From: Anaerolinea sp.
GTDB taxonomy: Bacteria; Chloroflexota; Limnocylindria; Limnocylindrales; CSP1-4
Assembly: GCA_013822395.1 (NCBI GenBank)
Contig: PNKK01000005.1
Coordinates: 33,637 to 97,636, forward strand
DNA length: 64,000 nucleotides
Direction of reading: 5' to 3'
The notes under the pieces are model-generated. The model was not told the origin of the DNA, did no database searches, and was given only the letters and a program-made list of their open reading frames with translations. Position numbers and translations under genes: made by a program. Below, one piece after another: positions 1-64,000 of the stretch; the first letter of the stretch is position 1, and the number at the start of each line of letters is the position of its first letter.

Positions 1-196
1 CATCGACCAGGGCATCGATGTCGACGGTGGCGCGACCCACCCCGCCACCATGCTCGCGCTCGATGATCGTCAGCATCTGGCCCCCGATCAGGACCCAGGG
101 GATGCCATCGAGCAGGCCCACGAGCTCGATCGTCGCCAGCCAGAGCTGCCGCTCCTGCCCCGTTGCTGCCTCGATCAGGGTCGGTCGATCGGCCAT
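1..196 (-). CDS. Nucleotidyltransferase-like protein (AbiEii/MNT-like), truncated by window start
   Basis: Reverse-strand translation MADRPTLIEAATGQERQLWLATIELVGLLDGIPWVLIGGQMLTIIEREHGGGVGRATVDIDALVD; GGxxL...TxDID pattern typical of nucleotidyltransferase-fold toxins; overlaps the upstream HTH gene by about 22 nt. Confidence 0.6.
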   Translation of the reverse strand, partial: MADRPTLIEAATGQERQLWLATIELVGLLDGIPWVLIGGQMLTIIEREHGGGVGRATVDIDALVD

Positions 197-870
197 CGAT
201 ACCGCTGGATCATCGAACGACCGACCGCCCGGGTCCGAGGATCTGGGTCCTCCAGGAGGTCGATGGCGACGACCGACGCCGGCGCTTCGGAGCCCAGGGG
301 CCACGGGTCCGAAAACGGGGGGACGACGCGCAGGATGATGTTCGGCTGGTCGGACGGTCGGAGACCGAAGGTGGCGACAAGCGGGTCCCAAGCGTCCGAC
401 GGCAGATAGCCATCCACGACGTCGGAGGCGATGAGGCCTGCCGATGCCGCCGCCTCCGCTGACACCCCAGTACGAGCCAGGGTCGCTGCCCCACGGATCC
501 GTGGGAGATCCGACGGATGGGCGCGCCACGCCGTCCGGCGTCCACGGTCGACGAGGCGGGGGCGCAGGCGGTCGAGTCCATCCGCCTCGAGCAGGCGACG
601 GAGCTTCCAGATGGCGTTCGTGTCGAGCCAGGTCGGCCGCTGATCGTCGGCGAGGAACAGGAGCCCCCACGCACGTGCGGGGGTCAGCCGTCGACCGGAC
701 GCCGTGCCCTGGGCAGTGCGAGCGTCGACGCTATCGGGGTCGATGAACCAGCGCCCGCCGATGGACCGGGCCGTGAGATCACCTGTATGGATCAACGCCC
801 GGACCCTGCTCGGGTGGACCCCCAGCCGTGACGCGACCTCTGAGACGGTGAGTCTGGATTGCTCAACCAT
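175..870 (-). CDS. Helix-turn-helix (excisionase/MerR-like) DNA-binding protein, probable antitoxin partner
   Basis: ORF 175..936; SRLTVSEVASRLGVHPSRVRALIHTGDLTARSIGGRWFIDPDSV is an excisionase-type HTH; ATG start chosen at 870. Confidence 0.7.
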   Translation of the reverse strand: MVEQSRLTVSEVASRLGVHPSRVRALIHTGDLTARSIGGRWFIDPDSVDARTAQGTASGRRLTPARAWGLLFLADDQRPTWLDTNAIWKLRRLLEADGLDRLRPRLVDRGRRTAWRAHPSDLPRIRGAATLARTGVSAEAAASAGLIASDVVDGYLPSDAWDPLVATFGLRPSDQPNIILRVVPPFSDPWPLGSEAPASVVAIDLLEDPDPRTRAVGRSMIQRYRWPIDRP

Positions 871-923
871 ATCGGAGCGACGATAGATGAGCAACTCCCC
901 AGCGTCAAGAGGTGCGCCACCTG

Positions 924-950
924 GGTAGTGTCTCAAACTGAGACACTACC
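924..950. promoter_or_regulatory. Perfect 12-bp inverted repeat GGTAGTGTCTCA-aac-TGAGACACTACC upstream of the HTH/nucleotidyltransferase pair
   Basis: Read directly from sequence; lies just upstream of a reverse-strand TTGACG-N17-TATCGT promoter-like element. Confidence 0.6.
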
Positions 951-1022
951 GCCACCTGCCGTGTCCCCGGCGCAGCCTGCGGTCGCCGCGGCCGGCCGCG
1001 GCCGGCCGCGTACCCTTCGACG

Positions 1023-1558
1023 GTGACCGAGGCACTCCCCGAGCACGTGGCCGCCAACCGCGAGGCGTGGGACCGCTACGCCGAGGGCTACGCGAAGCCG
1101 GGCCGGCGGGCATGGACCGCCGCCGAACCGTCGTGGGGCATCTGGGGCGTGAAGGAGTCCGAACTCCACCTTCTCCCCGACGACCTCGACGGAAGGACAC
1201 CATCGAGCTCGGGTGCGGGACGGCGTATGTGTCCGCGTGGCTGGCACGCCGCGGCGCGCGTCCGGTCGGGATCGACAACTCGCCGGTGCAGCTGGAGAAC
1301 GCCCGCCGGTTCCAGAGCGAGTTCGGCATCGACTTCCCCGTCCACCTCGGGAACGCCGAGCAGACGCCCTTTCCGAACGCGAGCTTCGACGTCGCGATCA
1401 GCGAATACGGCGCGTGCCTGTGGGCCGACCCGTACCGCTGGGTGCCGGAGGCGGCGCGGATCCTGCGACCCGGCGGCAGACTCGTCTTCCTGACGAACGG
1501 GATCATCCGCCTGGAGCCCGCGCCATCGAGCCATGCAAAAGGGCCTCCGGACCCGTAA
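1023..1558 (+). pseudogene. SAM-dependent methyltransferase (class I), frameshifted and C-terminally truncated
   Basis: MTEALPEHVAANREAWDRYAEGYAKPGRRAW in one frame continues as DTIELGCGTAYVSAWLARRGARPVGIDNSPVQLENARRF...LRPGGRLVFLTNG in another; switch near 1190. Confidence 0.75.
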
Positions 1559-1760
1559 TGCGTCTTGGGACTCATGCCACTCGCGAGCACGCTCGGCGCG
1601 CACGCGAGAAAAGCAGGATTTGATGGCGTGGTGAGCTTGATCGTGGCCGAAGTGCACACGCGCACGACTCAGGGCCGGTGCGAGGGGGATCGCCCGGCCG
1701 GGGGAGGAGGGCGCGGCGCAGGGGCGGGGCGCGATCCGCGCCGCCCGCGCCGGCCGCGGG

Positions 1761-2081
1761 CTACTCCCCGATCACGCTCCAGATGAAGCCCATCATCACG
1801 AAGAAGCCGGTGAACATGGCAATCAGCCCGATGCCGCCGTAGGGCGAGCTCGCACCCTCGTGCGGAACAAGCTGGAGCCCCACCCCGAAGATCACGGCCC
1901 AGGCGAGGAACAGGAGGCCGAACAGCCATTTCCCGTTCGGGCCGGTGATCCGGCGCGTCCAGCTCGACTTGCCGTCGGCGGACAGGGCCGCCCTCACGAT
2001 GATGTAGATCATCGCGCTGACCACGGCGACGGACAGGCCGAATTCGACCGGGCGGGTGAAGGCGAGGGTGAAGAGCTCCAC
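1761..2081 (-). CDS. Small hydrophobic membrane protein, unknown function
   Basis: ORF 1761..2126 with likely GTG start at 2081; several hydrophobic segments. Confidence 0.6.
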   Translation of the reverse strand: MELFTLAFTRPVEFGLSVAVVSAMIYIIVRAALSADGKSSWTRRITGPNGKWLFGLLFLAWAVIFGVGLQLVPHEGASSPYGGIGLIAMFTGFFVMMGFIWSVIGE

Positions 2082-2322
2082 GTCGGCCCTCGAGCAGGCT
2101 GGCGAACGACGCCGGAATGCTAGCACGCTGGGGCGGGGCTACGATGCCCTCCGCGATGCCCCACGCAACCCGGCCGGACCGGCCGCCCCTCTCCCCGAGC
2201 ACCCGGCGTGACTTCGCTAGGACTGGCCCATCCGCGCCCTCGCTCGTGGCGACGCGCCCGCTCGTGGCGACGCACTCGCCGGGCGGAACCAGGCCGCGCG
2301 GAACCAGAATGAGCCGTTCCGG

Positions 2323-4578
2323 GTGAGCGGCTTCGATCGCCTGGGCCGCTGGTCCGCCCGTCGACGCTGGTGGATCGTCGCCGGTTGGGCGATCGTCCTC
2401 GCAGCCTCGGTCCCGCTTGCCGTCCGGACGAGCGACGAACTCCGTGCCGGCGGCTTCATCCGCCAGGATCTCGAGTCCGCCCGGGCCAAGCAGCTCCTCC
2501 AGGACGAGATCGGCGTGCCGCAGTCGGCGGTCGCGATCGTCCTCTACTCGCCAACGCTGCGAGCCGGCGAGCCCGCCTTCGAGGCCGCGGCGCTCCGGGC
2601 GACGGCCGGGATCGCGGACGCGCCCAACGTCACGGGCATCGTGTCGCACGTCCTCTCAACCCGCCAGGTCTCCGCCGACGGCCACACCGCCTACGACGTC
2701 GTCACCCTGGACCTCCCGCCGGACGACTCACCGCTCGCACTGCCGGGGATCCGCGCGGCTCTGGTCGACGTACCGGAGCTCGAAGTCGGGCTCGCCGGCG
2801 GGCCGGCCTTCTACGGCGACGTCCAGGCGGTCTCGGAGGCCGACCTGCGCCGGAGCGAGCTGATCTCGCTGCCGCTCGCGGCATTGGCCCTTCTGTTCGT
2901 CTTCGGGTCCGTGGTCGCGGCGTCCCTGCCCCTCGCCGTCGGCGGCGCCGCGGTCGTCACGGCGCTGGCGGGCATCTTCCTGGTCGCGTCGGCGACCCCG
3001 ATGAGCATCTTCGTCCTGAACCTGGCCACGCTCCTGGGCCTGGGTCTCGGCGTGGACTACTCCCTGCTCATGACGAGCCGGTTCCGCGAGGAGCTGGCGG
3101 CCCGTGGGTGGCAGGCCGAGGCGGTGGAGGACGCGGTCGGGGCGACCGTCGCGACCGCCGGCCGGGCCGTCTTCTTCTCCGGCCTCACGGTCCTCCTGGG
3201 CCTGCTCGGCCTGGTCCTCTTCGAGTTCATGATCCTGCGGTCGGTCGGGATCGCGGGTGCCATCGTGGTCGGCCTCGCCGTCCTCGCTGCGCTCACCCTC
3301 CTGCCGGCGCTGCTCGCGATCGCGGGATCGCACCTGGACGCCCTCCGGGTCAGACGCGTCCGGGCGACCGAGGCCGAGAACGGCCCGTGGGCGCGCCTTG
3401 CCAACCGGGTGATGGACCACCCGGTCCGCGTCCTGGTCCCGACCCTCGGGCTGCTGCTCCTCCTGGGGACGCCCTTCCTCGGCGTCCGCTTCAACGCCCC
3501 GGACTCCACGATCCTCCCCGACGACGTGCCGTCCCGCCGGGCGTTCGACCGCCTCACGGCGGCCTTCGGGCCGGGTCCCTTCGCCCCGATCGTCCTGGCC
3601 ATCCGTACGGATGGGCCCGCCACGACCTCCGAGAACCTGGCGCGTCTGTACGACTACTCGCGGCGGCTTGCGGCGGATCCGCGAATTGCCCGAGTCGACG
3701 GCCTCGTCGATGTGGATCCTCGCCTGACGATCTCGCAGTACCAGCTCCTGTACGGCAATCCGTCAGGTCCGCCGGATCGGTTCGTCGCGGGGACCCTCGC
3801 TGCGACGACGCGGGGTGATCTCACCGCGTTCACGATCACCACGCTCTACGGCCCGAACGAGGAGCCCGGCCGCGCGCTCGTCGTGGATCTCCGGGCCGGC
3901 AACGGGTCGCTGGCGCCGCCGGCGGGATTGACCGTGCTCGTCGGCGGGGGTGCGGCCGACGTCGAGGACGTGGTGGCGGGAATCGCGGCCGACTTCCCGC
4001 GGACGGCCGTCTTCATCCTCGTCTCGACCTACCTCGTGCTCTTCCTCCTTCTCCGATCGATCCTCCTGCCGCTGAAGGCGATCGTCATGAACACGCTGTC
4101 GATCGCGGCGTCGTTCGGGGCGCTCGTCTGGATCTTCCAGGAAGGCAACCTGTCCGCGATCCTCGGGACACGGCCGCTCGGGTTCGTCGAGACGACCCAG
4201 CCGGTGATCCTGTTCTGCGTCCTGTTCGGGCTGTCGATGGATTACGAGGTCTTCCTGCTCACCCGGATGCGCGAGACGTGGGACCGGACGCGGGACAACC
4301 GCGCGGCCGTCGCCCAAGGCCTGGAGCGGAGCGGCCGGATCGTCACTTCGGCGGCGCTGATCGTCGTCGTCGTGGCCGGTTCCTTCGCGTTTGCGGACAT
4401 CGTCCTGATCAAGGCGCTCGGCCTGGGGATCGCGATCGCCGTGGCCCTCGACGCGACGGTCGTCCGGGCGCTCCTCGTCCCGGCGACGATGCGGCTCCTC
4501 GGCCGCTGGAACTGGTGGGTGCCCGGCCGCCTCGCGGGACGCCTGCCGGAGATCGCCGAGCGAGAGGCGTCGCCATGA
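2323..4578 (+). CDS. MMPL/RND family transporter
   Basis: 751 aa; repeated RND membrane blocks; GLGVDYSLLMTSRFREEL and FGLSMDYEVFLLTRMRE motifs typical of MMPL. Confidence 0.92.
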   Translation: MSGFDRLGRWSARRRWWIVAGWAIVLAASVPLAVRTSDELRAGGFIRQDLESARAKQLLQDEIGVPQSAVAIVLYSPTLRAGEPAFEAAALRATAGIADAPNVTGIVSHVLSTRQVSADGHTAYDVVTLDLPPDDSPLALPGIRAALVDVPELEVGLAGGPAFYGDVQAVSEADLRRSELISLPLAALALLFVFGSVVAASLPLAVGGAAVVTALAGIFLVASATPMSIFVLNLATLLGLGLGVDYSLLMTSRFREELAARGWQAEAVEDAVGATVATAGRAVFFSGLTVLLGLLGLVLFEFMILRSVGIAGAIVVGLAVLAALTLLPALLAIAGSHLDALRVRRVRATEAENGPWARLANRVMDHPVRVLVPTLGLLLLLGTPFLGVRFNAPDSTILPDDVPSRRAFDRLTAAFGPGPFAPIVLAIRTDGPATTSENLARLYDYSRRLAADPRIARVDGLVDVDPRLTISQYQLLYGNPSGPPDRFVAGTLAATTRGDLTAFTITTLYGPNEEPGRALVVDLRAGNGSLAPPAGLTVLVGGGAADVEDVVAGIAADFPRTAVFILVSTYLVLFLLLRSILLPLKAIVMNTLSIAASFGALVWIFQEGNLSAILGTRPLGFVETTQPVILFCVLFGLSMDYEVFLLTRMRETWDRTRDNRAAVAQGLERSGRIVTSAALIVVVVAGSFAFADIVLIKALGLGIAIAVALDATVVRALLVPATMRLLGRWNWWVPGRLAGRLPEIAEREASP

Positions 4579-5795
4579 AGGCCGCCACGCGGGCCGGGTC
4601 GACTCGCCGCGCCACGGCCCCGACCGGGCTCGCCGTCGCCGTCGCGACCCTCGCCGTGCTCGTCGCCGCCTGCTCCGGCCCGATCCTGGCGAATCCGGCG
4701 CTGTCCCCGGTCGCGCCCGCCACGCCCACACCGGCGCCGTCGCTCGCGCCGGACCCGCAGCCGGTCGCGTTCCCGCGGGATGACGGCCCCCACGACCGCC
4801 TGACGGAATGGTGGTACTACACCGGCCACCTCCGGGCGGCAGACGGGCGTCGCTTCGGCTTCCAGGCGGTCGTCTTCCGCGCCGAGCGCGGCGCGGTTCC
4901 GGTGACCTGGGCGTCCCAGCTTGCGCTCACGGACGAGTTCGGCGACCGGTTCCGGTACGGGCAGCGGAGCGAGATCGGCCCGCAGGTGGACCGGTCGCCG
5001 AGGGCGGCGGACGGTACGCCGACAGGATTCGCCCTGGCAATCACGGGGTTCGATCCGGCCGCGCCCGACTGGCTCGCCCGTGAACCCTGGATCTTCGGCG
5101 GTTCGGGCGGCCGAGACGTCATCAAGGCGGCCGTCTCACCGGACGAGGCGGTGACCGCCGACGGCGGCTTCGGCCTCGCGCTCGACCTCGTCGCGCAGAA
5201 GCCGCCGGCGCTCCAGGGCGGGATCGGCTGGATCGACTTCGGTCCCGCCGGCAGCTCGTACTACTACTCGCGTTCACGGATGGCGGCGACCGGCATGCTG
5301 ACCCTCGACGGCGAGCCGCTCCAGGTCGAGGGGACCGCCTGGTTCGACCACCAGTGGGGCGACTTCATCTCGGTCGGCGCGGGCGGCTGGGACTGGTTCG
5401 CGGTGAATCTGGCCGACGGCACCGATCTTGCGATCTCGCTCGTGCGGGCGCCGGACGGGACCTGGCCGATCGCGTTCGGCACGCTGGTCGATGCCGCCGG
5501 GCGGACGACCGCCCTGTCTCGCGACATGTTCGAGGTCGTCGCCGACCCTGCCCGCACCTGGACGAGCCCGGACACCGGCGCGACGTACCCGGCCGGCTGG
5601 ACGATCCGCGTTCCGGGCGAGGCGCTCGTGATCGACCTCGAGCCGACGGTCGCCGCCCAGGAGCTCGACACGAGGGCGACGACCGGGGTCGTGTACTGGG
5701 AAGGGTCGCAGGTCGTGACGGCGACGCGCGCCGGAATCCCGGTCGCCGGTGAAGCGTACGTCGAGCTCACCGGCTACGCGGCGGCGGTGCCGTGA
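4575..5795 (+). CDS. Lipoprotein of the AttH/CrtC-like (lipocalin-like hydrolase) family
   Basis: ATGA overlap with the MMPL gene; lipobox-like VLVAACSG; PHDRLTEWWYYTGHL and VEGTAWFDHQWGDF motifs of AttH-domain proteins. Confidence 0.85.
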   Translation: MKAATRAGSTRRATAPTGLAVAVATLAVLVAACSGPILANPALSPVAPATPTPAPSLAPDPQPVAFPRDDGPHDRLTEWWYYTGHLRAADGRRFGFQAVVFRAERGAVPVTWASQLALTDEFGDRFRYGQRSEIGPQVDRSPRAADGTPTGFALAITGFDPAAPDWLAREPWIFGGSGGRDVIKAAVSPDEAVTADGGFGLALDLVAQKPPALQGGIGWIDFGPAGSSYYYSRSRMAATGMLTLDGEPLQVEGTAWFDHQWGDFISVGAGGWDWFAVNLADGTDLAISLVRAPDGTWPIAFGTLVDAAGRTTALSRDMFEVVADPARTWTSPDTGATYPAGWTIRVPGEALVIDLEPTVAAQELDTRATTGVVYWEGSQVVTATRAGIPVAGEAYVELTGYAAAVP

Positions 5796-5937
5796 GCCGC
5801 CGGCCGGCGGCATCGGGCCGACTGGTCGTTGCTGCCCGGCTGCGCGACGATGGTGCCCTGACCAGCCGGCCGGCGCCAGCGGGCCGACGGGCCGTTCGGC
5901 CCTTCCAATCCGATGGCACTCCCCGGAGCATCCGGCC

Positions 5938-6405
5938 GTGCGACTCGAACTGACCCGCCGCGGCGACTACGCCGTCCGCGCCGCGCTCGCGATCACGCTC
6001 CTGGACGACGGCCGTCCCGTGAGCGCCCGCCGGATATCGGAGCGCATGGACATCCCGAAGCGGTTCCTCGCCCACGTGCTGACCGACCTCGTCAGGGCGG
6101 GGATCGTGGTCGGAACCACCGGTCGAAGTGGCGGCTATCGCCTGGCGGCGCCCGCCTCGGAGATCGACCTGCTGCGCGTGGTGGACGCCGTGGAGGAGCA
6201 CGGGGAGCCGGCGCGATGCGTGCTGCGCGGCGGCCCGTGCCGGCTCGACGGAACGTGCGCCGTCCACGACGCATTTTTCGCGGCGACGGCCGCGATGCGC
6301 CGGGAGTTGTCCGCCGCGAAGCTCGCCGACCTGGCCGCCGGCGGGCTGACCCTGCGAGACGGGCCCGGCAGGCGTGAAAGGGTCGGGACCTCGAGCCTGT
6401 CCTGA
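5938..6405 (+). CDS. Rrf2-family transcriptional regulator, probable Fe-S binding
   Basis: MRLELTRRGDYAVRAALAI..RISERMDIPKRFLAHVLTDLVRAGIV..GRSGGYRLA; cysteine cluster CVLRGGPCRLDGTC. Confidence 0.88.
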   Translation: MRLELTRRGDYAVRAALAITLLDDGRPVSARRISERMDIPKRFLAHVLTDLVRAGIVVGTTGRSGGYRLAAPASEIDLLRVVDAVEEHGEPARCVLRGGPCRLDGTCAVHDAFFAATAAMRRELSAAKLADLAAGGLTLRDGPGRRERVGTSSLS

Positions 6406-6534
6406 CGGGCCGAATGGCCCATCCGTTGGGCGCCCGGGGCGTTCGATATTCACATCGCCACGGTATGCATTTGGGCCGGCGAGCGTCCGGGTGCCGTGCG
6501 CGAAGGGGCCCTCGGACGGCCCCGGGGAGGTGAG

Positions 6535-7920
6535 ATGCTGCGCTCAAGGTTCATCGTGCTCCTCGCCGCCGTCGGCGTGCTCGCGACAGCGTGCGCGCCC
6601 GCGGCGGGTGCACCCACCTGGACGTACACCCCGGGTGGTGCGAACGGCGCCGGGGCGGTGCCGGCCCCCACGCAGGGTGACACCGCCGGCGATGTTCTCG
6701 GTACGCTCGAGGTGAAAGCCTTCGATCTCGGCTTCGAGCCGAACGCGCTGACGGTCGAGGAGCCCGGGCGCTACCAGATCAACCTGACGAATACCGGGGC
6801 ACTCCCGCACGACATCACGATTGCCGACGGCACTACGACCGGCATCGCCAATGGAGGCGAGTCGGCCACCGTGACGGTCGACATCCCGGCCACGGGCACC
6901 ACGTTCATCTGCTCGGTCCCGGGGCACGCCGACGCCGGCATGAAGGCCTCGATCACCGTCGCCGGGGGCACGACCGGCGGGTCGACCGGAGGCGGCGAGG
7001 GCGGCGGCACAGCGGCCACGGCCGTCCAGCCAGATCCCAACGCGCCCGCCTACGTCCTCAATCCGGCCACGGCTCCGAAGCTCCTGCCTGGCGAGACGCA
7101 CGACATCGACATCATCATCGAGGAGAAGGCGATGACGGTCGCCGATGGGTTCGTTCAGAAGGTCTGGACCTTCGGCGGGAACGTCCCCGGCCCGGTCATC
7201 CGGGTCAAGGTCGGCGACACGATTCGGATCCGGCTGGTGAACCCCGCGGCGAGCGGGCTGCCCCACTCGATCGACTTCCATTCCAGCCAGGTTGCCTGGA
7301 ATGACGAGATGACCGATATCAACCCGGGCGAGGAGAAGATCTACGAGTGGCGCGCCGATTACGCCGGCGTGTGGATGTACCACTGCGGTACCGCTCCCGT
7401 CCTCCATCACATCGCCAACGGAATGTACGGCATGGTCATCGTCGAGCCCCGCGAGGGCCTGCCGCCGGTCGATGCGGAGTTCGTCATCGTCCAGAGCGAG
7501 TGGTACCTCGGCCCGCAGGGCGAGACGACGTCACTGGCGAAGGCGGCCGTCGCCGCGCCGGCACCCGACTTCGTGGTCTTCAACGGGATCGCCAACCAGT
7601 ACAAGGACAACCCGATCAAGGTGGCCACCGGTGATCGCGTCCGGGTGTTCGTCCTGAACGCCGGACCGAGCACCGACAGCTCGTTCCACGTCGTGGGCAC
7701 GATCTTCAGCTCGGTGATCAAGGAGGGCTACCAGCTCCTGCCCGGCAACCCCGGGAACTGGGGCGCCCAGGCGATGGACCTCTCGCCGGCCCAGGGAGGG
7801 ATCGTCGAATTCGAGATGCCCGAGGACGGCCTCTACCCGATGGTCACCCACGCCTTCAACTTCGTCGGTCGCGGCGCGCTCGGTCTGTTCCAGGCCGGCG
7901 ACGGCGACCCGAAGAACTGA
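6535..7920 (+). CDS. nirK: Copper-containing nitrite reductase with extra N-terminal cupredoxin domain
   Basis: Lipobox-like signal; N-terminal plastocyanin-like domain (LPHDITIADG...TFICSVPGHADAGMK); NirK-like LPHSIDFHSSQ, MYHCGTAPVLHHIANGMYGMVIVEPREGLPP, VTHAFNFVGRGALGLFQ. Confidence 0.85.
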   Translation: MLRSRFIVLLAAVGVLATACAPAAGAPTWTYTPGGANGAGAVPAPTQGDTAGDVLGTLEVKAFDLGFEPNALTVEEPGRYQINLTNTGALPHDITIADGTTTGIANGGESATVTVDIPATGTTFICSVPGHADAGMKASITVAGGTTGGSTGGGEGGGTAATAVQPDPNAPAYVLNPATAPKLLPGETHDIDIIIEEKAMTVADGFVQKVWTFGGNVPGPVIRVKVGDTIRIRLVNPAASGLPHSIDFHSSQVAWNDEMTDINPGEEKIYEWRADYAGVWMYHCGTAPVLHHIANGMYGMVIVEPREGLPPVDAEFVIVQSEWYLGPQGETTSLAKAAVAAPAPDFVVFNGIANQYKDNPIKVATGDRVRVFVLNAGPSTDSSFHVVGTIFSSVIKEGYQLLPGNPGNWGAQAMDLSPAQGGIVEFEMPEDGLYPMVTHAFNFVGRGALGLFQAGDGDPKN

Positions 7921-7997
7921 CTCCGGATCGGGGTCCCGACATCGCGAGCACGGGCCGGGACCCCTCCCCTCCGAGTCCCGTCGGGAGCCCGGCCGGC

Positions 7998-9299
7998 GTG
8001 CGCGGACCGCTGCCCGTGCTTGGGCTCGGCTCGTCCTTCCGGCCGGGCGTCGGGATCGCCCGCTCCGCCGACCGCCGGATCGCCTTCGGCGGGCTGCTGG
8101 TCGCCGGCCTCTACCTCGCGCTCGCCGCCGCCTCGCTGCTCCTGCCGCCCGCGATCCGCCTGGGTACGTGGCTCCCGGCCCATCTCGCACTCGCGGGCGC
8201 GGCCTCCACGGCGATCGCCGCCGTGCTCCCCTTCTTCACCGCCGCCCTCGTCGTCGCCCCGCCGGCGCGGCCGGCGGTCCGGATCGGCGGGATCGCGCTC
8301 GTCTCGGTCGGGGCGTTCGCCGCGATGACCGTTTACGGCCATGCCCGCGGGGAGGCGGTCCCGGCCGCGCTCGCCGGCGGGGCGTTCCTCGCCGGGCTCG
8401 GGCTCGTCGCCGTCGCCGCGTTCGCCCCGCTCCGCGGAGCTCTGGGGCCGCGCCGGATCCTCGTCGAGCGCGCGTATGCCCTGGCCCTCGCGAACGTGGC
8501 CGTCGGCGCAACGATCGCCACCTTCCTCATCGGCGGCAACCTCGCGGTCGGCGCGGCGTGGGGCGCGCTGAAGCCGGCCCACGCCTGGCTGAACCTGGTC
8601 GGGTTTGTCGGGCTGATCATCGTCGCGACCCTCCTGCACTTCGCTCCCACGGTGTCCGGGACGCGGCTCCGGCCACGGGTCTCCGGACGGCTCGCCGTGG
8701 TGGGCGTCGCGATCGGGGCGCCCCTCGTCGCCGCCGGGTACGCCGCGGGTGCCGACCTCGTCGCGCGCGCGGGGGCGCTCGCCGTCCTCGCCGGCGCGTT
8801 CGGCGTGGCGGCCCACGGCGCCGCGGTCCACCTGGACGCGGAGCGCGGGCGCTGGACGACCGACGCCGGGTGGCACCGCCTCACGGCCGGGGCGATCCTG
8901 GCGGGCCAGGCGTGGCTCGCGGTGGGGCTTGCCGTGGCCGCGACGCGCGTCCTCGGCTATGGCGCGAGTCCGGCCGGCTGGTCGCTCGCGCTCCTCGTTG
9001 GGCCGCTCGTGATCGGCGGCGTCGCCCAGATCCTCGCCGGGGCGATGACCCACCTCCTCCCGGCCATCGGCCCGGGGGACCCGATCCGCCACGCCGCGCA
9101 GCGCCGGATCCTCGGGCGTGTGGCGACGGCGAGGCTCGTGGTCCTGAACGCCGGCGCGGTGCTCGTGACGATCGGGCTCGGACCCACGGCGGTGACCGGC
9201 GCCGGTGCGCTCGGAAGCACCCTCGTCGAGCTCGGACTCGCCGGCGCCGCGCTCGGGATCGGCACGACGCTCGTGCTCCTGGCACGCGCGGCCGGATGA
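7998..9299 (+). CDS. Polytopic membrane protein, NnrS-like / heme-copper-associated
   Basis: 433 aa, about 12 hydrophobic segments with conserved-looking His (PAHLALAG, KPAHAWLNLVGF, LLHFAPTV, THLLPAIG); adjacent to nirK. Confidence 0.55.
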   Translation: MRGPLPVLGLGSSFRPGVGIARSADRRIAFGGLLVAGLYLALAAASLLLPPAIRLGTWLPAHLALAGAASTAIAAVLPFFTAALVVAPPARPAVRIGGIALVSVGAFAAMTVYGHARGEAVPAALAGGAFLAGLGLVAVAAFAPLRGALGPRRILVERAYALALANVAVGATIATFLIGGNLAVGAAWGALKPAHAWLNLVGFVGLIIVATLLHFAPTVSGTRLRPRVSGRLAVVGVAIGAPLVAAGYAAGADLVARAGALAVLAGAFGVAAHGAAVHLDAERGRWTTDAGWHRLTAGAILAGQAWLAVGLAVAATRVLGYGASPAGWSLALLVGPLVIGGVAQILAGAMTHLLPAIGPGDPIRHAAQRRILGRVATARLVVLNAGAVLVTIGLGPTAVTGAGALGSTLVELGLAGAALGIGTTLVLLARAAG

Positions 9300-9365
9300 T
9301 CCTCGGTGGAGCGCCGAGGCCATCCGGTTGATCCTGCGCGCGGTCGCGAGCTCGACGACGCCTGG

Positions 9366-11714
9366 TCAGCCGTCCATCACGGCGCGGAAGAGCGGCAGGA
9401 GCGACTCGGCCTCGCCGGCCGCCACGTAGACCGGAATCTGGTCCAGGGGCGCCTCGCGCTCGATGACCCGTGGACCCCGGATCGGCTCTCCGGTCCACGC
9501 ATCCACCCAGCCGCCCTCGGGGAGGTAGACCTGCCAGCTCGCCACACCCGGCTCGGTGACGGGCGCCACGAGGAGATCGTCGCCCAGCATGTACTCGATC
9601 GGGTGGTCCCAGATCGTCGGATCGTTGGGCCAGTCGAAGACCAGGGCGCGCATGAGTGGCCGCCCGGTTTCGACGCTCCGGCGAGCCTGTTCGACGAGGT
9701 ACGGCACGAGCCCCTCACGGAGCTGCGCGAAGCGCCTGAAGACCGGGATCACGCGCGGGTCGCCCGTTCGCTCGGCGATATTCCAGGGCGTCCGGTCGCG
9801 CGAGGGGAGATGATGATGGTTGAACTCCGAGTGGTACTGCATGATCGGGCAGAAGCAGGCCATGGCGGCCGCTCGCAGGTAGAGCTCGGCGCTCGGGATC
9901 TCACCCGAGAACCCGGCCAGGTCCCAGCCCCAGAAGAAGACGCCGCTCGCGCCGGCGGTGAGGCCGGCCGTGATCGAGGCCCGGAACGCCTCCCAGGTGG
10001 AGTCCTCGTCACCCGCCCAGTGGCAGGGATGCGACTGCGCACCGGTGAAGCCCGCCCGGCTGAACGTGACCGGCTCGCGGTCGCAGGACGCCATCAGGCG
10101 GTGATAGGCGGCCGCGTAGAGGACCGGGTAGCGATTGTTCGTGACGTCGCCGCGCGTCCCGTCCGCGTAGCGGAGGTCGTGGCCCCAGGCGTGCTCCCCG
10201 CCGTCGGTCTTGAAGCCGTCGATCCCGACCTCTTCGACCAGGTACCGGCGCTTCTCGATCCACCAGCGGGTCGCCTCCGATGACGTGAAGTCGGGGAGAA
10301 GTGCGCCCGGAAACCACCAGCCACGGTTGCGGTATGGCCGGCCGTCCGCCTGGCCGACGCCGTAGCTGCGGGCGATCATCGTGTCGCGGTCGGCCCGCGC
10401 CTGGCCGCTCGGTGCCGGGCGCGTCTTGAGGAGCGGGACCTGCCAGAGGAGGAGCCGGATGCCGAGGCCGTGGAGCCACTCGACGAGGCCCTTCGGGTCG
10501 GGCCAGGCACCGTCGGCCGGGAACGTGAAGTCGGCGAGCTGGTGCGGCGCGCCGTCCGGATGGACCTCGTAGCGGGCGTCCCGGAAGGCGGTGAACGTCG
10601 TCTCGTCGCTCCACGCCTCGATCACCACGACGCCGGCCGGGATTCCCTCGGCCAGGCTGCGCTCCACTTCGGCCGTCACCCGGGCCTGGGTGTTCCATTC
10701 GTTGCCGCTCATCCAGGGGTGGAAGACCCAGTCGGGTGGCAGGCGTGGCGCGCCGGTCTCACGGACGAACGCGCGGAGCACGTCGGGCGGTGGCCCGTCG
10801 TAGAGCGCGACCTCGACCTCCGGCTCCGTCTCGTCGGGGTCGAGCTCGACCTCGATCCACAGGCGCTCGGGGTGAGATGCCCCGACGTCGAACCACGTCC
10901 GGCGCGACGTCCTGACGTGGAAGCCCCAGCCGCCTGCGCCGCCTTCGGGCACCATGATCGCGAACGGCATCGGTAGGTAGGTCCGGTTGCCCTGGTGCTT
11001 GTACTGCTCGAAGACGACGGCGTCGAGCCGGCGGCCGCGCTGGTCGAGCCGGTCGAACCGCTCGCCGAAGCCGACCACATGGGCCTCTGGTTCGAGTCGG
11101 AGGGCGAACCTGACACGGATCGGCCCGGTGTCCGCCCGAAGCCAGGCGACGCTGCCGGGGACGAGCCGATCGCCGGCCGCGCTCGGCGGGTCGATGACGA
11201 GCCGGCCGCCCGATGCTGTCCAGCCGGCGACGACGGCCTCGAACCGCCGCGTACGCTGGCGGCCACCGTCACCGACGAATCGGTACGAGAGTCTCGTCCC
11301 GGCCGTAAACGGGCCCACGCTCGCTCCCCAGGCGCGTCGCTCTCGGCCGGCCTGGCGGGTCGCCGCGGCGGCGAGGTGTCCGGTGGTGGTGAGCGGTTCG
11401 GTGTGGCCGACGGCGCGGTCGGCGCGGGGCGCGGCGGTGGGCTCCGCGGGGCCGCGCTCGTCGATGTGCTCGTTGTCGATTCGTTCGGCTGGGCCGCGTT
11501 CGGCTGGGTCGCGCTCGTTCTCGGCACCCGCGGGCTCGAGCGTCAGGCGGCTGACTCCTCCGTCGACCGTCAGCTCGACTGCGAGATCGGCCAGGTCAGT
11601 CCCGGTCGTGGCGCGCAGCTCGATCGCCTCGCCCTCGACCGGGCGCGTCGGCACCCGCTGGTCCGGCTCGAGCCGGTACGGATGCCCCAGGCCGAACGGG
11701 CGGTGGCGGATCAC
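9366..11714 (-). CDS. Glycoside hydrolase family 31 (alpha-glucosidase/alpha-xylosidase-like)
   Basis: GIDGFKTDGGEHAWGHDLRY catalytic region; HPWMSGNEWNTQ; FFWGWDLAGFSGEIPSAELYLRAAAMACFCPIMQYHSE; GTG start at 11714 overlaps the upstream stop. Confidence 0.9.
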   Translation of the reverse strand: MIRHRPFGLGHPYRLEPDQRVPTRPVEGEAIELRATTGTDLADLAVELTVDGGVSRLTLEPAGAENERDPAERGPAERIDNEHIDERGPAEPTAAPRADRAVGHTEPLTTTGHLAAAATRQAGRERRAWGASVGPFTAGTRLSYRFVGDGGRQRTRRFEAVVAGWTASGGRLVIDPPSAAGDRLVPGSVAWLRADTGPIRVRFALRLEPEAHVVGFGERFDRLDQRGRRLDAVVFEQYKHQGNRTYLPMPFAIMVPEGGAGGWGFHVRTSRRTWFDVGASHPERLWIEVELDPDETEPEVEVALYDGPPPDVLRAFVRETGAPRLPPDWVFHPWMSGNEWNTQARVTAEVERSLAEGIPAGVVVIEAWSDETTFTAFRDARYEVHPDGAPHQLADFTFPADGAWPDPKGLVEWLHGLGIRLLLWQVPLLKTRPAPSGQARADRDTMIARSYGVGQADGRPYRNRGWWFPGALLPDFTSSEATRWWIEKRRYLVEEVGIDGFKTDGGEHAWGHDLRYADGTRGDVTNNRYPVLYAAAYHRLMASCDREPVTFSRAGFTGAQSHPCHWAGDEDSTWEAFRASITAGLTAGASGVFFWGWDLAGFSGEIPSAELYLRAAAMACFCPIMQYHSEFNHHHLPSRDRTPWNIAERTGDPRVIPVFRRFAQLREGLVPYLVEQARRSVETGRPLMRALVFDWPNDPTIWDHPIEYMLGDDLLVAPVTEPGVASWQVYLPEGGWVDAWTGEPIRGPRVIEREAPLDQIPVYVAAGEAESLLPLFRAVMDG

Positions 11715-12880
11715 GGCGCGGGCCTGACCGGCGCTCCGATCACGGGCGTGGCCAGGGTCTCCGTCACGGGCTCGACCCGCGGCCCCACGACGCCGAGCTC
11801 GACCGCGAGCGTCAGATACATCGCATGGGACCAGAGGAGCGGCGTCGCGACCGGCCCCCAGCGCTCCAGCCACCCTGCCTGCCGCCGGGGCGCCAGGAGG
11901 TGATCGTCCACCTGCTCCGGCAACTCGCCGTCGGGCGTGGCGTGCGCGGCGACCCACTCGAGCTGTGCCCAGGCCTCCTCGGTCCGCCCGACGGCCGCAT
12001 AGTGCCAGCCGAGCAGCGCCGCCAGGAGGAGCCACTCGCCGCCGCCGTAGTACGTGTCGCTCGCATAGCGATGCACTCCGCCGTCGTGGACGAGTTGCTC
12101 TTCGATCGCCTCGATCGTCGCGACCATGAGCGGATCGTGTGCCGGGAGCATCGCGAACGGGGTCGCGACCGCGATCAGGCTCGCGTCGACCGCGTCGCCA
12201 GCGAGCCACTTCGGGAGCCGGCCCAGCCTTGACGCGTCAGCCCGGACGAGCTCGGCCAGCTCCACCGCGCCATGGCTGGCGGTCGAGCGCAGGTCGGCCG
12301 ACAGTTCGGGCCAGCCCGCAGCCGCCCGTAGTCCGGCGTGGATCGCAGCCAGGGTGGAGGTGTGTCGGTGGTCGGGATTCTCCTCCCACCAGTCGTAGCT
12401 CGGATGGTCCCCGAAGGCCGCAACGTAGGCCGCCGACAGGGCCGCCCCGGCGACGAACGGCTCGATCGACCGGCCGTACCGGCGGCGGTGCTTGTCAAGC
12501 GCCCACAGCCAGGCGCCGTACCCGTCGAGCTGGAAGTCCGTCCACTCCTCGCCGGTCTCCCGGCCATCGATGGTATAGCGGGCATGGAGGAACTCGTTGG
12601 TCTCGATCGCCGCCCCGCCGCGGCGGCGCTCGATGAGCGCCTCGATCCGCTCGCCGCGTGCTTCGAGAACTCCGGCGCACCAGGCGAAGAACGCCTCCGC
12701 CGAGGCGATCTCGCCGGCGTGACTCATCGCGTCGGCGATGAACGCACCGTCGCGAAACCACGAGTAGCGATAGACGGGGAAGTTGGGTGACGCGAGGTAG
12801 GCGCCGCTCGGCGCCTGGCCCCGGACGATGACGTCGATGCTCCGGCGGGCAAGGCGTTCCAGCTGGGCGCGCTGGTCCAT
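11711..12880 (-). CDS. Glycoside hydrolase family 15-like (glucoamylase/dextran glucosidase)
   Basis: FPVYRYSWFRDGAFIADAM, GGAAIETNEFLHARYTIDG, QLDGYGAWLWAL typical of GH15. Confidence 0.85.
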   Translation of the reverse strand: MDQRAQLERLARRSIDVIVRGQAPSGAYLASPNFPVYRYSWFRDGAFIADAMSHAGEIASAEAFFAWCAGVLEARGERIEALIERRRGGAAIETNEFLHARYTIDGRETGEEWTDFQLDGYGAWLWALDKHRRRYGRSIEPFVAGAALSAAYVAAFGDHPSYDWWEENPDHRHTSTLAAIHAGLRAAAGWPELSADLRSTASHGAVELAELVRADASRLGRLPKWLAGDAVDASLIAVATPFAMLPAHDPLMVATIEAIEEQLVHDGGVHRYASDTYYGGGEWLLLAALLGWHYAAVGRTEEAWAQLEWVAAHATPDGELPEQVDDHLLAPRRQAGWLERWGPVATPLLWSHAMYLTLAVELGVVGPRVEPVTETLATPVIGAPVRPAP

Positions 12881-13054
12881 GGGCTGGCGCTCCTTGTGGC
12901 TCGTACGGTGAGAGGGGAATGGCAATCACGGTCGGGAGGCACCAGGGCGGCCGGGAGGAGGGGACGGCCGCCCTGGTGCAGCGGCTACTTCAGGAGCGCG
13001 TCGACTTGCGTGACCTCCTCTCCGTGGCCGCGAGGCGTCTCATCGATGGCAGGC

Positions 13055-14860
13055 TCAGTTGGTGGAACGCATTGGCGCCTCCTCAAGCTCTCCGTCGGAA
13101 GCTCGTCGCCACTCCTCTTCGACCCACCAGACCATGCTCCAGACGTCGATCCGGGGAATACGCAGACGAATGACACGACCGCCAGACTCGTCCTCTGAGA
13201 CGAATGAGACCGGCCGAGGTAGGCCGACCTCGTCGTCGGGGGTATCCCACCAAGCGGCACTGATCCCACCTAGCGTCTGGACTCGGAGCTCGACATCCTC
13301 CATCGGTTGCGGCGACACTTCATGCGCGACATTCCATCGGTCGGTTGTGATGCCTCGGAGGTTGATGATCTGCAGCGAGGTGATCCCCCCGAGCTTGCGA
13401 GCAATCACCCAGAGCGAACCCAGCTGAGCTCCCGCTCCGTAGCTTGCAAGATCGGGGTGGTGCAGGGTGATGACATCGTTGGTGGCGCCAACATGGGTCC
13501 ATGCGAGATCGTGGCCCTGCCACTGGTGTAGCAACGCGGTGTTGCGGACGATGAAGTCGTAGTACTGCCGCGCCACCGCGTATTCACGGTCATTGAGGGA
13601 CCCATAGCGGGGGTAGTACGCCTCGGTCAGGAGTGACGCGCCTTCTCCGGCCAGCAGATGGAAGCCGCCGCTGCCATGAATGGCAGCCGATGCAAGGCGG
13701 AAGCCTGTCAACGCTCCGGGCGTTCGCTCCGTCGCGGGGCTGAACGGGAGGAGGTATGCGGCAAGGACCACCTGCTTCGAGGGCCGGATCTCGCGGGCTC
13801 TTCGAACGAGCTCGTAGAGCTCACGGTAGGTGCTGTAGGGGTCCCAGACCTCGATGTAGGTGGCGGCGTCGCTCACAACGTTCGCCATGCCTTCGAGGGG
13901 CCAGGCATTGACGCAGTTGAAGATGCTGCCTCCGCTCGGCCGCCGCCCCAGGACCCGGCGCGCGGCTTCCTCCACGAACCCGGGGAATTCCTGGGCAGCA
14001 TCGAATGTCCGCCAAGCGCCGGTAACGTGGGACAGGGCCTGCTTGGGGCATCCGTACTGGTCGATGTGGATGCCGTCGAACCCCAGCACGTCGAGGGCTC
14101 GCTCGTACTCGGCAAGGATCCAGGAGCGCCAGGACGACACCTCCGAGAAGTCCTGGAGGTAGAACAGGTCGGCAAGGCTGAGAGGCACACCCCGACCGTC
14201 GTAGAGAAGCAAGTCCGGGTGGCTCTCGCTGAACTCACGCTCCGCCCCGTAGAGGGCCCCGTAGGCGATGGCGGCCATTCCCCGCTCATGCCCGAGATCG
14301 ATCTTTCTTCGGACCACAGCGTGGGAAAGACGACGACCAAGGGTGTCGGTGAACTCGTCGGAGGGCGCCAGGAACGTGTGGTGGGTCGCCATCCAGTCGT
14401 AGAACTGGACGACGTTCACGTGGAGCCGTAGCAGTATGTCCAGGCGTCGTTGTGATTCCTCGGCTGGTTCCTCGGCGTTGAAGTCGGAGAGGAAGCCATA
14501 CCGAGGGGCTTGAGACCAATGGTCGGCTACGTCGAAGGCGGTGGTGCTGGTCGCGCTGCGAGAGCCGTCGGACGCCCTGAGCTCGACGGCGTATCCGACC
14601 GCGTGGCCACTCATAAACGGGGAGACCGCCGCCTCCAGGGTGGTCTCCCCGTTCCCGCCCCGATCGAGTTCGAGCCCAGCGCTGATCCCGCTGCTGGGAC
14701 GGCCCAGCTCGAAGACCGTGCCTTCGAGCTGGATGCGTGCCGATGGCGGTCCGGAGACGATCACGCGCAATCCCACGGCTTCGCCGGGTCGGAATTGCGC
14801 CTTCGCGGGGAAGACGTCCAACCAGATCAACGGGCCACCTGTACGACGATCATGTCCCAT
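13055..14860 (-). CDS. Glycoside hydrolase family 66-like (dextranase / cycloisomaltooligosaccharide glucanotransferase-related)
   Basis: YGFLSDFN..., LHVNVVQFYDWMATHH, AYGALYGAEREF, VLGFDGIHIDQYG, GGFHLLAGEGASLLTEAYYPRYG resemble GH66. Confidence 0.82.
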   Translation of the reverse strand: MGHDRRTGGPLIWLDVFPAKAQFRPGEAVGLRVIVSGPPSARIQLEGTVFELGRPSSGISAGLELDRGGNGETTLEAAVSPFMSGHAVGYAVELRASDGSRSATSTTAFDVADHWSQAPRYGFLSDFNAEEPAEESQRRLDILLRLHVNVVQFYDWMATHHTFLAPSDEFTDTLGRRLSHAVVRRKIDLGHERGMAAIAYGALYGAEREFSESHPDLLLYDGRGVPLSLADLFYLQDFSEVSSWRSWILAEYERALDVLGFDGIHIDQYGCPKQALSHVTGAWRTFDAAQEFPGFVEEAARRVLGRRPSGGSIFNCVNAWPLEGMANVVSDAATYIEVWDPYSTYRELYELVRRAREIRPSKQVVLAAYLLPFSPATERTPGALTGFRLASAAIHGSGGFHLLAGEGASLLTEAYYPRYGSLNDREYAVARQYYDFIVRNTALLHQWQGHDLAWTHVGATNDVITLHHPDLASYGAGAQLGSLWVIARKLGGITSLQIINLRGITTDRWNVAHEVSPQPMEDVELRVQTLGGISAAWWDTPDDEVGLPRPVSFVSEDESGGRVIRLRIPRIDVWSMVWWVEEEWRRASDGELEEAPMRSTN

Positions 14861-14905
14861 TCCTCAGGGTTCGGGATGGCGCACTGGACTGCTCACGCAG
14901 CTCCC

Positions 14906-15790
14906 TCATCCCTTCAGGCTTCCTGCGCGCATGCCGGCGACGAAGTAGCGCTGGAAGAAGACGAAGAGCACGATCGCCGGGAAGGCTGCCATGGTTGTGG
15001 CGGCAAAGACGGTGCTCCATTGCGTTCCGTGTGCGTTGAAGAAGAGCAGAATACCGATCGGGAGGGTCCTCAGATCCGGGTCCTGCAGGAGGAGGCGAGC
15101 CCACCAGAAGTCGTCCCAGGCACCCAGGAACGTGAAGATCGCCAGGGTGGCGAGTGCAGGCTTTGTCAACGGCAGCAACACTCGCCAGTAGACCGTCCAC
15201 GGACCGCCGCCGTCCACGTAGGTAGCGTCCTCGAGATCGCGGGGAAGCTCCTCGAAGAAGCCCCGCAGGAGGAACGTGTTGAAGGCCACCGCCCCCGACA
15301 CGTAGATCACCCACAGGCCGGCCCACGAGTTCGCCAGCCCGAAGTCGCGCATGACTGAGAACTTTGGCAGGAGCGCGATCATGTCCGGGATCATCATCGT
15401 GACGAGATAGAGGTTGAAGACGAGCTCCCGACCCGGGAAACGCAACCGGGCGAAGGCGAAGGCGCTCGTCGTCGAGACGACAAATGCGAGCACCGTCGTC
15501 ACCGAGGCCACAATGAAACTGTTGAGTGCGTAGCGCTGGAACCCGCCCTCGTTCCACGCCCGTTCGAAATTTGCCGTGGTTGCGTTCGGGGGCCAGACTG
15601 TCGGTGGATAGGGCATGATCCAGCGCTCCGGATTGAGCGCCGTCCCGATCATGTACATGAACGGAAGGACCGTGATCAGGACGCCGGCGGCGAGGACGAG
15701 GTAGACCAGCGGACCTGCCGGGTGCCTCCGCCCGGCCGCAGTCGAGCCCTGCCTGGTGCGTCGCAGCGCTGGGAGGCCGATCGTCGCCAT
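14906..15790 (-). CDS. Carbohydrate ABC transporter permease (MalG-like)
   Basis: 294 aa; EELPRDLEDATYVDGGGPWTVYWRVLLPLTKPALATLAIFTFLGAWDDFWW inner-membrane EAA loop. Confidence 0.93.
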   Translation of the reverse strand: MATIGLPALRRTRQGSTAAGRRHPAGPLVYLVLAAGVLITVLPFMYMIGTALNPERWIMPYPPTVWPPNATTANFERAWNEGGFQRYALNSFIVASVTTVLAFVVSTTSAFAFARLRFPGRELVFNLYLVTMMIPDMIALLPKFSVMRDFGLANSWAGLWVIYVSGAVAFNTFLLRGFFEELPRDLEDATYVDGGGPWTVYWRVLLPLTKPALATLAIFTFLGAWDDFWWARLLLQDPDLRTLPIGILLFFNAHGTQWSTVFAATTMAAFPAIVLFVFFQRYFVAGMRAGSLKG

Positions 15791-16723
15791 CTACGCCACC
15801 GACGAGCCGCGGAGGAAGCGGCGCTGCGTGAAGCTGATGAACACCACGGCCAGTCCCATGAGGAGGCCGATCGTGATGCCGTACCCAAAATCGAGGTACT
15901 TGAAGGCCTGCGTGTACATGTAGCTCAGGAGCACCTCGGTGCTCTCCTGCGGTCCTCCGGCCGTGAGCAGGTACACGGAGAGGAAGACGTTGAAGGCGCC
16001 GATGAGGAGGACCACGCTGACGAAGCCGACGGTCGGTCGCAGGAGCGGCAGCGTCACATAGCGGAAACGCTGCCAGTTGGTGGCCCCATCGGTCTCGGCG
16101 GCCTCATAGAGCTCGCTCGGGATGTACTGCAGGGCGGCGAGGAAGATCACCATGTTCCAGCCAACGCCCTTCCAGATGCCGAGCAGATTGATCGGCACCT
16201 GCGCCGTCCAGGTGCTACGGAGCCAGTCAATGGGCTCGGGGAGGAGTCTCAAGACCTCGACGAGGACGAAGTTCACCGGCCCCATGCCGTCACTGAAGAG
16301 GTATGCGAATAGGTAGGAGACGACGAGCCAAGAGGTGACGACGGGCAGATAGAAGAGTCCCCGGAAGAAGGCCCGACCGCGAATCTGGGCGTTCAGGAGC
16401 ATCGCGGCGCCAAGCCCGAGGACCATCTGTCCGGGCACCGTGACGACCGCGTACAGAAGCGTGTTGCGTACCGCGACCCAGAAGGTTGGGTCGCCGAACA
16501 GGGCTCGCTGGAAGTTCTTCGCCCCCACGAACTCGCTTTGCTCCGGAGCCATGAGATTCCAGTTGTAGAGGCTCATCTGGACCCCGCGAGCGAGGGGATA
16601 CAGGACGAAGATCACGACGAGGATGAAGCCGGGGATCATGAATGGAAGGGCAGCCGCGAGGGGGCGCGCTCGGCGCTTCAGGGTGTGAGCTTGGGCTCTC
16701 GCTTCTGCGCGCGAGACCAACAC
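15791..16723 (-). CDS. Sugar ABC transporter permease (MalF-like)
   Basis: 310 aa; IPSELYEAAETDGATNWQRFRYVTLPLLRPTVGFVSV EAA motif. Confidence 0.93.
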   Translation of the reverse strand: MLVSRAEARAQAHTLKRRARPLAAALPFMIPGFILVVIFVLYPLARGVQMSLYNWNLMAPEQSEFVGAKNFQRALFGDPTFWVAVRNTLLYAVVTVPGQMVLGLGAAMLLNAQIRGRAFFRGLFYLPVVTSWLVVSYLFAYLFSDGMGPVNFVLVEVLRLLPEPIDWLRSTWTAQVPINLLGIWKGVGWNMVIFLAALQYIPSELYEAAETDGATNWQRFRYVTLPLLRPTVGFVSVVLLIGAFNVFLSVYLLTAGGPQESTEVLLSYMYTQAFKYLDFGYGITIGLLMGLAVVFISFTQRRFLRGSSVA

Positions 16724-16772
16724 GTGGATGCTCCTCCCCTGTGACTTAGTGGGGACTACATGTCCCGCTGGT

Positions 16773-18083
16773 CTACGGCGCCAGGAGCGGGTCGATCTGT
16801 GCGGCCGCCCCGTCGAGCGCCTCCTTGACGGGCGAGGTACCTCTGAGTGCGGCTTCGAACGCGTTCGTCAGGATCTTCTCGATCTTCGGCCAGTCAGCGC
16901 TCACGGTGCGCGGCTTCGCAGTCTCGAGCTGGGTGACGTACGGCGCGAAGTAGGGCACGTCCTTCATTACCTGCGACTGTGAGGCGCTCCGGGTCACCGG
17001 CATCTGACCCGTCTCCGCCATGGCGATCTGGGCCTCGTCCGAGAGCAGGTACTGGGCGAATGCCCAGGCGGCCTCCGCCTGCTTTGAGCTCTTGAAGATC
17101 ACAAGGTTCTCGCCACCGATGACGGAGATCGATCCCCCGGGACCGGTTGGCATCGGGACTCCCTGGACCTGCGGTCCCATGTCCTTCGCGATGATGGGGA
17201 AGAACCAGGGCCCGTCGGACAGCATGCCGTAGTTCACGCCCTTGAAGCCGCCCCACGAGTCGGGCTTGCCGCCGAGGGTCGACGGTCCAAGGAGTCCGTC
17301 GTTCTGCATGTCGACGAGCCACTGGAGCGCGGCGACCGAGGCATCTGAGTTGAGGATGCCCGACGCCTTCGTGAAGTTGTCGTCGGTGACATTGCCGCCG
17401 GCTGTCCAGAACCAGGGCAGCACGTTCCACGGACCGGCGCCGCCGAGCGCCAGGCCCCACTTGTCCTTCTGGCCCTTGACCGCCTCGGCTGCCTTGCGCA
17501 CGTCATCGAGCGTCCTCGGTGCCTCAGGCACGAGGTCCTTGTTGTAGATGAGAACCTGGGTGTTCGTGTCGAGCGGGACACCGTAGTGCTTGCCCTGGTA
17601 GACGTTCGTCGCGAGCGGTCCGGGAAAGACCTGGTCCTTGATGTCGTTGAACCCCGGGAGGTCGTCCACCGGAACGAGCGCACCGACCTTGGCGAACTGC
17701 GGCGTCCAGATGATGTCCATGCGCATGATGTCCGGAAGACCGCCGCCGCTGACGGCGGTCACCAGCTGGTCAAAAAGGCCGTCGTAGGGCATGACCACCG
17801 GATCGATGGTGATGTTGGGACACTTCTTCTGGAAGGCCGGGATGACGACGTCGAGGAGCTGCTTGTTCTCCGGACCGTCAGTGTTGTACGTGTGCCAGAA
17901 CGTGACCTTGGCCTGCTGACCGCCAGCGCACTCGGCTGTTGGACCAACGCTGCTCGCCACCGGACTCTCCGCTGCGCTCGCCGTGGGCGCCTGGCTGGCG
18001 GGACTCGGCGACGTCGCCCCGCCCGAGCACGCCGCGGTCGCAAGGCTGATGCCCGCGATGACCGCCGCGAGGGTTCGCTTCAT
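16773..18083 (-). CDS. Extracellular solute-binding lipoprotein (sugar ABC transporter)
   Basis: MKRTLAAVIAGISLATAACSG lipobox; KVTFWHTYNTDGPENKQLLDVVIPAFQKKCPNI typical of family 1 SBP. Confidence 0.93.
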   Translation of the reverse strand: MKRTLAAVIAGISLATAACSGGATSPSPASQAPTASAAESPVASSVGPTAECAGGQQAKVTFWHTYNTDGPENKQLLDVVIPAFQKKCPNITIDPVVMPYDGLFDQLVTAVSGGGLPDIMRMDIIWTPQFAKVGALVPVDDLPGFNDIKDQVFPGPLATNVYQGKHYGVPLDTNTQVLIYNKDLVPEAPRTLDDVRKAAEAVKGQKDKWGLALGGAGPWNVLPWFWTAGGNVTDDNFTKASGILNSDASVAALQWLVDMQNDGLLGPSTLGGKPDSWGGFKGVNYGMLSDGPWFFPIIAKDMGPQVQGVPMPTGPGGSISVIGGENLVIFKSSKQAEAAWAFAQYLLSDEAQIAMAETGQMPVTRSASQSQVMKDVPYFAPYVTQLETAKPRTVSADWPKIEKILTNAFEAALRGTSPVKEALDGAAAQIDPLLAP

Positions 18084-18279
18084 GTGATCCGCTCCTTCCT
18101 TCGCTCGTGAACCCAGAAACCAGTGATCGAGACGTCGAGCCAGATCCAGCTCCGGCAGCTCTACTTGTCCTCTTGGTCCGGCCCTCCCTGACTCGACGAC
18201 GTGGAGTCCGGCATGTGGCACATGCCGAAGGCCGATCGGAGGGCGGGACAGCGTTCGGTGTCGGCATGGCTGCACGTCA

Positions 18280-19566
18280 TCAGGCAGTCCCAGTTACCAA
18301 GATCTGACCCCGAGCTGTGTGCCCCGATCGTTGGCCGCTCTCGGGTTCCGTCACGACCCCAGCCAGGCGGTCGCGGACGCTGTCCTCGATCTGGCGCTCG
18401 TAGAGGGGCGCGCTGAACGTGGCACGCAGGACCAGGGCCGCCGCCCCGCGGGCCCACTTGGCGTCGTCCCAGGGGTCGACCTCGATCGCCACGCCGCGGA
18501 GCGGCGCGAACGTCCCCCGCGCCACCTCGTCCTCGAAGGCGCCAACGAGATGCGGCCAGGCCGACGTTCCTTCGCCGCTGACGAGCACGAGCTGAGGGCT
18601 GAGGACGTTGATCAGCCCGCCGACCGCCCGACCCAGGACGGCGCCCGCCTGGGCGAAGATGCGACGCGCCCCCGGGTCCCCGGCGTCGGCCAGGGCGCGG
18701 AGGCGTTCGATGCCCGCCGCGAGGGAGCCGTCCGGCGCCAGCAGACCGGCCTCGACCCCCTGCCGGACGAGGGCGGGGTCGGCCACGAGCGCCTCCAGGC
18801 AGCCGTGCTTGCCGCATGTGCACCGAGGCCCGTCCGCGACGACCGTCACGTGGCCGAACTCACCGGCTCCGCCGCGGGCGCCGCGGTAGAGGTCGCCACC
18901 GACCACGATCCCGAGGCCGACGCCGCGGCCGATCGTCACGGTCAGGAAATGCTCGGCCTCGCGACCGCGCCCGTAGAGCCGTTCTGCCACGGCCAGGGTG
19001 TTGACGTCGTTGTCGATGAGGACCGGTAGACCGATCTGCTCCCGGAGCGTGGGCCCAAGAGCAACCTGCCGCCAGCCGAGAATCGGCGCCTCCACGATCC
19101 CGCGGGCGTCGACGATGCCTGCCACGCCGAGCCCGATGCCGAGCAGCCGCGTCCCGGCGGCATCCTCGATCGCTGCGCGGAGGCGCCCGGCCAGTTGCTC
19201 CACCGCGTCGGACGCAAGCGCGTCGAACGATTCCTCGCGCCCGGCAAGTACCTCGCCGTCGAGATTCACACGGACGATCGCGAGGTGGTCGGGAGCGATC
19301 TTGACTCCGAGCGCCTGTGCGGCCTCCGCGACAAGGCCGAGCAGCAACCCGGGCCGTCCCCCGTTCGAAGGGGCCTGGTCGACAACCCGGATCAGGCCGT
19401 CGGCCACGAGATCGCGGGTGACCTCGGTCACGGTTGCCGCACTGAGCGAGAGCCGCCGGGCGATCTCCGCCCGGGAGATCGGACCCTGGGTGCCGATCAG
19501 GGCGAGCACCGCGGACCGGTTGAGATCGCGGATCAGGGCCGGCGAGCCGCGTCTAAGCCGGGCCAT
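18280..19566 (-). CDS. ROK-family transcriptional regulator
   Basis: HTH ISRAEIARRLSLSAATVTEVTRDLVADGLI; ROK motif CTCGKHGCLEA; GAGEFGHVTV. Confidence 0.92.
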   Translation of the reverse strand: MARLRRGSPALIRDLNRSAVLALIGTQGPISRAEIARRLSLSAATVTEVTRDLVADGLIRVVDQAPSNGGRPGLLLGLVAEAAQALGVKIAPDHLAIVRVNLDGEVLAGREESFDALASDAVEQLAGRLRAAIEDAAGTRLLGIGLGVAGIVDARGIVEAPILGWRQVALGPTLREQIGLPVLIDNDVNTLAVAERLYGRGREAEHFLTVTIGRGVGLGIVVGGDLYRGARGGAGEFGHVTVVADGPRCTCGKHGCLEALVADPALVRQGVEAGLLAPDGSLAAGIERLRALADAGDPGARRIFAQAGAVLGRAVGGLINVLSPQLVLVSGEGTSAWPHLVGAFEDEVARGTFAPLRGVAIEVDPWDDAKWARGAAALVLRATFSAPLYERQIEDSVRDRLAGVVTEPESGQRSGHTARGQILVTGTA

Positions 19567-19611
19567 CGGAGACCTGGTGCTTCGGCATCGATCCTGTCCG
19601 CCGCCTTCTCT

Positions 19612-19619
19612 CAAACTAA
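19612..19619 (-). promoter_or_regulatory. Possible ROK/XylR-like operator half-site TTAGTTTG upstream of ROK gene
   Basis: Reverse strand reads TTACTTACTTAGTTTGAGAG about 50 nt upstream of the ROK start; similar to Bacillus XylR half-sites. Confidence 0.3.
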
Positions 19620-19839
19620 GTAAGTAATGCGAACGAAGGAAGATTAGCACGCAGTGAGGGTTCGTCAAGTCGCTGTTCTCGAGTCGCTGGCCCCGACTGT
19701 TGACGGGACGTTGCGCACGCGAGGAGGCCAACCCTGACGCGACCTGGCCCCGAGCTCGATCTCGCCGGTGCCGCATGCCCCGCATCGATTCGCCGTCGAG
19801 TGCCGAGCGGGCGGCTCCCCCTCCGGGTACAGTGCCGCC

Positions 19840-20502
19840 ATGACCGGTCGCCGTCTCCGGACTCTCGCGATCCGCGGTGTCTTCGTGCTGGGGTCGCTGG
19901 CCCTGAGCCACGAGCTGATCTATCTGCTCGCCCACGGATTCGGCGACGGCTATGCGAGCGCAATGCGGGAAGGCGGCCACGACCGCTATTGGACGAGCTT
20001 CCTCCTCGTCGTCGCAGTCGTGACCAGTGGCCTCGCGATCGTTGCAGTGACGCAGTTCCGTCGACTGCACCGGCTCGCTGCAGGCGTCCAATCCGGATCG
20101 GTCCGTCTCGGCGACGGCGGTCTCGACCGATTCCCCGATCTCCTCCGACGACTCCTGCTCCCGGTGTCCACCGGCACAGCCGTCGCCTACGTGCTCCAGG
20201 AGAACGCCGAAACGGCGAGCACCGGCGCAGCGCTCCCGGGCCTCAGCGTGCTCGGCGGTGAGCACGCGATTGCCGTGCCCGTCCTCCTGGCCGTCAGCCT
20301 CGCCGTCGCGGTCGTCGGCGCGCTGGTCGGGTGGCGCCGTGAAGTCCTGCTCGCCCGAATCCGGGCCGCGGCCGGTGGGCGGCGTCGAGTCGCCGCACGC
20401 GTCCTGCGCCCGGCGTTTGCGAGCGACCGGTCGACCGGTCGCTGCGAAGGACGCCGCCATGGCGTCCGGGCACCTCCAGGCGGGCTGACCCAGCCCGCCT
20501 GA
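19840..20502 (+). CDS. Integral membrane protein, unknown function
   Basis: MTGRRLRTLAIRGVFVLGSLALSHELIYLLAHGFGDGY..., several TM segments, upstream of copC. Confidence 0.7.
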   Translation: MTGRRLRTLAIRGVFVLGSLALSHELIYLLAHGFGDGYASAMREGGHDRYWTSFLLVVAVVTSGLAIVAVTQFRRLHRLAAGVQSGSVRLGDGGLDRFPDLLRRLLLPVSTGTAVAYVLQENAETASTGAALPGLSVLGGEHAIAVPVLLAVSLAVAVVGALVGWRREVLLARIRAAAGGRRRVAARVLRPAFASDRSTGRCEGRRHGVRAPPGGLTQPA

Positions 20503-20555
20503 TCCCACCCGTCAACGGCTCGGCCGGAGGGTGGGACTTCTCCGGAGGTGTTTGT

Positions 20556-21146
20556 TTGACGCGTTCCATCATCCGCGCGGCGGCCTGCGTGGCACTGTTG
20601 TCGCTGATTCCCGCTCCTGTTCTCGGCCACTCGGCGCTGGTGTCCGCCACGCCCGGCCCCGGCGACGAACTCGTCGACCCGCCCGTGGAGCTCGTCGCGG
20701 TCTTCAGCCAGGATCTCGATCCGTCGCGGACCTCACTCGAGGTTCGGGACGTATCGGGTGCGACGATCGCCCGCGGCGGCGAGCCTGGCGGCGGGCCGCG
20801 CGAGTTCCGCCTGGCCCTGCCGCAGCTCGCGCCTGGCACGTACGAGATTCGCTGGACGTCATTCTCGGCCGAGGACGGTGAGCTGGCGCGCGACTCGTAC
20901 ACGTTCACCGTCCTCGCGGCTCCGAGTCCTTCTTCGCCGCCTTCGCCGCCTTCGCCGACGCCGTCCTCGCCGCCCTCCCGATCCCCAACGCCAATCCCCG
21001 TCACGCCCGCTCCATCGGCAACCGCCGGCCCACGGGGGAACGACGTCACAGCAACCGGAGCTGGCGCGGTCCTCCTCCCGATCGTCGCTGCGGCCCTCAT
21101 CGCCGGCGGGATCGGGCTCTGGCTCCTCCGCCGGAGGGCGCCATGA
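20556..21146 (+). CDS. copC: CopC-domain copper resistance protein
   Basis: HSALVSATPGPGDELVDPPVELVAVFSQDLDPSRTSLEVRD...YEIRWTSFSAEDGELARDSYTFTV; C-terminal TM anchor. Confidence 0.9.
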   Translation: MTRSIIRAAACVALLSLIPAPVLGHSALVSATPGPGDELVDPPVELVAVFSQDLDPSRTSLEVRDVSGATIARGGEPGGGPREFRLALPQLAPGTYEIRWTSFSAEDGELARDSYTFTVLAAPSPSSPPSPPSPTPSSPPSRSPTPIPVTPAPSATAGPRGNDVTATGAGAVLLPIVAAALIAGGIGLWLLRRRAP

Positions 21147-22108
21147 GAAGGAGCCTCATTGCGTTGGCGACCCTCGTGCTGGCGCTCGCCGCGCCAACAC
21201 GCGCACTTGCCGACGGCGCCGCGGGGGGTCCACCGCCCACCGATCCGCTCGGCATCGCGCTCGCCTGGCGCTTCGATCTGCCGGTCGTCCTCGCCCTTGT
21301 CGTCGCCGCGGCGGCCTACCTGTCTGCGGTGGGGTCGGTCGACGCCGCCCACCACGGCAATCGCTGGCCGAGGCGACGAACCGCCGCCTGCCTCACGGGG
21401 CTCATCGCCGTCGGGCTCGCACTGCTCTCGCCGATCGACACCCTGTCGGACGACCTCCTGACGGTCCACATGGTCCAGCACCTGCTGCTCGTCGCGGTCG
21501 CGGCCCCGCTGTTCGCCGCCAGCGGCATCGGGACCCTGGCGCTCCGGGCGGCGTCGGCCGAGGTGCGGCAGCGCTACCTCCTGCCCGTCCTCCACAGCCG
21601 CGTCGTCTCCGTGCTGACGTTCCCGGTCGTCGGCTGGGTCGCCTTCGCCGGCGCCATGTGGGGCTCCCACTTCTCCACCCTCTACAACGCGGCGCTGCTC
21701 GACGAGGGAATCCATGCCCTCGAGCACGTGCTCTACCTCGCCGCGGCGTCCCTGTTCTGGTGGCCGCTCCTCAGCCCCGATCCGCTTCGCTGGCGGCTCC
21801 ACCCGGGCGTCAAGCTGCTCGCCCTCATCGCCCAGATGCCGCCGATGGGCTTCCTGGCGGTCACGATCATCGGGGCACCTGCCCCGCTGTACGCGGCATA
21901 TCTCGGACGGACAGACGCCTTCGGCGTGGACGCCCTCTCGGATCAGCGGATTGCCGGCTCGCTCATGTGGCTGACCGGTGATCTCGCCTTCCTCATCCCC
22001 GGAGTGATCCTGCTGGCCGCGTTCGCGCGGCGCGAGGAGGCGGAGGCCAAGCGTGTCGACGCGAGGCTCGATCGCGAACGAACTCTCCAACGACAGAAGG
22101 AGTCATGA
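21143..22108 (+). CDS. ctaG: Cytochrome c oxidase assembly factor, CtaG/caa3-type
   Basis: MVQHLLLVAVAAPLFAASG, EGIHALEHVLYLAAASLFWWPLL, QMPPMGFLAVTI motifs of the caa3_CtaG family. Confidence 0.9.
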   Translation: MRRSLIALATLVLALAAPTRALADGAAGGPPPTDPLGIALAWRFDLPVVLALVVAAAAYLSAVGSVDAAHHGNRWPRRRTAACLTGLIAVGLALLSPIDTLSDDLLTVHMVQHLLLVAVAAPLFAASGIGTLALRAASAEVRQRYLLPVLHSRVVSVLTFPVVGWVAFAGAMWGSHFSTLYNAALLDEGIHALEHVLYLAAASLFWWPLLSPDPLRWRLHPGVKLLALIAQMPPMGFLAVTIIGAPAPLYAAYLGRTDAFGVDALSDQRIAGSLMWLTGDLAFLIPGVILLAAFARREEAEAKRVDARLDRERTLQRQKES

Positions 22109-23028
22109 CGATGCGCTGGTTCACCAGCCTCCTTGCGACGGCGCTGCTCGTCGCAGCCTGCGGTGGCACGGCTGCCACGCCGCCGCTTCCGACGGCCGTG
22201 CCCTCCGCGACGCCGATCGCGGGTGGGCCGGAGGTCCTGCCCCTGCTCATCAATTCGGAGATCCTCAGGGGACCGAACCGGTTCCTCTTCTCGCTCACCG
22301 ACCGCCAGAACAAGCTCGTCGCGGCCCCCGACGTGGCCGTCCACCTGTCGTTCTACGACGTCGACACATCCGACACGGACGTCGTCTTCGAAGCGGACGC
22401 CCGGTTCCTGTGGGCGATCGAGGGCGAGCAGGGCCTCTACGTGGCGTCTGCCACGTTTCCCGACGCCGGACGCTGGGGGACCCTGTTCGAAGCGACGTTT
22501 CCGGACGGCTCCGTGAAGGCTGTCCGCGCCGACTACGACGTCGCCGAGTCGGGGTCGACGCCGGCGCTGGGCGCGAACGCCGCCCTCGTCGACACGCCGA
22601 CCCTCGATGACGTCGGCGGCGATCTCAGGCAGCTCACGACGGATCAGGATCCCGATCCCCGCTTCTACGAGACCTCGATCGCCGATGCCCTGACATCGGG
22701 CAAGGCGTTCGTCGTCTCCTTCGCGACGCCGGCGTTCTGCGAGACGCGGATGTGCGGACCCACCCTCCAGACCGTCAAGGCAGTCGCCAGGGACTACCCG
22801 CAGATCACGTTCATCAACGTCGAGCCGTACAGGATGGCCTTCAGGGACGGCTCGCTCCAGCCCGAGCGCGACGCGAGCGGCCAGTTTCGGCCGGCGGATT
22901 GGACGAACGCCTGGGGCCTGCGGTCCGAGCCGTACACGTTCGTCATCGCCGCGAACGGCACCGTCGCGGCGAAGTTCGAGGGTGTGCTCGGCGAGGACGA
23001 GCTGCGAGGCGCGCTCGATGATCTCTGA
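22105..23028 (+). CDS. Thioredoxin-fold lipoprotein
   Basis: Lipobox LLVAACGG; C-terminal GKAFVVSFATPAFCETRMCGPTLQTVKAVARDYPQITFINVEPY thioredoxin-like. Confidence 0.75.
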   Translation: MTMRWFTSLLATALLVAACGGTAATPPLPTAVPSATPIAGGPEVLPLLINSEILRGPNRFLFSLTDRQNKLVAAPDVAVHLSFYDVDTSDTDVVFEADARFLWAIEGEQGLYVASATFPDAGRWGTLFEATFPDGSVKAVRADYDVAESGSTPALGANAALVDTPTLDDVGGDLRQLTTDQDPDPRFYETSIADALTSGKAFVVSFATPAFCETRMCGPTLQTVKAVARDYPQITFINVEPYRMAFRDGSLQPERDASGQFRPADWTNAWGLRSEPYTFVIAANGTVAAKFEGVLGEDELRGALDDL

Positions 23029-23080
23029 GAGGCCTCCTGACGGCGGCACTCGGTGCGGTGGACCAAGGGTGGCTGCAACC

Positions 23081-24454
23081 GTGAGGAGTCTCATCGTGTC
23101 GCTCCTCGCGATCGCGGCGCTCCTCGCGGTGCCGTCGCCGGCGTTTGCCCACGGACTCGTCGGCCGCCTCGAGTCGCCGCTGCCCCTGGCGGTCTATCTC
23201 GCCGGCGCGGCGATGGCCGTGGCGCTGTCGTTCACGTTCGTGATCCTCCGCGACGTCCGCGCGACGGTCGACCCGGGCGCGCGGAGCGTCCGCGTGCCTC
23301 ACCCGGTCGTCCTCGGCCTTCGGGCGGTCGGCCTCATCGCCTGGCTGTGGATCGTCGCCCAGACGATCGTCGGCGGGTCGTCCGACGCCGAGGTCGCGAG
23401 CCTGTTCCTGTGGGTCTACGGCTGGGTCGGCGTGGCCGCTGTATCGGCGCTCATCGGGCCGGTCTGGACGTGGCTCGACCCGTTCACCACCCTGTTCGAC
23501 CTCGGCGCCGCGATCCTCCGTCGCCTCGGGGTCGCCTCCTGGGAACCAGCCGCGTACCCGGCGAAACTCGGTGCGTGGCCGGCCGCTGTCGGGCTCTCGC
23601 TAGCCGTCTGGCTGGAGCTCGTCTACCGGGGCGGCGGGCTGGGCGTCGTCCTCATCGGCTATACGGCCCTCACGCTCGTCGCCATGGCGAACTTCGGGCG
23701 CGATGCCTGGCGCGCGCAGGGCGAGACGTTCTCGGTCTGGTTCGGGACGCTCAACCGGCTCGCACCGCTCGGCGCCCCGAGCGGGCCCGACGAGCGGACC
23801 GTCGCCAGCCGGCACTTCGCGTCGGGCCTCCTCGATCGCGGTTGGACGCGGGCGCACGTCGTGCTCGTCGCGATCGGCACGGCATCGATCCTCTACGACG
23901 GCCTGTCCCAGACGCAGCTCTGGTTCGACCTCTTCGGCCGGCCGCCGCTCGCTGTCGCGACGGTCGAGCTGTTCGGGTTCCTGGGACTCGTCGTCGGGCT
24001 CGTGCTCGCCGTCGGTCGACTCGTCGGTCTCGCCGCCGTCGGGGCAGGGCTCGTGCCCATCGCCCTCGGTTACCTCGTCGCCCACTACCTGACGTTCCTG
24101 CTCGGCGACGGACAGCGGATCGTCGTCGCGATCTCCGACCCGCTCCAGCTCGGCTGGGACCTCTTCGGGACCGCGTTCTACGAGCCCGGGACGGACTGGA
24201 TTCCGCCCGCGCTGCTGTGGATGATCATGCTCGTCGCGGTCGTCGGTGGCCACGTGCTGGGCGCCTGGTCGGGCCATGTCGTTGCCGTCCGCGACGCACC
24301 GGCTCGGGCCGGCGCACGCCTTCGCCAGCTCCCGCTCGCGGCGCTCATGGTCGGGCTCACGGCGACGACCCTATGGTCGCTCGGCCAGGCGATCGTCAAG
24401 GAGCCGGCCGAGATGCCGGCGGCAGCAATGACGATGGAAGCCTCCAATGGCTAG
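23081..24454 (+). CDS. Polytopic membrane protein, unknown function
   Basis: Signal/TM-rich ORF 22982..24454; GTG start with upstream AGGGTGG; overlaps the next gene. Confidence 0.75.
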   Translation: MRSLIVSLLAIAALLAVPSPAFAHGLVGRLESPLPLAVYLAGAAMAVALSFTFVILRDVRATVDPGARSVRVPHPVVLGLRAVGLIAWLWIVAQTIVGGSSDAEVASLFLWVYGWVGVAAVSALIGPVWTWLDPFTTLFDLGAAILRRLGVASWEPAAYPAKLGAWPAAVGLSLAVWLELVYRGGGLGVVLIGYTALTLVAMANFGRDAWRAQGETFSVWFGTLNRLAPLGAPSGPDERTVASRHFASGLLDRGWTRAHVVLVAIGTASILYDGLSQTQLWFDLFGRPPLAVATVELFGFLGLVVGLVLAVGRLVGLAAVGAGLVPIALGYLVAHYLTFLLGDGQRIVVAISDPLQLGWDLFGTAFYEPGTDWIPPALLWMIMLVAVVGGHVLGAWSGHVVAVRDAPARAGARLRQLPLAALMVGLTATTLWSLGQAIVKEPAEMPAAAMTMEASNG

Positions 24455-25151
24455 GCGCCGCGCGTCGCGCCCGGCTCCGGTTCTTCCCGCCCGCGGACGC
24501 GCGAGCATTCGGGGTCGGGAGCCCGAGCGCCGCCGCCTTCGCTCGCCACGCATCCTCCTCATCTCGATCGCCGTCGTCGGCGTGGTCGGCTTCGTCGGCC
24601 TGGCATTGGCGAACAGCCTGACCGCCCCCGCGTACGCCTGCGCCGAGCTCCTCACGACCCCGCCGAGCGCGTCGGCGGACGAGGGGTTCGCGACCGAGTC
24701 GCTCGGCCAGGGCCACGTCGCGACCGGCACGAAGGTTCGCTACGGCTTCTGCCCACCGACCTCAGGCTCCCACTACGGCGCCCGAGGGGCGGGGCCGATC
24801 CCACCCGGCTTCTACGGCCCAGACGCCGAGGCCGGCCCGGGTGGCTGGGTCCACAACCTCGAGCACGGCTACGTCGTTGCCCTCTATCGCTTCGCCGACG
24901 GGACCGGCCCGTCGGAGGCCGACCTCGCCGCACTCCGCACGTTCGCAGCGAATGGCCCGCCGACGTCCTCGGCGGCCGCCTGCGGCTACCGATCGAAGAT
25001 CGTCGTCGCCAGGTTCGACGACATGTCGACTCCCTTCGCCGTGGTGGCCTGGGACCGGGCTCTGCTGCAAGAGCGCTTCGACCCGTCGGCCGCCCAGCGG
25101 TTCGCGAGCCGGTGGATCGAGGCGAGCGCGCCCGAGCCCAATGCGTGCTGA
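24447..25151 (+). CDS. DUF3105-domain protein
   Basis: CPPTSGSHYGARGAGPIPPGFYG...GGWVHNLEHGYVVALYR typical of DUF3105. Confidence 0.88.
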   Translation: MARRRASRPAPVLPARGRASIRGREPERRRLRSPRILLISIAVVGVVGFVGLALANSLTAPAYACAELLTTPPSASADEGFATESLGQGHVATGTKVRYGFCPPTSGSHYGARGAGPIPPGFYGPDAEAGPGGWVHNLEHGYVVALYRFADGTGPSEADLAALRTFAANGPPTSSAAACGYRSKIVVARFDDMSTPFAVVAWDRALLQERFDPSAAQRFASRWIEASAPEPNAC

Positions 25152-25230
25152 GCGGATCCCGTCGTGCTCCGTGCGACCCCGGCCCCCGAGCCGCGATCCA
25201 AAGGATCCCGGTGCGCTTCGGTCCGGCATC

Positions 25231-25263
25231 GGATACAATGCTTGATCAATGATGCAAGTATCC
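25231..25263. promoter_or_regulatory. Promoter/operator-like region upstream of CDF gene: GGATAC-N21-GTATCC with internal TTGATCAA and TACAAT -10-like box
   Basis: Direct reading ggatacaatgcttgatcaatgatgcaagtatcc. Confidence 0.4.
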
Positions 25264-25348
25264 CTCGGCCGTCATGACCTGGGACGTCGGGTCTCGCAGA
25301 GCCGGGCGCGGCATGGAGCACGGGAGCGCCGGATGAGGAACTCCGCCA

Positions 25349-26284
25349 ATGGCGTCTGAGAGTCCCGCGGTCGATGCGGGCACACGCCCCGTGACCGCGG
25401 GCCACAGCCATTCGGCCGCGGGAGCGGGCGCCGGACGACTCAAGATCGTGCTGGCGATGACCGCGACATACATGATCGTCGAGGTCATCGGCGGCATCCT
25501 GACCGGCAGCCTCGCCCTGATCGCGGACGCCGGGCATATGGCCACCGACGTGGCCGGGGTCTCGATGGCGCTGATCGCGATCTGGTTCGCCAGGCGCCCG
25601 GCCACGGACCACAAGTCGTACGGGTTCTATCGCCTGGAGATCGTCGCGGCGATCGCGAACGGGATCCTCCTGTTCGGCGTGGCGGCGTACATCCTCTACG
25701 AGGCCTACCGTCGCTTCATCGAGCCGCCGGAGGTGCTCGGCCTGCCGATGTTCGCCGTCGCGACCGTCGGTCTCCTCATCAACCTCGTCTCGGCTCGGCT
25801 CCTGTTCGCCGGCCAGAAGTCGAGCCTCAACCTTCGGGGCGCGTTCTACGAGGTCGTCGGCGACCTCCTGGGCTCGGTCGCGGTCATCGTCGCCGGCATC
25901 ATCATCGCCCTGACCGGTTGGAACGTGGTGGACCCGATCGCGTCGGTCGTCATCGGCCTGTTCATCCTGCCCCGAACCTGGACGCTCATCCGCGATGCGG
26001 TGGATGTCCTCCTCGAAGCGACGCCGAAAGGAGTCGATATGGGCGAGGTTCGCCGACACATCCTGGAGACCGAAGGCGTCCGCGACGCCCACGACCTCCA
26101 CGCCTGGACGATCACGAGCGGGATGAACGTGCTCTCCGCGCACATCGTCCTCGCGGACGGCGCCAGGAGCGAGGAGGTGCTCGACCGGCTCTGCGGCTGC
26201 CTGTCGAGCGACTTCGACATCGAGCACAGCACGTTCCAACTGGAGCCATCGGACCGCCGCGCGGTCGAAAAGGCGACCCACTGA
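25349..26284 (+). CDS. Cation diffusion facilitator family transporter (CzcD-like)
   Basis: GSLALIADAGHMATDVAGVSMALIAIW, KSYGFYRLEIVAAIANG, HDLHAWTITSGMNVLSAHIV. Confidence 0.93.
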   Translation: MASESPAVDAGTRPVTAGHSHSAAGAGAGRLKIVLAMTATYMIVEVIGGILTGSLALIADAGHMATDVAGVSMALIAIWFARRPATDHKSYGFYRLEIVAAIANGILLFGVAAYILYEAYRRFIEPPEVLGLPMFAVATVGLLINLVSARLLFAGQKSSLNLRGAFYEVVGDLLGSVAVIVAGIIIALTGWNVVDPIASVVIGLFILPRTWTLIRDAVDVLLEATPKGVDMGEVRRHILETEGVRDAHDLHAWTITSGMNVLSAHIVLADGARSEEVLDRLCGCLSSDFDIEHSTFQLEPSDRRAVEKATH

Positions 26285-26312
26285 GCCTCAGGCACGCGAG
26301 AGGAGAACCCCA

Positions 26313-26639
26313 ATGGCCGACGCAACCCAGGCAGTGCAGGGCACCATGGGGCTGACCTGCCCCAAGTGCGCCGGATCGATGCGCGCCTACGAGCGCAGCG
26401 GGATCACGATCGATCAGTGCACCGAATGCCGGGGCGTCTTTCTCGATCGTGGCGAGCTCGAGCGCCTCATCGACACCGAGGACGTCCATTACGGCGGATC
26501 GGGGGGAGGACGGCGGGAGCAGGCCGGGTCCCGCGACGAGCTCGATATGGAGCAGGACGACCCGCGGGAGCACGGTTCAAGGGGCGGCCAGCGGAAGCGG
26601 CGCGGCGGTTTCCTCGGCGACCTGCTCGACTTCGGGTGA
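26313..26639 (+). CDS. zf-TFIIB-type zinc ribbon protein
   Basis: LTCPKCAGSMRAYERSGITIDQCTECRGVFLDRGELERLI. Confidence 0.88.
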   Translation: MADATQAVQGTMGLTCPKCAGSMRAYERSGITIDQCTECRGVFLDRGELERLIDTEDVHYGGSGGGRREQAGSRDELDMEQDDPREHGSRGGQRKRRGGFLGDLLDFG

Positions 26640-26704
26640 CAGCCGTCAACGAGGTGCCGGCCGTCGTCTGGAACGAGACCACCTAACACAGTGCGGGTGG
26701 CGAT

Positions 26705-27505
26705 GTGCTGCGCCTTCTGAGATACCGGATCCTCTACCAGACGGCTGCCCTGGTGGGGTTGGTGCTCGCCGCCAAGGTTGGGCTGCATGCCCTGGGCTGG
26801 GAGTTCATCGCGATGAGCCCGCTCCATACCAGCATCGTGGCGGGCGGGATCTTCATCTTGAGCATCGTCCTTGCCGGCGTTCTGCCCGACTACAAGGAAG
26901 CCGAACGGCTGACCTCGGACTTCACCGCCACGATCGACAACATGTACGAAGACGGCATGTCGATCCAGAAGAACTACCCCGAGTTTGAATCGACAGGGTT
27001 CCGAGAGGCCCTGACCTCAACACTGGCAGCCTTCAGAGACGACATCGTTCACAACCGGCGGAAGGCATACGAGGAGATCCACGAGATCAGCGACGCCTTG
27101 GCTCAGATGGAGCTTGCCAAGGTCCCGCCCAATTTCATCGTCAAGCTGAAACAGGAACAGGGGGCGTTGATCCGAGTGCTGCTGAGGCTCTACTACATCC
27201 AGCGGGTCAGGTTCATGCCGTCCGCCTACCATCTGGTGATCTCTACCGCTGCGATTGTGATCGGAGTCCTGCTGTTTACAAACTTGGAACCGTTCAACGC
27301 CTCCGCTGTCGCCTTGGCGCTCGTCGCATTCATCTTCATCTACCTCATCCGACTCATCGGCGTTGCCAGCACTCCGTTCCACCGGCAGGGAGCGACGCAG
27401 GATGACGTCAGCCTATTCCTGGTCGAGGAAGCCTTGAAGCATCTACGCGGGGACGAATCCGACCAGAAGGACCAGGCAGACTCGAACCCGCACTCAAGCC
27501 TTTGA
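26705..27505 (+). CDS. Membrane protein of unknown function (DUF4239/bestrophin-like topology)
   Basis: 266 aa; N-terminal TM pair, long helical soluble middle segment, C-terminal TM pair. Confidence 0.65.
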   Translation: MLRLLRYRILYQTAALVGLVLAAKVGLHALGWEFIAMSPLHTSIVAGGIFILSIVLAGVLPDYKEAERLTSDFTATIDNMYEDGMSIQKNYPEFESTGFREALTSTLAAFRDDIVHNRRKAYEEIHEISDALAQMELAKVPPNFIVKLKQEQGALIRVLLRLYYIQRVRFMPSAYHLVISTAAIVIGVLLFTNLEPFNASAVALALVAFIFIYLIRLIGVASTPFHRQGATQDDVSLFLVEEALKHLRGDESDQKDQADSNPHSSL

Positions 27506-27598
27506 CAGCCGCTCGGGCTGGCTCGAACTTCCAGTTCGATGGGCGCGAATTGAACTCGACCGCTGTCGGTCGTGAGCGTCAAGCATAGGAGATCACTC

Positions 27599-28144
27599 GT
27601 GGAGCCTGCAGGACCGAATCACGATATGCGCACACAGCAATTGACCCGCCGAGCCCCGCTGCGGATGTCCGTCCTCGCCGGCCTGGCGGCCGGAGCCGCC
27701 GCCTGCGCCGCGCCCGCGCCGGCCCAGCCCGGCGTGACGTTCGGCCCAGCTCCGTCGTCGACGGCGGCGCCGGCCGCGGCCTTCACCGTGGAGATCCATC
27801 GGTCGCCGACATGCGCCTGCTGTCACGAGTGGGTGGCGTATCTGCGCGCCGAGGGCACGACAGTCACTGAGGTGGAAGAGGCTGACGTCTCCGCCTACAA
27901 GCGCTCGCTCGGAATACCGCAGGAACTCTGGAGCTGCCATACCTCGGTCGTCGACGGCTACGTCGTCGAGGGCCACGTCCCGCTCGAGGCGATCGAGCGT
28001 CTGCTCGCCGAGCGCCCCGACATCGACGGGATCGCCCTCGCCGGGATGCCGCCCGGCTCGCCGGGGATGCCCGGCCCGAAGGAGGCCCCGCTCGAGGTGC
28101 AATCGTTCCGCAACGGGGTCATTACCCCCTTCGGCACGTACTGA
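27599..28144 (+). CDS. DUF411 metal-binding protein with lipoprotein-like leader
   Basis: VEIHRSPTCACCHEWVAYLRAEGTTVTEVEEADVSAYKRSLGIPQELWSCHTSVVDGYVVEGHVPLEAIERLL; GTG start after AGGAG. Confidence 0.9.
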   Translation: MEPAGPNHDMRTQQLTRRAPLRMSVLAGLAAGAAACAAPAPAQPGVTFGPAPSSTAAPAAAFTVEIHRSPTCACCHEWVAYLRAEGTTVTEVEEADVSAYKRSLGIPQELWSCHTSVVDGYVVEGHVPLEAIERLLAERPDIDGIALAGMPPGSPGMPGPKEAPLEVQSFRNGVITPFGTY

Positions 28145-28195
28145 GATGATGCGGATCGCGGGTCTAGAATGAAAGCCAATCAGGGGAGATCACGC

Positions 28196-28723
28196 ATGGA
28201 ACCAGCCGGACCTGGCCTCGATGAGAGTGCCCGGCGTTTGAGCCGCCGCGCCCTGCTGCGGCTGTCCGTCCTCACCGGCCTGGGGGCGGCGGCTGCCGCC
28301 TGTGCCGGTCAGAGCCAGCCGGGCTGGACCTATGTCCCGGTCGCGTCGCCGTCGGCCGGCACACCCGGGTCCTCATCTCTGCCGGGCGCCTCCCCGGCCT
28401 CTCCAACAGCGGCTGCGTCGGACGGCGGCGGAGGCGGCGGCACGGTCATCACGATCGTGGCCCAGACCTTCAAGTTCGATCTCGCCGAGTTCAGCGTCCC
28501 TGCCAACACCCCGTTCCGGATCGTGTTCGACAACCAGGATGCCGGGGTGCCGCACAACGTGGCGATCTACGACTCGGGCTCCAGCGGGCCCGTTCTGTTC
28601 AAGGGCGAGATCTTCAACGGAGTCAGGACCGTGACGTACGACGTGCCGGGCCTGCCGGCCGGCAACCATTACTTCCAGTGCGATGTACACCCCATGATGA
28701 ACGGGACGGTTCGGGCAGCATGA
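28196..28723 (+). CDS. Cupredoxin-domain lipoprotein
   Basis: LSRRALLRLSVLTGLGAAAAACAG leader; FKFDLAEFSVPANTPFRIVFDNQDAGVPHNVAIYD...AGNHYFQCDVHPMMNGTVRA. Confidence 0.9.
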   Translation: MEPAGPGLDESARRLSRRALLRLSVLTGLGAAAAACAGQSQPGWTYVPVASPSAGTPGSSSLPGASPASPTAAASDGGGGGGTVITIVAQTFKFDLAEFSVPANTPFRIVFDNQDAGVPHNVAIYDSGSSGPVLFKGEIFNGVRTVTYDVPGLPAGNHYFQCDVHPMMNGTVRAA

Positions 28724-28881
28724 CATTCATCCCCGGGCGGTGGCCGGCGGAGTTGCCGCACCGCGTCATCGCGCTCCACGTCGGGGTCACCCACTGGCTC
28801 GCCCGGTATGGCGTCCTTATCTCGCGGCTCGGACTGGGGGTCTCCCGGACGGCTGACGAATTGGAAGCGCGATGCACATGA
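28720..28881 (+). CDS. Small coupled ORF, possibly a DoxX-like N-terminal remnant
   Basis: ATGA overlap with upstream cupredoxin stop and downstream ArsR start; GVTHWLARYGVLISRLGLGV resembles DoxX N-terminus. Confidence 0.35.
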   Translation: MTFIPGRWPAELPHRVIALHVGVTHWLARYGVLISRLGLGVSRTADELEARCT

Positions 28882-29270
28882 TCGGCTCAACGCTCTCGGA
28901 GGACCGCTGCGAGACGGAGTGCATCCATCCCGAGCACGTCCGCCCGCTGCTCGGTCGGACGCTGTCGGGCGAGGGCGCACTGCGCGTCGGGGACCTCTTC
29001 GGGCTGCTGGCCGATCCGACCCGAGCCCGCATCCTGCACGCCCTGACGCTCACCGAGGAGCTCTGCGTCTGCGACCTCGCGCTCCTCCTCGGCCTGTCGG
29101 TCTCGGCCCTGAGCCACCAGCTCCGGCTGCTCCGCGATCGTGACGCGGTGGCCCGCCGGAAGGTCGGGCGGATCGTCTACTACCGACTGGCCGACGACCA
29201 CGTCCGTCGGCTCCTGACCGACGCGCTCGTCCACGTCGGCGAAGCGGCCCAGCTCAAGGCCGCCGGCTGA
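28878..29270 (+). CDS. ArsR/SmtB-family metal-responsive regulator
   Basis: LFGLLADPTRARILHALTLTEELCVCDLALLLGLSVSALSHQLRLLRDRDAVARRKVGRIVYYRL. Confidence 0.92.
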   Translation: MIGSTLSEDRCETECIHPEHVRPLLGRTLSGEGALRVGDLFGLLADPTRARILHALTLTEELCVCDLALLLGLSVSALSHQLRLLRDRDAVARRKVGRIVYYRLADDHVRRLLTDALVHVGEAAQLKAAG

Positions 29271-29275
29271 AGCGC

Positions 29276-30115
29276 ATGATCTTCTCGTCCCCCCTGGCCG
29301 GGTTCCTGCACCGAGTATGGCAGCGGAGTTCCGTCGTCGTGGTCGGGCGCGCAACGGACGTTCCTCCGCCCGGCCTGTCGTGGGTCACCGTGGCCCGGCC
29401 CGTGGGGGCCCGATCATCGCTCGAAGCGATCGAGCCAGCGCTCCGGCGCCTGGGCGGGATGGCAGGGCTCGTCACCCTTGGTGCCGCGCTCGCCGGGATC
29501 GGACACGGGCTGCGGCGTGCCGGCGTACGGCAGACGGGCGGGCCGGGCGTCGCGATTGGACCCCTTTCCTTGACCGCGATGACGGCCGGATCCCTCGCCG
29601 CGAGCGCGATCCTGTGGCACGGTCTTCCGATTGCGCTCGGCCCAGGGGCCCGAGCTCTCGCCGCGGGCGCGGGCGGCACCGCCCTGTTCTCCGGCCTTGG
29701 TCTCTACCTGTCCGGGATGGCCGCCCTCGGGCCCGCGTACAACGTCTCCTCGACGTTCGGGGCACGGCTCTATCAGGATCAGCGCCTCGTCACGTCGGGG
29801 CCGTACGCCATCGTGCGTCACCCGATGTACGCCGGGCTCATGATCGCTGCCGTCGGCGCGCTCGTCCTCTACCGGACGTGGACGACGCTCGCCTACGTCG
29901 CTGGGCTGCCCGTGCTCATCGCCCGTGCGCGACGCGAGGACGAGGTCCTTGCCGATCGGTTCGGAGCCGAGTGGGAGGCGTACCGCGATCGCGTGCCGGC
30001 CTGGATCCCGCGTCCACGGTTATCGGGAGTGGCGCTGGAAGCTGCGCCCACGGCGGCGACCGAAGGGGCGCGCAGGGTGGCGCGACCACAACGCCTGTTC
30101 CGGCTCCGTTCCTGA
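29276..30115 (+). CDS. Isoprenylcysteine carboxyl methyltransferase-like (ICMT/PEMT) membrane protein
   Basis: VTSGPYAIVRHPMYAGLMIAAVGALVLYRTW...RREDEVLADRFGAEWEAYRDRVPAWIP. Confidence 0.88.
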   Translation: MIFSSPLAGFLHRVWQRSSVVVVGRATDVPPPGLSWVTVARPVGARSSLEAIEPALRRLGGMAGLVTLGAALAGIGHGLRRAGVRQTGGPGVAIGPLSLTAMTAGSLAASAILWHGLPIALGPGARALAAGAGGTALFSGLGLYLSGMAALGPAYNVSSTFGARLYQDQRLVTSGPYAIVRHPMYAGLMIAAVGALVLYRTWTTLAYVAGLPVLIARARREDEVLADRFGAEWEAYRDRVPAWIPRPRLSGVALEAAPTAATEGARRVARPQRLFRLRS

Positions 30116-30118
30116 GCC

Positions 30119-32110
30119 GTGACCCACGACGAGCGCCAGCACGCCTGCGGCGACACGGGCTGCCCCGCGGACGAGCCCGCTCGTGCCGGCGAGCCCGAGC
30201 GCCTGATCGACGTCCCCGCGATCCGCCGCTCGGTCGTGGCGGGCGGCCTTCTTGGCGCCGGCCTTCTGGCCGGCTGGCTGCGGCTCGGACCGATCGAGAT
30301 CGTGGCCCTGGCGGGCGCGCTGCTCGTCGGGGGCTCGACGTTCGTCCCCGAGTCCCTGCGCGGGTTGCTCCACCGCCAGATCGGGGTGGGCACCCTGATG
30401 ACGACGGCGGCCCTCGGGGCGGTTCTGCTCGGCGAGATCAGCGAAGCGGCCACGCTCGCCTTCCTCTTCTCGATCTCGGAAGGCCTCGAGGGCTACGCCC
30501 TCGCCCGGACCCGGCGCGAGCTCCGGGCTCTCCTGGACCTCGTGCCGCCGACAGCCACGGTCCTCCGCGCCGGCAGGGAGGAGACGATTCCCGCGGAGGC
30601 CTTGCGGCTCGACGATCGGATGATCGTGCGACCGGGTGAGCGGATCGCGACCGACGGAGTGATTCGAGCTGGCCGCTCGTCGCTCGACGTCTCGGCGATC
30701 ACCGGCGAGTCGATGCCGATCGAGGGCGGCCCCGGCGACGCTGTCTACGCGGGCACGATCAACGGCGGCGGCGCGCTCGAGATCGAGCCCACCGCGCTCG
30801 TCGGGGACAACTCACTCGCCCGGATCGTGCGGATCGTCGAGGCCGCCCAGGAGCGCAAGGGCCGGGGACAACGGCTGGCCGACCGGATCGCCCGCCCGCT
30901 CGTGCCCGGGATCATCGTGATCGCCTCGGCCGTCGCCGTGGTCGGCAGCCTGCTCGGCGATCCGGGCGTCTGGCTGCCGCGCTCCCTCGTCGTCCTCGTG
31001 GCGGCGGCGCCGTGCGCCTTCGCCATATCCGTGCCCGTCAGCGTCGTCGCGGCGATCGGCTCGGCGAGCCGATCGGGGATCCTCATCAAGGGCGGAGCCG
31101 CGCTCGAGACATTGGCCGGGATCCGGGTCGTCGCGCTCGACAAGACCGGCACGCTCACGCGCAACGAACCACGCGTCACCCGGGTCATGCCGGCTGCCGG
31201 CGTGGACGCCGCCGAGGTCCTCCGAGCTGCCGCCGCCCTCGAAGCTCGAAGTGAGCACCCGTTGGCGCGGGCCGTCCTCGCAGTGGCGCCCGATATCCCG
31301 GTCGCCGAGGACGTGATGGCCCTGGCCGGCCAGGGCCTGACCGGAAGGGTCGCCGGTGTGGAGGTCCGCCTCGGGCGTCCGTCCTTCGTCTCGCCCGGTG
31401 TGCTGGCCGGGGCCGCGGAGTCGCTCGAAGCGGAGGGCGCGACGGTCGTCATCGTCGAGCGTGGGGGCGTCCTGCTCGGCCTGATCGGAATCCGCGACGA
31501 GCTGCGCCCCGAAGCCGGTGCCGCGGTCCGCGCGATCCGCCGGCTCGGCGCCGAGGTCGTCATGCTCACGGGCGACAACGAGCGTACGGCTGCGACGATC
31601 GCCGCCGAGGCGGGCATCGCACGCGTCCACGCCGGCCTGCTGCCCGCGCAGAAGGCGTCGCTCGTCGAGGAGCTCCGCCGGTCCGGCCCGACGGCGATGG
31701 TCGGCGACGGGATCAACGACGCCCCGGCGCTGGCGACGGCCGATGTCGGCATCGCGATGGGCGCGATGGGCACCGATGTCGCCATCGAGACGGCCGATGT
31801 CGCGCTCATGGGCGATGATCTCCGCCACGTGCCGCAGGCGATCCTCCACGCCCGCCGGGCCCGGACGGTCATGCGCCAGAACCTCATCCTGTCGGGCTCG
31901 ATCCTCGTCGTCCTCGTCCCCCTCGCCGCCACCGGCGCCCTGGGGCTCGCTGCCGTCGTCGCTGCCCACGAGATCGCCGAGGTCCTCGTCATCGCGAATG
32001 GGCTTCGTGCGCGTCGGGCGACGCCGCTGCCCGGCGGCGACCGCGGTGTATGGGGGGAGACGTCGCCGGGCACTCCCTTTCTGGCGCGCCGCCGGATCGA
32101 GGACTCCTGA
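30119..32110 (+). CDS. P1B-type heavy-metal translocating ATPase, AAPC motif, no HMA domain
   Basis: LVAAAPCAFAISVPVSVVAAIG, DKTGTLTRNEP, HPLARAV, GDGINDAPALATADVGIAMG. Confidence 0.93.
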   Translation: MTHDERQHACGDTGCPADEPARAGEPERLIDVPAIRRSVVAGGLLGAGLLAGWLRLGPIEIVALAGALLVGGSTFVPESLRGLLHRQIGVGTLMTTAALGAVLLGEISEAATLAFLFSISEGLEGYALARTRRELRALLDLVPPTATVLRAGREETIPAEALRLDDRMIVRPGERIATDGVIRAGRSSLDVSAITGESMPIEGGPGDAVYAGTINGGGALEIEPTALVGDNSLARIVRIVEAAQERKGRGQRLADRIARPLVPGIIVIASAVAVVGSLLGDPGVWLPRSLVVLVAAAPCAFAISVPVSVVAAIGSASRSGILIKGGAALETLAGIRVVALDKTGTLTRNEPRVTRVMPAAGVDAAEVLRAAAALEARSEHPLARAVLAVAPDIPVAEDVMALAGQGLTGRVAGVEVRLGRPSFVSPGVLAGAAESLEAEGATVVIVERGGVLLGLIGIRDELRPEAGAAVRAIRRLGAEVVMLTGDNERTAATIAAEAGIARVHAGLLPAQKASLVEELRRSGPTAMVGDGINDAPALATADVGIAMGAMGTDVAIETADVALMGDDLRHVPQAILHARRARTVMRQNLILSGSILVVLVPLAATGALGLAAVVAAHEIAEVLVIANGLRARRATPLPGGDRGVWGETSPGTPFLARRRIEDS

Positions 32111-32213
32111 GACCGACGCGAATGGCGATCGTGATGCATCCCGGGGGATACGACCACGTCGGCCGCCGCGCATCCCGATCGTGCGCAGGCGAGCACCGTG
32201 GACCCCGTCGAAC

Positions 32214-32744
32214 TCAGCCCGGGCTCTCGGCACCTCGGCGAAGCCGATCGCCAAGCGCCATCAGCGAGAGGAGCACGACCGCCCCGCTGATCGCGACGTC
32301 GGCAACGTTGAACGTCGGCCAGCGGATGCTCCCGACCCCGAGATCGACATAGTCGAGAACGGCCGAGCGCGACGCGCGTTCCACCAGGTTCGCCAGGCCC
32401 CCGCCGGCAAAGAGGGCGAGAGCAAGTCTCATCGGCTGCGGGTACCTGCCCCGGAGGAGCCCGAGGACCAGCACGAGCGTCACCGTGCTGAGAACCGGGA
32501 CGAGTGGGCCCGTCCCGCGGAGCAGTCCGAACGCCGCACCGCTGTTCATCGATGGATACAGTCGAAGCACGTCTCCGATGACCGCCACCGGTGCCCGGAC
32601 CTCCGATCGGATCCAGGCGTCGATGAGGACGTCGGCTGCGACGACGCCGAGAATCACGGCAGCAACGAGGCGGTGATAGGTCTCGTCCCGGGCGAGGCCG
32701 CTCCTGCGCGAACGGCCTCGCCCGGGAGGCGTGATGTGCTCCAT
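32214..32744 (-). CDS. lspA: Signal peptidase II-like protein
   Basis: MNSGAAFGLLRG, GGGLANLVERASRSAVLDYVDLGVGSIRWPTFNVADVAISGGAVVLL-like LspA signature. Confidence 0.88.
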   Translation of the reverse strand: MEHITPPGRGRSRRSGLARDETYHRLVAAVILGVVAADVLIDAWIRSEVRAPVAVIGDVLRLYPSMNSGAAFGLLRGTGPLVPVLSTVTLVLVLGLLRGRYPQPMRLALALFAGGGLANLVERASRSAVLDYVDLGVGSIRWPTFNVADVAISGAVVLLSLMALGDRLRRGAESPG

Positions 32745-32769
32745 TAGGCCCGAGCGAACGGGCTCTCGA

Positions 32770-33342
32770 TCAGTCACGGGGTTGGCGGCGTGATCCGTCA
32801 GCTCGCTCCCCGGTCGGGGACAGCAGCGCCCAAGGGGAGCTTCGCTCGGCAGCCAAGGCTCCGGGCACCGCTCGACCATCGAACGCGCTCAGGAAGTCGC
32901 GCAGGGCGAGGTCGTCGAGCCCGTAGAAGACCGCTCGTCCCACCCTCCGCCGACTGACAACGCCGCGATCGCGGAGAACCCGCAGCTGCTGACTGACAGT
33001 TGGCTGCTTGAGGTCCAGCAGAAGGCCGAGGTCAAAGACGCACAGTTCGTCGGCGCACGCGAGAGCGTGGAGCATCCGCAGGCGCGTGGGATCGGCGAGA
33101 AGGACGAACGCCGCGGCGAGCATGTCAGCCTGGCCGGGTTGAAGCCTGCATTCAGCCGCTGACCGGACCTTCTCCGGGTGGAGCCATCCCTTGTCCGACA
33201 CGTCGGTCAAGTCAGGCCTCCCCGCGCGGGGCGACCCCGACCCGACCGGTGATGGCCCGATCCCGGTGGCTTTGGACCCGCGGGCTGGCGCGTGACCCGC
33301 TCTGTTGCCCGCGGAGGAGCTTCTGACAGTCCTTTCAGTCAC
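32770..33342 (-). CDS. ArsR/SmtB-family regulator (start uncertain; a downstream start is possible)
   Basis: FVLLADPTRLRMLHALACADELCVFDLGLLLDLKQPTVSQQLRVLRDRGVVSRRRVGRAVFYGL. Confidence 0.88.
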   Translation of the reverse strand: MTERTVRSSSAGNRAGHAPARGSKATGIGPSPVGSGSPRAGRPDLTDVSDKGWLHPEKVRSAAECRLQPGQADMLAAAFVLLADPTRLRMLHALACADELCVFDLGLLLDLKQPTVSQQLRVLRDRGVVSRRRVGRAVFYGLDDLALRDFLSAFDGRAVPGALAAERSSPWALLSPTGERADGSRRQPRD

Positions 33343-33350
33343 TCATGAAA
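33333..33350 (-). promoter_or_regulatory. Operator-like site A: reverse strand TTTCAT-GAGTGA-CTGAAA preceded by TATCGT
   Basis: Same spacing as sites at 40732 and 40832; located at the ArsR gene start. Confidence 0.55.
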
Positions 33351-33446
33351 CGATACACCATCCGCCCGGGGCGGCGCGTGGGCGGGCGGCGTCCGGCGAT
33401 CGCCAGAAGGGCCTGGTGCACGACGATGCGCGTCCTTGCGTTGTCC

Positions 33447-33888
33447 TCAGCGGTTCGACGACGGCGTCTCGTCGGTTTGCCCGGAGACGTCCCGCCGGCG
33501 GGGTCGCAGTGCCCGGCGCGACGGCGGGCCGTAGTTCAGGCACGCCTCGATCGCCGGGGCGACCTCCGCAAGGAGCTCGGCGCTTGCGTCGAGGAGCCGC
33601 TCGACCGCCGGGTCGGCGAGTCGGTAGACATTGTGGCGACCGTCCGATTCGACACGGACCAGGCCGCACTCCAGGAGACAGAGCAGGTGGTTTGATGCGT
33701 TCGACGGGCTGAGGCCGAGCCGAGCCGCGAGCTGCCCGGCACTCTGCGGGGCCGTCCGGAGCTCGAGGAGGATCCCGAGCCGCGCCGGATCGGCGAGGCC
33801 ACGGAAGAGCTTCGTATCGACGGCGAACGGCTCGGCTGATCGCGCGCTCGAGTGGTCCAGGAGGCGGACGGGTTCGCTCATGGCTCCC
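33447..33888 (-). CDS. ArsR-family winged-helix regulator
   Basis: FRGLADPARLGILLELRTAPQSAGQLAARLGLSPSNASNHLLCLLECGLVRVESDGRHNVYRLAD. Confidence 0.88.
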
Positions 33889-33894
33889 ATGGTA

Positions 33895-33932
33895 AGCGGC
33901 CCCGGCGGCGGGGGGAGCCGCCGGGGCCGAGG
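33895..33932. terminator. Strong 13-bp stem-loop CGGCCCCGGCGGC-gggggga-GCCGCCGGGGCCG (coordinates approximate)
   Basis: Direct reading between the ArsR gene and the upstream membrane protein; no T-tract seen. Confidence 0.4.
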
Positions 33933-33934
33933 TG

Positions 33935-34245
33935 AGCTTCGCATGCCGAGCGTTTTCGACCAGGACGCGGGGCGCAACGCCGTTCAGCGAGCTCATGCAT
34001 GTGATATGGGCCCGGTCCCTCGGCGACGCGAGCCGGACGACCCACTCGACGATGCCACCGAGGACGATGGCACCGATCAGCGCCGACAGCAGGAAGAGAC
34101 CCCCGGCCTCCGGGCCCCACGTGCTCGTGGCGCCGAGCGACTCGCTGCCGACGAAACCGCCGATCCCGGCGCCGACCGCCGTGATGAGCCAACCGTATCC
34201 CTCGCGGGACTCGCCGACCGATCGATATGCCCAGCCGACGATCAA
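33935..34245 (-). CDS. GlsB/YeaQ/YmgE-like small membrane protein (3' end uncertain)
   Basis: MIVGWAYRSVGESREGYGWLITAVGAGIGGFVGSESLG...GLFLLSALIGAIVLGGIVEWVVRL; the open frame runs on over the ArsR gene, so the true end is unclear. Confidence 0.5.
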
Positions 34246-34250
34246 GGGGC

Positions 34251-34529
34251 TCAGGCGAGGCTCTCTTGCTCCAGAGTACGAACCAGCTCGCCGATCTGCT
34301 CGGCCCGCTTGTCAGGGGGAAGCGACGCGTACGCTACGCCGACAAGGAAGGCCGAGATCGGGGCGGCAATCCGCTCACTCGTGTGGGCCGCGACCCGTGC
34401 GAGGTCGAGGATGGCCGCCTGCTCCCGTGGCGTCGCCGCATTCGGCGAATCACCGGGCAGGAGTGCGGCGAGGCGCTCGAGCCATTCGTTGAAGGTGACC
34501 GCGGTCTCCGGGCGTTGCGCCGTCATCAA
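34251..34529 (-). CDS. DUF6457-like small protein
   Basis: TFNEWLERLAALLPG...ILDLARVAAHTSERIAAPISAFLVGVA. Confidence 0.65.
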   Translation of the reverse strand: MMTAQRPETAVTFNEWLERLAALLPGDSPNAATPREQAAILDLARVAAHTSERIAAPISAFLVGVAYASLPPDKRAEQIGELVRTLEQESLA

Positions 34530-34532
34530 GTC

Positions 34533-34865
34533 TCACTCCTGTGTATCGAGGACCTCTCGTGCCCAGCCATAGGCCGCCGCGGTCGCCGGGAACCCGGCGG
34601 TCGGGATGGCGATCGCGATGGCGTGCAGGAGTTCCGCCGCCTCGATCCCTTCGCTCAGCCCCCGACGCACGTGGGAGCGGACGCCGCCCTCCGAGGCCAG
34701 GCCGATCGCAATCCCGAGCTTGACCAGGCGCTGTTCACGCTGGCTCAGCGGTCCGGCACGGCGGCACGCGTCGCCCAGGGCGTCGTAGGCCTCGGCGATC
34801 CCTGGGTGTTCGGCTCGCAGGTCGCGGTAGACACGCGGCAGGTAACCGCGGGCCCCTTCGGTCAT
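34533..34865 (-). CDS. Carboxymuconolactone decarboxylase / AhpD-like protein
   Basis: LSQREQRLVKLGIAIGLASEGGVRSHVRRGLSEGIEAAELLHAIAIAIPTAGFPATAAAY; the usual CxxC is absent. Confidence 0.75.
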   Translation of the reverse strand: MTEGARGYLPRVYRDLRAEHPGIAEAYDALGDACRRAGPLSQREQRLVKLGIAIGLASEGGVRSHVRRGLSEGIEAAELLHAIAIAIPTAGFPATAAAYGWAREVLDTQE

Positions 34866-35046
34866 CTCGGGCTCCTCGTTGCGGCGGTCGGACCCACGCG
34901 GGCGCGGTAGTCACGGTCCGCGATCCGGTCTGCCGCACGATGGTACAGACCGCCGGGCGTTCGCCAGCCCCAGGCGCGCCGCCGAACACGAATCGAAGCC
35001 CAGCACGGAGGAAGCGGAGCCATGCCGGTCCTCAATCTGGACTGTG

Positions 35047-36180
35047 TCATGCAGCTTCGGTCATCGAGGGTCGACGACGCAACAGCCACTGGCCGGCCAG
35101 CACGACGAGGGCGACCACCGCCAGGATCCACAGCCCGACGAGCCACTCCATGAGGGTCGGGAAGTAGTCCCACCGCAGGCCCGGACCCGTGTAGGCGCCG
35201 CGCAGCTCCTCGATCTCGGGGACCGCCAGCGCCGTGATGACCAGGTTGAGCTTGGTCGACAGCGCCGTGACGGCGATGAGCGCGGCTGCGCCCGCGATCG
35301 CCAATCGTCGCCCGGGCGCGAAGAGGAGAAGGGCCAGAGGGATCGCCACGCCGAGCAGCACGTGGATGATCCAGAACGCCCACCAGTACGGGCCGGCCAA
35401 CACGAGCTCGACGCTCGCCGCGTACGCCGGGATGGAGGCGTAGATCCCGATCGAGAGCTCCGCGAATTCGACGACGATCAGGACAAGGAGCGCCCCGAGG
35501 ACGATCCGGCCGAGGACCCGCCCGACCGAGTCCGAAACGACGCCGAACAGCAGCCCGACGAACGTGACAAGCGCGATCCCCGAGAGTGCCCCCTCGACCA
35601 GGAAGAGGATCGGGGTGAGACCCGAGTTCCAGAAGTCGCGGGCGCCGACGACACCGAACAGGGCGCCCTCGCCCCCTGCGAACACGATCGCGAGGACGGC
35701 GCCGATGACGCCGAGTCGCTGGACGGCGGGCGACGCACTTGTTCGACCGCGCCAGATCACCTGCCACGCGAGGATCACGAGGACAACCGCAAAGGCGGCA
35801 TAGAACCAGGCCATCCAGCCCATGATCGAGGTGAACCCGGTCGCCAAATACAGGCGCCAGGCGAGGAGCGGGTCACCGAGATCGATCCAGACGGCGAGCA
35901 TGCCGCCGGCGAATGTCGCCCCGGCCACGACCACGCCCAGTCGAACGATCCCCGCGAGCCGCTCGATCCGAAACGCAAGGACCATGCTGACCAGGAGGAA
36001 CGCCCCGGCCGACATGCCGACGAGCATCGTGTAGATCCCGACCCACAGACCCCACGGGACGTACGAGCCGTAGGCGGCCCCGGTGTGACCGGTCAGGACT
36101 CGCTGGACGACACCGACTGCGCCGACGAGAAAGGCCACGCCCGCCAGCACCCAGAGGACTCGATCGCGCGTCTTCATCAT
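35047..36180 (-). CDS. NrfD/PsrC-like membrane subunit
   Basis: YVPWGLWVGIYTMLVGMSAGAFLLVSMV; multi-TM; follows Mo/FeS/TorD genes. Confidence 0.9.
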   Translation of the reverse strand: MMKTRDRVLWVLAGVAFLVGAVGVVQRVLTGHTGAAYGSYVPWGLWVGIYTMLVGMSAGAFLLVSMVLAFRIERLAGIVRLGVVVAGATFAGGMLAVWIDLGDPLLAWRLYLATGFTSIMGWMAWFYAAFAVVLVILAWQVIWRGRTSASPAVQRLGVIGAVLAIVFAGGEGALFGVVGARDFWNSGLTPILFLVEGALSGIALVTFVGLLFGVVSDSVGRVLGRIVLGALLVLIVVEFAELSIGIYASIPAYAASVELVLAGPYWWAFWIIHVLLGVAIPLALLLFAPGRRLAIAGAAALIAVTALSTKLNLVITALAVPEIEELRGAYTGPGLRWDYFPTLMEWLVGLWILAVVALVVLAGQWLLRRRPSMTEAA

Positions 36181-36833
36181 CCTCGCTCCGCTGCTTTCCC
36201 GTCGTTGGGGCGATGTTCATCGAGCCAGGCGAGGTCGGCTTCCAGGATCTCGCTGATGAACCCGGCCGCACCAAGGTAGAACGCGTGCGCCTCGGCCCGG
36301 CTGAGGTCCGCCTGCCACAGCGAGAGCCACGGTGCCAGGTGGACGGCGATGAAGCCCCACCAGGCCTGCCGTGCCGACTCCATCTGGGCATCGGGCCCGT
36401 CGCCGGCCCGCCCGGCCAGGACGCCCAGGAAGCCGAGCTCGAGCGAGAGGTGATCGGGGGGCAGATGGACCGACGGGTCCGGGAGGAAACCCGCGTCGAG
36501 GTAGGCGCCTCGCACGGCGGCGGCCTCGGGGCCCATGAGCGTGCCACCGCTCAGGTAGAAGGAGCCGAACGGAGGAGCGAGTGGTTGGCCGGGTCCCTCG
36601 AAGAGACGAGTCGCCTCGCGGTTCAGGACCTCGATGGCGGCGTCGGCACCACCGAGCGCGCTGATCGCGTCCTGCATCCGACGAAGCTCGCCCGCGGCGT
36701 CGCGTCCAGCGGGCCCCGAGACATCGAGCTCGACGACCTGCCGGAGCAGGTCGGTCGTCACCGGGTAGCTGACGAGCCGCGATAGGACCGCATAGAGCAG
36801 GGTGCGATCGTGGGTCGGGGTCGAGAGCGTCAT
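36177..36833 (-). CDS. TorD/DmsD-family molybdoenzyme chaperone
   Basis: LLYAVLSRLVSYPVTTDLLRQVVEL...EATRLFEGPGQPLAPPFGSFYLSGGTLMG...DHLSLELGFLGVLAG. Confidence 0.88.
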   Translation of the reverse strand: MTLSTPTHDRTLLYAVLSRLVSYPVTTDLLRQVVELDVSGPAGRDAAGELRRMQDAISALGGADAAIEVLNREATRLFEGPGQPLAPPFGSFYLSGGTLMGPEAAAVRGAYLDAGFLPDPSVHLPPDHLSLELGFLGVLAGRAGDGPDAQMESARQAWWGFIAVHLAPWLSLWQADLSRAEAHAFYLGAAGFISEILEADLAWLDEHRPNDGKAAERG

Positions 36834-36834
36834 G

Positions 36835-39654
<2,820 letters not shown>

Positions 39655-39663
39655 GTCCGCCTC

Positions 39664-40584
39664 CTAAACCAGGTAGTAGACCTTCGGCTCGGTCCCGAGC
39701 TCCTCCTTGAGCCGCATGACGTTCGGCTGCCCGAGCAGCTCGGACACAAGGCTCGTGGAGTCGTTCGCGTCGCCGAAGTAGCCCGCCCGACCCATGCAGC
39801 TCACGATGCAGGCGGGCAGCTCGCCGCGCTCGACGCGGTGAATGCAGAAGTGGCACTTTCGGGCCTTGCCGACCGGCGCTGCATCGCGACGACGGATCCG
39901 ATCGGTGTTGTATTCGTGAGCCGCCACCGTCTCGTAGGGCTGCGGGTCGCCACCCTCGAAGTCGCTGTAGAAGTAGCCGCTGTCGAACGAGCGGGCGCTG
40001 TACGGGCAGGCGGTGATGCAGTAGCGGCAGCCGATGCACTTGTCGTAGTCGATGGCGACGATCCCGTCGGGCCGCTTCCACGTCGCGTTGACCGGGCAGA
40101 CGGGAACACATGGCGGCTGATCGCACTGCATGCACGGGCGCGGGACGAAGCGACGCGAGACGTTGGGATAGGTGCCGCTCGTCTCGGTCAGGACCGGCCG
40201 GTAGGCGATCCCGGGCGGAAGCTTGTTCTCGGTCACACAGGCGATCGTGCAGCCGACGCAGCCGGTGCACTTGCGGAGGTCGATGATCATCGCCCAGCGC
40301 CGCTGCTCGATCGGCTTCTCGAGCGCGCGCCGAAGGTCGACCATCATCCGGAGGATCAGGTCTTGACCTGCAATGGCATCGGGCAGGTCGGGGAGCGGGA
40401 CGATGTCGGCTGGGGCCGCAGCGGCGGCAGGCGCCGGACCGCCCTTCCGCTCGAATTCTGTGAGGAGGACCGCTGGCGCCACCAAGCCGGCGAAAGTGGC
40501 GCTCGCGAACCGGCTCAGAAACTTGCGCCGGGATGCGTCAGTGTCCAGGCCGGCCAGGACGTCCGGGTTGTTCGCGACGAGCAT
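39664..40584 (-). CDS. Four-cluster 4Fe-4S ferredoxin subunit (PsrB/DmsB-like) with Tat-like signal
   Basis: [63 protein letters not shown]...CIVSC. Confidence 0.92.
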
Positions 40585-40731
40585 GGACCGTCTCCCACTG
40601 CCACAGTCGTGTGGTCCGGGCAGAGACGCCTGCGCGTTACGCGCTCACCCCCAATGTCTTGCCCATGAGACTCGAACCTGCCTGGTGGGCAGAAGGTCCA
40701 CTCCTCCTCCAATCGCGGGACTATCGGCATC

Positions 40732-40748
40732 TTCAGTGCCCGATGAAA
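40732..40748 (-). promoter_or_regulatory. Operator-like site C: reverse strand TTTCAT-CGGGCA-CTGAA upstream of the Psr-like operon
   Basis: Matches sites A and B in arms and spacing; in the divergent region between FeS gene and ATPase. Confidence 0.5.
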
Positions 40749-40831
40749 CATGTCACCCCCGCGTCCCGGCGGGGTCACCCCGATTCGGTCCATCTGGTCC
40801 GCGGGGGGGGAGGCGCTGCGATCGAGTATCG

Positions 40832-40849
40832 TTTCAGCGGTGGCTGAAA
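40832..40849 (+). promoter_or_regulatory. Operator-like site B: TTTCAG-CGGTGG-CTGAAA preceded by TATCGT
   Basis: Perfect inverted repeat TTTCAGC-ggtg-GCTGAAA about 24 nt upstream of the ATPase ATG. Confidence 0.6.
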
Positions 40850-40872
40850 TCCCAAGAGCCGGAGGACGGGTC

Positions 40873-42864
40873 ATGACGGGGTCTGACCACGAGCGCGAGG
40901 AGGTCTTGGTGAACGAGGACCGGGACTCGGAGAGGGACGACGAACGCGACGACGACGGCGCCGCGCCCTCCCACTGGTGGCAGTACCGACCGATCATCGG
41001 TGCGGCGGTCTCGGGAGTCCTCCTCGCCGCCGGCTTTCTCGGCGGCCTGACCGGGATCCTCCCGGACGGGTGGCCGGTTCTCCTCTTCATCGCGTCGATG
41101 CCGTTCGCCGGTTACTGGTGGGCCCGCGAGGGGCTGGAAGAGCTGATCCACGAGCGCGAGGTCGGGATCGAGGTCCTGATGGCCGTCGCGACGGTCGGGG
41201 CGGCGGCGCTCGGCGCCTGGGAAGAGGCGGCCTTCCTCGTCTTCCTGTACGGCTCGGCCGAGGCCGTCGAGTCGCTCACGTTCGCCCGGACGCGCTCCGC
41301 GATCCGGGCGCTCCTGGACCTCGCACCCAAGGAGGCCCGCGTCCTGCGCGACGGCGCGGAGGTGACGGTTCTCGCGACCGATCTCGTCCCGGGCGACGTC
41401 TTTCTCGTCCGCCCCGGAGAGGGTCTCGCGACCGACGGAGTCATCCGGGCTGGCGCCTCGAGCCTCGACGAGTCGCCGGTCACCGGCGAGAGCGTCCCGG
41501 TCGACAAGGGTCCGGGCGACAAGGTCTTCGCCGGCACGATCAACCGTCAGGGCGCGCTCGAGATCGAGGCGACGAAGGCGTTCGCCGACAACACCCTCTC
41601 AGCGATCATTCACCTCGTCGAAGAGGCGCAGGAGCAGAAGGGCCGCGCGCAGCGCTTCATCGAGCGCTTCAGCCGTCGGTACAGCCCGGCACTCCTCCTC
41701 GGCGCGGTCGCCCTCGCCGTCGTGCCGATCGCCCTCGGCGGCGACCCGGGGACATGGCTCACCCGGGCGATCACCCTCGTCGTCGCCGGCGCGCCTTGTG
41801 CTCTTGTCATGTCCACCCCGGTCGCGATGGCGGCGGGCATCGGCACGGGCGGTCGGCGCGGCGTGCTGATCAAGGGCGGGATGCACCTCGAGAACCTCGG
41901 CCTCGTTCGTGTGATCGCCGTCGACAAGACCGGCACCCTCACCCACGGCCGACCCGAGGTGACCGACGTCATTCCGATCGACGGCGTCGAGCCGGCCCGC
42001 CTGCTCGGGCTCGCCGCCTCGGTCGAGCATCTCTCGGAGCATCCCCTCGCCCGGGCGATCGTCGGGGCGGCGGAGCGTCACGGCGTCCGGCCGGTCGAGG
42101 TCACCGACTTCGCGGCGCTCACCGGCGCCGGCGCCCGGGCCCGGGTCGAGGGGCACGAGGTCCACGTCGGGAGCCCGGACCTGTTCGCCGATCTCGGCGC
42201 GGTGCCCGCCGCGCCGGTGGCGACCCTCATCGAGGAGCTCCGCGAGGAGGGCAAGACCGTCGTTCTCGTGGGGGAGCGACCGGCGACGGGAACGGAGCCG
42301 AGCCGGATCGTGGGACTCCTCGCGATCCGCGACCAGGTCCGCCCAAACGCGAAGGCGGCGATCGAGGCGTTCCACCGGCTCGGTGTCGAGCGGGTCGTGA
42401 TGCTCAGCGGCGACCATCCGCGGACCGCGGCAGCGATCGCCCGCGAGCTCGGCATCGACGACGTCCGGGCCGGCCTCAAGCCGGAGGACAAGGTGGCGGC
42501 GATCCGCGAGCTCGAGGGCCGCTACGGCCCGGTGGCGATGATCGGCGACGGGGTGAACGATGCGCCGGCGCTCGCCGCGGCGACGATCGGGATCGCGATG
42601 GGCACCGCCGGCACCGATGCCGCGATCGAGGCGGCCGATGTCGCGCTCATGGCCGACGATCTCGAGAAGGCGGCGTTCGCGCTCCGGCTCGGCCGGCGGG
42701 CGCGCTCGATCTCCCGCCAGAACGTCGCCTTCTCGCTCGCGGTCCTCGCGGTTCTCATCCCGGGCGCGGCGGCCGGGCTCTTCACGGTGGCCATCGCCGT
42801 GACCGCTCACGAGGCGAGTGAGCTGCTCGCCGTCGCGAACGGCCTCCGCGTCGTCCGGGCGTGA
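40873..42864 (+). CDS. P1B-type heavy-metal translocating ATPase, GAPC motif, no HMA domain
   Basis: VVAGAPCALVMSTPVAMAAGIG; DKTGTLTHGRPEV; EHPLARAIVGA; GDGVNDAPALAAATIGIAMG. Confidence 0.94.
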   Translation: MTGSDHEREEVLVNEDRDSERDDERDDDGAAPSHWWQYRPIIGAAVSGVLLAAGFLGGLTGILPDGWPVLLFIASMPFAGYWWAREGLEELIHEREVGIEVLMAVATVGAAALGAWEEAAFLVFLYGSAEAVESLTFARTRSAIRALLDLAPKEARVLRDGAEVTVLATDLVPGDVFLVRPGEGLATDGVIRAGASSLDESPVTGESVPVDKGPGDKVFAGTINRQGALEIEATKAFADNTLSAIIHLVEEAQEQKGRAQRFIERFSRRYSPALLLGAVALAVVPIALGGDPGTWLTRAITLVVAGAPCALVMSTPVAMAAGIGTGGRRGVLIKGGMHLENLGLVRVIAVDKTGTLTHGRPEVTDVIPIDGVEPARLLGLAASVEHLSEHPLARAIVGAAERHGVRPVEVTDFAALTGAGARARVEGHEVHVGSPDLFADLGAVPAAPVATLIEELREEGKTVVLVGERPATGTEPSRIVGLLAIRDQVRPNAKAAIEAFHRLGVERVVMLSGDHPRTAAAIARELGIDDVRAGLKPEDKVAAIRELEGRYGPVAMIGDGVNDAPALAAATIGIAMGTAGTDAAIEAADVALMADDLEKAAFALRLGRRARSISRQNVAFSLAVLAVLIPGAAAGLFTVAIAVTAHEASELLAVANGLRVVRA

Positions 42865-42959
42865 CCCAGGAGGACAAGGATGTCCGAGGTCGACCCGCTT
42901 CTCCGGGCGGCCCTCGCCCGGCAATCGCAAGTCGGGGGCGAACGGATCGGCCCGGCGCC

Positions 42960-44413
42960 ATGAACGAGCCGCCGCTGCTGCCCGCCCCCGACGCGTACCG
43001 CCGGCGCCCGCTTCGGAGTTGGCTGCGGCTGACCATCGACGCGCGGCGGGCGGCGCGGGAGGGGCCGGCAGCCATCGCCGCGCGCCAGGACGCGCGCCTC
43101 CGCGTCATCGTCGCGCATGCTCGCGCGCGCAGCCCCTACTACCGCGAGCGATGGTCTGGCCTGCCGGATGCCCCGCGCCTCGATGAGCTTCCACCGGTGT
43201 CGAAGCCGGAGCTCATGGCCTGCTTCGACGACTGGCTGACCGACCCGCGGGTGAGGCTCCGCGACGTCGAGGCGTTCATCTCGGACCCCGCCCGGACGGG
43301 CGAGCTCTTCGCTGGCGAGTTTGCCGCCTGGACGACCAGCGGCACGACCGGTCAGCCCGGCGTGTTCGTCCACGACCGGGTCGCACGCGGCGTCTACGAC
43401 GCTCTGCTCGTCGCCCGGACGCGGGTGGTGACGCCGAGTCGGCTCCTCCGCGCCCTGGGACAAGGCCTGCGGATAGCGGCGGTCGTCGCGACCGGCGGCC
43501 ATCACGTGAGCACGACCCTGGTCAACCTCAACCGGCACCGTTTCCCGGTCCTCGCCCCACGGATCCGGACCTTCAGTGTCCTGACCCCGTTGCCGCGGTT
43601 GGTCGCGGCGCTCAACGCGTTCGACCCGGCCATCCTTGTCGGCTACCCGACCGCGGTGCACCTCCTCGCTCAGGAGGCGGAGCGGGGCCGCCTTCGCATC
43701 CGGCCAGCGCTGGTCGAGGTCGGTGGCGAGGTCCTGACGGCCGAGGCACGAGCCACGATCGAACGCTCCCTCAGCACCCGGGTCGTGGACCAATATGCGG
43801 CCGCCGAGTTCCCCGGCATCGCCTTCAGCTGCCGGATGGGCCGGCTCCACGCTAACAGCGACTGGGTGATCCTCGAACCGGTCGAGGCCGACTTCTCGCC
43901 CACGCCGCCGGACCAGGCGAGCCACACCGTGCTCGTCACCAACCTCGCGAACCGCGTTCAGCCGATCGTCCGCTACGACCTCGGCGACAGCCTCACGGTC
44001 AGCTCGGTGCCGTGCGCCTGCGGCAGCCCGCTGCCGGCGATCGCGGTCGGCGGCCGGCGAGGCGACGTCCTTCGCTTCCCCGGCGCGGACGGTCGCGAGA
44101 TCGCGATCCTGCCCCTGGCACTCGGCACGGTCGTCGAGAAGACGCCCGGCGTGCGCCGCTTCCAGGCCTACCAGAGCGGTAACCGCGAGCTGCGTGTCCG
44201 CATCGAACCCGACGACGCGTCGGATCGCGAGGCGACCTGGGCACGGGTGGTCGACCGCGTGGACCGCTACCTCGCGAGCCAGGCGATCGTCGGCGTCCGC
44301 CTCGTTCGCGACGAGGCATTGCCGGCCCGCGATCCTCGCTCGCAGAAGTTCCAGGCGGTGTGGGATGCGCGAACGCGACCGGCTGCGCTGGCAACCCGAA
44401 TCGGCGAGCCGTC

Positions 44414-44417
<4 letters not shown>
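42960..44417 (+). CDS. PaaK-like adenylate-forming (phenylacetate-CoA ligase-like) protein
   Basis: [71 protein letters not shown]. Confidence 0.85.
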
Positions 44418-44707
<290 letters not shown>

Positions 44708-44801
44708 TTGGGCCCACCCCAAATTCCGCCCAAGACAAGCATCGGGAGATCGGCGACGCAGGGCCGATCGACCCGGTGCATTCCCGATCCTGAGGTGAAC
44801 G

Positions 44802-45914
44802 ATGGAGACGCGGCGACACGCAACGGGCGCGACCAGGGTCCAAGCCGAGCCGGCGCGCCCATCGGGCGGCGACGGCCACGCGGGTGCGACGGGCGCCATC
44901 CAGCCGCCGACACCACCCGGACCGGAGTACCTCTACGACTGGTGGCCGGCGGCCACCGACGATCCGGCCCTCGGCTACCTCGCAGCCACCCTCCCGGATG
45001 GGGCTGCGGCACCCACCGGCCGGGACTGCGCTCGCCTATCGAAGGCCGCCTTCGTCTATCGAGAGCGGGCATCGGGACGTCGCTATCTGGCGAAGTTCTA
45101 CGCCACCAAGACGCCGGCGAGCCCCGAGCGCCATGCCGAGCGCGAGCTGGCCGCCAACCGAACGGCCCTCGCCGCGGGCTTGGACGGCGGGACGATTCGA
45201 GCCTGCCGGGTGTTCGACGCCTGGCGGGGCGTCCTCTTCCTCGAGTACGTCGATGGACTGACGCTCGATGACCTGATCGCGATCCGCCGCGACCGACCGG
45301 GCACCCTCCGGCCGGCCCTCGATGCAACAGCCCGCCTGCTGCTCGTCTGCACGTCACCGTGCCGGGAGGCGACGGTCCGGTCATCGACGGGTTGGACCTC
45401 CCGACCCGCATTGCGGTTGCCGAGGCGCGGGCGTTCGTGGACGATCTCGCGCGCTCGAGCGTCCTCAGCGGCGAGGCCACGATCGCCGACGGTCTCCGAC
45501 GCCGGCTCGACGCGTGGTCGGCACGCGCCTCGCTCACCGACTTCGACGCGACCCTCATCCACGGCGACGCGACGACCACGAACTTCGTCTTCCCCACGGC
45601 CACCGAGGTCGTCGCGATCGATTGGGAGCGGCTCGCGCCCGGCAATCCCGCCGACGATCGCGGACGGCTCGCGGCCGAGGTCGCGGCCGGGATCCGCAGC
45701 CACGGCGGGCCGGCCGCGGAAGCCGATGCGGTCGTCGAGCGGATCCTCGCGAGCTACGGCGCGGCCCTGGGCTCTGGGCGCATCGACGAGCCCTTTGTCG
45801 AGCGCTTCCGCTTCCACCGGGCATCGAGCACGCTGCGGATCGCGCGCAACGGCTGGCTCCCTTCTGACGGACCGGCTGTGGCTCGTCGCCCAGGCAGCGG
45901 CACTCCTCGCGTGA
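44802..45914 (+). pseudogene. Aminoglycoside-phosphotransferase-like kinase with two compensating frameshifts
   Basis: Frame A N-terminus (SKAAFVYRERASGRRYLAKFY...VLFLEYVDGLTLDDL), frame B middle (DFDATLIHGDATTTNFVFPTATEVVAIDWERLAPGNPADD), back to frame A (LTDRLWLVAQAAALLA stop). Confidence 0.75.
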
Positions 45915-46064
45915 CGAGGGAGGAGGAGCGGTGAAGCTACTACGGCGCCAACCGGGAAGAGATCGCGGTGATACCCGTCCACGGCGTGTCCGGCGCGGGC
46001 TCCAGGACCATGCCGTCGGACGTCTGCCCGCGGCAGCGCGGCCTGCATGCTATGCTGGTTTCAA

Positions 46065-46083
46065 AACACCCCCTCGGGGTGTT
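46065..46083 (+). promoter_or_regulatory. CsoR-type operator AACACCCC-ctc-GGGGTGTT
   Basis: Perfect 8-bp inverted repeat just upstream of the csoR-like gene, downstream of a TATGCT -10-like box. Confidence 0.7.
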
Positions 46084-46106
46084 CATCGAAACGAGAGGGA
46101 CGGGCG

Positions 46107-46418
46107 ATGGCCCAGCAACCGGGGCGCAAGCTGCGCAACCAGGTCAACTACATCCGTGGCCAGGCCGAAGGGGTCGGCCGCATGCTCGACAACGGCTCGC
46201 CGAGCGCCGACGTCGTCGTCCAGCTGCGGGCGATGCGGGCCGGGATCGACCGCGCCCTGCGCCTCGCCCTGGAGGGCAGCGCGCGCGAGCAGCTCGCCGC
46301 CGAGCTCCGGGCGCGGGTCCTCGCCTGCCCGGGGCTGTGCGACTACTGCGACGACCTCGACGCGATCGTTGCGGAGCTGGACCTCTCGGAGGTCATCGGC
46401 AAGGTGGCCGCGGCATGA
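46107..46418 (+). CDS. Metal-sensing CsoR/RcnR-family regulator
   Basis: LRNQVNYIRGQAEGVGRMLDNGSPSADVVVQLRAMRAGIDRALRLAL...LACPGLCDYCDDLD. Confidence 0.87.
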   Translation: MAQQPGRKLRNQVNYIRGQAEGVGRMLDNGSPSADVVVQLRAMRAGIDRALRLALEGSAREQLAAELRARVLACPGLCDYCDDLDAIVAELDLSEVIGKVAAA

Positions 46419-48802
46419 CGTTCGCCAACGCCACCGCCCGCCGCCGCTACCGGGTCGTCGACGGCTCGTGCCTCGACTGTGGGGGGGATGTCGCCGGAAC
46501 GCTGGGACGCATCCCCGGCGTCCGCTCGGTCGAGGTCTTCGACGCCGCGGGCATCGTCGGCGTCGAGCACGACGGGCGGGTCACGGACGAGCAGATCGAG
46601 CGTGCCGCGCGGAAGATCGGCCTTGGCCTCGCACCAGCCGAGGTTCGCCGCCCACTCGAACGCGAGCGGCCCTGGTGGCGCGCACCGAAGTTCCTGGCCC
46701 TCGCCGCCGGGGCGCTGCTGGTCGTCGCCGGGCTCGCCTTCGAGCTCGTGCTGGCTCAACCCGGGCTCGCCCTCCTCTTCTACGCGCCCTCGATCGCGGT
46801 GGCCGGCTTCTACCCGCTCAAGAGCGCGCTCGCTGCACTGCGCGAGCGGCGCCTGACGATCACGACACTCCTCGTCGTGGCGGCCATCGGTGCGATCGCG
46901 CTCGGGGTGGTCGGCGAGGCCGCCGAACTCGTCGTCATCTTCTCGCTCGGCGAGGTGCTCGAGGACTACGTCAGCGACCGGGCCCGCGGCTCGATTCGGG
47001 CCCTGATGGCGCTCGCACCGCCGATGGCGCTGCTCAAGGGCCCGGGCGGTCCGCTTCCGACCCTCGTCCCGGTCGAGTCGCTCGTGCCGGGCGACGTCGT
47101 CGTCGTCCGACCGGGCGAGCGGCTGCCGACCGACGGGCGGGTCGTGGCCGGCTCTTCCTCGGTCGACCAGAGTCCGGTGACCGGCGAATCGATCCCGGTC
47201 GAGGTCACTCCGGGGTCGGGCGTCTTCGGCGGGACCGTCAACGGCTCCGGGGCGCTCGAGATCGAGGCGACGAAGGAATGGTCGGATACGACCCTCGCCC
47301 GGATCATCCGCCAGGTCGAGGAGGCCGAGGCCGCGAAGGGCGGGGCCGAGCGCTTCGCCGATCGCTTCGGCGCCGTCTACACGCCGGCGATGTTCGTCCT
47401 CGCCGGCCTCGTGGCGATCGTGCCGCCGCTCCTCGGCGGCGATCTGCGCGAGTGGCTGTACCGCGCCCTCGTCGTGCTCGCCGTGTCGTGCTCGTGCGCG
47501 CTCGTCATCTCGGTCCCGGTCTCGGTCGTGGCGGGGATCTCGCGCGCGGCGCGCGACGGGATCCTCATCAAGGGCGGGGTCTACCTCGAGCGCCTGGCCG
47601 GCATCCGGTCGATCGCCTTCGACAAGACCGGGACGCTCACGGTGGGCCGACCGACCCTGACCGACGTCGTGGCGCTCGACGGCCTGACCCGCGACGATGC
47701 CCTGCGCCTGGCGGCCGCGGTCGAGGCCGCGAGCGAGCATCCCCTCGCGGCGGCGATCGTGGGTGCCGCCGCCGAGCGCGGCTTGGCCGTGGCGGTGGGC
47801 GCGGACCTGCGCGCCCTGCCGGGTGTCGGCGTCGAGGCCATGGTCGACGGCCGACGGCTGTTCGTGGGTCGCCTCAACGGCCGCGACATCGCCGCGGGTG
47901 CGGCGACCGAGGCGCTCGTCCGCCTCGAGCGGGAGGGCAAGACGGCCGTCGTTCTGGCCGACGGATCGCGGCCGCTGGCCGTCCTCGCGGTCGCCGACGC
48001 GCCGCGCGAGGGGGCCGCCCCGATCATCGGCGAGCTCGAGGGCATGGGCATCGAGCGGCTGGTCATGCTGACCGGCGACAACGAGCGCACCGCCGAGGCG
48101 ATTGCCTCCCGGCTCGGGCTTCGCGAGTGGCGGGCGGGCCTGCTGCCCGAGGACAAGACGGCGGCGATCGAGCGCCTGCGCGCCGAGCGGGGCGCGATCG
48201 CCATGGTCGGCGATGGGGTGAACGACGCGCCGGCCCTCGCGGTCGCCGACGTGGGCATCGCGATGGGCGCCGCCGGAACGGACGTCGCCCTGGAGACCGC
48301 CGACGTGGCGCTCATGGCCGACGACCTGGCCAAGCTGCCGGCCGCGCTCCGACTGGCCCGCCGGGCGATGACCAACGTCCGCCAGAACATCGCGCTCTCG
48401 CTCCTGACGCTCGCCCCGCTCATCGTCGCGGCGCTGGCAGGGTGGCTGTCGCTGACGGCCGGGGTCCTGCTCAACGAGGGCTCGGCGATCCTGATCATCG
48501 CCAACGGCCTCCGGCTGCTGCGCGCAGCAGAGCCGGCTCCGCCAGACTCGGACGCTCCCGCCTTCGACCCGGCCACCGCCGCCGAGCCCTCCCTGGAGTC
48601 GCCCCATGCCGACGGGCGAATTCGCGACGCGATGACGGCCTCGGCCAGCAGCGCTGAGTGGTTGAGGCTGTGCGGCCAGCGCAGCAGCTCCGACCAGGCC
48701 CATGCTGACGACAGCGAGATCACCACCGCCATCGCGGTTACCGTGCACGAGGTCGCCGAGCCGCTCGCCTTCGCCAACGGCCTCCGGGCCGCGAGGGCGT
48801 AG
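46415..48802 (+). CDS. P1B-type heavy-metal translocating ATPase with degenerate HMA domain, SCSC motif and chimeric C-terminal tail
   Basis: ATGA overlap with CsoR gene; RRYRVVDGSCLDCGGDVAGTLGRIPGVRSVEV; VLAVSCSCALVISVPVSVVAGIS; DKTGTLTVGRP; GDGVNDAPALAVADVGIAMG. Confidence 0.9.
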   Translation: MTFANATARRRYRVVDGSCLDCGGDVAGTLGRIPGVRSVEVFDAAGIVGVEHDGRVTDEQIERAARKIGLGLAPAEVRRPLERERPWWRAPKFLALAAGALLVVAGLAFELVLAQPGLALLFYAPSIAVAGFYPLKSALAALRERRLTITTLLVVAAIGAIALGVVGEAAELVVIFSLGEVLEDYVSDRARGSIRALMALAPPMALLKGPGGPLPTLVPVESLVPGDVVVVRPGERLPTDGRVVAGSSSVDQSPVTGESIPVEVTPGSGVFGGTVNGSGALEIEATKEWSDTTLARIIRQVEEAEAAKGGAERFADRFGAVYTPAMFVLAGLVAIVPPLLGGDLREWLYRALVVLAVSCSCALVISVPVSVVAGISRAARDGILIKGGVYLERLAGIRSIAFDKTGTLTVGRPTLTDVVALDGLTRDDALRLAAAVEAASEHPLAAAIVGAAAERGLAVAVGADLRALPGVGVEAMVDGRRLFVGRLNGRDIAAGAATEALVRLEREGKTAVVLADGSRPLAVLAVADAPREGAAPIIGELEGMGIERLVMLTGDNERTAEAIASRLGLREWRAGLLPEDKTAAIERLRAERGAIAMVGDGVNDAPALAVADVGIAMGAAGTDVALETADVALMADDLAKLPAALRLARRAMTNVRQNIALSLLTLAPLIVAALAGWLSLTAGVLLNEGSAILIIANGLRLLRAAEPAPPDSDAPAFDPATAAEPSLESPHADGRIRDAMTASASSAEWLRLCGQRSSSDQAHADDSEITTAIAVTVHEVAEPLAFANGLRAARA
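48660..48730 (+). repeat. 71-bp perfect direct repeat, copy 1 (in ATPase 3' tail)
   Basis: ggttgaggctgtgcggccagcgcagcagctccgaccaggcccatgctgacgacagcgagatcaccaccgcc, identical to 49988..50058. Confidence 0.95.
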
Positions 48803-48911
48803 GACCAAGCCTTGCCGGCATGAGGCTCAACCACAACGCAGCTCGTCCACGAGCTCGAGCGCCAGAGGATCGTCGGGATCGTCAGGCAGTGCGGCGTCTG
48901 GCAGCGCGGCG

Positions 48912-49343
48912 TCAGCCCTCGAGCGGATGCTGCCAGCGCAACTCCCCGAAGCGGCCGAAGCCTCGGTCCGCGGTCACCCACGTTGCCCCCAACTCGATCG
49001 CGAGGGCCGCCAGGTACGCATCAGGGACGATGTTTCCGGTCGCCTCGACCCGCCGGCAGAGGTCGGTGAAGATCGACCAGTGACGGTCGCCAGGCGTGAC
49101 ACGCATCACGGCCGGCGAACCGAGCAGGCTCTCGAGAAAGGAGATCGCGACGGGCAGTGGCGTCGGCTCCCGGAAGATCCGAGGGTGGGTCACCACCCGC
49201 AGGAAGCCGGCCAGCACCGCATCCGCCAGACCGAGGGGCTCGCGACCCACCCTCGCCTCGTCCAACCAGGCGCGGTATCGGTTGTGCGACTGCGCCTCCG
49301 GCCGGTGGGCGAAGACCAGGACGTTGACGTCAGCGCAGCGCAT
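48912..49343 (-). CDS. vapC: PIN-domain toxin (VapC-like)
   Basis: MRCADVNVLVFAHRPEAQSHNRYRAWLDEAR...LADAVLAGFLRVVTHPRIF...VPDAYLAALAIELGATWVTADRGFGRF. Confidence 0.9.
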   Translation of the reverse strand: MRCADVNVLVFAHRPEAQSHNRYRAWLDEARVGREPLGLADAVLAGFLRVVTHPRIFREPTPLPVAISFLESLLGSPAVMRVTPGDRHWSIFTDLCRRVEATGNIVPDAYLAALAIELGATWVTADRGFGRFGELRWQHPLEG

Positions 49344-49587
49344 CGATGCTCGTCTCCTGCTCCATCAGATCGCGGAGCGCGGCATTGCTGGTGAGTTCGA
49401 CCCCTGGCATGAGGCCGCTTCCACCAAACGTGGGTAGAGGCGGCACCTCGCCAGGCCCAGCCCGCGGCGGCTCGAGCGCGACGCGCACCGCATCCTCGAT
49501 GATCGCCCCGACGGTTCGGCCACTCTCCGCCGCTCGTGCCTTTACTCGTCGATAGATCGTGTCCGAGATTCGAATGGTCGTCCTCAT
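49330..49587 (-). CDS. vapB: RHH-type antitoxin (VapB-like)
   Basis: MRTTIRISDTIYRRVKARAAESGRTVGAIIEDAVRVAL; overlaps vapC start. Confidence 0.87.
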   Translation of the reverse strand: MRTTIRISDTIYRRVKARAAESGRTVGAIIEDAVRVALEPPRAGPGEVPPLPTFGGSGLMPGVELTSNAALRDLMEQETSIDALR

Positions 49588-49603
49588 TGGAGCATCTTAG
49601 CAT

Positions 49604-49613
49604 CAGATATCTG
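49604..49613. promoter_or_regulatory. Palindrome CAGATATCTG, candidate VapB operator
   Basis: 17 nt upstream of vapB ATG. Confidence 0.4.
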
Positions 49614-49691
49614 CACCGATATGCTCAGATGGCGCTGTGATGTACCGCATTGATGGCATCCGACACAGCCCGCCTGCCACTGCGAACCGCT

Positions 49692-51011
49692 TCAGATCGC
49701 TCGGCCGATCACGCCCACCACGCTCGTCAGCCCGAGTGCGAGGAGACCGGCCGTCATCAGCCACAGCATGGCCGAGTAGCGCCGGGACGCGGCGAGGGGT
49801 CCCAGCAGCGCCCGGTCGCCCGAGAGCCGGACGAGGAACGTGAGCGGGATCACGAGGACGAGGACGTTGAGAATCATCGCGTCGATCACCACCGCCACGA
49901 GATCCTGCGCGACGAGCGCCACGATCGCCGCCGGGACGACCTCCAGCAGATAGAGCGCGTAGAAGCCGGGTGCCCGGCGGAGTGAGAGGTTGAGGCTGTG
50001 CGGCCAGCGCAGCAGCTCCGACCAGGCCCATGCTGACGACAGCGAGATCACCACCGCCGCGAGGAGTCCAGCGCCGATCATCCCGATCGCGATGAGCAGC
50101 CCGGGCACGCCGTCGGCGAGGGCGGCCAGGCCGGCCGGCAACGCAAGGCCGCCGGCGACCGCCTCACCGGCCACGTTCGCACCGGCCACCCCGCCGGCCA
50201 CGTTCGTGCCGACCGCGGCCGCCGCTGCAATGACGACGGCCGCCATGAGGATCTCGCTGCCGACGGCGCCGATGAACGTCTCCCATCGGGCGGCCCGGAG
50301 ATCCCCCGGGCCGAGTCCCTTCTCGACCGTCGCGGCCTGTTGATAGAACAGCATCCAGGGCATGATCACGGCCCCGACGGTCGCCACGACGAGGTCGAGG
50401 TAGCCCGGCTTGTCGAACGGCTGGAGCGGCGAGAGCCCGCCGAGCACGGCCCTCGGATCCGGCCCGGCCGCAACCGCGAGCCCGACGAAGGCGAATAGGG
50501 CGAGCGACAGGACGAGCGTCACGATCTCGAAGCGGGCGTAGGTGCCGGTCAGCACGACGAACGTGTGGAAGGCGAGGGCGGCCAGGACGGCGGGGACGGC
50601 CGGAATCCCGATCAGGCTCGCGCCGAGGACGATCCCGGCAAACTCGGCGACATAGGCGAGGAGGTCGATGACCACCATCGAGACGACGGAGACGGCGCCC
50701 CACCGGACGCCGAACCGCTCCCGGATCAGCTCGGCATGCCCGATGCCGGTGCCGATCGCCAGCCGCGCGGTCATCTCCTGGACGAGATAGAGGATCGGCA
50801 CGAGCGCAAAGATCGGCAACAGCATCGCGTAGCCGAAGTCCGTGCCGGCCTTGGCCGCCGTCAGGACGCTCGCCGCATCGACGTCGGCGACCATCACGAT
50901 CCAGGCCGGTCCGATCACCCGCAGGATGCGCCGGACACGCGATGCCGGCCGCGCGGACGCAAGGGCGGGCGCGTCGATCCGAAGGTCGTTGGCAGTCATG
51001 ACGCAAGTCAA
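49692..51011 (-). CDS. NRAMP-family divalent metal transporter with non-canonical binding motifs
   Basis: GPAWIVMVADVDAASVLTAAKAGTDFGY; VATVGAVIMPWMLFYQQAATVEKG; multi-TM. Confidence 0.88.
   Translation of the reverse strand: MTCVMTANDLRIDAPALASARPASRVRRILRVIGPAWIVMVADVDAASVLTAAKAGTDFGYAMLLPIFALVPILYLVQEMTARLAIGTGIGHAELIRERFGVRWGAVSVVSMVVIDLLAYVAEFAGIVLGASLIGIPAVPAVLAALAFHTFVVLTGTYARFEIVTLVLSLALFAFVGLAVAAGPDPRAVLGGLSPLQPFDKPGYLDLVVATVGAVIMPWMLFYQQAATVEKGLGPGDLRAARWETFIGAVGSEILMAAVVIAAAAAVGTNVAGGVAGANVAGEAVAGGLALPAGLAALADGVPGLLIAIGMIGAGLLAAVVISLSSAWAWSELLRWPHSLNLSLRRAPGFYALYLLEVVPAAIVALVAQDLVAVVIDAMILNVLVLVIPLTFLVRLSGDRALLGPLAASRRYSAMLWLMTAGLLALGLTSVVGVIGRAI
49988..50058 (+). repeat. 71-bp perfect direct repeat, copy 2 (inside NRAMP-like gene)
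   Basis: Identical to 48660..48730. Confidence 0.95.
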
Positions 51012-51171
51012 CGCCGGCGGGCCCTTCGGTCGAAGATGTCAGGGGCACATGACTGTGTGACGAAAGGCCCCTTGAGTTCGGGCTACCCGCCCCGAACCAG
51101 ATGCCCCGGCTCGGCAAATCGGCCTCCGGCAGCGGCGCGTCGACCTGCGGGATCGGCCCGCCGGTTTCCGG

Positions 51172-51660
51172 CTACGGGGTGTCGACCTCGGGGCGCGGCG
51201 TGTCGGCCTCGGGGCGCGGCTGACGGAGCCAGACGATGAGGGCGATGACGAACCGCAGGATCAGGCTCAGGCCGTAGGTCGTGCACCAGACGCAGACCGC
51301 CCGGATCACGGCCACTTGAAGGTAGAGAAAGTAGACCTCGAAGATCACGCCGGCGAGCGACAGACCGTAGTGCGCGAGGAGGAGGCCGTAGAGGTTCGTC
51401 CGCCACCAGGCGATCGCGAGCGTCAGCAGGATGAGCGAGAGGCCCATCCCGTAGACGGCGACCGGCACGCCGCCGATCCGGCTGTACTCGCTCAGGGCGA
51501 CGGTCTCGCAGCCCTTGAGCGGCCCGCACACCGGCACGCCACCCCCGAGCTCCACGACGGACAGGTAGGTCGCGATCGCGAGCCCGATGACATCGAGGGC
51601 GGCGAGGATCAGGCCCGGGTGGATCCCGAAGATCGGCCGGACCTCGGCACGGCGCAGCAT
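51172..51660 (-). CDS. Vitamin K epoxide reductase (VKOR) family protein
   Basis: ATYLSVVELGGGVPVCGPLKGCETVALSEYSRIGGVPVAVYGM...AVCVWCTTYG. Confidence 0.9.
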   Translation of the reverse strand: MLRRAEVRPIFGIHPGLILAALDVIGLAIATYLSVVELGGGVPVCGPLKGCETVALSEYSRIGGVPVAVYGMGLSLILLTLAIAWWRTNLYGLLLAHYGLSLAGVIFEVYFLYLQVAVIRAVCVWCTTYGLSLILRFVIALIVWLRQPRPEADTPRPEVDTP

Positions 51661-51664
51661 AGGA

Positions 51665-52492
51665 TCAGGGGACCGTGGTGGGCACGGGCGAGAGCGACCC
51701 GCCGACCGGACCGGCCAGGCGCTGGATCTCCGCGACCAGCGCGTTCAGATCCGGGAGCCCGGGAACAGGCGTCCCGCCGTTGAGCACGATGGTCGGCGTC
51801 GAGTTGATGCCGGCCCCGAGCGCCACGTTCGTGGCAGCCTGCACGGCCGTCCGCGCTTCCTCGCCGGCGACACACGCGTCCCACGCCGCGCGGTCGACCC
51901 CGGCCCGGTCGGCGACCGCGGCGATGAAGCCGGCGTCATGGTCTCCCCGGTTCTCCCGGCCCTGGTTCCAGTACACGAGGTCGTGAAACGGCCAGTAGCG
52001 ATTCTGCTCGGCGGCGCACCGCGCCCCGGTGGCCAGCTCCAACGACTCGTCGAAGCTTCCGGTTCCCAGGAAGGCGATGTCGCGCGCCTGGATCCGCAGC
52101 ATCCCCGTGTCCACGAGCTGCGTCTTGAGCAGCCCGAGCTGGTCGCGGTCCCACCGCGCGCAGACCGGGCACTGGAAGTCCGCGTAGACCTCGAGCAGCA
52201 CGGGCGCGTCCGCCCGTCCCAGGATCTCGCCGTCCACGATGTCCTCCGCGTAGGTGAGCGGCGGCGTGATCAGCTCGCCGACGGGAGCGGATGGAGTCGG
52301 CCTCTGGTTGAGCATGATGATCGCGAGCGCCACCGCGAGCGCGGCTGCGCTGACAAGGGCGATCGGCGACTGCCAGGCGGGTCGCCGCTGGCGCCGGAGC
52401 GAGGTCCGCGATCGATCCCGGATTGGACGACCCTGGCGCTCGAGCTCGCGGCGTTCGCGGCGGGTCGGGGGCGGCGGAGCCTGGTGGGTCAC
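51665..52492 (-). CDS. DsbA-like thioredoxin-domain oxidoreductase
   Basis: LGRADAPVLLEVYADFQCPVCARWDRDQLGLLKTQL...GINSTPTIVLNG; GTG start at 52492. Confidence 0.88.
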   Translation of the reverse strand: MTHQAPPPPTRRERRELERQGRPIRDRSRTSLRRQRRPAWQSPIALVSAAALAVALAIIMLNQRPTPSAPVGELITPPLTYAEDIVDGEILGRADAPVLLEVYADFQCPVCARWDRDQLGLLKTQLVDTGMLRIQARDIAFLGTGSFDESLELATGARCAAEQNRYWPFHDLVYWNQGRENRGDHDAGFIAAVADRAGVDRAAWDACVAGEEARTAVQAATNVALGAGINSTPTIVLNGGTPVPGLPDLNALVAEIQRLAGPVGGSLSPVPTTVP

Positions 52493-52629
52493 GAGACGAC
52501 ACCTCGACGGTGGACGGAGGGCGCCGGCGGGCGCCGGCCCTCCCAGCATCCCGGTTCGCGAGCCGTCGCCACAGGGCCGAAGCGCCCATCCAGCGCGGGT
52601 CGGTCGGGCCGTCAGACCCCCAGGCCGGC

Positions 52630-52875
52630 CAGGAACGCACGGTTGCGCCGCTGGACGTCGACAACGTCGACGACGTTCACCTGATCGATCCTCGGACCGG
52701 CGAGCCCGGCGGCAACGGCCTCGTCGCGGTGACCGTGGCAACGCGGGACCCGGCCTGGGCAGAGGTGTGGTCGAAGGCGCTCTTCCTCGAGGGACATCGG
52801 GCGATCGCGGCGGCGGCGCGTGCGCGCGGGCTTGCCGCCGGCGTCCGTACGGCATGGGTCGCCGCCGAGGCCTGA
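52630..52875 (+). pseudogene. C-terminal fragment of ApbE-like FAD:protein FMN transferase
   Basis: DDVHLIDPRTGEPGGNGLVAVTVATRDPAWAEVWSKALFLEGHRAIAAAARARGLAAGVRT matches only the ApbE C-terminus. Confidence 0.7.
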
Positions 52876-52892
52876 GCCTCGACGCGGACCGG

Positions 52893-53426
52893 TCAGGGTT
52901 CCGCAGCGATCGGGCTGGCCGGCCACATGTCGATCGCCTCGCGCCCATGGATCCCGAGCGTCAGCGCGATCTCGCCGGCGTGATACGCGTCGTGGGTGAT
53001 GAGGCGCATCAGCACCGACTGTCGGGTGTGCAGCTGGACGCCCCGCCGCGTCTGGGGCCGGACTGCCTCGTCGAGCATCGCCGGCGTCCAGCGCTCGAGG
53101 CAGCCCTGGATGATCCGCCACGATGACTCGAACGCCCAAACGAGCTCCTCCGCGGTGCGAGGCGTGTCGAGATCGTCCTCCCAGCCGAAGCCGGTCGGGT
53201 CCGTGAACGGGGTGGTCGCAGCGCCCGGTTCCCCGAAGACCGAGCACAGCCAATACACGCGGGCGCTGGCCGTATGCCCGGCGATCGCCCAGATTGGCCA
53301 GTAGTCCGGCGCTGCCCGGAGGCCGAGCTCCTCGGGTGACCGGTTGCGCAAGCCCCCGACGATCCGGTCGTTGTAGCGCTGCCAGTCTGCGTACAAGCGG
53401 TCAATCGATCCCGGTTCAGCCGCCAC
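52893..53426 (-). CDS. DinB-family protein
   Basis: LYADWQRYNDRIVGGLRNRSPEELGLR...WPIWAIAGHTASARVYWL...HTRQSVLMRLITHDAYHAGEIALTLGIHG. Confidence 0.87.
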   Translation of the reverse strand: MAAEPGSIDRLYADWQRYNDRIVGGLRNRSPEELGLRAAPDYWPIWAIAGHTASARVYWLCSVFGEPGAATTPFTDPTGFGWEDDLDTPRTAEELVWAFESSWRIIQGCLERWTPAMLDEAVRPQTRRGVQLHTRQSVLMRLITHDAYHAGEIALTLGIHGREAIDMWPASPIAAEP

Positions 53427-53595
53427 GCCCTGGTCCCCTGCCCCACGAGTTCACGAGTCCGACGATCGCGATGAGGAGGCCGAAGAAGCCGGCGGCACCC
53501 GCGATCCCTGGATTGCCCGTCGTCGCGCCGAAGATCATCACCGCGATCGCGAACAGAATGATCGCCGCGCCGCCCGTCGCCGGATCCCGCTCCAT
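53416..53595 (-). CDS. Small hydrophobic protein
   Basis: MERDPATGGAAIILFAIAVMIFGATTGNPGIAGAAGFFGLLIAIVGLVNSWGRGPGRGG; overlaps the DinB start. Confidence 0.6.
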   Translation of the reverse strand: MERDPATGGAAIILFAIAVMIFGATTGNPGIAGAAGFFGLLIAIVGLVNSWGRGPGRGG

Positions 53596-53597
53596 CT

Positions 53598-54419
53598 CTA
53601 CGACCCCGTGACGAACTCGCCGCCGTCGACGCTGATGATGTCGCCGTTGATGAAATCCGTGCCGGGCCCCGAGAGCGCGACGATCGCGTTCGCGACGTCC
53701 TGCGGGGTCGTCATCCGGCCGGTCGGATTGCGCTTCATCGTGAGGTCGATCATCTGCTGCGACTCGGGGATCTTCAGAAGCGCCGGCGTGATGGTGACAC
53801 CCGCCCGGATCGAGTTCGCGGTCGCGCCGATCCCCTTTCGGGCCAGCTCCATGGCCAGTTGCCGGACATGGCTCTCGAGTGCCGCCTTCGCGGATGAGAC
53901 CACGCCGTACGAGGGCACGACCCGGGTGGATCCCTCCGACGTCATTGCGAAGATCCGGGTGCCCCTGCCGATCAACCCCCGCCGGTAGAGATCCTGGACC
54001 CAGTAGACGAGGCTGTTCGCCATGACGTCCTGGGTCATCTCCATCTTCTTGCGGTCCACGCCCTCCCTGGGGTCGTCCGTGATGAACGGGACGAGGCTGC
54101 CGAAGGCGAGTGAGTGCATGACGACGTGGACAAAGGGGTCGCGGCCGGCTGCGCGCGCGGCGGCGAACCGCGCCTCGAGCTGGTCTAGGGCAGCGCCGCG
54201 CTTCTCGTCATCGGCCGCGTTCATGTTGATGTAGAGGACCTCGCGCCCGAGGGCGGCGAGATCGGCCTTGAGCTCCTCGACATGCTGGAGGGCGGCCCGG
54301 AAGTCGAGGTGGATGCCGCAGATGTTGTCGCCGGCCGCGGCGAGCGCGCGGGCCGTGGCCTCGCCCATGCCGGATGAGGCGCCGAGGATGAGCGCCCAGC
54401 GCTCGCGGGTGTCGGTCAT
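53598..54419 (-). CDS. Enoyl-ACP reductase-like SDR (FabI/FabL type)
   Basis: WALILGASSGMGEATARALAAAGDNICGIHLDF...YGVVSSAKAALESHVRQLAMEL...TGRMTTPQDVANAIVALSGPGTDFINGDIISVDGGE. Confidence 0.87.
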   Translation of the reverse strand: MTDTRERWALILGASSGMGEATARALAAAGDNICGIHLDFRAALQHVEELKADLAALGREVLYINMNAADDEKRGAALDQLEARFAAARAAGRDPFVHVVMHSLAFGSLVPFITDDPREGVDRKKMEMTQDVMANSLVYWVQDLYRRGLIGRGTRIFAMTSEGSTRVVPSYGVVSSAKAALESHVRQLAMELARKGIGATANSIRAGVTITPALLKIPESQQMIDLTMKRNPTGRMTTPQDVANAIVALSGPGTDFINGDIISVDGGEFVTGS

Positions 54420-54821
54420 CGGGTGGGTCTCCTGGGTCGTCGGTCCGGCGAGTCTAGCGCGCGAGGCCCCGGAGCGGACCGTGGAACCTGTGCGGTCGCG
54501 CACGGTTTGCGACGGACGAGCGGCACCGTCGACTCGAGGGTCCGCCTTCCTCATATCGCCACCACGTGTCGACTGGACGCAGTCGAGAGGCCGTCGAGGA
54601 GTCCCGAGGGGGCGCTTCGTGCGTAGCCGGTTGAGCCCGTGCCCGCGTCGCCCGCCGCATCTTCGGATAGTCGTCACCGGATGTCGAAATGAGCACGCCG
54701 GCACCGGCGGATCTGCGCGCGCGATGACTGCGGATGCCGGCTCGCCGAGCACCCAAGCGCGTCCAGGCCCCGAGCCGAGCTGATCTTGCCGTTCCCGGTC
54801 CACCTGGGGCACGATCCGACG

Positions 54822-55364
54822 ATGCCACCGAGTCCGACGAGTCCGACCAGTCCGACCCTGCGCGGCCCACGGGCCCTCCTTCGCCCGATCAGGCGCGACG
54901 ACCGTGCGGCCCTGGCCGCCATCCTCGCTGAGCCGGACGTTGCCCGGTGGTGGATCCATGGGGACCTGGAGTCGACGGTCGCCGGCCTGTACGACGAGCC
55001 CGGCAGCGTCCCGCTCACCATCGAGGTCGATGGCGAGGTGGCCGGCTACATCCAGTTCTCCGAAGACATTGATCCTGATTATCGGCACGCCACCCTCGAC
55101 CTCTTCCTGTCAACCGCCTGGCAAGGCCGCGGGCTCGGGCCCGAGGCGATCCGCCTGGTCGCCCGCCACCTCTTCGAAGAGCGCGGCCACCACAGGATCA
55201 CGATCGACCCGGCGGCCGCGAATGAGCGCGCAATCCGCGCCTACGAGAAGCTCGGGTTCCGGCGGGTCGGGATCATGCGTGCCTACGAGCGCGGCGCCGA
55301 CGGCACCTGGCGCGACGGCCTGCTGATGGACTTGCTGCGGGACGAGCTCATCGAGGTCAGATGA
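54822..55364 (+). CDS. GNAT-family N-acetyltransferase (AAC(6')-like)
   Basis: GPRALLRPIRRDDRAALAAILAEPDVARWW...LSTAWQGRGLGPEAIRLVARHLFEERGHHRITIDPAAANERAIRAYEKLGFRRVG. Confidence 0.9.
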   Translation: MPPSPTSPTSPTLRGPRALLRPIRRDDRAALAAILAEPDVARWWIHGDLESTVAGLYDEPGSVPLTIEVDGEVAGYIQFSEDIDPDYRHATLDLFLSTAWQGRGLGPEAIRLVARHLFEERGHHRITIDPAAANERAIRAYEKLGFRRVGIMRAYERGADGTWRDGLLMDLLRDELIEVR

Positions 55365-56583
55365 CGTCGTCGACGTGGAGGCGCTCGATCTCGTCGGCGT
55401 CGTAACCCAGCTCGGCCAGGATCTCGTCCGAGTGCTCGCCGAGGAGCGGCGGCGGCGTTCGGACCGCCGCCGGGGTGGCCGAGAAGTCGAACGGGCTGCG
55501 GACCTGGTCGACGCGACCGAGCGCCGGATGGGCCATCGGCACGCGAGCCCGCACGGCCTCCGCCTGGGGGGTCGAGAACGCGTCGAGGACGTCGAGGAGC
55601 GGACCGACCGGAACCTCGGCGGCATCCAGCCGGGCCAGCCACTCCGTCGAGGTCGCTGCCATGATGCACGCCGCGAGGATCGGGACGAGCTCCGCGCGGT
55701 GCTCCACGCGATCGCCGTTCGTCGCGAACCTCGGGTCGGCGGTCAGATCCGGAACCCCGAGCGCCTCGCAGAACCGGGGCCACTGGCGTTCGCTGCCCAC
55801 CGCGACGGCGATCTCCCCATCGGCCGTCCGGAACGTCTCGTACGGGACGATGTTCGGGTGGGCATTGCCGCGCCGGCCCGGTGAGCGGCCCGTCACGAAG
55901 GCGTTCTGGGCCTGGTTCACGAGGATGGCGAGTGTGCTCTGCAGGAGCGAGACGTCAACCCGCTGGCCACCCGCCCGCGGCTTCGCCAGCAACCCCGCGA
56001 GCACCGCCACGGTGCCGAACAGCCCGCTCACGACGTCGCTGATCGCCACGCCGACCTTCGTCGGCTCGCCATCCGGCCGGCCGGTGATCGACATCAGGCC
56101 GGACACCGCCTGGATGACGAAGTCGTAGCCCGGCTTCGCGGCATCGGGCCCGCCGATCCCGTATCCGCCGATCGCAAGGTGCACGAGGGCGGGGTTCAGA
56201 TCCCGCAGGACGGACTCGGAGAATCCGAGCCGCGCGAACCCTCCGGCGCGGAAGTTCTCGACGAGAACGTCGCCGCGCGCCAGGAGCCGGCGGAGCACGT
56301 CGCGGCCCGCCTCGGTCCGAAGATCGAGCCGGAGGCTCCGCTTGTTCCGGTTCACCGCCAGGAAGTACGCGGCGGTTCGGGTCCCGGCGGCGGCGTCGCC
56401 GACCCACGGCGGCCCCCAGCCACGCGTCGCGTCTCCCTCGGGCGGCTCCACCTTCACGACATCGGCACCGAGGTCGGCGAGGAGCATCGTGCAGTACGGC
56501 CCCGCCAGGACGGTGGAGCAATCCACCACCCGGATGCCGTGGAGCGGGCCGTGCGCTGCCGGATCGGAGGATAGGATCGTCAC
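55357..56583 (-). CDS. CaiB/BaiF-type CoA transferase
   Basis: GIRVVDCSTVLAGPYCTMLLADLGADVVKVEPPEGDATRGWGPP; FLAVNRNKRSLRLDLRTEAGRDVLRRLLARGDVLVENFR. Confidence 0.95.
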   Translation of the reverse strand: MTILSSDPAAHGPLHGIRVVDCSTVLAGPYCTMLLADLGADVVKVEPPEGDATRGWGPPWVGDAAAGTRTAAYFLAVNRNKRSLRLDLRTEAGRDVLRRLLARGDVLVENFRAGGFARLGFSESVLRDLNPALVHLAIGGYGIGGPDAAKPGYDFVIQAVSGLMSITGRPDGEPTKVGVAISDVVSGLFGTVAVLAGLLAKPRAGGQRVDVSLLQSTLAILVNQAQNAFVTGRSPGRRGNAHPNIVPYETFRTADGEIAVAVGSERQWPRFCEALGVPDLTADPRFATNGDRVEHRAELVPILAACIMAATSTEWLARLDAAEVPVGPLLDVLDAFSTPQAEAVRARVPMAHPALGRVDQVRSPFDFSATPAAVRTPPPLLGEHSDEILAELGYDADEIERLHVDDVI

Positions 56584-56635
56584 TCGCGCGATGGTACGGC
56601 CGCGCGGGGGCGGGTGGGCACGCCGCCCGCCGAAG

Positions 56636-57259
56636 CTAGTTCGTGGGACGCCCGAGCTGGCCCGGGCCGCTCGTCGGGACGCCGATCGACTCGGAGCGGC
56701 GCACCCAGTCGGTCCGCTCGCGGTTCACGACGACCGTGTCCGCGAACTCCTGGACCGGGCCCTTCGGCCCCTGGTATTGGACGACCGCATCGGTCAGGGG
56801 CACCATCGGCCGGCGGTGCCGGAAGTGGAGGAGCGGATCGAGCCCTGGCGTCGTGTGGACGTCGCCCGTGACGAGGTAGGGCCCGACCTTCACGGAGAGC
56901 GCCCTCGCGACCGTCTGGCGGCGATGGGCCCGATCGCCACGCGGCCCGGCGGCGAAAACGAGCAGAAGCTCGCCCCGGCGGATCTCCACCGCCTTGATCA
57001 GCCGCGAGCCGCCCTCGGGGAGACGCTCGGCCAGGACGCCCTCGAGCTGGAAGACCTCGTTGTCGTTGAGCATGTCGGACAGGCGCGCGCTGTCGAGCCG
57101 GATGCGGCCGGACAGGCGGCCGTGGGCGGCGAAGGCGACGAGCTCAACCTCCCCGAGACCGTCGGCCTCCGGGCCGGCGACCACGAGGCCGTCGTCCGGC
57201 TGACGAAGAGCGAGTCGAAGCCGGGGACCCATGGATCCGATCACGGCCGGAGCATCCAT
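56636..57259 (-). CDS. Conserved hypothetical protein
   Basis: Long ORF with strong codon pattern; PDDGLVVAGPEADGLGEVELVAFAAHGRLSGRIRLDSARLSDMLND; no confident family. Confidence 0.6.
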   Translation of the reverse strand: MDAPAVIGSMGPRLRLALRQPDDGLVVAGPEADGLGEVELVAFAAHGRLSGRIRLDSARLSDMLNDNEVFQLEGVLAERLPEGGSRLIKAVEIRRGELLLVFAAGPRGDRAHRRQTVARALSVKVGPYLVTGDVHTTPGLDPLLHFRHRRPMVPLTDAVVQYQGPKGPVQEFADTVVVNRERTDWVRRSESIGVPTSGPGQLGRPTN

Positions 57260-57339
57260 GGCGGGACGAGGCCGCGTCCGCCGGTCGATGGTACCGCCCG
57301 TCCCGGGACCTCCGGCCGTCTCCACGCTACGATCCGCCG

Positions 57340-58290
57340 ATGACCGACCTGCGTCCCCGGACCCTGATGACCGTCCATGCCCACCCCGACGACGAGACCA
57401 TCGGTACCGGCGGGCTCATGGCGAAGGCGGTCCGAGACGGCCACCGCGTCATCCTCGTGACCTGCACCCGAGGCGAGCTCGGCGAGATCGTCGTCCCCGA
57501 GATGGCCACGCCGGACAACCACCGACGGCTCGGCGAGATCCGGGCGGCGGAGCTCGAGGCCGCGATGGGCGAGCTGGGCGTCACCGAATGGGAGAACCTC
57601 GGCTACCGCGACAGCGGGATGATGGACACGGAGGGCAACCGCGACCCGCGCTCCTTCTGGCAGGCGGATCTCGACGAGGCCGCCGGCCGACTCACGTGGT
57701 TCGTGCGCCGCTACCGCCCGGACGTCATGACCACCTACAACGACTTCGGCGGCTATGGCCACCCGGACCACATCCGGGTCCACGACGTGTCCGTCCGCGC
57801 CTTCGCCCGGTCGGGCGATCCCGCCTGGTATCCGGAGCAACTCGCCCCGGAGCACGGGGGTACGGGGCCGGCCGAGGCCGACGGCGGCTTTGCGCCGTGG
57901 TCGCCGGCCAAGCTCTACGAGCAGGCGATCCCTGCCTCGGTCCGCAACGCGATGCGCGACCGGATGGAGGCCCTCGGCGAGAAGAGCTTCTGGTCCGAGC
58001 CCTCGGACGCCCCGCCCCAGGAGCTCGAGGCCTTCCGGGAGCGGATGGCCAAGATGCTCGTGCCGGACGAGTCGATCACCACCTGGATCGACGTCTCCGA
58101 CGTCCTCGACCGGAAATGGGCCGCGATCTGGCGCCACGTCAGCCAGATGAGCCCGACCAGCCCGTTCCTTCGCTTCGGCCCCGACGCCTGGCGCGAATTC
58201 TGGGCGAAGGAGGCCTACATCCTCCGCGAGTCGCGCGTCGCGACGCACAACCCCGAGTCGGACGTCTTCGCCGGCCTCGAGTCAGGCTGA
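57340..58290 (+). CDS. PIG-L/LmbE-family deacetylase (mycothiol S-conjugate amidase-like)
   Basis: TLMTVHAHPDDETIGTGGLMAKAV; YNDFGGYGHPDHIRVHDVSVRAF. Confidence 0.92.
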   Translation: MTDLRPRTLMTVHAHPDDETIGTGGLMAKAVRDGHRVILVTCTRGELGEIVVPEMATPDNHRRLGEIRAAELEAAMGELGVTEWENLGYRDSGMMDTEGNRDPRSFWQADLDEAAGRLTWFVRRYRPDVMTTYNDFGGYGHPDHIRVHDVSVRAFARSGDPAWYPEQLAPEHGGTGPAEADGGFAPWSPAKLYEQAIPASVRNAMRDRMEALGEKSFWSEPSDAPPQELEAFRERMAKMLVPDESITTWIDVSDVLDRKWAAIWRHVSQMSPTSPFLRFGPDAWREFWAKEAYILRESRVATHNPESDVFAGLESG

Positions 58291-58383
58291 CCAGGAGATC
58301 CAGGGGCGCAGCGTTCTGGGCCCGGGGGACCGGCCACGCGACCAGGTGGAGCGCTTGCGGTTCGATGCGCGATGTACGACACC

Positions 58384-58393
58384 TATACGTATA
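58384..58393. promoter_or_regulatory. Palindrome TATACGTATA, candidate Phd-type operator
   Basis: About 20 nt upstream of the antitoxin ATG. Confidence 0.4.
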
Positions 58394-58413
58394 TCCCGAG
58401 TGAGAGTGGACCG

Positions 58414-58677
58414 ATGACGACGATCAGCATCCGCGACCTGGGCCGGCGCCCGAGCCAGGTGATCGACGAGGTCATCCGCACCGGCCGGCCGGCGATCATC
58501 ACTCGCCACGGACGGCCGGTGACGGCCATGGTGGCGCTCGATCCCGACGAGCTGGAGGACTTCGTGTTGGCCCGCGCGCCGGAGTTCGCGCGCTCACGGC
58601 GCGATGCGGACGCCGACCTGCGAGCGGGCCGCGTGCGTCCCGCCACCGAGGTATTCGCCGAGCTCGATCGCGACTGA
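58414..58677 (+). CDS. Phd/YefM-family antitoxin
   Basis: MTTISIRDLGRRPSQVIDEVIRTGRPAIITRHGRPVTAMVALDPDELEDFVL. Confidence 0.9.
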   Translation: MTTISIRDLGRRPSQVIDEVIRTGRPAIITRHGRPVTAMVALDPDELEDFVLARAPEFARSRRDADADLRAGRVRPATEVFAELDRD

Positions 58678-58686
58678 TCGGGCGCG

Positions 58687-58980
58687 ATGAGCCGCATCGT
58701 CCTGTCGCGGCGCGCCGAGCGCGATCTGCGCCGAATCGGCCGAGGCGAAGCGCTGGCCCGCCTGCGCGAGGCGCTCGAGGGCCTGGCGGTCGGTGAAGCC
58801 GGCCTCGATGTCAGGCCGTTGGCCGGATCCGCCCCGTGGCATCGCCTGCCGGTCGGCGACTACCGCGTCCTGTACCGAGCGGTAGGGCCCGGCGAGGCCG
58901 GTGACTCAGATGCGCGCTTCCTGGTGGCCCGCGTCGTCAATCGACGCGATCTCGAGCGGGCTGTGGCCGCGCTCGAGTGA
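58687..58980 (+). CDS. RelE/ParE-family toxin
   Basis: MSRIVLSRRAERDLRRIGRGEALARLREALEGLAVGEAGLDVRPLAGSAPWHRLPVGDYRVLYRAV. Confidence 0.9.
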   Translation: MSRIVLSRRAERDLRRIGRGEALARLREALEGLAVGEAGLDVRPLAGSAPWHRLPVGDYRVLYRAVGPGEAGDSDARFLVARVVNRRDLERAVAALE

Positions 58981-59331
58981 GTGGGCGCCGTCAACCAGCG
59001 GAAGCCAACCCTCGATCGGCCAGGGGGACTCTTCAGCGCAGTTGGCAGTCTGGGGGCATTGAGGTCAGTGCTGGAGATGTGACTCCTCTCGCCCCGACCA
59101 TGATCAGGGAATCCGACCCGGATCTCTCTCCTGGCAGTGCGAGGCGAAACCGTGACGCGCGCGCCTCCGCGATCAGGGAGGCGGTTGCCTTCCGGAGCCC
59201 GAGGGCGTCGATCCGGTCGAAGAGCGTGGCAGCGAGCATCCTGCGGCCGGAACCGCACATTGCCCGCCGCCGAGATCTCGGGGAGTTCGTGCAGGTACCG
59301 GACGGCGACGTCGGCCGCCTCGGTGGGAGTG

Positions 59332-62300
59332 TCAGTCGAGACCGAGCGTTGGCTGGTCCTCGGGTACGCTCGGCACGGGGGGAGCGGCGCGCTCGGCCCC
59401 TGTCGGCGTCGGCAGCTCGCTGGCGGCGAAGACCGGACCGGCCACGACGCGGCCGAGCAGGGACTCGAGAGCAGGGTAGGTGGCGATCGTTGCCTCCAGG
59501 ACCCAGAGCAGCTCGAGGAACTCCTCGGTGAAGGCGGGGGCCCAGCGCTCGGGCCGGATGTCGTCAAGCGGCGAGGAGCGCCGTCCGGCGCCGTCCTTCA
59601 TCCGGTAGGCGAGCCACGACCGGACGACCTCGAAGCCCGAGACCGAGAACGACCACACCTCCGGCGCGACGGGACCGAAGGCGCCGTTGCCGACGTGGAC
59701 AGTCTGGGACGGCTCGTCGTAAGAGAACCGCTCGGGGTAGTCGGCGGCCGTATCGGGAACGGCGATGATCGCGCGGGCGCGGCCCTGTGGCACGACACCG
59801 GGTCGCTCGCCGCCCGGGACGAAGCGGGTCCCGTACGTGTGGAGCCAGATGAGACGCCGGCCGAGCCCCACGGCCTCCGCGAAGAGGGCTGGATCCCGGG
59901 TCAGCGGGATGCGCGGTCCGGGGATCGTCAGCTCCTCGCTGAACCGCTCGACGTAGCTCGGGGAGGCCAGCACGGCGTAGGCGCACGCGAACAGGTCCTC
60001 GGGTGAGACGGGCCGGCCGAGCTCAAGGGCGAGGAGAGCGAGAAGGCCGCCCGTGATGTTCGGTTCGGTCGCGGCTGCATCCCGCCAGAGCGGCACGACG
60101 TCCTTGCCACTGAACGAGCCGCGGAAGTGATGCCGGTCGGGGATGTGGGCTGTTACTGTCGCCGCCGGGCCTGCACCGAGTACCCCTGTGAGCAGGCTCG
60201 TGAAGTAGACCTGCTGTGGACCCTCCACGATCCACAGAGGCGGACGCAGGAAGTCGCCCAGGCGACCGTCTGCAAGAACATGCTGGCGGTCGAACGACCG
60301 ATACGCGTACCTCGCCGTCCGATCCGGTGCTGAGCCGGCTGCAAGGGCCAGGATCGGCGGCAGATCGGGCCGAGCACCGAACAGCGACGGATACTGCCGG
60401 TCGACGCTCCGATCTCGCGTCTGGTGGAAGAGGCGCGCGCGGTCAAGTCGGTCGCTGGCGACAAGGCTCCGCCAGCGGCGGTCGAGCAGGTCGGCCGATT
60501 GCCCGATCGGCCATGTCCGCTTCATCTCGACGCCCGTGTGCTGCCACGGGAACAGGTCGGTCAGCAACGGCCACGACCAGTAGTCGCCGGCCGTCCGCGG
60601 GAGGAACGCCGCGTGCCAGTCGGTCGGGCAGTCGGACCAGTCGAGGTCGGTGGAGTGGCCGATCGCAGCGAGCCGGGCCAGCTTCTCCTCGCGGGTCCCC
60701 TCGATCCGCGCGTAGTGGACCGCGGCCGGCACCTCCGGCATCGGCATGCCGAACCGGACGCCGACGGCGATCGCGACCGGCGTCTGGATCGCGAAGACGT
60801 TCTCGGTCTTGCGGGCGCCCAGGTTGTCACCCTCGAGGTCGATGATCCAGAGCTCGTCGAACGTCCGGCGCATCCACTCGCGCATCCCGACGAAGCCGGG
60901 GCCGCGGAGGTACGACGAGGCGGTGATGAAACTGACGATGCCGGGTCCGGCGGTCGACTCGAACACCTTCCAGAGCGCCCAGCGCCAGAAGTAGACGTAG
61001 TCGTTGTAGAGGTTCTTCAGGTGGACGCCGGCGCCAGACGCCCGCGCCGGCTCGAGGAAGTCGTCGAGGATCGCGCGTCCGCCCGCGTCGCCGAAGCGGA
61101 CCCAGCCGCCCTTGCGGTCCGTCACGAGGTCGCCGGGCTCGATGACCTGGCGGTCGTAGGGTGGATTGCCGATGCAGACGAGCACGCGCGTCTCGGACTT
61201 CACCTTCTGGGCGCGCCGGTGCTCCTCGGACAAGGGCCGGTGGAGGAGCGTCATCTGCCCCGGTGGCGCCGCGAACGGCGACTCAAGCGTGTCAGTCAGG
61301 TAGACGTGCGCGCCGTCAGGCGGCAACTGGCCGCCGGCCGCGAGCACCTGCTGGCTCAACCGCAGATGCGCGACCGCGTATGGGCCGATCAGGATCTCGA
61401 ACGCGTGGGTATTTGCCGCGAGGTCGGTCGCCCGACCGGGGAGAGCACCGGCTCCGAAGCGACGCTCCACCCGTTCGAGCGCCTCGGCCATCGCGGCCAG
61501 GGGGTACGTCCCTGTGCCGGCCGCCGGGTCGAGGAGGACGACGCCCTCACCTGCGAACGTCAGATCCTTGCCAAATCGCGTCTCCAGCAGCTCGGCGACG
61601 AGGCGAACCTGCGCCCCGACGACCTCGACGGGCGTGTAGTAGACGCCCCGGTCCTTGCGCAGCTTCGGATCGTAGGCCGCCAGGAAGTCCTCGTAGAAGT
61701 AGAGCCACGGGTCCGGGCTGCGGTTCGTGAGGGCCGCGAGGTCAACGGCGCCGATCGCCCGCTCGAGGAGGGCAACGCCGACCTCGATCTCGCGCCGCGC
61801 CTGCTCGTCGGTCAGGATCTTGAGCGCCTGGGAGAGGAGCGTGTGACCGCGCGACAGCGTCCGTGCGGCCGCGTCCGTCCCGAGCTCGGTGGAGCCGCTG
61901 AAGCGGGCAAGGAGGAGCGCGTACGTCACCGTCTGGGCGTACGCGTCGGCAAACTGCGCCTCGTCCGCGTCGGGGAAGAGGAACGTGCGCCAGTCCTGGG
62001 CGAGCTGCTCGAGGCTCGATCCCGGCCGCCCGAGCGCGGCGAGGACGTCCTGGCGCACGAGATGGCAGAGCGGCGCAAGGACCTCGGCGAGTGCCTTCGG
62101 GGAGGTCGGCACGATCGGGTTCCACGACATGAAGTCGCGGAGCATCGACTCCAGCTTCTCGGCGTCCGACGGCGCTACCGCCATCGCGCCGACCTCGGCA
62201 ACGTGCCCGGCGAGCTTGAACCGCTGGACGAGCGCGCCCGTGCGGAAGAGGCTCCACTCTGATCCGTCGGTGTAGATCAGGTTCGGGAGCCGCTGGAACT

Positions 62301-62610
62301 TCTGCCACTGCTCGCGGTCCGCACCCGAAAAGCGCTCCGGGCGGGCGCCCCTACCCGGAGCCTTGAGCTCGACGTGACCGGTCAGGAGCCCATCGACCGC
62401 GACGCCGATGTCCGGGCGCGCTCCGAGGCCGCGAACCTGAGCCTCTGTTCGGGCCGCGGCAGTCCGGGCGAATAGGTTCCCGGCAAGCTCGATGAGTTCG
62501 ACGACGGGCGACTTGAGCTGGTCTTCGGGTTGGGCGTGGACGGGCGTGTCGAAGTTGACCTTGACTTTCGCCGCGAACGACCGGGCGACGGTCAGGAGGA
62601 TCGGGTTCAA
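59332..62610 (-). CDS. Single-chain type IIG/ISP-like restriction-modification enzyme (nuclease-like N-terminus + N6-adenine methyltransferase + specificity region)
   Basis: N-terminal RPDIGVAVDGLLTGHVELKAPG (PD-(D/E)XK-like); DRGVYYTPVEVVGAQVRLV; VLLDPAAGTGTYPLA; VCIGNPPYDRQ; no helicase motifs seen. Confidence 0.87.
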   Translation of the reverse strand: MNPILLTVARSFAAKVKVNFDTPVHAQPEDQLKSPVVELIELAGNLFARTAAARTEAQVRGLGARPDIGVAVDGLLTGHVELKAPGRGARPERFSGADREQWQKFQRLPNLIYTDGSEWSLFRTGALVQRFKLAGHVAEVGAMAVAPSDAEKLESMLRDFMSWNPIVPTSPKALAEVLAPLCHLVRQDVLAALGRPGSSLEQLAQDWRTFLFPDADEAQFADAYAQTVTYALLLARFSGSTELGTDAAARTLSRGHTLLSQALKILTDEQARREIEVGVALLERAIGAVDLAALTNRSPDPWLYFYEDFLAAYDPKLRKDRGVYYTPVEVVGAQVRLVAELLETRFGKDLTFAGEGVVLLDPAAGTGTYPLAAMAEALERVERRFGAGALPGRATDLAANTHAFEILIGPYAVAHLRLSQQVLAAGGQLPPDGAHVYLTDTLESPFAAPPGQMTLLHRPLSEEHRRAQKVKSETRVLVCIGNPPYDRQVIEPGDLVTDRKGGWVRFGDAGGRAILDDFLEPARASGAGVHLKNLYNDYVYFWRWALWKVFESTAGPGIVSFITASSYLRGPGFVGMREWMRRTFDELWIIDLEGDNLGARKTENVFAIQTPVAIAVGVRFGMPMPEVPAAVHYARIEGTREEKLARLAAIGHSTDLDWSDCPTDWHAAFLPRTAGDYWSWPLLTDLFPWQHTGVEMKRTWPIGQSADLLDRRWRSLVASDRLDRARLFHQTRDRSVDRQYPSLFGARPDLPPILALAAGSAPDRTARYAYRSFDRQHVLADGRLGDFLRPPLWIVEGPQQVYFTSLLTGVLGAGPAATVTAHIPDRHHFRGSFSGKDVVPLWRDAAATEPNITGGLLALLALELGRPVSPEDLFACAYAVLASPSYVERFSEELTIPGPRIPLTRDPALFAEAVGLGRRLIWLHTYGTRFVPGGERPGVVPQGRARAIIAVPDTAADYPERFSYDEPSQTVHVGNGAFGPVAPEVWSFSVSGFEVVRSWLAYRMKDGAGRRSSPLDDIRPERWAPAFTEEFLELLWVLEATIATYPALESLLGRVVAGPVFAASELPTPTGAERAAPPVPSVPEDQPTLGLD

Positions 62611-62894
62611 GCTGCTCCCCCTGCGGAAGGGCGTCGGGCGAAGCCTATATCAGCGGCGCCAGGTGTCGGATCGGCGGGCTACTCGCCGGTAATCCATGCG
62701 AGGTAGAGTGCCCCATGGCCTCCAGCGCAGAGCAGCATGGCTTCGCAGCTCTCGGATACTCGGGTTCGCAAGTGGATGCTGCCGGCAAATCCCGCGAAGG
62801 TGGTCACCGAAGGAGATCTCCCTTTCGGGGGCCCACGAACCGGACGCGGTCACCGATAGTCCGTCGGTTCTCGTAGGCCGGGTACGATCATCAG

Positions 62895-63623
62895 ATGCCA
62901 TCGAATCCCGCGCCGTACTCATCCTGGGGCGGATCGCGCGGCGAGATCGACGCTGCGGGTCGATGCATCCGCGACTACTGGGCCGCGGATGCCCAGGAAC
63001 TCACCGATAAGGTCATGGCGGCATTCGACCTCGCCTGGAAGTATCGGGCGGAGTTTCAGACGCCGCTTACTTCGGTCGTGATGGGCCTCCGAAGTTTCGT
63101 GAAGAGCGAAGGGGTTCCGGTCGTCGTCGCCCAGCGCCTCAAGCGCATGCCGACGATTCTGGACAAGCTCAGTCGGCATACGGCCATGCAGCTCAGCAGG
63201 ATGCAGGACATCGGCGGCTGTCGGGCCGTCTTCCCGCACGGCGGGTTCGCCTACATCGACGGCGTGCGGCACCGAATGAAGCGTCAGAATTGGGATGTCG
63301 TCGAGGAGTACGACTACATCGCGAATCCGAAGACGAGTGGCTATCGCGGTGTCCACGTGGTGGTGCTTCGGACGAACCGGCTCATCGAGATCCAGCTTCG
63401 CACCGAGGCTCAGCACCGATGGGCGGAGACCGTCGAGCAGCTCGGCAGCAGGACTGGCCACAACCTCAAGGACGGGCAGGGGCCGAAAGAGCTACTTCAA
63501 TACCTCGAAAGGGCGGCGTATGGTACTTCCCTGCAGGAGTCCGGCCAGCCGTTGCCAGGGGATTTCTTGACCGAGTTCGCGGGACTCACGCAGCGCGCCC
63601 AGCCGTTCCTCGTGAGACGATAG
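62895..63623 (+). CDS. RelA/SpoT-domain protein
   Basis: LKRMPTILDKLSRHTAMQLSRMQDIGGCRAVF...YIANPKTSGYRGVHVVVLRTNRLIEIQLRTEAQHRWAETVEQLG. Confidence 0.9.
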   Translation: MPSNPAPYSSWGGSRGEIDAAGRCIRDYWAADAQELTDKVMAAFDLAWKYRAEFQTPLTSVVMGLRSFVKSEGVPVVVAQRLKRMPTILDKLSRHTAMQLSRMQDIGGCRAVFPHGGFAYIDGVRHRMKRQNWDVVEEYDYIANPKTSGYRGVHVVVLRTNRLIEIQLRTEAQHRWAETVEQLGSRTGHNLKDGQGPKELLQYLERAAYGTSLQESGQPLPGDFLTEFAGLTQRAQPFLVRR

Positions 63624-63632
63624 GGATATCCG

Positions 63633-63908
63633 ATGGCAATCGTTCTCCACTTCCTCCTCGTCTACGATCACAAGAGGCAGCAGCTCGCGTCCAAACCCCG
63701 CCAGTTCACCGACGGGGCGAGAGCTGCTTCTGCATATTCCGAGTACGAGGCGGAGCACCGGAATGACGCGAATCTCGAGATCGTCTTGGTCGGTGCGGAC
63801 TCCCTCTCCACGATCATGAGGACGCACGGTCACTATTTCAAGGCTGCCGAGGAGCCATTCCCGTCGCTGTTGCAGCCCGCTGGCGACGCGGCACCCGTTC
63901 GCGCCTAG
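63633..63908 (+). CDS. Small hypothetical protein paired with the RelA/SpoT-domain gene
   Basis: MAIVLHFLLVYDHKRQQLASKPRQFTDGARAASAYSEYEAEHRNDANLEIVLVGADSLSTIMRTHGHYF; starts 9 nt after upstream stop. Confidence 0.7.
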   Translation: MAIVLHFLLVYDHKRQQLASKPRQFTDGARAASAYSEYEAEHRNDANLEIVLVGADSLSTIMRTHGHYFKAAEEPFPSLLQPAGDAAPVRA

Positions 63909-64000
63909 TCGAACAGCGCGGGCGATCTCATCGCATATCGAGATGTTGATCGTCGGGACGTGTGGCGCCCCTACCAGTCCAGGAGGCCCTTCGAGGCTCT

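What the first reader, a model, noticed from the sequence alone, without database searches (positions are those of the whole stretch)
32770..42864. Putative metal-regulated molybdoenzyme module: ArsR regulator, P1B ATPase and a Psr-like operon share one operator motif
Three sites have the same arms and spacing, TTTCA[GT]-N6-CTGAA[AG]: site A (33333..33350, at the ArsR gene), site C (40732..40748, upstream of the FeS-Mo-TorD-NrfD operon) and site B (40832..40849, upstream of the divergent ATPase). Sites A and B also share a preceding TATCGT. This suggests one ArsR-family sensor controls both a metal-export ATPase and a respiratory DMSO-reductase-family complex. ArsR regulators, P1B ATPases and Psr/Phs/Arr-type molybdoenzymes are known families; linking them in one metal(loid)-responsive respiratory/detoxification unit is my inference. 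Substrate is unknown: polysulfide/thiosulfate, arsenate, antimonate and selenium oxyanions are all possible.
Basis: partly seen in the sequence, partly recalled or inferred. Interest (0 to 1): 0.8.

Follow-up and report, generated by a model that had tools for sequence, protein, structure and literature searches.

The report
Molybdoenzyme operon inserted into metal-resistance regulon

Summary
The three sites are real. TTTCAK-N6-CTGAAR has exactly three exact sites in the 2.93-Mb genome, all in this 7.5-kb stretch. The same palindrome (TTTCA-N8-TGAAA, usually with a GTATCG shoulder) recurs at orthologous promoters in relatives. A matrix built only from relatives picks sites A and B as best in the window; nothing as strong occurs in 3 Mb of simulated DNA. 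Site C keeps the core but has one degenerate flank.

The regulator is probably not the 32.8-kb ArsR. The motif tracks a CmtR-like ArsR at 33447-33890: 7 of 8 genomes with it versus 9 of 99 without, p=3e-6. Genomes with the 32.8-kb ArsR but no CmtR lack it.

In G033 the ATPase faces, across sites B and C, a small membrane gene then CmtR. In the window a 6.5-kb FeS-Mo-TorD-NrfD-CMD-CMD block replaces 190 bp between site C and the now truncated small gene. Four other Chloroflexota orthologues of the Mo operon have a PhnD/kinase/response-regulator system instead.

So the Mo operon was apparently captured by a Cd/Pb-type regulon. The insertion is well supported; metal control of the Mo operon, and its substrate, are inferred.

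The parts
33333..33350 (-). operator A, TATCGTTTCATGAGTGACTGAAA on the minus strand, upstream of ArsR2-LspA
   Evidence: best-scoring window site with a matrix from relatives, 30.6 bits
40731..40748 (-). operator C, GACATGTTTCATCGGGCACTGAAG on the minus strand, 147 bp upstream of FeS; homology with G033 ends inside it
   Evidence: weak flank, 5.2 bits
40832..40849 (+). operator B, TATCGTTTCAGCGGTGGCTGAAA, 24 bp upstream of the ATPase ATG
   Evidence: 26.6 bits; same position in G033, G032, G051, G015
33447..33890 (-). CmtR-like ArsR-family regulator, proposed binder of the three sites (ORF open to 33977)
   Evidence: nearest PDB 2jsc CmtR, 5.8e-14; CxxxC plus C-terminal Cys kept in all 12 homologues
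32770..33342 (-). ArsR/SmtB-family protein (ArsR2), proposed target of site A; likely start near 33201
32214..32879 (-). LspA (signal peptidase II), overlaps ArsR2, probably same transcript
   Evidence: Pfam Peptidase_A8
33980..34245 (-). remnant of a small membrane protein gene, lacking its first ~14 codons and its stop; intact in G033 between site C and CmtR
34242..40743 (.). inserted Mo block relative to G033:C7 (replaces 190 bp)
   Evidence: blastn boundaries 34241 and 40744
34251..34529 (-). second carboxymuconolactone decarboxylase-like protein, last gene of the block; its orthologue ends the block in G033:C221
34533..34865 (-). carboxymuconolactone decarboxylase-family protein
   Evidence: Pfam CMD
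35047..36180 (-). NrfD/PsrC-type membrane subunit
   Evidence: Pfam NrfD 7.6e-25
36177..36869 (-). TorD-family chaperone
   Evidence: Pfam Nitrate_red_del
36835..39654 (-). 939-aa Tat-signal molybdopterin catalytic subunit (MoA), Cys179 at the Mo-ligand position
39664..40584 (-). 4Fe-4S electron-transfer subunit with Tat-type N-terminus
40873..42864 (+). P1B ATPase (ATPase2), P1B-4-like, APC and HEAS motifs
   Evidence: best PDB 7qbz, 5.2e-128
42960..44417 (+). PaaK-like adenylate-forming protein, conserved behind ATPase2 in relatives
44360..44707 (+). FdxA-like ferredoxin, conserved behind ATPase2 and PaaK

Best explanation
The three sites are operators of the CmtR-like ArsR-family repressor encoded at 33447-33890, not of the 32.8-kb ArsR. 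Without metal the dimer sits just downstream of a -10-like TATCGT and blocks transcription of the P1B-4-like export ATPase (site B), of ArsR2-LspA (site A), and of its own transcription unit (site C). Cd(II) or Pb(II), bound by its three cysteines, would release it. In this lineage a 6.5-kb block (FeS-Mo-TorD-NrfD-CMD-CMD) was inserted between site C and the small membrane gene that precedes cmtR. The block therefore now lies first in the repressor's own operon, so an uncharacterised periplasmic respiratory molybdoenzyme would be made when toxic metal is present, with the repressor at the far end of the transcript. Shown by sequence: the sites, their conservation, the motif-CmtR co-occurrence, the insertion boundaries, the truncated gene. 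Inferred: binding, metal, repression, co-transcription, the enzyme's substrate.
For: Exactly three exact sites genome-wide. Motif conserved at ATPase2, CmtR, LspA and ArsR2 promoters in G002, G015, G019, G032, G033, G051, G090. Family-wide scan of 107 genomes: strict palindrome in 7 of 8 CmtR genomes and 9 of 99 others, Fisher p=3.2e-6, the 9 being about what base composition predicts. ArsR2 orthologues without CmtR (G046, G021, G076) have no motif; G067 has ATPase2 and ArsR1 but neither CmtR nor motif. CmtR cysteine pattern invariant in 12 homologues, nearest solved structure CmtR. Window 40744-41680 is 90% identical to G033:C7 932-1 and window 33501-34241 is 82% identical to 1867-1124, so 6.5 kb replaces 190 bp between collinear flanks. 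The gene at the inner boundary is truncated in the window and intact in G033, and the matching sequence is also seen between site C and CmtR in G032 and G051. The Mo block lies elsewhere in G033 (C221). In G194, G203, G360 and G419 the Mo operon adjoins a conserved PhnD-SBP/HK/RR system; no close match of that SBP was found in G000 or G033.
Against: Site C is the weakest: its FeS-side flank is degenerate and its matrix score (5.2 bits) is below several chance window sites; homology to the old promoter stops inside it. The Mo operon may have its own promoter in 40585-40730. The CmtR-like protein scores 71 bits against a CmtR cut-off of 150. No motif lies directly upstream of cmtR here, and 361 bp separate it from CMD2. 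More distant CmtR-like genes (G194, G126, G128, G181) lack this palindrome. The genomes are incomplete MAGs, so absences are soft.
Confidence: 0.62

Rival explanations
1. Site C is a vestige: the repressor controls the ATPase and ArsR2-LspA, but the inserted Mo operon is driven by a promoter it brought along, within 40585-40730.
For: Right flank of site C is degenerate and homology to the ancestral promoter ends inside it. Elsewhere the Mo operon is next to its own two-component system.
Against: The TGAA half-site is kept at exact spacing (chance about 1 in 700 for 70% GC DNA, my estimate from base frequencies), the GTGACATGTTTCA side with its conserved upstream GTGACC is intact, and the usual two-component regulator was not found here.
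Confidence: 0.25
2. One reading: the 32.8-kb ArsR (ArsR2) is the sensor that binds all three sites.
For: Site A lies at its own promoter; motif precedes its orthologues in G033, G051 and G032.
Against: Motif absent at ArsR2 in G046, G021 and G076, which lack CmtR; motif present in G002, G015 and G019 without ArsR2. ArsR2 keeps only one Cys of ELCxC.
Confidence: 0.08
3. The junction of Mo block and metal regulon is a metagenome assembly chimaera.
For: The window is part of a 194-contig, 70%-complete MAG; the Mo block has lower GC (0.67) than its flanks (0.71-0.73).
Against: Both flanks of the block match one relative contig in the same order and orientation, which would need two matching errors; G033 of the same family carries the same block, with the same CMD genes, at 82-84% DNA identity.
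Confidence: 0.04
4. The motif matches are chance in AT-rich promoter DNA.
For: The motif was first defined from the three sites themselves.
Against: Independent recurrence at orthologous promoters and a matrix from relatives only.
Confidence: 0.01

Closest known systems
CmtR (Rv1994c) Cd/Pb-sensing ArsR-family repressor of Mycobacterium tuberculosis
   Same: Nearest solved structure (2jsc); CxxxC in the recognition helix and a C-terminal Cys; gene near a P1B ATPase; CmtR is known to be self-regulating (PMC3338718)
   Different: Operator TTTCA-N8-TGAAA differs from the TATAA-type site I recall for CmtR; regulon includes LspA, a second ArsR and, here, a molybdoenzyme block; 71 bits against an equivalog cut-off of 150
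ArsR regulation of arr and ars operons in Shewanella sp. ANA-3 (Murphy and Saltikov 2009)
   Same: An ArsR-family repressor controls both detoxification and a respiratory molybdoenzyme
   Different: There the metalloid is the enzyme's substrate pair; here the sensor is of the Cd/Pb type, the pump a P1B ATPase, the enzyme is not ArrA, and the link arose by insertion
YgaV/SqrR/BigR sulfide-responsive ArsR-family repressors
   Same: 16-bp palindrome (ATTC-N8-GAAT) and control of anaerobic respiratory genes by YgaV (PMC9774250)
   Different: Different arm register (TTC-N8-GAA against TTC-N10-GAA here) and cysteine pattern; CmtR-like protein scores 27 bits against the BigR model, cut-off 155
Psr/Phs/Arr/Arx branch of the DMSO reductase family
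   Same: Tat signal, 4Fe4S, Cys at the Mo-ligand position, FeS partner, NrfD anchor, TorD chaperone
   Different: Separate 100%-supported clade on a long branch, not inside Phs or Arx; far below every NCBIfam cut-off
sCoaT P1B-4 ATPase (7qbz)
   Same: Full-length match, no N-terminal metal-binding domain
   Different: APC for SPC and HEAS for HEGS at the membrane metal motifs

Membership tests
CmtR Cd/Pb sensors | two Cys as CxxxC in helix alpha4/R | tested here: met
   CLLEC aligned with the CLRGC of 2jsc, invariant in 12 homologues
CmtR Cd/Pb sensors | third, C-terminal Cys ligand (Cys102 in M. tuberculosis) | tested here: inconclusive
   a C-terminal Cys (EAC) is invariant in 12 homologues, but the 2jsc alignment ends before that position
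CmtR Cd/Pb sensors | NCBIfam NF047906 equivalog cut-off 150 bits | tested here: not met
   71 bits, hence CmtR-like only
CmtR Cd/Pb sensors | Cd/Pb releases DNA | not testable with these tools
   needs protein
SqrR/BigR sulfide sensors | operator ATTC-N8-GAAT | tested here: not met
   conserved core is TTCA-N8-TGAA, register differs
SqrR/BigR sulfide sensors | NF040642 cut-off 155 bits | tested here: not met
   ArsR2 44 bits, CmtR-like 27 bits
ArsR/CadC alpha3 sensors (for ArsR2) | ELCxC dithiol | tested here: not met
   ELCVF in the window; second Cys absent in all homologues seen
ArrA arsenate reductase | NF041714 cut-off 1600 bits | tested here: not met
   164 bits
PhsA/PsrA | NF012032 (PhsA) cut-off 694 bits | tested here: not met
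   255 bits, still the best-scoring family
PhsA/PsrA/Arr branch | Cys ligand to Mo | tested here: met
   C179 in SICDTPRR aligned with SLCTAPRE of PsrA, invariant in the clade
P1B-4 ATPases | SPC and HEGGT-type membrane motifs | tested here: not met
   APC and HEAS at these positions although 7qbz is the nearest structure

The most novel reading that the evidence does not exclude
A Cd/Pb-type ArsR-family repressor regulon has captured, by insertion directly behind its autoregulatory operator, a horizontally acquired respiratory molybdoenzyme of an undescribed clade that elsewhere answers to an oxyanion-sensing three-component system. Respiration with an unknown acceptor thereby became metal-inducible, and the enzyme detoxifies or respires a compound met together with Cd/Pb.
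Probability: 0.4. Interest if true: 0.65.

Novelty: new variant of a known kind. Interest (0 to 1): 0.5.

Why it matters
It shows, with the ancestral arrangement preserved in relatives, how a respiratory operon can change regulator in one step: insertion behind a metal repressor's own operator. It predicts testable Cd/Pb induction of a molybdoenzyme. It also defines a clade of Psr/Arr-like enzymes, one member next to an arsenite-oxidase-type operon and one carried by a phage, whose substrate is unknown and worth assaying.

Tried and rejected
ArsR2 (32.8 kb) or ArsR1 (28.9 kb) as binder of the motif: rejected by phylogenetic distribution. Motif in wider CmtR homologues (G194, G126, G128, G181): none found. 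Motif upstream of other Mo operons (L041, L042, G194, G360, G419): none. FeS gene of G033, to read its upstream region: not in the assembly at high identity. AlphaFold model of MoA: pLDDT 38, unusable, so no fold search was made. MoA as ArrA, PhsA, DmsA or type II: below every cut-off. Plasmid collection: no close MoA relative. No paper was found that joins these elements.
Full report
Observation. The three sites exist. TTTCAKNNNNNNCTGAAR matches exactly at 33333-33350, 40731-40748 and 40832-40849. The window is positions 33637-97636 of contig C5 of a 2.93-Mb, 70%-complete MAG, and there is no other exact match in that genome. All three read the same way relative to the gene they precede, and their cores are alike beyond the arms: GTTTCA[T/G][G/C][A/G]G[T/G][G/C][A/G]CTGAA.

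Is it a functional motif? The test that does not reuse the window is comparative. Orthologues of the ATPase (59-91% identity), of the 32.8-kb ArsR and of a second ArsR-family gene at 33447-33977 were located in 200 related genomes and their surroundings read. A matrix trained on 22 such sites from other genomes gives 30.6 bits to site A and 26.6 to site B, the two best in the window; the best score in 3 Mb of first-order Markov sequence is 20.1. Site C scores only 5.2, because its FeS-side flank is degenerate, although its core is intact.

Which regulator? A scan of 107 genomes of the family for the palindrome was set against the presence of each regulator. The strict palindrome occurs in 7 of 8 genomes with the 33.4-kb gene and in 9 of 99 without it (Fisher p=3.2e-6). 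The eighth, G015, has the sites with one changed outer base. Genomes with ArsR2 but without the 33.4-kb gene (G046, G021, G076) have none; G002, G015 and G019 have the sites but no ArsR2 orthologue; G067 has the ATPase and ArsR1 but neither the 33.4-kb gene nor the sites. The 33.4-kb protein has M. tuberculosis CmtR (2jsc) as nearest structure and carries CxxxC plus a C-terminal Cys in all twelve homologues aligned, whereas ArsR2 has lost the second Cys of ELCxC. It falls below the CmtR equivalog cut-off (71 against 150 bits), so it is called CmtR-like. That Cd(II)/Pb(II) is sensed is inferred from known CmtR (senses cadmium and lead, PMC3338718).

How did the Mo operon get there? In G033 the ATPase promoter (site B), 94 bp further site C, then a 97-aa membrane protein gene and the CmtR-like gene lie in one stretch. 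The window matches this contig over 40744-41680 (90%) and 33501-34241 (82%), in the same order and orientation, and between the two matches it holds 6.5 kb where G033 has 190 bp. The 6.5 kb is the FeS-Mo-TorD-NrfD-CMD-CMD block. The 97-aa gene has lost its start and first codons at the boundary and runs on without its stop, while it is intact in G033 and its counterpart lies at the same place in G032 and G051, so the window is the derived state. G033 carries the same block elsewhere (C221, 82-84% DNA identity), ending at the same CMD gene. The block is less GC-rich (0.67) than its flanks (0.71-0.73).

What is the Mo enzyme? The 939-aa subunit has a Tat signal, a 4Fe4S site and Cys179 at the Mo-ligand position, and comes with a Tat-type FeS subunit, NrfD and TorD. 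It is far below all NCBIfam cut-offs (PhsA 255 of 694, ArrA 164 of 1600). In a tree with Phs, Arx-type, Dms, Ynf, Nap, Fdh and 21 distant relatives it forms its own 100%-supported clade on a long branch whose placement is open; the window's copy groups with a MAG deposited as Proteobacteria, not with the other Chloroflexota copies, which points to horizontal transfer. In G194, G203 (L042), G360 and G419 the operon adjoins a conserved PhnD-type binding protein, histidine kinase and response regulator. That binding protein was not found in G000 or G033, both incomplete. In L041 the operon lies beside an Arx-like arsenite-oxidase-type operon (the Arx reading rests on cluster layout and my knowledge of arx clusters, the records themselves say only molybdopterin-dependent oxidoreductase). 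These contexts suggest an oxyanion substrate but do not name one.

The pump. ATPase2 is nearest to the P1B-4 ATPase 7qbz, with APC and HEAS in place of SPC and HEGS, so its metal is open. It is followed by a PaaK-like protein and a ferredoxin in relatives as well.

Conclusion. Shown: the motif, its conservation, its tie to the CmtR-like gene, and the insertion of the Mo block between the repressor's own operator and its gene. Inferred: repressor binding, Cd/Pb release, transcription of the Mo block from the site-C promoter. The main doubt is whether site C still works. A shared ArsR-family control of detoxification and a respiratory molybdoenzyme is known from Shewanella ANA-3 (cited in PMC6683785), and YgaV affects anaerobic respiration genes in E. 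coli (PMC9774250). The new part is the type of sensor, the enzyme clade and the route of acquisition.

Noticed in passing
L046 9293-13531 and L047 9293-10952 (IMG/VR contigs 3300048578_000205 and 3300048598_000226): A FeS-Mo-TorD operon of the same molybdoenzyme clade (59% identity) lies between phage replication genes and a phage tail-completion protein, terminase, portal and head protease: a respiratory-type molybdoenzyme carried by a phage.
   Followed up: partly
L041 1684-7462 and 8894-14777 (FK3.bin53): The MoA operon lies directly beside an Arx-like (arsenite-oxidase-type) operon; a Sulfuricella plasmid carries an 88% identical Arx-like catalytic subunit.
   Followed up: partly
window 40873-44707; also L114, L116; L042 1046-4584: A P1B ATPase is repeatedly followed by a PaaK-like adenylate-forming protein and, in the family, a ferredoxin; the role of this pair in metal resistance is unexplained.
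   Followed up: no
window 28872-48802: Three P1B ATPases, three ArsR-family regulators, a CsoR-family regulator (46047-46418), LspA and an ICMT-like methyltransferase lie within 20 kb, a heavy-metal island.
   Followed up: no
L042 205-4584: Next to the Mo operon of another Chloroflexota MAG lies a CmtR-like/LspA/P1B ATPase/PaaK cluster without the motif, an apparently separate association of the same parts.
   Followed up: partly
L043 9882-12135: Broken copy of the FeS/Mo genes in a Thermomicrobiaceae MAG, several frames, probably a decayed operon.
   Followed up: no
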